Shown here in pieces: positions 1 to 21,597 of a DNA stretch of 21,597 nucleotides (positions within the stretch are counted from its first letter, which is position 1; every line of letters begins with the position of its first letter). Source of the stretch: a virus. The notes beneath the pieces are model-generated. The model saw only the letters and a list, made by a program, of their open reading frames with translations, was not told the DNA's origin and did not search any database. Both the position numbers and the translations under genes were made by a program. The stretch is taken from IMG/VR virus record IMGVR_UViG_3300025418_000027, positions 1-21,597 of that record. One strand, written 5' to 3'.

Positions 1-23
1 TGAGCATAGAACTAAGGGAGTAT

Positions 24-275
24 ATGGTCTACCACGTTCCTCCAGAACTGAAAGATTTATACACCCGTGTGAACAAAATGATTGGCACAATTGCAAATGA
101 ACAAGCTATTGCTAAGCAAGCTATGTTCAAGAAAAGAAGAGAGATTGAAGCGAGGGAGAGGGAACTGGCTGATAAAATTTGGTTTAGGACAGCTTCGACT
201 ATAGCGGTGATAATAGTTGCAATTTATATGGCGGGGCTGATGTGGGCAATAAAAGTAATGACTGGGCCTATGTAA
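24..275 (+). CDS. small single-TM phage protein, unknown function
   Basis: An 83-residue protein. The first 60 residues are charged and probably helical (many K/R/E, with an EAREREL-type stretch), and residues about 58-77 form one hydrophobic membrane segment (ASTIAVIIVAIYMAGLMWAI). An AAGGGAG Shine-Dalgarno at 14-20 lies just before the ATG, which supports this start. The end overlaps the next gene by 34 bp, so the two are probably translated together. Its place at the head of a lysis module, and its size with a C-terminal TM, would suit an accessory lysis or membrane protein. I do not recognise the family, and the function is unknown. The first 23 bases before it may hold the end of an upstream gene, but too little is visible to say. 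Confidence 0.7.
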   Translation: MVYHVPPELKDLYTRVNKMIGTIANEQAIAKQAMFKKRREIEARERELADKIWFRTASTIAVIIVAIYMAGLMWAIKVMTGPM

Positions 276-436
276 TAACGATAATCATATTGGCGTTGTT
301 GTTTGTTCTGGTGCTTCCCATTCTAGGTCTTTTGTATATGGATGTGCGTCAAGAGCGCATATTGTTGCAGGCAGACATAAAGCGGATTGAAAAGCTGAAG
401 AAAGAAATGGAACGGCAAAAGGAAAAAAGTGAATGA
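242..436 (+). CDS. small membrane protein with coiled-coil tail (GTG start)
   Basis: A 64-residue protein starting at GTG, with a G-rich stretch (GGGG around 232-235) upstream as a plausible ribosome site. Residues about 9-33 are strongly hydrophobic (YVITIIILALLFVLVLPILGLLY) and are followed by a charged, heptad-like helix (residues about 36-62) rich in K, E and R. It starts inside the preceding gene and its TGA overlaps the next ATG as ATGA, which points to translational coupling. The one-TM plus cytoplasmic coiled-coil layout is seen in small phage lysis or holin-accessory proteins, but no family is recognised. The role is inferred from position only. Confidence 0.65.
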   Translation: MGNKSNDWAYVITIIILALLFVLVLPILGLLYMDVRQERILLQADIKRIEKLKKEMERQKEKSE

Positions 437-666
437 GAATATGCGCTTTATTGATTTTATTATTAGCGGGGTGTCAAGACCGTTACCGCTATTTTTGCCA
501 AGATCCTGATAACTTTGGTGCGCCTCAGTGTCAGCATCCACGTTGTGAGTTCACCCAAGATTGTCCAGAATATTTAGTTGCACCTGTATTGGAGAAGAAA
601 ATTGAAGGAATTACTACTGCTCCTGTTAACCCCCAACCCCAATCAGGAACGACTAACTGCCGATGA
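433..666 (+). CDS. small phage lipoprotein with RYRYxCQDP-type motif
   Basis: A 77-residue protein with a short signal peptide ending in a lipobox L-A-G-C, where Cys14 would be the lipidated residue. The next residues, CQDRYRYFCQDPDN, followed by regularly spaced cysteines (PQCQHPRCEF, DCPEYL), match a small conserved protein I recall from many aquatic podoviruses, where the motif reads RYRYPCQDP. The mature part is short and Cys-rich, so disulfides in the periplasm are possible. It couples to the upstream gene by ATGA. Its 3' end overlaps the following gene in another frame by about 65 bp. The function is not established; the lysis-gene setting is suggestive only. Confidence 0.75.
   Translation: MRICALLILLLAGCQDRYRYFCQDPDNFGAPQCQHPRCEFTQDCPEYLVAPVLEKKIEGITTAPVNPQPQSGTTNCR
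591..604 (+). promoter_or_regulatory. RBS deciding a TTG start
   Basis: GGAG at 591-594 lies seven bases before TTG at 602-604, inside the end of the upstream lipoprotein gene. No ATG or GTG is available in this frame before the conserved ARTRSF block, so this site decides the start of the holin candidate. Confidence 0.5.
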
Positions 667-1063
667 AATAGAAGCCCGTACAAGGTCTTTTGTTATCGTT
701 GTGGTAACACTGATACTATTTTTCATAGTAGTTACCCTAATATATAGCGTAATGTTTGTGTCTCAGCCAATCAAGGCTATGGCTCCAATTGATCAAGCAT
801 TTACCAAGATGCTTAATGACATTGTGCTTCTTATCGTAGGAGGCATAGGCGGCATTATGACTAAAGGCTTAACAAATGAGGCTACCGCTATGATGAACAA
901 CGTTAAATCTGGCAAAGATGCTTATGTAGCTCCTCCTGTTAAAGAAATTGTTATGGGTCCAGCCACGGGTTGGACAGCGCCCCCAGCGCCTACCAGCGGT
1001 CCTGTTTTAGAGGCAGATCATGAGCGTGAGCGTATGGCACAAGCGAGGGCAGAAAATGTTTAG
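602..1063 (+). CDS. putative holin or membrane protein, TTG start
   Basis: The reading frame has no ATG near its beginning. The best start is TTG at 602, because GGAG at 591-594 sits seven bases upstream; a TTG at 578 is also in frame but has no clear ribosome site. The 153-residue product has the segment ERLTADEIEARTRSF, then a strong membrane helix (about residues 30-53), then a second hydrophobic, glycine-rich stretch (DIVLLIVGGIGGIMTKG, about 72-90), and a proline-rich polar tail. The DExxARTRSF block followed by a TM is familiar from unannotated proteins beside the RYRYPCQDP lipoprotein in aquatic phages. Two hydrophobic segments just before the Rz/Rz1 and endolysin genes make it the best holin candidate here, but this is inference. 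Confidence 0.65.
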   Translation: MKELLLLLLTPNPNQERLTADEIEARTRSFVIVVVTLILFFIVVTLIYSVMFVSQPIKAMAPIDQAFTKMLNDIVLLIVGGIGGIMTKGLTNEATAMMNNVKSGKDAYVAPPVKEIVMGPATGWTAPPAPTSGPVLEADHERERMAQARAENV

Positions 1064-1529
1064 TTTATTTAATCCCTGGGTTATTATTGGAGCTATTGCA
1101 ACTTTTATAGGAGTGTACTTTTATGGACATCATGCAGGCTATCAACAACGTGTTGACGAAGATCAAGCAGAAATTATCAGACTTAATGGCGAAGCTCGCG
1201 CAAAAGAAGCAGAGTTAAACCAGAAAATTGCAACCGCAACGACTGCTCTAAGAAAGGCGAAAGATGATATTAAAACCCAGCAATCTAGTCTTAATGCTCG
1301 CGCTGACTCTGGCGAGTTGCGGTTACCTCAAACCTCCTGTGGTGTATCAGCCAATTCAAGTACCGCCTCTCAGCCTGGAAATTCAACCAATGAATCCGAA
1401 TCTGAGCGACAGACTGTCAAAGAGCTTATCGCCATCGCAACAGACGGCGACACAGCCATCCTCTCCCTCAACGCCTGTATCCAGCAATACAACAGCGTCA
1501 GAGAAACGGTAAACAAGGGGGTCAAATGA
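1056..1529 (+). CDS. Rz-like inner-membrane spanin
   Basis: The 157-residue product starts at ATG 1056, with GAGG about eight bases upstream. An in-frame ATG at 1020 would only prepend a polar stretch before the membrane anchor and is less likely. Residues about 3-23 are a single N-terminal membrane helix. They are followed by a charged alpha-helical region (about 30-75, with EIIRLNGEARAKEAELNQK-like heptads) and a polar Ser/Asn-rich part. This is the usual i-spanin plan (type II anchor with periplasmic coiled coil). It would join an outer-membrane lipoprotein partner and fuse the two membranes in the last step of lysis. An Rz1-like ORF lies inside this gene in a different frame, and the endolysin starts four bases before its stop, which strongly supports the assignment. 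Confidence 0.85.
   Translation: MFSLFNPWVIIGAIATFIGVYFYGHHAGYQQRVDEDQAEIIRLNGEARAKEAELNQKIATATTALRKAKDDIKTQQSSLNARADSGELRLPQTSCGVSANSSTASQPGNSTNESESERQTVKELIAIATDGDTAILSLNACIQQYNSVRETVNKGVK
1264..1512 (+). CDS. Rz1-like outer-membrane lipoprotein spanin, embedded in Rz
   Basis: An 82-residue protein encoded wholly inside the Rz gene in the +1 frame. The signal peptide MILKPSNLVLMLALTLASC ends in a lipobox L-A-S-C, with Cys19 as the lipidation site. The mature part is short and proline/serine-rich (KPPVVYQPIQVPP), as expected for Rz1 o-spanins. AAAGG at 1253-1257 lies six bases before the ATG. Nested Rz/Rz1 pairs are known in lambda. Here the whole Rz1 frame, signal peptide included, fits inside Rz. 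Together the two proteins would form the periplasm-spanning complex. Confidence 0.85.
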   Translation: MILKPSNLVLMLALTLASCGYLKPPVVYQPIQVPPLSLEIQPMNPNLSDRLSKSLSPSQQTATQPSSPSTPVSSNTTASEKR

Positions 1530-2122
1530 TCAGCCCAGAAAAGCTCCACGCCCTTGGGATTGGTTCAGAATGGTCTGAGCCACTTACCACTACTTTTGCA
1601 ACTTTTGGCATAGACGATCTTAACAAACAGGCCGCTTTTATTGGCCAATGCTCCCACGAATGCAACAAGTTTAAAACGTTAGAAGAAAACCTAAATTACA
1701 AAGCCGCAACGCTTGAAAAACTATTTGGGCATAAGTTTAAACCTGAAGAAATAGCGCTTTATGCTGGTAATCCAGTCAAGATTGCTAACAGGATTTACTC
1801 TAATCGTATGGGCAATCGGGACGAGGCAAGCGGAGATGGCTGGCTTTATCACGGCCGTGGGTGCATACAGTTGACTGGACACGATAATTACTGGCATTTT
1901 AGTCAGGCTGTAAACAAAGACTTTACAAAAGACCCGCAACAAGTTGCACTTCCAATGTACGCCGCTTTATCTGGAGGATGGTTTTGGAAGACCCACGGAT
2001 GTAATGAATTGGCAGAGGCCAAGAATTGGGAAGGCTTGACAAAGCGCATTAATGGTGGCACTTTTGGACTTAATGAACGTATTGAATTAACTCAGCGTGC
2101 CCTTGCTGTTTTGGGTGGATAA
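1526..2122 (+). CDS. GH19-family endolysin (chitinase-like lysozyme)
   Basis: A 198-residue glycoside hydrolase family 19 enzyme that would cleave the glycan strands of peptidoglycan at the end of infection. The catalytic region is clear: QCSHECNKFKTLEENLNY holds the probable proton donor Glu45 and the second acidic residue Glu53/54, and the GH19 signature appears as YHGRGCIQLTGHDNY (about residues 109-123). The C-terminal TKRINGG is also typical of phage GH19 lysozymes. The length matches single-domain phage enzymes, with no peptidoglycan-binding module. No signal peptide is seen, so export would rely on a holin. Its ATG overlaps the end of Rz (ATGA), which puts it in the lysis operon. Its stop overlaps the next ATG as TAATG. 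Confidence 0.93.
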   Translation: MISPEKLHALGIGSEWSEPLTTTFATFGIDDLNKQAAFIGQCSHECNKFKTLEENLNYKAATLEKLFGHKFKPEEIALYAGNPVKIANRIYSNRMGNRDEASGDGWLYHGRGCIQLTGHDNYWHFSQAVNKDFTKDPQQVALPMYAALSGGWFWKTHGCNELAEAKNWEGLTKRINGGTFGLNERIELTQRALAVLGG

Positions 2123-2823
2123 TGAGAAAATCAAAACGTAAACCTAAAAATGAACCAATGTGTAACGCAAAACCAGAAGCTCCAATTTTAACCCATTCAT
2201 TAGATGTTGGGCATTACTTCACGTCTGTTGTTTATTCAAAAGAAAAGCCAGAATTTTTAGATGCCGTCAAAGCTGTTACTGACGAGCACCTTGCAATTGT
2301 CAAAGCTAACGAAAAGCTGGATGAAATATATCCTGTTAGGATGACTAACAACATATATGCTGATCCGCGTTTGGCTGAGTTTATTCAATTTGTAGGCAAT
2401 CAATCTTGGTTTATTTTGTTTAACCAGGGTTATAAGATGCAACAAATGAGTACTGTTATTGAGTCTATGTGGTGTCAAGAACACCATAAACACTCACTAA
2501 TGGAGCAACATACACATACAAATCCAGTGCAAGTCGTTGGGTTTTACTTTATTGAATGTCCTGAGAATTGCTCAAACTTGGTATTTCATGACCCAAGGGC
2601 GGGGAAAGTTCAAGCAAGTTTGCCTGAAAATGATCCTAAGTTTATAACCCCAGCAAGTAACAATGTTGGATTTATACCCAAGCCTGGGATGTTTTTTTTC
2701 ACAAATGCTTGGTTAGCGCACTCGTTTTCTAGGCACGCATCTGAGTTACCAATTCGGTTTATACATTTCAACATGGAAGTTCGGCCAACAATGTTAGCGC
2801 CTGCACAGGTTGAGATAGTGTGA
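2122..2823 (+). CDS. 2OG-Fe(II) oxygenase family protein
   Basis: A 233-residue protein whose C-terminal half has the layout of the phage 2-oxoglutarate/Fe(II) oxygenases of the 2OG-FeII_Oxy_5 type. His130-Thr-His132 is followed by a beta strand (VVGFYFI), then LVFHDPR, then a second metal ligand His200 in NAWLAHSF, then Arg212 in LPIRFIHFN, which would bind 2-oxoglutarate. The first 100 residues are not recognised. Such enzymes hydroxylate protein or small-molecule substrates; the substrate here is unknown. The gene overlaps the endolysin stop by one base and directly precedes structural genes, so modification of a virion or host-surface component is possible but unproven. Proteins of this type are frequent in aquatic phages. 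Confidence 0.82.
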   Translation: MRKSKRKPKNEPMCNAKPEAPILTHSLDVGHYFTSVVYSKEKPEFLDAVKAVTDEHLAIVKANEKLDEIYPVRMTNNIYADPRLAEFIQFVGNQSWFILFNQGYKMQQMSTVIESMWCQEHHKHSLMEQHTHTNPVQVVGFYFIECPENCSNLVFHDPRAGKVQASLPENDPKFITPASNNVGFIPKPGMFFFTNAWLAHSFSRHASELPIRFIHFNMEVRPTMLAPAQVEIV

Positions 2824-3038
2824 AGTACAGAATAAGATTTAATAAGTCTAGGGGTCAGCCAGGACGCGGTACGTTGGACCATGTTTGGCGGCTTTTTGAG
2901 GGCGATAAAGAGTATTTGGTTAAGCACGTCAAAATAAATGTCCCATCTTATAGTGAGCGTGAAGGTGAAGATTGGAATATGTGTTGTGACGGTGCGTTAA
3001 AGTTAGACAGAGAAACATCCACTGCGATCATTGAATAA
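2820..3038 (+). CDS. conserved small phage protein (GTG start)
   Basis: A 72-residue, charged, soluble protein starting at GTG, which overlaps the upstream TGA (GTGTGA). The beginning MKYRIRFNKSRGQPGRGT, the segment DHVWRLFEGDKEYLVK and the end LDRETSTAIIE resemble a small unannotated protein I recall from aquatic podoviruses, usually just before the large tail protein as here. It has no membrane segment or signal peptide. The stop overlaps the next ATG (TAATG). The function is unknown; position suggests a tail-assembly or structural accessory role. Confidence 0.75.
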   Translation: MKYRIRFNKSRGQPGRGTLDHVWRLFEGDKEYLVKHVKINVPSYSEREGEDWNMCCDGALKLDRETSTAIIE

Positions 3039-5110
3039 TGTCATTTTTAAAGCTTGTTTTCAAACCTGGGGTTAACAGGGAAAAGACTCAATATGCTACA
3101 GAGGGTGGGTGGTATTCGAGCCAGCTTGTGCGTTTTCGAGAGGGTTTTCCTGAAAAGATAGGCGGCTGGACACAATATTCAATCAATACATTTCAAGGTG
3201 TTTGCCGTTCTCTTTGGAATTGGTTTACGTTTAACAACATTAGCTATATTGGCGTTGGTACAAATCTAAAGTTTTATATTACCTTTGGCAATCTTTATTA
3301 CGATATTACTCCCATTCGTGCAGTTAACACGCTAACAAATCCTTTTGCAACGACAAGCGGCAAAACTTCGGTGGTGGTTACAGATGCTAACGGAGGATTT
3401 TCAATTAATGATTTTGTTACTTTCTCTGGCGCATCGGCTGTAGGCGGTCTTACGCTAAACGGAACGTATCAAGTTGCAATCGTATTGTCAGGTACTACTT
3501 ATACGATTAATGCGGCTACGGCGGCCAGTAGTAGTGCAACAGGAGGCGGTACAGTTACGGCCTCTTATCAACTCAATACAGGGCCAGAATACGAAGTTGC
3601 ATTTAATGGATGGGGCGCTGGTGCATGGGGTGGAGGAACATGGGGTAATGGTAGTACGACTCTCCAGTCTCTTCAGATATGGAATCAATACAACTATGGC
3701 CAGGATTTGATCTATGGTCCTAGAGGCCAAGGTCTTTATTATTGGACAGCTTCTAATGGAACTGGAACGCCAGGTGTTAATTTAAACTCTCTTGGCGGAA
3801 CGGTTACGATCTCAATAGGTACACCAGCTCTTATTGTTTCTAGCTTAAATTTGCCAACAGGAAGCTCAGTCACATTTGCAACAACTGGCGCTTTACCTAC
3901 TGGTCTTAGTACGGGCACGCAGTATTATGTAATTAACGCGTCAGGCACACAGTTTAATGTGTCTTTGACTCAAAACGGCGCACCTGTTGCTACGTCAGGC
4001 ACACAATCAGGAACGCAGTCTATTGCGATACTAGGAGACGTGCCTACCTTACAAAATAACATTGTTGTTTCTGATTCTTCTAGGTTTGTAATTGTATTTG
4101 GTTGCAACAATATTGGTTCAACGACTATGAATCCTATGTTGATTCGTTGGTCAGACCAGGCTAATCCTTATGTTTGGTATCCATCTATTACCAACCAAGC
4201 TGGTGGTCAAACACTATCTCATGGATCTCAGATTGTGACGGTTATTCAGACTCGTCAAGAGATTTTGGCTATTACAGATGCGGCCGTTTATTCTGTACAG
4301 TATGTTGGTCCTCCTTTTGTGTGGAGCACTCAGCTTATGGGTGAAAATGTATCCATCATGGGACCAAATGCGGCAACGCTTGCGGCTGGTGTTGTGTACT
4401 GGATGGGGCGAGATAAGTTCTATATGTATACAGGTCAGGTTATGACTTTGCCATCGGACCTGCGTAGGTTTGTATTTCAAAACATAAATCAAAACCAAGC
4501 TCAACAAGTTTATGCCAGTACGTCTGAGGCTTTTAATGAAATTTGGTGGTTTTATGTTTCAGGATCAGGAACTAGGATTAATGCCTATGTAGTTTATAAC
4601 TATATTGACAAGATTTGGTATTATGGATCATTGGCTAGGACAGCATGGTTAGATACGGGATTGCAATCCAGCCCAGTTGCGGCCACATATAACGGCTACC
4701 TTGTTAACCAGGAAAGCGGTGTTGATGACAATGAGACGGGTACTCCAGCGGCCATAGATTCTTACATTATTTCATCCGAGATTGATATTGCACAAGCGCA
4801 GGGTGAGCGCTTTGCTTTTGTAGATAAAATGCTTCCAGATGTAACGTTCACTGGTTCTACGGCTGGTACAACGCCGCAAGCTACGATGACGATATATCCA
4901 TTAACAAACATGGGTTCAGGTGTAGGCACGCCAAACTCGCCGCAAGTTAACTATATAGCGTCTGTAAACCTTACCGAAGAATTTACAGGATATGTGTATG
5001 TTCGCATTAGAGGCCGTCAATTGATTGTCAAGATGGAATCCAACAAGATTGGAACCCAATGGCAATTAGGTACACCTTTGATGAGCATTAGACCAGATGG
5101 CAGAAGATGA
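3038..5110 (+). CDS. large tail/nozzle-like structural protein
   Basis: A 690-residue beta-rich protein. The N-terminus (residues about 8-43: VNREKTQYATEGGWYSSQLV, then RFREGFPEKIGGW) matches the opening of phage packaged-DNA stabilisation / tail-nozzle proteins (P22 gp10-like or T7 gp12-like), where a short phrase with YxSxGxW and LVRxxxG...IGGW recurs. Two Ser/Thr/Gly-rich modules appear inserted: about residues 98-182 (VTFSGA, GTYQV, YTINAATAA) and about 250-332 (LPTGLSTGTQYYV). Both resemble repeat-like beta modules that are common in these tail proteins. The rest (residues 335-690) contains aromatic-rich propeller-like strands (NPYVWYPS, EIWWFYVSG). It probably forms part of the tail tube or nozzle below the portal. 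The exact class (gp10 or gp12) is uncertain. Confidence 0.78.
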   Translation: MSFLKLVFKPGVNREKTQYATEGGWYSSQLVRFREGFPEKIGGWTQYSINTFQGVCRSLWNWFTFNNISYIGVGTNLKFYITFGNLYYDITPIRAVNTLTNPFATTSGKTSVVVTDANGGFSINDFVTFSGASAVGGLTLNGTYQVAIVLSGTTYTINAATAASSSATGGGTVTASYQLNTGPEYEVAFNGWGAGAWGGGTWGNGSTTLQSLQIWNQYNYGQDLIYGPRGQGLYYWTASNGTGTPGVNLNSLGGTVTISIGTPALIVSSLNLPTGSSVTFATTGALPTGLSTGTQYYVINASGTQFNVSLTQNGAPVATSGTQSGTQSIAILGDVPTLQNNIVVSDSSRFVIVFGCNNIGSTTMNPMLIRWSDQANPYVWYPSITNQAGGQTLSHGSQIVTVIQTRQEILAITDAAVYSVQYVGPPFVWSTQLMGENVSIMGPNAATLAAGVVYWMGRDKFYMYTGQVMTLPSDLRRFVFQNINQNQAQQVYASTSEAFNEIWWFYVSGSGTRINAYVVYNYIDKIWYYGSLARTAWLDTGLQSSPVAATYNGYLVNQESGVDDNETGTPAAIDSYIISSEIDIAQAQGERFAFVDKMLPDVTFTGSTAGTTPQATMTIYPLTNMGSGVGTPNSPQVNYIASVNLTEEFTGYVYVRIRGRQLIVKMESNKIGTQWQLGTPLMSIRPDGRR

Positions 5111-5286
5111 TACCCAATAACCCAGCCCCTCCTAATTTGCCGCTTGCGCCGACACCCTATTCTAATGAATGGATGAATCAGTTCGAGAAGATATTACAGT
5201 TGTACTTTTCTCAACTTAATGCAACAAATACTGCTTCATTGGCTCAAATATCAACAAATCAAACATTAATCTGGTTGGAGACTTAA
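5107..5286 (+). CDS. 59-aa phage protein between tail genes
   Basis: The ORF starts with ATGA overlap of the upstream stop and ends in TAATG overlap with the next ATG, so it fills the gap exactly. The product begins MIPNNPAPPNLPLAPTPYS and continues EWMNQFEKILQLYFSQLNA. The proline-rich start followed by a short amphipathic helix (YxxxxMNQFxxxLxLYFxQL) resembles a tiny conserved protein in related podoviruses that usually reads PYxxxYMxQxxNxLRLFFNQL. It is too short for many gene callers. The helix and the position between structural genes suggest a small virion component or chaperone. The function is unknown. Confidence 0.75.
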   Translation: MIPNNPAPPNLPLAPTPYSNEWMNQFEKILQLYFSQLNATNTASLAQISTNQTLIWLET

Positions 5287-5624
5287 TGGCTAATTATCAA
5301 AACGTCACCCCCAATCAACTTGCTCAATCGGCTTTGACGGCAAGCTATGTATCTATTTATACGGTTCCTGCAACAGTTAGGGCGTATCTTAAAGATATGG
5401 ATATTTGTAACACAACATCTGGGGCGCTGACAGTTTATGTATCTATTGTTTCTCCATCTGGAACGGCAGGGACTTCAAACGCTATCTTTTATTCAACATC
5501 AGTGCCAGCTTACTCTACCCTGCAATGGACGGGCTCGCAGATTATGTTGCCAGGCGTGACTTTGCAAGCCAAAGGATCAAGTACAGGGTTAACCATAACT
5601 GTTAGCGGTGGGGAGGCAGTATGA
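5286..5624 (+). CDS. small beta-rich virion protein
   Basis: A 112-residue protein with alternating hydrophobic and Ser/Thr/Gly segments. The pattern SIYTVPATVRAYLKDMDICN, then TVYVSIV, then an aromatic-free strand and VPAYSTLQWTG, resembles compact beta-sandwich proteins found beside tail genes in many phages (the phrase YTVPAxxRAYxKDIDICNTT recurs in them). No signal peptide, TM segment or catalytic motif is seen. It joins its neighbours by TAATG and ATGA overlaps, so it belongs to the same structural operon. It may be a decoration or tail-associated protein; the exact role is unknown. Confidence 0.75.
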   Translation: MANYQNVTPNQLAQSALTASYVSIYTVPATVRAYLKDMDICNTTSGALTVYVSIVSPSGTAGTSNAIFYSTSVPAYSTLQWTGSQIMLPGVTLQAKGSSTGLTITVSGGEAV

Positions 5625-6424
5625 TTACGCTATATCCATCACAAGGAAGCTCTTCAAATCCATTAACCGTTTACACAAATAACGAAAATCCGTTGGCTTT
5701 GCCGCCATATTTGCAAGTTTCTCGCGGGCTTGTTACAGGTACTTCGGTAGTTAATATTTATGGGTATCAAAATGCACTACCCAATTCTAGTGCCGCAACT
5801 TATTATCCCGTTTGGGAAAACACTACTGCTTATACATATCCAGGCTCAGCGTCAACAATGTTACTTTGGAGTTCATCTGGATCAGATACAAACGTATCGG
5901 TATTAATTAACGGACTTGATTCAAGCTACAACTTATTGTCAGAAACTTTGACTTTAACCAATGGCACAACAGGTGTAACTACTGCAAATTCATACTTAAG
6001 AATCAATGGAATACAAGTTTCTGGATCGGTTAATGCTGTTGGCACACTCAACTTAGGAAATGCGGGTAAGACCGTTCAGTACGCAGAAATTACTGCTGGG
6101 AATGGTAAAAGCCAAGCCATGATATATACCGTGCCAAACGGATATACGTTTTATCTGACCCGCTCCAATGCTTATTCAAATCAAAACGGAAACACAATTA
6201 ACAACTATTGTAGTTATCGGGTATGGACGCAAAATACAAATGGAATAATTAACATCTTACTCCAAGCGCCATTTACAAATTCGTACCAAACACTTAGGGT
6301 AGCGCCCCGTGCATATGCACAAAAAACTGATATTCAATGGCAAGCCGCTGGCGGTCCGTCTTCTGGAACATCGGCAGTGGGTATTGGTGTAGAAGGTATT
6401 TTAATTGCCACTGGAACGGCTTAA
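5621..6424 (+). CDS. beta-rich structural protein, probable virion component
   Basis: A 267-residue protein rich in Ser, Thr, Asn and Tyr. The N-terminal half has strands around NPLALPPYLQVSRG and a stretch PVWENTTAYTYPGSA. The C-terminal half (about 155-267) repeats the style of the preceding small protein, with AMIYTVPNGYTFYLTRSN, and ends in a glycine-rich tail. A GGGGAGG ribosome site lies just before the ATG, and the gene overlaps the preceding stop as ATGA. The TVPxGxxxYL phrase shared with the previous product suggests that both carry the same beta-sandwich fold. No enzyme motif is visible. It is probably a tail or capsid accessory protein. Confidence 0.75.
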   Translation: MITLYPSQGSSSNPLTVYTNNENPLALPPYLQVSRGLVTGTSVVNIYGYQNALPNSSAATYYPVWENTTAYTYPGSASTMLLWSSSGSDTNVSVLINGLDSSYNLLSETLTLTNGTTGVTTANSYLRINGIQVSGSVNAVGTLNLGNAGKTVQYAEITAGNGKSQAMIYTVPNGYTFYLTRSNAYSNQNGNTINNYCSYRVWTQNTNGIINILLQAPFTNSYQTLRVAPRAYAQKTDIQWQAAGGPSSGTSAVGIGVEGILIATGTA

Positions 6425-6457
6425 ATGTTAAAATTTGACCAAATTTAAGGGGTTATT
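6425..6457 (+). promoter_or_regulatory. intergenic palindrome and strong RBS before the ejection-protein block
   Basis: This is the only clear intergenic gap between the structural and internal-virion genes. It contains AAATTTGACCAAATTT at 6431-6446, an inverted repeat with 7-base arms and a 2-base spacer, followed directly by AAGGGG at 6447-6452, five bases before the ATG at 6458. The palindrome could be an operator-like site; the spacer is too short for a stable hairpin. No convincing -35/-10 pair was seen. Confidence 0.4.
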
Positions 6458-7861
6458 ATGGGTTTTTTCAGCGATTTAGTATCCAATCCTAGTAAAGCAT
6501 TTGGCTCTGACCTAACAGGCGGTAGTTCTGCTATTGGTCAAGCTGGTCAAGCTATAGGAATATGTGGTCGAGCCGCAATCTCAAATCCTTTAGTAGATGC
6601 TTTAGCTGGAGCCGCATTAGCTTATTTTGACCCCTTATCAATGGTGTCTGGATTAGGCGGGCTGACTGGTCTTGGCATGGGTGCTAATGCTGGTTTAATA
6701 ACGGGAGGTCTTGCTGGATTATCTACGGGTAACTTAAAGACTGGATTACAAGCTGGATTAGCGGGCTGGACTGGAGGTTCTTTAGCATCTGGAATAGCTG
6801 GATCTGCCGCATCAAAAGCAGACGCAATTAATCAACTTGGCACACAGCAATTACAACCTACGGCCGCACAAACTGCTTCTAATAATGCTATTGGTGTAGC
6901 TCAACCTTATGATACGGTTAACTATACAGCTAACCCAGTTACGGCTAATCCTGCTACGGCTGGAACTGGCGCAAGCAATCCTTTATCTGCCGCAACAACT
7001 ACTGCCGCACCTAGCGCCGCACCCGTTGTAACTCCATCTGCAACAGCCAGTAATCCAAGTATGTTGCAACAGGCAAAGAATTACATTATTAGTTCTTATG
7101 AAAAATGCGCTCCACTGACAATAGCGGCTGGATTGGGTGCAACAGGTTTGGCGGTTCAAGGACTTAAGAAAGCTTCTTCAGCTAATACTGTTTCAGCGCC
7201 TGTAAGTCCATCATCAAATGTGATTCGTGAATATTCTTACAATCCTTCTACGGGACAATATGCGGCTGGGCCTGTTATAAATGCGTCTAATTTTGGAACG
7301 CAACCCATAGTTCCAGTTAATTATTGCAATAAATGTAGTACATATACATTCCAATCTGCACCACAACAATCCAGTCAAAACTACAATACCATGACTGGCG
7401 ATAGTAAAAATGCTTATAACTTTCTTTCTGGCCAAACTAATCAACCCAAAATAACTGGAAACACATATCAAGGACAAGTTGCTGTTCCTTATTTGTGTTA
7501 TGCGCAGAACCCAACTAAGTATGCACTTGGTGGTATTACCGCTTTAAATCATGGTGGTCAAGCAGTGGGTCATTTAGGAGGTTATTCAGATGGAGGTCGT
7601 TTATTACGCGGGCCAGGTGATGGTGTCTCTGATTCGATTCCTGCAACTATTGGTGCTCATAACCCTGAGCCTGCCCGTCTTGCTGACGGTGAGTTTGTGG
7701 TTCCTGCTCGTATTGTTTCTGAGCTTGGCAATGGATCGACTGAAGCTGGAGCTCGCAAACTTTACCAAATGATGGATCGCGTACAGAAGAATAGAGCACG
7801 CTCTGTTGGCCATAACAAAGTGGCTGTAAATTCGCACTCTGATAAATTTTTACCCGCATAA
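6458..7861 (+). CDS. internal virion/ejection-type protein with conserved C-terminal DGEFVVPARIVSELG motif
   Basis: A 467-residue Ala/Gly/Ser-rich protein. Residues about 40-125 are glycine-zipper-like and hydrophobic (GAALAYF, GGLTGLGMGANAGLITGGLAG, GWTGGSLASGIAG), as expected of a membrane-active internal virion protein. A long disordered Thr/Ala/Pro linker follows (about 130-200), then another hydrophobic patch (TIAAGLGATGLAVQGL), then a distinctive C-terminus: GRLLRGPGDGVSDSIPATIG, then ARLADGEFVVPARIVSELGN, then GSTEAGARKLYQMMD. I recall this C-terminal phrase from many phage virion proteins that precede large ejection proteins. It has a CxxC pair (NYCNKC) and several other cysteines. 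It heads a set of three such genes and probably acts in DNA ejection across the host envelope. Confidence 0.8.
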   Translation: MGFFSDLVSNPSKAFGSDLTGGSSAIGQAGQAIGICGRAAISNPLVDALAGAALAYFDPLSMVSGLGGLTGLGMGANAGLITGGLAGLSTGNLKTGLQAGLAGWTGGSLASGIAGSAASKADAINQLGTQQLQPTAAQTASNNAIGVAQPYDTVNYTANPVTANPATAGTGASNPLSAATTTAAPSAAPVVTPSATASNPSMLQQAKNYIISSYEKCAPLTIAAGLGATGLAVQGLKKASSANTVSAPVSPSSNVIREYSYNPSTGQYAAGPVINASNFGTQPIVPVNYCNKCSTYTFQSAPQQSSQNYNTMTGDSKNAYNFLSGQTNQPKITGNTYQGQVAVPYLCYAQNPTKYALGGITALNHGGQAVGHLGGYSDGGRLLRGPGDGVSDSIPATIGAHNPEPARLADGEFVVPARIVSELGNGSTEAGARKLYQMMDRVQKNRARSVGHNKVAVNSHSDKFLPA

Positions 7862-7870
7862 GGATTAAAT

Positions 7871-8971
7871 ATGGCTTGCCCTACCTCAGTCAGTTACACA
7901 ACGACAACGATACCGTGTTACGCGGCTCCTTATGCTACGAGCATGTTGGGCAAGACCCAGGCATTAACTTGTACAACTCAAAATCCTTACATGAAGTATT
8001 TGGGCTGTACAGTAGCCCAATTTACTCCTCTTGAGCAACAAGCATTTACAGCACAAGCCGCGCAACAAGTTGCACCCCAGCTTAAATGTGCAACAACTAT
8101 GGCGGGTAATGCTGGACTTGCAGGATTAAATACACGTTACGCCTACAACCCTTATCAAGCTCAACAGGTAGGCACAGGGAACTTTACTGATCCTAATACG
8201 GCTATGGCCTATATGAATCCGTATTTGCAGGCATCTTTGGCTCCTCAAATACAGTTGATGCAACAGCAACAGGCTCAACAACAACAAATGAACCAGGCAT
8301 CGGCCGTTGGACAAGGCGCATTTGGCGGTACACGTTGCGCTGTTTTGACTGGAGCTCAGAATCAAGCTAACCAACTGGCTCAACAAAACTTAATTGGTAA
8401 TGCGTTTAACCAAGCTTATAAATGTGCAGAAGCTCAATACTCTACTTGTGCGGCTAGAAACTTACAAGCGCAAACAACAAACCAGGCGGCTAATCAGACT
8501 GCGGCTAACCTTAACGCACAACAACAACAGTTTGGAGCTAATTTAGGTTTGCAAGGACTTAACTTAGCCAACACAGCGGCTGGTACGCTTAATACGCTTG
8601 GTAACTCACAGTTTACACAAGGTGAAAATTTAATTAACAATCAAGAGCAATTGGGTGCTGTACAACAACAGCAAGTTCAAAATGTTCTTAACCAACAATA
8701 TCAATGTTACTTAAACGCTAAGAATTATCCTTATGAACAATTAAGTTATGAGTCTAATATTTTGCATGGTTTGCCAATGACAAATACAACTGCTCAAACT
8801 TATCAAGCTCCTCCATCTATGTTATCGCAAGTGGCAGGCTTAGGTCTTGGTGTGGCTGGTCTTTCTAGCCTTGGAGGATCTACAACAACTTCTAACAAGA
8901 AAAAAGGTGGTGCAATTAAGCATCGAAAATCCAATGGCATTGTTGATTTAGCAATAGCGAAAATGGGGTAA
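7871..8971 (+). CDS. Gln-rich internal virion-type protein
   Basis: A 366-residue protein dominated by Gln, Ala and Asn, with long amphipathic helices. The phrase YMNPYLQASLAPQIQLMQ, followed by a Gln-rich run and GQGAFGGTRCAVL (about residues 113-160), matches the GAFGGSR-type core of phage internal virion proteins. The phrase YPYEQLSYESNILHGLP (about 278-294) matches the conserved YPxxxLxFxxxxLxGxP end block of the same group. The C-terminus holds a glycine-rich hydrophobic patch and the basic tail NKKKGGAIKHRK. Nine cysteines are spread along it, unusual for this protein type. The start has AAGGA about seven bases upstream. The next ATG is two bases after its stop. It probably forms part of an ejection complex; the role is inferred from family and context. 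Confidence 0.78.
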   Translation: MACPTSVSYTTTTIPCYAAPYATSMLGKTQALTCTTQNPYMKYLGCTVAQFTPLEQQAFTAQAAQQVAPQLKCATTMAGNAGLAGLNTRYAYNPYQAQQVGTGNFTDPNTAMAYMNPYLQASLAPQIQLMQQQQAQQQQMNQASAVGQGAFGGTRCAVLTGAQNQANQLAQQNLIGNAFNQAYKCAEAQYSTCAARNLQAQTTNQAANQTAANLNAQQQQFGANLGLQGLNLANTAAGTLNTLGNSQFTQGENLINNQEQLGAVQQQQVQNVLNQQYQCYLNAKNYPYEQLSYESNILHGLPMTNTTAQTYQAPPSMLSQVAGLGLGVAGLSSLGGSTTTSNKKKGGAIKHRKSNGIVDLAIAKMG

Positions 8972-8973
8972 AT

Positions 8974-10569
8974 ATGTTTAATCCAAGTACTACACCTTTC
9001 CAGCCTGGTCAAATCGACCAGACTATGGCTATGTTGGCTAGTTTAAAAGACCAAGGTAAGCTACAACAGTATGTAATGCAACACCAGTGCAATCCTAATT
9101 TGGTTGCACTTGCATCTCAAGTTAATTCTATGAGCCAACAATCAGCTCAGCCAGGGCCGCAAACGACAGTTAAAGACCAGGCTATTCAAGCTATGGGTCA
9201 GCCAAGTCAGCCAGGAGCACCCACAGGTCAACCCGAACAAACGCCTGATCCAGAAATGGAAATTAGACAAGCTATTGACGAAAGTATTGCCAACAAAGAC
9301 TTTGAGACTGCAAAAAAACTTATTACGAAATTAAAAGATATTGACAAAATAGAACCGCCAGAACCTATGGTTCCTGGTGGGGGTGCTTTGCCTGGAGATA
9401 ATCCTAATATGCCTCATGGTGGATCACCTATGGCATTACCAGAAGAACAAGGAATTGGTACTTTGCCAGCTCAAAATCTTCAAGGTATGGGTCATGCAGA
9501 TGGCGGGATTATTGGTTATGCAGGCGGCGGTACTGGTAGCACTTATAAACCATTAACAGATGAAGATATTTCTGCTGTATTAAATCCAAAAGATACACAA
9601 GGAAATAGTTCTCTTATAACTCCTGAACAATTGCAGACAAAACAAGAGGCAATGGTTAAGCCAAAGAATCAACAAGTAGAGTCTGATTATGCGCCATTTG
9701 CACAAAGAATTGCTCAAAAACAAGCTAAGCTCGATGCTAGTTCTGGAAACAATTTAGGTACTGCGCTATTAACTGCTGGTCTTGGAATGATGGCGGGCAC
9801 TTCCCCTTATGCAATGGCTAACATTGGTCAAGGCGGGTTAAAAGGTCTTGAGACTTATACAGCGGCACAAAAAGCCGATCAACAAGCACAAGATGCTTTG
9901 GACAATTCCAATCTATCACTTATGCAAGCCAAACGCGCTGAGAAATCTGGCAACTATCGTGATGCCGCTTTACTTATGGATACGGCTCAGAAACAAAACG
10001 ATGCCAAAGTTGCTCACGGCCTTGCCTCGTTACAACTTAAAAACACATCTCAATATCAGAATGAAGAAGCTATTGCTAAGAGAATCCAACTTGGTAATGA
10101 AGCTGAGAAAATTAAATCTGATGCAGATTGGCATAAAATTTATGGTGATTATTTAACTAATAAAAGCGGCCCGCAAAGTGCAGAGCAAAAAGAAGTTGAT
10201 GCTTTATTTGCAAAACAAACTGCAAAAGCAATTGCAGATAGAGACGCATTAATTAAACAAGGATTCCCGTCTAATGTTTCAAAGATTAATGCTTTAAGCG
10301 CTGAAATAAATCAAGTTGCCGATAATCTTTACGGTTCTAGGCCACATTTACAACATCCAGGCTATCAAACAACATACGATCCAAAAGCGGCTCAACCACA
10401 AGCTGGTCCTCACTTCTGGAGTGAAGATATTCCTGGTACATTACAGGCTATGCCAATACAAAAAACACCACCAGTAGTTCCAAAACAAGGAATTCCTAAT
10501 ACAAACGGTTTGCCAACTGCTCAACAAGCAGGAGCTCCAGCGATAGATTTTTCTGCTCTTCCTAGATAA
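8974..10569 (+). CDS. internal virion-type protein, helical, with ADGGIIGYAGGG motif
   Basis: A 531-residue protein. The N-terminal 100 residues are Gln/Pro-rich. A short charged helix (about 95-125: IRQAIDESIANKDFETAKKL) is followed by proline/glycine-rich linker and the phrase GHADGGIIGYAGGGTG (about 173-188), which recurs as a short conserved DGGIxxxAGGG motif in virion proteins of related phages. A hydrophobic block (TALLTAGLGMMAGTSPYAMA, about 265-284) is followed by long coiled helices with EKSGNYRDAALLMD and a disordered C-terminus. It has GGGG just before the ATG and stands immediately before the giant gene. It probably forms part of the same ejected core. No catalytic motif is visible. 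Confidence 0.75.
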   Translation: MFNPSTTPFQPGQIDQTMAMLASLKDQGKLQQYVMQHQCNPNLVALASQVNSMSQQSAQPGPQTTVKDQAIQAMGQPSQPGAPTGQPEQTPDPEMEIRQAIDESIANKDFETAKKLITKLKDIDKIEPPEPMVPGGGALPGDNPNMPHGGSPMALPEEQGIGTLPAQNLQGMGHADGGIIGYAGGGTGSTYKPLTDEDISAVLNPKDTQGNSSLITPEQLQTKQEAMVKPKNQQVESDYAPFAQRIAQKQAKLDASSGNNLGTALLTAGLGMMAGTSPYAMANIGQGGLKGLETYTAAQKADQQAQDALDNSNLSLMQAKRAEKSGNYRDAALLMDTAQKQNDAKVAHGLASLQLKNTSQYQNEEAIAKRIQLGNEAEKIKSDADWHKIYGDYLTNKSGPQSAEQKEVDALFAKQTAKAIADRDALIKQGFPSNVSKINALSAEINQVADNLYGSRPHLQHPGYQTTYDPKAAQPQAGPHFWSEDIPGTLQAMPIQKTPPVVPKQGIPNTNGLPTAQQAGAPAIDFSALPR

Positions 10570-10577
10570 GGATAATC

Positions 10578-13500
10578 ATGGATGTAAGAATGCCAGATGG
10601 GACGCTTGTCAGAGGCGTTCCTGATGATATTACCCAAACTGAATTATTGAGAAGATACTCATTATTCAAAGCACCTTCTGAAGCTACGCCTGAAGAAAGT
10701 AGAAAATATGTTAATAACCAATTAGGATTAGCAGGTTTAGCCAATGCAGGCAGAGGTCCTATCAATCCCAATGAAGAAGACATACAGGGAATCATTGCTC
10801 AAAATCAACAACCAGCAGTGCAACAAGTTGCACCGCCTGCACCTCCTGTAGCGCAAGCTCCAATAGTCCCAACCCCAGTGCAACAAGTTGCACCCCCAGA
10901 GCCACAACAGGAACAGCCTTGGTATTCTGGTATTGCCAAGTTTGGTCAAGATCAACAAAAGAAACGTGATCAACTTGCCAAATCCGCAGTTCCATTGGCA
11001 CAAGACGTTGGAGCCGCTATTGCCGCTACTCCTTTGGCATTTGAGGCTGGAGCTCAAGCGTTATCTCAGGGAGCAGATCCTAGTGCTTTGACAGGAGATG
11101 CTTGGAAACACGACTTTATTGCTGAACAACGTGCACTGGCCAAAAAGAATGCCGAAAATCCAGAGCTTAAAAACGAATATCTATTAGGTGTTGACAGAGC
11201 CAAGATTAGAAATTTGCCACAGAATGCGGCATTTTCTGTATTGTCTATGGGTTCAGGATTGGCAGGTGCGGCAGTTGGATTTGTTACTCCACTTCCATTG
11301 GCAACCGAAGCAGGCACGATGGCGGCATCTGGTGCGGCGGCTTACCGCATGGATACCAACGGATTCTTACGAGACATAAGAGAAAAGCTAGACGATGCTT
11401 CTATAAAGGCAACAGGCAAACCATTGACCGATGAGCAATGGCTTAAAACAGCTCAGGAATACCAAGGACTTGTCAGAGAGCACGGCGCATGGGAGGCATT
11501 GCCAGAGGCGCTAGGAAACGTGTTTGGTAACAAATTGGCTGGGGTTATATTCAAGGAAGCAGGCCAAGGACTTATGGGCGTGCTCAAGTCTTTTGGTGCT
11601 GGTGCGTTAGAGCTTGTAAATGAGCTTGGCACAGAAACCATCACACAAATTGGTCAGCACAATACTGAACTGGCCGCTGGAGTCAATGACGATCCTAACG
11701 CTAAACCAAGATCATTTACCAATCCTGATGATATTTGGAAGTCTGCTAAAGAAGTAGCGCCAGATGTTCTTTTATTGACTGGTGCAATGAGCGGTGGAGC
11801 TCACGTTGCTGGTTCTATTTATAACTCAACAGATTACGCTAAGACTAAAGAACTTGCAAAAGAATTAAACGCAAAAGATTTCTTAGATACAAAAACGCCT
11901 GAAGGTTTATTGGCATTACAAAAAGCCGCAGATCAACAGTTTGCACTTGGTCCTGGTACAAGTAACAATGTAATTCCACAAGTTACAACTAGAACGCCTG
12001 GTATTAATCCTAATCAACCGCCAGAGCCTCCAGAAGAAGAGCAAGCACCTGAAGTACCTACTGCTACTTCTACTCCTCCTGCCGCGCCTACCACCCGCGC
12101 TAAAACTCTTCCTGTTGATGAAGATACGCAGGCTATGTTGGATGAGCTACAAGGAAAGCCAGCAAAACCTAAAACTCCTACTGCTGATATTAACGAAAAG
12201 AATCTTAAAGGCCGTTTTGATGGAATTTTTAGCGGCAAAGACTTTTCTTCTGGTGAAGAAGGTGAGGCTTGGTATCATCCAAAAACAAATAAATTAACTA
12301 CTGAAGGGGTTGATGGAACACCAGTTCAACACTATGCAGGAGATAAAACTGCTACTGGACTGACAAATGTAACTCCAATTAACACGCCAGAAGAGGCAAA
12401 AGCGGCAATTGATGCTGGCAAATCTTTTGCTACTGTACAAGAAGGAACTGATCCTTTTAAACCTGTAGAGACAAAACCTGTAAAGACAAAGCCTTCAGGT
12501 AAAAAACCAGTTCAGAATAAAGACAATCCAATACAAACCTTTGATGCGGGAAACAATACGGAAGTTAGAGTATTTCCTAATGACAAAGGATATATAGCAA
12601 ACTTTTACGATAAAGATTCTGGTAATTACATAGGCGGGAAAATATTTCCAACTAATAATTTTGGCGATCAAGCATTGCCAAAAGCATTGGAATTTGCGCA
12701 AGTCGAATCTGACAAGTCCAAGAAAATGGCTGGTGAAGCGCCCCCAGAAAATGTTACTACCCGTATTCGAGATCAAATAAAAAATTCTGAAATTGGTCAA
12801 AATCAACAAGTTACTCCTGAAGTGCAACAAGTTGCACCTACTGAAGTTCAAGCTAACCCAGCTTCTACAGTTCAACCATCTGCTGACGTTCCCTTAGACG
12901 AGAAAGCCAAGGCTAAACAAGACTTGGAAGATGCGTTAGGAGATTTGTCTTTACTCATGGGTAAAGGCGGTCGATTAAACATTGTTCCTGAAGACGAACA
13001 AAAGTTAATGCCTATTCTTACAAAGCTGATGGATGCGGCTTTTAGAATGGGTTATATCAAGTTTAAAGAAGCGGCCAAGTTTGTAATGGATATGATCCGC
13101 TCCAAGATTGGTAAAGATGTTGCAGACCAAGTGTCATTGGATCACTTGCAGGGCGCTTACATCGGCATGGCTGGAAAGTATCAGGACAAAGGTGCAGATA
13201 ATAAGAAAGATGTTATCTCTGTTGAGTCTTTGCACGAAATCCACAATGAAGCGCCAACAACTACAGACGTAGATATTAATACTCCGCAAGGACAATTTCA
13301 CGTTGCCACACAGATTGGCGCATTCTTTCTTGAAGGCGGTAAGTTTGAGAACATTAATCAAGCCAGAGCAAAAATCGAGGAAATCACAGGACAGAAGATA
13401 CCGCCAGGAACTAATGAGGCTAAATCAGCAGATGAAGCCATCGAGGTCGGCGTTGTTCTTGCGGCTAGACATATCGTAGGACAAGGCGGTAAACCAGATC

Positions 13501-16500
13501 AAATATACGATCAACTGGTAAACCTATATGGTAGACAGCCTAATTTGTCTGTCAGAAGTTCTGAAAGTGTATTGCATCAGGCTTATTCAACACCAGCGCC
13601 CCTAGCTTACATTGCATCGAGGTTAGCAGGCATTAATCCAAACACAAAAGTTTACGAGCCCAGTGCTGGTAACGGTATGCTTTTGATTGGAGCTAATCAA
13701 GAAAACATTTATGCAAACGAGTTGCAACCTGGTCGTGCGGCTATTCTTGAGATGGTATTACCCAATGCCAATGTTACTGATTTCAATGCCGCTAAAACAA
13801 TCCCAGGTGGAGCTGTTGATACAGGAACGATGGATGTTGTTATTGCCAATCCACCGTTTGGCGTAGTCAAAGACAAAGAAGGCAAGCCAATTACGCACAA
13901 TGCTCATTGGTATGACACTAGAGAAATAGACCATGCCATAGCATTTAGGTCTTTGCGTACCATGAAAGACAATGGTAAAGCCGTGCTTATTGTTGGCGGC
14001 GTTATGGGCAAGACCGATGAAGCTCGCGTAGAGGATTATCGAGGTAAAGCTAAGCGAGATTTTTATGCAGAGCTTTATAGAAGATACAACGTAGTAGATC
14101 ACTTTACAGTTAGTGGAAATCTATATACGAAACAAGGTGCATCGTATCCAGTAGACGTTATTGTCATTGATGGCGTTAGGAATGGAGCGCCTTTGGTTAA
14201 TGAAAAAGGTGAAATACAAACTGCAAGAGCATTGCCTGCCTTTGACTTGCCAAAGGTATACACAACATACGGTCAGTTAAAGGAGAAATTAGATGAAAAC
14301 ACCTTGGTATCCAGAGGGAATGAGCGCCCCAGTGGAGTTGACAGCGGTATACGCGCTGAAGGAAACGTTAACGAACAAGGAGTGGCTGGAGGCGTTAGCG
14401 GACAGGGTGTCCAACCTAGCACAACAGGAGGAGAAACCCCTGGAGGCGGCGAACAGGGCGTGTCAGAAAATGGACCTTCCACAGGTGGACAACCCGAATC
14501 AACTGGGGCAGTCGCTGGTAACGCACAACCTAAACCTGGTAACGCACCTGAACCTGGCGCAGGAGGAGAAGCAGTTCCCAGCAAAGGTGAAGTCAAACCT
14601 ACAGGCGGCAAAGGCACTGAGGGAAACAAGCCTGGAGGATTGGGTGGAGTCAGCGTTGTCTCTGGTGAACGCATCGGATCTGGCCTAAAAGACCGAGCTG
14701 GACAAGAAACAGAAACAGAAAACCAAGTTGGTTACGCACCGCACTCTAATGCCTCATCTGTAGGCACATTGGTTCCTAAAGCGATGGCACAGGCTATTGA
14801 GAACTCATTAGCTAGTTTAGAACAGCAATACGGAAACATTGATGATTTTGTATCTGAAAACCTTGAAATGGATCCAGAGACGCTTAGAGAGTTATTCTCT
14901 GCTGAACAAATAGATGCAATTGCTTTGGCTATCAAGAATGCCGAAGAGGGTAAAGGGTTCATTATTGGAGATCAAACGGGTGTTGGTAAAGGCCGTGTTG
15001 TTGCGGCAATGATTAAGTACGCTTTGATCAAAGACAAAATACCAATCTTTGTAACTGAGAAACCTAATCTTTATTCAGACATGATTAGAGATTTGGACGA
15101 TATTGGTATGACAGATAAATTGGGATTAGACACAGCTAAGCCCAAAATTCTTATTACAAATGCCAGTGAAAAGATTCCTTATACATTACTCAGAAATGTA
15201 AAAGGTGAAATTACTGAAAACAATTTAACTTTAAAAGCGCCCAAGTCTGGTCCTGCATTAGATGGTCTTTTGAAGGATATGCAAAGGGATGAAAGTCTTG
15301 GCGATTACAAAGTAATTTTTACAACATATAGTCAATTACAAACCGTCAAGGGCAAAGAAACTGAGCGTCAGCGTTTTATAAAAAACTTTGGTGCTGGTAA
15401 TTACATGATCTTTGATGAGAGTCACAACGCTGGTGGGGCTGGTGAAACTCAAGCAAGATCAAAAGAACAAAGAGAAAGAGCTAAAGAAGGCAAGAGCTTG
15501 GTGGAGGGAAGAGCCGCTTTTGTCCGCAACTTGGTGCAAGGTGCTTACGGTACATTCTTCTCATCTGCAACATATGCAAAGCGTCCAGATGTTATGGATT
15601 TGTATTCCAGCACTGATATGAGTCTTGCTGTAGATAAGTTGGCAGACCTGGCAGACGCAATTAAAAACGGTGGTATTCCTATGCAACAGACCGTTGCTAA
15701 GATGCTGACCGAAGTTGGTCAATACATTAGACGTGAGCGTACATTTGCAGGCGTTTCTTACGATACAAAAGAAACCAAAGTAGATAAACAAACGGCTGAA
15801 AACATGGCATCGTCCATGAGCCAGGTGCTTGCATTCTCAAGAGCCAAAGAAAGTGCGGTTAAAGATTTACAGAAATCCCTTGATAAACAAGGCGGTAGAG
15901 CAAGCATCGAGGGCGAGAAAACCCAAGTACAGAGCGCAAACTTTGGCGCAATCATGCACAACTTGATTGACCAAATGCTTTTATCGCTAAAGGCAAAGGA
16001 TTCAGTCAACCATGCAATTGAGCGCTTAAAGGCTGGCGAGAAAGTGGTGATGACCGTATCTAATACGATGGGTTCATTCCTGCAAACTTATGCAGACGAT
16101 ATGGGTCTAAACGTAGGGGATGACGTTGACCTATCATTTAAGGACTTGTACTTGCGCTACCTTGAAAAACAGCGCATGGTTACGATCAAAACTCCAGACG
16201 GCAAGAAAAAGCAATATCGTTTAACCGATAACGATCTTGGCGCTGGACTTACAAAGCAATTTGAAGACATTAAAAAGTTTATTGAAGGAGCTGGATTTGG
16301 TTCTGCACCAATATCTCCTATTGATTATTTACATAATGAACTTAAAAAAGCAGGATTTAAAACTGAAGAAATTACAGGCCGTACTGTTACTTTAGACTAT
16401 GCCAATGGCAAGCCTAAGTTAGCAAGCAGAACTGCAAATATCAAGCAACGTGTTAATGCAGTTAAAGCATTTAACAATGGAACGGCTGACGTTATTATTC

Positions 16501-19500
16501 TTAACCAAGCTGGTTCAACAGGATTGTCTTTACACGCTTCTAGCAAGTTTAAAGACCAGCGCAAGCGCCATATGATCATTGTTCAGGCTGAAAAAAATAT
16601 TGATACGCATATGCAAATGTTGGGGCGCGTACACCGTACAGGTCAAATCATGCCTCCAGCATACTCCCAGATGATGGCTGATATTCCTGCTGAGATGCGT
16701 CCAGCGGCTGTGTTACTTAAGAAAATGGCATCACTCAATGCCAATACAACTGCATCTCGCAAGTCTGCCGTATCTGCGGAAGGTGCTGTAGACTTTATCA
16801 ATGATTACGGAGGTCAAGTTGCACAAGAGTATTTAAGGGATAACCCTGATATACACGAAGCAATTGGCGGTAAGAAGATCGTTGATTTGACAGAAGACCC
16901 AACAGAAGGGACAGAAGATGATATTCGTAGGCTCACAGGATATATACCAATATTGCCAATCAAGCAACAAGAAGAAGTCTACAAAGACATTATCGAGCGA
17001 TACAACGACTTGTTGCAACGAGAAGAAAGTATGGGTACTAATAAGCTCGAAGCCAAAGCACATGACCTGGATGCCAAGACACTTTCATCTAAGCCTATTA
17101 CCGAAGACAAAGGATCAAGTTCTGCCTTTGCTCAACCAGCAAACATGGAAAAGGTTGATGTTAAACGCACAATAAAACCTTACTCTAAAGCAGAGGTGCA
17201 AGAACAGATTGATGAGAACTTGGGTGGCAAGGAGCCAGAAGAGAAAGCCAAGGAAATGTTTGCCAGTTTAACTCCTAGAGCTAGTGAGTTTGGTAGGCAA
17301 AGATTGGCAGAGCTTGCAGAAAGCGGCGCTGATCCTACGAAGATTGAAGAAGTCAAAGGACAGATGAATCTTCAATACGGGAACATTAGAAGTATTTTGA
17401 CTACTTATCCTATTGGCACGCCATTAATTCTTAAAAGTAAGAACGGTACGCTTATTTCTGGCGTTGTAACTAACGTAGAAAACAAGGGTAAGACTAAGAA
17501 TCCATTGGCTGGTTCTGATTGGAAGATGCAAGTTGCGCTTGCTAACGGCGATGCAAAGAGCATTTCAATCAACTTCTCCCAGGTCAACAGCGTGTATGAG
17601 CTCAGGCAAGAGTCTGAAGTGCCGTGGCATAACCCTGAGACAGACAAGTACGAACATATCCCTATGATGGATTTGTTTGACAAGAGCGCAACTGTTAGGC
17701 GTGAGAAACGTTGGATGGTAACTGGCAACTTGTTGGCGGGCTTTGCGGCTGTCAACAACATGGGTCAGATCATGTCCTACACCAAGGACGATGGCACAAC
17801 AGGCCAGGGTATATTAATGCCCCGCACGTTTGACTTTGAGAAAGAAGAGAAGAGAGCCCCAGTTAAGCTTAACACTTTGCAGAAGGTGCAAGTATTTTTT
17901 GATGAATTTCAAAACGGAATTGTTCAAACCGAAGATGGCTCATTAAAAATATCTAAGCGTGGTGAAAGATACCAATTTATTACTTCAAAATCAAAGAGAG
18001 AAGGTGGCCAATATTATTTAGATTTAGGACTGACAAATTTTACTGGCACTTTCCATTCGTCTGGTCAACAAATGAATGCAGTCATCTATGACCAAGAAAA
18101 AGGAAGAGATGCAATTAAATATATTTTGCACGATATGCAACTGGGATTGGTTGCGGGCAATTACAAAGATGAAGCTAGAGCACTCTTTGCACCCAAGGAA
18201 GAGTTCAAGCCGCCTTTGAGTAACTTGAGTCCTATCAACAACTTTATAGGTGACAGAGAGCAAAACATCAAAGAGTTGCAGGCCGCTAAACTTAAGAAAG
18301 CCGCACTCTTTAAAAAGTTTGCTGAAGGAAAGGCTGGGTTAGTAGAGCAAGAATCAGCTAATTTGATTAATGCCTGGGTGCGTGCATTACAAGAAACAAT
18401 CTCGGCTACCAAGCCAGAGAAGAAAAGCGCTAAAGATTTCTTTGTAAAAGCAACCAAAGACTGGGGCGAAGGAAAGATCAGCGATTCTGTTTACTCAACC
18501 ATAAAAACTTTGTATGAAAAGTATCCTTTTGTTCTTGAAGGACTGTCATTGTCTATCAATAAGGGCAAGGAAGACAAATCAGCGGCGGGTGAGTTTGAGC
18601 CTATTCAACGAGTCATAAACTTATTTAAGGGCACTCATGGCGTTACCGATTCAGTAACTATCCGTCACGAACTTACGCACTCATTAGAACAAATGATGGA
18701 TAAGGATGCGTCTAAGTCTTTGGTTAAAGAATGGGGTATACAAGTCAAAGCCAAGATGAAATCTGACAAGACCAAAGAAGGAAAAGCATTCTTTAAGGCT
18801 TTAACAGATTTCTATGCTGATCCATCTTTAGAACAATACAACGCATTAATTGCGGCTTTGCCTGACCAATCCTATTACCAGTATGTTAACCCGTCCGAAT
18901 ATTGGGCTGTTAATGCTGAGCAACTATTGGCTAAAAAGCTAGGTAGTGGCTGGGATAGATTCAAGTTAGCAATTAGAAAGTTATATGAAGGGCTTAAATC
19001 TCTCGTTGGCGCAACCAATCAATATGCTTTGCATAAAGTGTTTGATGACATTATGAGTGCAAAAGGCACTCGTATGACGAATAGTGCTTTACGGGATTAT
19101 GTTGACGCTAGTACGATGGCGCTTCAGAACAAAAACTTCAGGAACTTTAAAGGAGCTCCAGCGCCCAAAGCAACATGGGATGTATCTGAGCCGTTTAAAG
19201 AAGGTGATTGGGAGCACAGACTTGTAGATAAACATCTTGATACCAAACAAATAGTTAAAGATATTAATAACCAAGTTGGACAAATACAAGATGCTTGGGA
19301 CCCATATCTTAAGTTAACTACGATGCCAGGTCGTAAGGCTGATCAGGTTAACAAGTTCTTAAAAGAAGAGGGCAAACCTTTAATTAAGAAAATGCACGAC
19401 TTGGGCGTGACTGTTGAAGAGTTTGAAGAGTACTTGCACAACCGTCATGCAGAAGAGTACAACAATCTGATTGCATCTCGCAATGCCGCTTTGCCTGATG

Positions 19501-21597
19501 GTGGTTCTGGTATTGACACCAAAGATGCGCATGATTACTTAAATAATTTGCCTGCTGATAAGAAGAAAAAGTATCAGGACTTGGCTAAAGATATAGACAA
19601 CATCGTTAAAGAAACGCAAGACCTATTGGTAGCAAGCGGTACTGAAAAGGCTGAGACTATCCAGGGCTGGCGCGATAAGATGCCCTACTATGTCCCACTC
19701 AACAGGGATGAGGAGGAGCTAGACTTTGCTGGAAATTCTGTAAAAGGATTTGGCAAGGGCATTAGTACTGGCGGGGCATTTACCAGGGCGGGTACAGGAT
19801 CAACCAAGACTGTTGTTGATATTTTGAATAATATCTTCCTCCAGCGTGAGCGTGCAATCAACAGGGCTGAGAATGCTCGCGTTGGTAAGGCGCTTATTGG
19901 TTTGGCACTACAAGCACCCAATACGGATTTCTGGTTGCCTATTAATCCAAGAGCCATCCGCAATAAGAAAAAGCTGTATCAGAACCTGATTGATATGGGT
20001 TTAACGCAACAAGATGCAGATAACTTTATCAAAGAGCCTACTGTAGCCAGCATAGACAAGCTGACAGGCCAGGTTCAATATAGAGTCAATCCAGTACTCA
20101 GAGGGTCTAAGAACGTTATTACAGTACGCGTAAACGGCGAAGACTGGTATGTGTTCTTTAACCCTGGTAATGAGCGTGCTATGCGTATGGCAGAAGCGCT
20201 TAAGAACATGGATAGCAGTTCGGTGGCTGAAGTGCTTAGCAGGGTTGCAGAGGTAACTCGCACAATGGCGGCAATGAATACGCAGTACAACCCGCTGTTT
20301 GGTCCTTGGAACTTATTGCGTGATTACACAGAAGCCAGTATTACGCTTGGTTCAACTCCAATTGCAGGCAAAAACGAAGAGCTTAGAAAAGGCGTTTTAC
20401 CTGCAATGCGTGCCATTTACAGAATAGGCAGAGAAAAAGGAGCCACAACTCCTGAAATGCAAGCATGGATGGATTTATTTGATAAATACAAAGAGGCTGG
20501 TGGTCTGACAGGATTCCGTCAACAGTTCAGCGGATCAAATAAGAGAGAAGCTATTGTTGATCGAGAGCTTGCAGTATTAGATAAAAGCAATGTACGCAAA
20601 GTAACTAGCAGTGTTATGGACTGGCTATCAGACTATAACGAAGCGCTTGAGAATGCTGTACGTTTGTCGGCATTCAAAGTTGCTTTAGATCAAGGCATTA
20701 GCGAGGAAAGAGCCGCCGAGATTGGCAAAGAAATAACTGTTAACTTTGATCGTAAGGGTCAATGGTCTGCAAACTTTGCGGCGTTGTTTGCGTTCTTTAA
20801 CGGTAGCATACAAGGCACTGCAAAGATGGCCAGGGTCATGATCGAAAAAGAAAATGGCAAAACAAAACTCACCAAGTTGGGAGCAAAGATTGTTGCTGGC
20901 GGTGTGTTCTTGGGTGTTATGCAAGCTATTGTTTTGAAGATGGCTGGGTTTGATGAAGATGAGCCGCCAGAGTATTTGAAGAACAAGAGCCTTATTATTC
21001 CAATTGGTGGTGGTAAATATTTAAATCCCCCACTGCCACTAGGTTACAGTGTGTTCCCAAGTGTTGGGCGCATCATTGCTGAATATATGTTGTCGGGCGG
21101 TAAAGACCCTGCTAAGCATATTATTAGTATTATGAGTACTATTACAGATGCGTTTAATCCATTGGGTGGTGGTGGCTTTATCCAAAACTTTAGTCCAACC
21201 GTGGTAGACCCATTGTTTGGCTTATACGAAAACAAAGATGCGTTTGGAAGGCCAATATCTAAGCCTATGAATGAAATGAAGCCTACACCTGGGTATGAGC
21301 GTAATCGTGAATCGGCCAGCGCATTCAGTAAAGGTCTTTCATATGCGTTGAACTATATCAGCGGTGGCGGTAAATACGGCATCGGTATGGTTAGCCCAAC
21401 AGCGGATCAGCTTGATTATTTAATGGGTCAATACGCAGGCGGTGTTGGACGTGAGGTGATGAAGACCGTGGACTTGGCATCTATACCATTTAAAGATGAG
21501 CCAGTCCCGTCTTACAGGATTCCTATTGTTGGAAAACTTTACGGTGAATCAAAATCAGATGCGGCAGTACAAGATAAGTTCTATAAGAATATTATCC
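10578..21597 (+). CDS. giant polyvalent ejected protein: methylase, SBNO/DarB-like helicase, zincin-like and LPD38-like regions (3' end beyond window)
   Basis: One open frame runs from ATG 10578 to the last base (at least 3,673 residues) without a stop. Domains in order: virion-type start (MPDGTLVRGVPDDITQTELL, 5-24); hydrophobic helices (about 145-245); disordered Pro-rich parts (about 80-115, 470-520); DarB-type region before the methylase (about 775-860); adenine-methylase fold (YEPSAGNG at 1026-1033, NPPF at 1091-1094); Gly/Pro linker (about 1245-1375); strawberry-notch-type SF2 helicase (QTGVGKG with Lys1471, DESH at 1613-1616, QMLGRVHRTGQ at 2013-2023); a DarB-like C-terminal helicase extension (about 2260-2415); HELTH at 2697-2701; then helical parts and NPLFGPWNLLRD (3238-3249), which resembles LPD38. 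Phage P1 DarB pairs methylase and helicase, is carried in the virion and protects DNA from restriction. A similar early protective role is inferred. AAGG sits just upstream of the ATG. Confidence 0.9.
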   Translation, partial: MDVRMPDGTLVRGVPDDITQTELLRRYSLFKAPSEATPEESRKYVNNQLGLAGLANAGRGPINPNEEDIQGIIAQNQQPAVQQVAPPAPPVAQAPIVPTPVQQVAPPEPQQEQPWYSGIAKFGQDQQKKRDQLAKSAVPLAQDVGAAIAATPLAFEAGAQALSQGADPSALTGDAWKHDFIAEQRALAKKNAENPELKNEYLLGVDRAKIRNLPQNAAFSVLSMGSGLAGAAVGFVTPLPLATEAGTMAASGAAAYRMDTNGFLRDIREKLDDASIKATGKPLTDEQWLKTAQEYQGLVREHGAWEALPEALGNVFGNKLAGVIFKEAGQGLMGVLKSFGAGALELVNELGTETITQIGQHNTELAAGVNDDPNAKPRSFTNPDDIWKSAKEVAPDVLLLTGAMSGGAHVAGSIYNSTDYAKTKELAKELNAKDFLDTKTPEGLLALQKAADQQFALGPGTSNNVIPQVTTRTPGINPNQPPEPPEEEQAPEVPTATSTPPAAPTTRAKTLPVDEDTQAMLDELQGKPAKPKTPTADINEKNLKGRFDGIFSGKDFSSGEEGEAWYHPKTNKLTTEGVDGTPVQHYAGDKTATGLTNVTPINTPEEAKAAIDAGKSFATVQEGTDPFKPVETKPVKTKPSGKKPVQNKDNPIQTFDAGNNTEVRVFPNDKGYIANFYDKDSGNYIGGKIFPTNNFGDQALPKALEFAQVESDKSKKMAGEAPPENVTTRIRDQIKNSEIGQNQQVTPEVQQVAPTEVQANPASTVQPSADVPLDEKAKAKQDLEDALGDLSLLMGKGGRLNIVPEDEQKLMPILTKLMDAAFRMGYIKFKEAAKFVMDMIRSKIGKDVADQVSLDHLQGAYIGMAGKYQDKGADNKKDVISVESLHEIHNEAPTTTDVDINTPQGQFHVATQIGAFFLEGGKFENINQARAKIEEITGQKIPPGTNEAKSADEAIEVGVVLAARHIVGQGGKPDQIYDQLVNLYGRQPNLSVRSSESVLHQAYSTPAPLAYIASRLAGINPNTKVYEPSAGNGMLLIGANQENIYANELQPGRAAILEMVLPNANVTDFNAAKTIPGGAVDTGTMDVVIANPPFGVVKDKEGKPITHNAHWYDTREIDHAIAFRSLRTMKDNGKAVLIVGGVMGKTDEARVEDYRGKAKRDFYAELYRRYNVVDHFTVSGNLYTKQGASYPVDVIVIDGVRNGAPLVNEKGEIQTARALPAFDLPKVYTTYGQLKEKLDENTLVSRGNERPSGVDSGIRAEGNVNEQGVAGGVSGQGVQPSTTGGETPGGGEQGVSENGPSTGGQPESTGAVAGNAQPKPGNAPEPGAGGEAVPSKGEVKPTGGKGTEGNKPGGLGGVSVVSGERIGSGLKDRAGQETETENQVGYAPHSNASSVGTLVPKAMAQAIENSLASLEQQYGNIDDFVSENLEMDPETLRELFSAEQIDAIALAIKNAEEGKGFIIGDQTGVGKGRVVAAMIKYALIKDKIPIFVTEKPNLYSDMIRDLDDIGMTDKLGLDTAKPKILITNASEKIPYTLLRNVKGEITENNLTLKAPKSGPALDGLLKDMQRDESLGDYKVIFTTYSQLQTVKGKETERQRFIKNFGAGNYMIFDESHNAGGAGETQARSKEQRERAKEGKSLVEGRAAFVRNLVQGAYGTFFSSATYAKRPDVMDLYSSTDMSLAVDKLADLADAIKNGGIPMQQTVAKMLTEVGQYIRRERTFAGVSYDTKETKVDKQTAENMASSMSQVLAFSRAKESAVKDLQKSLDKQGGRASIEGEKTQVQSANFGAIMHNLIDQMLLSLKAKDSVNHAIERLKAGEKVVMTVSNTMGSFLQTYADDMGLNVGDDVDLSFKDLYLRYLEKQRMVTIKTPDGKKKQYRLTDNDLGAGLTKQFEDIKKFIEGAGFGSAPISPIDYLHNELKKAGFKTEEITGRTVTLDYANGKPKLASRTANIKQRVNAVKAFNNGTADVIILNQAGSTGLSLHASSKFKDQRKRHMIIVQAEKNIDTHMQMLGRVHRTGQIMPPAYSQMMADIPAEMRPAAVLLKKMASLNANTTASRKSAVSAEGAVDFINDYGGQVAQEYLRDNPDIHEAIGGKKIVDLTEDPTEGTEDDIRRLTGYIPILPIKQQEEVYKDIIERYNDLLQREESMGTNKLEAKAHDLDAKTLSSKPITEDKGSSSAFAQPANMEKVDVKRTIKPYSKAEVQEQIDENLGGKEPEEKAKEMFASLTPRASEFGRQRLAELAESGADPTKIEEVKGQMNLQYGNIRSILTTYPIGTPLILKSKNGTLISGVVTNVENKGKTKNPLAGSDWKMQVALANGDAKSISINFSQVNSVYELRQESEVPWHNPETDKYEHIPMMDLFDKSATVRREKRWMVTGNLLAGFAAVNNMGQIMSYTKDDGTTGQGILMPRTFDFEKEEKRAPVKLNTLQKVQVFFDEFQNGIVQTEDGSLKISKRGERYQFITSKSKREGGQYYLDLGLTNFTGTFHSSGQQMNAVIYDQEKGRDAIKYILHDMQLGLVAGNYKDEARALFAPKEEFKPPLSNLSPINNFIGDREQNIKELQAAKLKKAALFKKFAEGKAGLVEQESANLINAWVRALQETISATKPEKKSAKDFFVKATKDWGEGKISDSVYSTIKTLYEKYPFVLEGLSLSINKGKEDKSAAGEFEPIQRVINLFKGTHGVTDSVTIRHELTHSLEQMMDKDASKSLVKEWGIQVKAKMKSDKTKEGKAFFKALTDFYADPSLEQYNALIAALPDQSYYQYVNPSEYWAVNAEQLLAKKLGSGWDRFKLAIRKLYEGLKSLVGATNQYALHKVFDDIMSAKGTRMTNSALRDYVDASTMALQNKNFRNFKGAPAPKATWDVSEPFKEGDWEHRLVDKHLDTKQIVKDINNQVGQIQDAWDPYLKLTTMPGRKADQVNKFLKEEGKPLIKKMHDLGVTVEEFEEYLHNRHAEEYNNLIASRNAALPDGGSGIDTKDAHDYLNNLPADKKKKYQDLAKDIDNIVKETQDLLVASGTEKAETIQGWRDKMPYYVPLNRDEEELDFAGNSVKGFGKGISTGGAFTRAGTGSTKTVVDILNNIFLQRERAINRAENARVGKALIGLALQAPNTDFWLPINPRAIRNKKKLYQNLIDMGLTQQDADNFIKEPTVASIDKLTGQVQYRVNPVLRGSKNVITVRVNGEDWYVFFNPGNERAMRMAEALKNMDSSSVAEVLSRVAEVTRTMAAMNTQYNPLFGPWNLLRDYTEASITLGSTPIAGKNEELRKGVLPAMRAIYRIGREKGATTPEMQAWMDLFDKYKEAGGLTGFRQQFSGSNKREAIVDRELAVLDKSNVRKVTSSVMDWLSDYNEALENAVRLSAFKVALDQGISEERAAEIGKEITVNFDRKGQWSANFAALFAFFNGSIQGTAKMARVMIEKENGKTKLTKLGAKIVAGGVFLGVMQAIVLKMAGFDEDEPPEYLKNKSLIIPIGGGKYLNPPLPLGYSVFPSVGRIIAEYMLSGGKDPAKHIISIMSTITDAFNPLGGGGFIQNFSPTVVDPLFGLYENKDAFGRPISKPMNEMKPTPGYERNRESASAFSKGLSYALNYISGGGKYGIGMVSPTADQLDYLMGQYAGGVGREVMKTVDLASIPFKDEPVPSYRIPIVGKLYGESKSDAAVQDKFYKNII
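10818..10833 (+). repeat. palindrome GTGCAAC-AA-GTTGCAC, copy 1
   Basis: An exact 16-base inverted repeat with 7-base arms, in the proline-rich N-terminal region of the giant gene. It encodes VQQVAP. Identical copies lie at 10878 and 12822. Confidence 0.6.
10878..10893 (+). repeat. palindrome GTGCAAC-AA-GTTGCAC, copy 2
   Basis: This copy is identical to the one 60 bases upstream and in the same reading frame, so it also encodes VQQVAP. A local duplication of the peptide unit is the simplest explanation of this pair. Confidence 0.6.
12822..12837 (+). repeat. palindrome GTGCAAC-AA-GTTGCAC, copy 3
   Basis: The third exact copy, about 1.9 kb downstream of the first two, again read as VQQVAP in a disordered Pro/Gln-rich stretch. 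Shorter 14-base forms (GCAACAAGTTGCAC) occur at 1936-1949 in the endolysin gene and at 8062-8075 in the Gln-rich virion gene. Confidence 0.6.
13545..14262 (+). other. N6-adenine-type DNA methyltransferase domain in the giant protein
   Basis: Residues about 990-1228. HQAYSTPAPLAYIA matches the motif X-type lead-in of gamma-class enzymes, VYEPSAGNGMLL is motif I (S-adenosylmethionine binding) and DVVIANPPFG is motif IV (catalytic NPPF). These motifs are intact, so activity is plausible. The target site cannot be told. In DarB-like proteins this domain precedes the helicase, as here. Confidence 0.85.
14281..14706 (+). repeat. GC-richer, low-complexity Gly/Pro/Glu linker coding region
   Basis: The main frame encodes about 130 residues dominated by Gly, Pro, Glu, Ser and Thr (phrases such as TTGGETPGGGEQG and NAPEPGAGGEAVP) between the methylase and the helicase. 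The DNA here is visibly richer in G and C than its surroundings. It probably acts as a flexible tether. The complementary strand and the +1 frame are also open over most of it. Confidence 0.75.
14293..14688 (+). CDS. candidate overprinted ORF inside the giant gene (131 codons)
   Basis: This frame is +1 to the giant gene. AGGAG at 14281-14285 lies seven bases before the ATG, a textbook ribosome site, and the frame stays open for 131 codons. The predicted product is not low-complexity: it is Leu/Ala/Glu/Gln-rich with helical character (NKEWLEALADRVSNLAQQEE, then an inexact repeat NLVTHLNLAQEE, then AKALRETSLEDWVE). The host frame encodes a flexible linker, so it would tolerate overprinting. However, a GC-rich low-complexity stretch can keep alternative frames open by chance. 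No homologous family is recognised. It is an unproven candidate. Confidence 0.3.
   Translation: MKTPWYPEGMSAPVELTAVYALKETLTNKEWLEALADRVSNLAQQEEKPLEAANRACQKMDLPQVDNPNQLGQSLVTHNLNLVTHLNLAQEEKQFPAKVKSNLQAAKALRETSLEDWVESALSLVNASDLA
14727..17830 (+). other. strawberry-notch/DarB-like SF2 helicase region of the giant protein
   Basis: Residues about 1384-2418. The opening block (GTLVPKAMAQAIENSLASLE, EQIDAIALAI) and IIGDQTGVGKGRVVAAMI are characteristic of the SBNO/DarB helicases. Walker A Lys1471, the DESH box (1613-1616), NQAGSTGLSL (about 1976-1985) and the arginine-finger motif GRVHRTGQ (2016-2023) are all present. The C-terminal extension with RRxxxWMVTGNLL and MSYTKDDGTTGQGILMP follows the DarB pattern. 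It probably translocates on or remodels DNA using ATP. Confidence 0.85.
18570..18930 (+). other. zincin-like metallopeptidase segment of the giant protein
   Basis: HELTH at residues 2697-2701 is a clean HExxH zinc motif. It is preceded by a strand with AGEFEPIQRVINLF and TDSVTIR, as in the zincin-like domains of phage polyvalent proteins, where the phrase TxxHExxH follows a beta strand. About 73 residues later NPSEYWAVNAEQ (Glu2774 and Glu2781) resembles the EFFAE-type third-ligand helix of that group. It could cut the parent protein or host proteins after entry. The activity is inferred from motifs only. Confidence 0.6.
20220..21250 (+). other. LPD38-like C-terminal region of the giant protein
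   Basis: Residues about 3215-3558. The phrase NTQYNPLFGPWNLLRDYTEA, the following ELAVLDKSNVRKVTSSVMDW, the segment ENAVRLSAFKVAL and a hydrophobic helix (KIVAGGVFLGVMQAIVLKMA) match my recollection of the LPD38-type region that closes many phage giant virion proteins (NPxFxxxNxxRD followed by E...RLAAFxxA). Its job is not known; membrane contact during ejection is possible. The assignment is from memory of the family. Confidence 0.6.

Follow-up and report, generated by a model that had tools for sequence, protein, structure and literature searches.

The window, as we call the whole analysed stretch (a virus record of 21,597 bases, from a virus of bacteria seen in metagenomes only), is the source of a giant gene whose product is a phage-type polyvalent protein. 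As we read it, with somewhat better than even probability, the protein would be packed into the capsid, ejected with the genome and cut, after which its enzymes would protect the incoming DNA. What is new is that a core of DNA methylase (MTase) and SBNO-type helicase, related to plasmid proteins, is joined to an LPD38 tail in many uncultured phages. Of the new points, we regard two as most useful, namely the link between this tail and an upstream gene cassette and the exchange between tail and cargo. The polyvalent idea is already published, and no description of the SBNO-type group, its spread among environmental phages or the tail-cassette link was found in the literature searched. The features of the window are as follows.

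3038..5110, + strand: virion structural protein, 690 aa (PHROG 3287, 1.1e-54)
6458..7861, + strand: 467-aa ORF, cassette member with no named family
7871..8971, + strand: 366-aa ORF, PHROG 4287 'DNA ejection protein' (6.4e-10)
8974..10569, + strand: 531-aa ORF, last cassette gene, directly before LPD38-tail giants
10578..21596, + strand: giant polyvalent gene, 3,673 codons in the window, 3,754 aa when closed by an overlapping contig
10578..10742, + strand: N-terminal tag (MDVRMPDGTLVRGVP...), also on giants with other cargo, candidate packaging signal
10965..12017, + strand: N2 block, residues 130-480, near the N-terminus also in LPD38 giants that carry neither MTase nor SBNO (L152-L154, L160)
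12915..13547, + strand: block at residues 780-990, immediately N-terminal of the MTase, conserved among relatives
13545..14297, + strand: N6-adenine DNA methylase block (Pfam N6_Mtase at residues 1003-1143; NPPF at 13848-13859)
14886..15797, + strand: N-terminal half of the SBNO helicase, AAA_34 (GVGKG at 14979-14993, DESH at 15414-15425)
16365..16838, + strand: C-terminal half of the SBNO helicase, Helicase_C_4 (GRVHRTGQ at 16623-16646)
17208..18497, + strand: 'mid' block behind the helicase, also present in plasmid homologues
18492..19181, + strand: probable metallopeptidase block (HELTH at 18666-18680, then a conserved NPSEYW)
19215..21596, + strand: constant C-terminal tail (C1, C2, LPD38; Pfam LPD38 at 20958-21530), its last ~81 residues beyond the window

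The first-pass annotation had described one unbroken frame of more than 3,670 residues and had proposed that the contig be extended to the stop codon and the blocks be searched with profiles. The ORF reading indeed gives a single uninterrupted frame (10578..21596+), which spans 3,673 codons and has not closed where the window ends. A complete gene with stop, coding for 3,775 aa, was found on the overlapping IMG/VR contig IMGVR_UViG_3300025782_000027 (L003/L005, 40,752 bases). Relative to the window gene, it shows a single substitution (I/V) and, following residue ~2466, an exact in-frame tandem duplication of 63 nt; once closed by this contig, the window version would have 3,754 aa. The duplication repeats 21 aa (FITSKSKREGGQYYLDLGLTN; window ~17976-18042), is present in L003/L005 and absent from the window, and may be a natural variant or an assembly effect. 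A relative on a third contig (L004) is intact as well (3,794 aa) and shows 81-97% identity to the window giant in most blocks. For this pair, dN/dS is 0.079/0.505, about 0.16 overall, and stays below 1 in every block, being weakest in a short linker (residues 1240-1400, 0.079/0.153). Because the gene is intact in a second contig and in a relative, and is under purifying selection, we judge it to be real. An assembly join or a pseudogene, in whose favour the exact tandem duplication between the two contigs can be cited, is rejected for the same reasons, and the architecture recurs in many loci; we consider such an origin extremely improbable.

The family assignments to MTase, SBNO helicase and LPD38 were borne out by Pfam, with matches to LPD38 (9.8e-41, residues 3461-3651), Helicase_C_4 (1.3e-24, 1930-2087), AAA_34 (9.8e-23, 1437-1740) and N6_Mtase (2.5e-5, 1003-1143). 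The motifs, too, lie where they had been placed (NPPF at residue 1091, GVGKG at 1468, DESH at 1613, GRVHRTGQ at 2016, HELTH at 2697). Among core relatives, NPPF is conserved in 73/74, G[IV]GKG in 77/80, DE[SA]H in 78/80 and motif VI in 78/80. The window giant has the hallmark of an SBNO helicase, AAA_34 plus Helicase_C_4 with SF2 motifs, and these motifs are kept in 77-78 of 80 relatives. Polyvalent proteins are a known kind (PMC5512222), and their characteristics are present here: N6_Mtase, AAA_34 and Helicase_C_4 in one frame together with an HExxH block, a phage-only LPD domain (LPD38 is listed as such in PMC5512222) and a location of the gene near late/virion genes. In PHROGs, the top-scoring matches are to giant families without an assigned function, over the C-terminal ~800 residues (phrog_14770, 7.5e-190), and an NCBIfam search returned no match. 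The N2 block has one weak hydrophobic stretch (residues 218-236), and the mid block contains a small beta-barrel weakly similar to Sm/Lsm folds (Foldseek). No nuclease family was found in the giant with Pfam, PHROGs or NCBIfam, and a reading as restriction-modification enzyme was therefore dropped.

Among studied proteins, the nearest relative is a giant of ~4,500 residues, the DarB-like protein of Bcep22-type podoviruses (BcepIL02 gp70, 4,667 aa; JC1 gp69, 4,515 aa), in which a methylase and an SF2 helicase are likewise combined in one chain. The tail of BcepIL02 gp70 is homologous to the C1-C2-LPD38 tail of the window giant (25.5% over 811 columns, 3e-47), and its gene lies directly behind those of two virion proteins, just as the window giant follows virion-type genes. 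The two differ in that gp70 carries an N-terminal SLT transglycosylase and LPD3, the former being absent from the window giant, and in that its helicase is SNF2/HepA-like whereas the window giant matches the SBNO Pfam models; profiles of the window MTase, SBNO and mid blocks gave no match to the Bcep22-type giant. Mass spectrometry of virions purified with CsCl detected JC1 gp69 by 51 unique peptides (PMC9144972). The placement in the virion guessed in the first-pass annotation thus has a direct precedent in a homologue that it had not named. Because the tail is homologous to that of a giant found in virions, packaging and ejection of the window giant are likely.

The genes upstream of the giant code for a spanin, an endolysin, a 2OG-Fe(II) oxygenase, the virion structural protein, two small ORFs and the 467/366/531-aa cassette; downstream, on the other strand, are an Erf-like annealing protein and an exonuclease. 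The oxygenase (window 2122-2823, Pfam 3.6e-7) is encoded between the endolysin and the virion genes. The three genes directly before the giant had been called internal-virion-type. The 366-aa ORF bears this out by its match to 'DNA ejection protein'; the 467- and 531-aa ORFs have no match in PHROGs but form a conserved cassette with it ahead of LPD38-tail giants. In searches with profiles of the cassette genes, homologues turn up immediately ahead of LPD38-tail giants of both cargo kinds; L007-like loci have the 366 and 531 genes as a fusion. Among the loci with the MTase-SBNO core, the cassette is upstream in 25/29 with an LPD38 tail versus 0/14 with another tail after clustering at 95%, 13/17 versus 0/11 at 80%, and 7/9 versus 0/7 at 70%, these counts coming from related phages whose kinship is only partly controlled by the clustering. 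Because cassette presence among core loci splits by tail type, it is the LPD38 tail, rather than the enzyme core, that goes with the ejection-type genes.

Isolate phage records with the ~880-residue tail (C1, C2, LPD38) number 131. Searches with an 11-row alignment of the tail add over 200 viral contigs and 30 bacterial/archaeal genome contigs, many of the latter from Betaproteobacteria. In closed genes, it occupies the extreme C-terminus. By blastp, the tail proteins that lack SBNO form some 60 groups of cargo, which measures between ~125 and more than 3,000 aa, with some genes ending at a contig edge. Recognised cargo comprises ART-PolyVal, ddrB-ParB, LPD37, GNAT, InPase, RadC, SLT, GHKL ATPase, PBECR1 and MuF-C; by family assignment, ART, ddrB-ParB, GNAT, PBECR1, RadC and SLT are classic polyvalent effectors. 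The giants L152 and L160 have the GHKL-type ATPase in their cargo, L160 with an additional weak match to topoisomerase I; if real, these would be an unusual injected cargo. A 3,002-aa protein of Methanosarcina virus MetMV and a 3,130-aa protein of Vibrio phage 1.205.O share the LPD38 tail with the window (37% and 26%, respectively) and are also encoded by single giant genes, but they carry other cargo, that of MetMV without a recognised enzyme. Two further LPD38-tail giants are on contigs binned as archaeal (L098, Nitrosotalea; L097, Methanoperedens), which together with MetMV suggests that archaeal viruses may also use this tail. An AlphaFold2 model of the tail is mostly helical and fairly confident (pLDDT 76, pTM 0.76). 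Foldseek and profile searches returned no convincing relative of solved structure, and among predicted viral structures there were many matches to other large phage proteins, several of which bear the name LPD38 or 'large polyvalent protein associated domain'.

These data bear on two other readings of the giant. It could be a late cytoplasmic enzyme that acts on progeny DNA, methylating it ahead of packaging, and that stays behind in the cell. Phage MTases commonly modify progeny DNA, and the gene is located in the late region. We nevertheless consider this quite improbable, given that the tail has a homologue among proteins detected in virions, that the cassette of ejection type is tracked by the tail and not by the enzyme core, and that unrelated cargo is found on this tail. 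Alternatively, the tail might do the work, as an ejection protein or an internal core protein, with the enzyme block as a minor passenger. The constancy of the tail over so wide a range of cargo sizes agrees with this, as does a set of split loci (L048-L050, L069) in which the tail half is retained as a gene of its own directly behind the core ORF. Set against it are the low dN/dS and the intact motifs of the enzyme blocks, and we regard it as unlikely, even if the tail may still have its own role. Since catalytic motifs are kept and dN/dS is low in these blocks, the enzymes are under selection, too.

In a scan of viral contigs (IMG/VR), 79 loci with the MTase-SBNO core were found, most with the LPD38 tail; complete core-bearing genes mostly code for about 3,100 to 5,600 aa. 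The combination is thus not unique to the window, and it also occurs in the isolated Bacteroides phage BS-TP4, the best of only three isolated-phage records that match the core. In BS-TP4 gp3 (5,391 aa, annotated as hypothetical), a single gene joins the MTase-SBNO-mid core (29% identical over 1,645 columns) to the C1-C2-LPD38 tail; compared with the window giant, it has a larger N-terminal part and a portal gene downstream, and no HExxH was found in it. Plasmid records matching the core number 802, with a best identity of 41%. Plasmid proteins annotated 'strawberry notch C-terminal domain-containing' share the MTase-SBNO-mid core with the window, as in Chroococcidiopsis pB (2,256 aa, 41% identity), but this protein has no match to the zincin, C1, C2 or LPD38 profiles. 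A Thalassospira plasmid protein, compared over a partial sequence, has MTase, SBNO and mid, with neither zincin nor LPD38 tail in that part. In the split loci mentioned above, a core ORF of 3,137-3,163 aa and an ORF of 1,805 aa (HEAQH plus tail) are a few bases apart; RadC was found in the core ORF of L048.

As judged by sequence comparison, tail and cargo swap. In the SBNO part, identity to the window is ~80% for L007 as well as for L010, yet in the tail it is 15% and 52%, respectively. The core tree, made with a quick method and having some long branches, has about five changes of tail type, and its starred branches force at least three. Two non-LPD38 tails match phrog_10089, 'DarB-like antirestriction'. 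L154 has the N-terminal tag of the window giant, N2, the HExxH block and the tail, but neither MTase nor SBNO.

The HELTH block is probably a metallopeptidase. Its HExxH is invariant in 56/56 relatives having that block, and an HExxH is found 150-230 aa before the tail in 50/102 giants (often at ~180 aa; 0.07 from composition alone), being frequent at this position and not universal. The AlphaFold2 model of the mid-zincin region is weak (pTM 0.34), and Foldseek with this weak model returned no zincin. In the split loci, loss of the peptidase is ruled out by the HEAQH motif on the tail half. For polyvalent-protein peptidases, cutting of the chain into units has been proposed (PMC5512222), and the position of HExxH ahead of the tail fits this idea.

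At the other end of the chain, several types of N-terminal tag are found, some on both SBNO and non-SBNO giants. Short tags (MQRAVNPQTGEVLFLVNNQW, MAFDPDAYL) recur across unrelated cargo (L020, L021, L028, L033 and L034 versus L145, L156, L159, L162, L163, L170 and L176). One universal packaging motif is ruled out, the PDG..VP pattern being present in 11/89 giants only. A function of the tags in packaging is a guess by analogy. In phage P1, DarB is a virion protein with a methylase-helicase concept and an antirestriction function (PMC5512222, PMC9024508), which consists in shielding DNA in cis against type I restriction. A reporter is directed to the capsid by no more than its first 30 residues (PMC9024508), and co-ejection of the Dar proteins with DNA has been reported (PMC12810830). 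The first-pass annotation had cited DarB, along with polyvalent proteins of phages and conjugative elements, as precedent for ejected DNA-protection proteins. The analogy holds for the mechanism only, both proteins following the methylase-helicase concept, but homology is not detectable: DarB (2,255 aa) has no LPD38 tail and gave no match at E below 1 with the window core and tail block profiles or blastp, and a reading of the giant as a DarB orthologue was dropped.

Taken in order, the mechanism that we favour would run as follows. The ~880-aa LPD38 tail would link the giant to the ejection-type proteins encoded just upstream, and the N-terminal tag may act as packaging signal, by analogy with P1 DarB. 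The giant would be packed in the capsid and then ejected together with the genome. The metallopeptidase between enzymes and tail would probably free the enzyme block by cleavage. The MTase and the SBNO translocase, accompanied by no recognised nuclease, would run along the incoming DNA and methylate it or shield it against restriction. Cleavage, methylation and protection, and with them the counter-defence role suggested in the first-pass annotation, are steps that we infer, and we know of no SBNO enzyme with a demonstrated antirestriction role. The same ejected translocase could instead chiefly pull the genome into the cell, with the methylase being secondary. The describers of the Bcep22 giants reportedly proposed a role in facilitating DNA entry. 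The motor motifs are strongly conserved, and SWI2/SNF2-like translocases move on duplex DNA (PMC5512222). However, the MTase motif is equally conserved and is paired with the motor in the core relatives, and many LPD38-tail giants have no recognised motor, so that we hold such an entry motor to be rather unlikely.

Beyond the single protein, we tentatively propose, at slightly less than even probability, a standard frame for virion delivery. It would consist of an exchangeable short N-terminal tag, enzyme cargo that is freely swapped, a peptidase for its release and a constant tail of ~880 aa working with the upstream ejection cassette, and the SBNO-methylase core shared with plasmids would have switched to another type of tail three times or more. 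One enzyme pair would then be common to plasmids and phages, both of which have to pass the same barrier on entry. Should the tail prove to be a delivery module whose cargo can be exchanged, the boundaries of tag, cargo, peptidase and tail become predictable, and hundreds of 'hypothetical' phage genes could be read as injected effectors.
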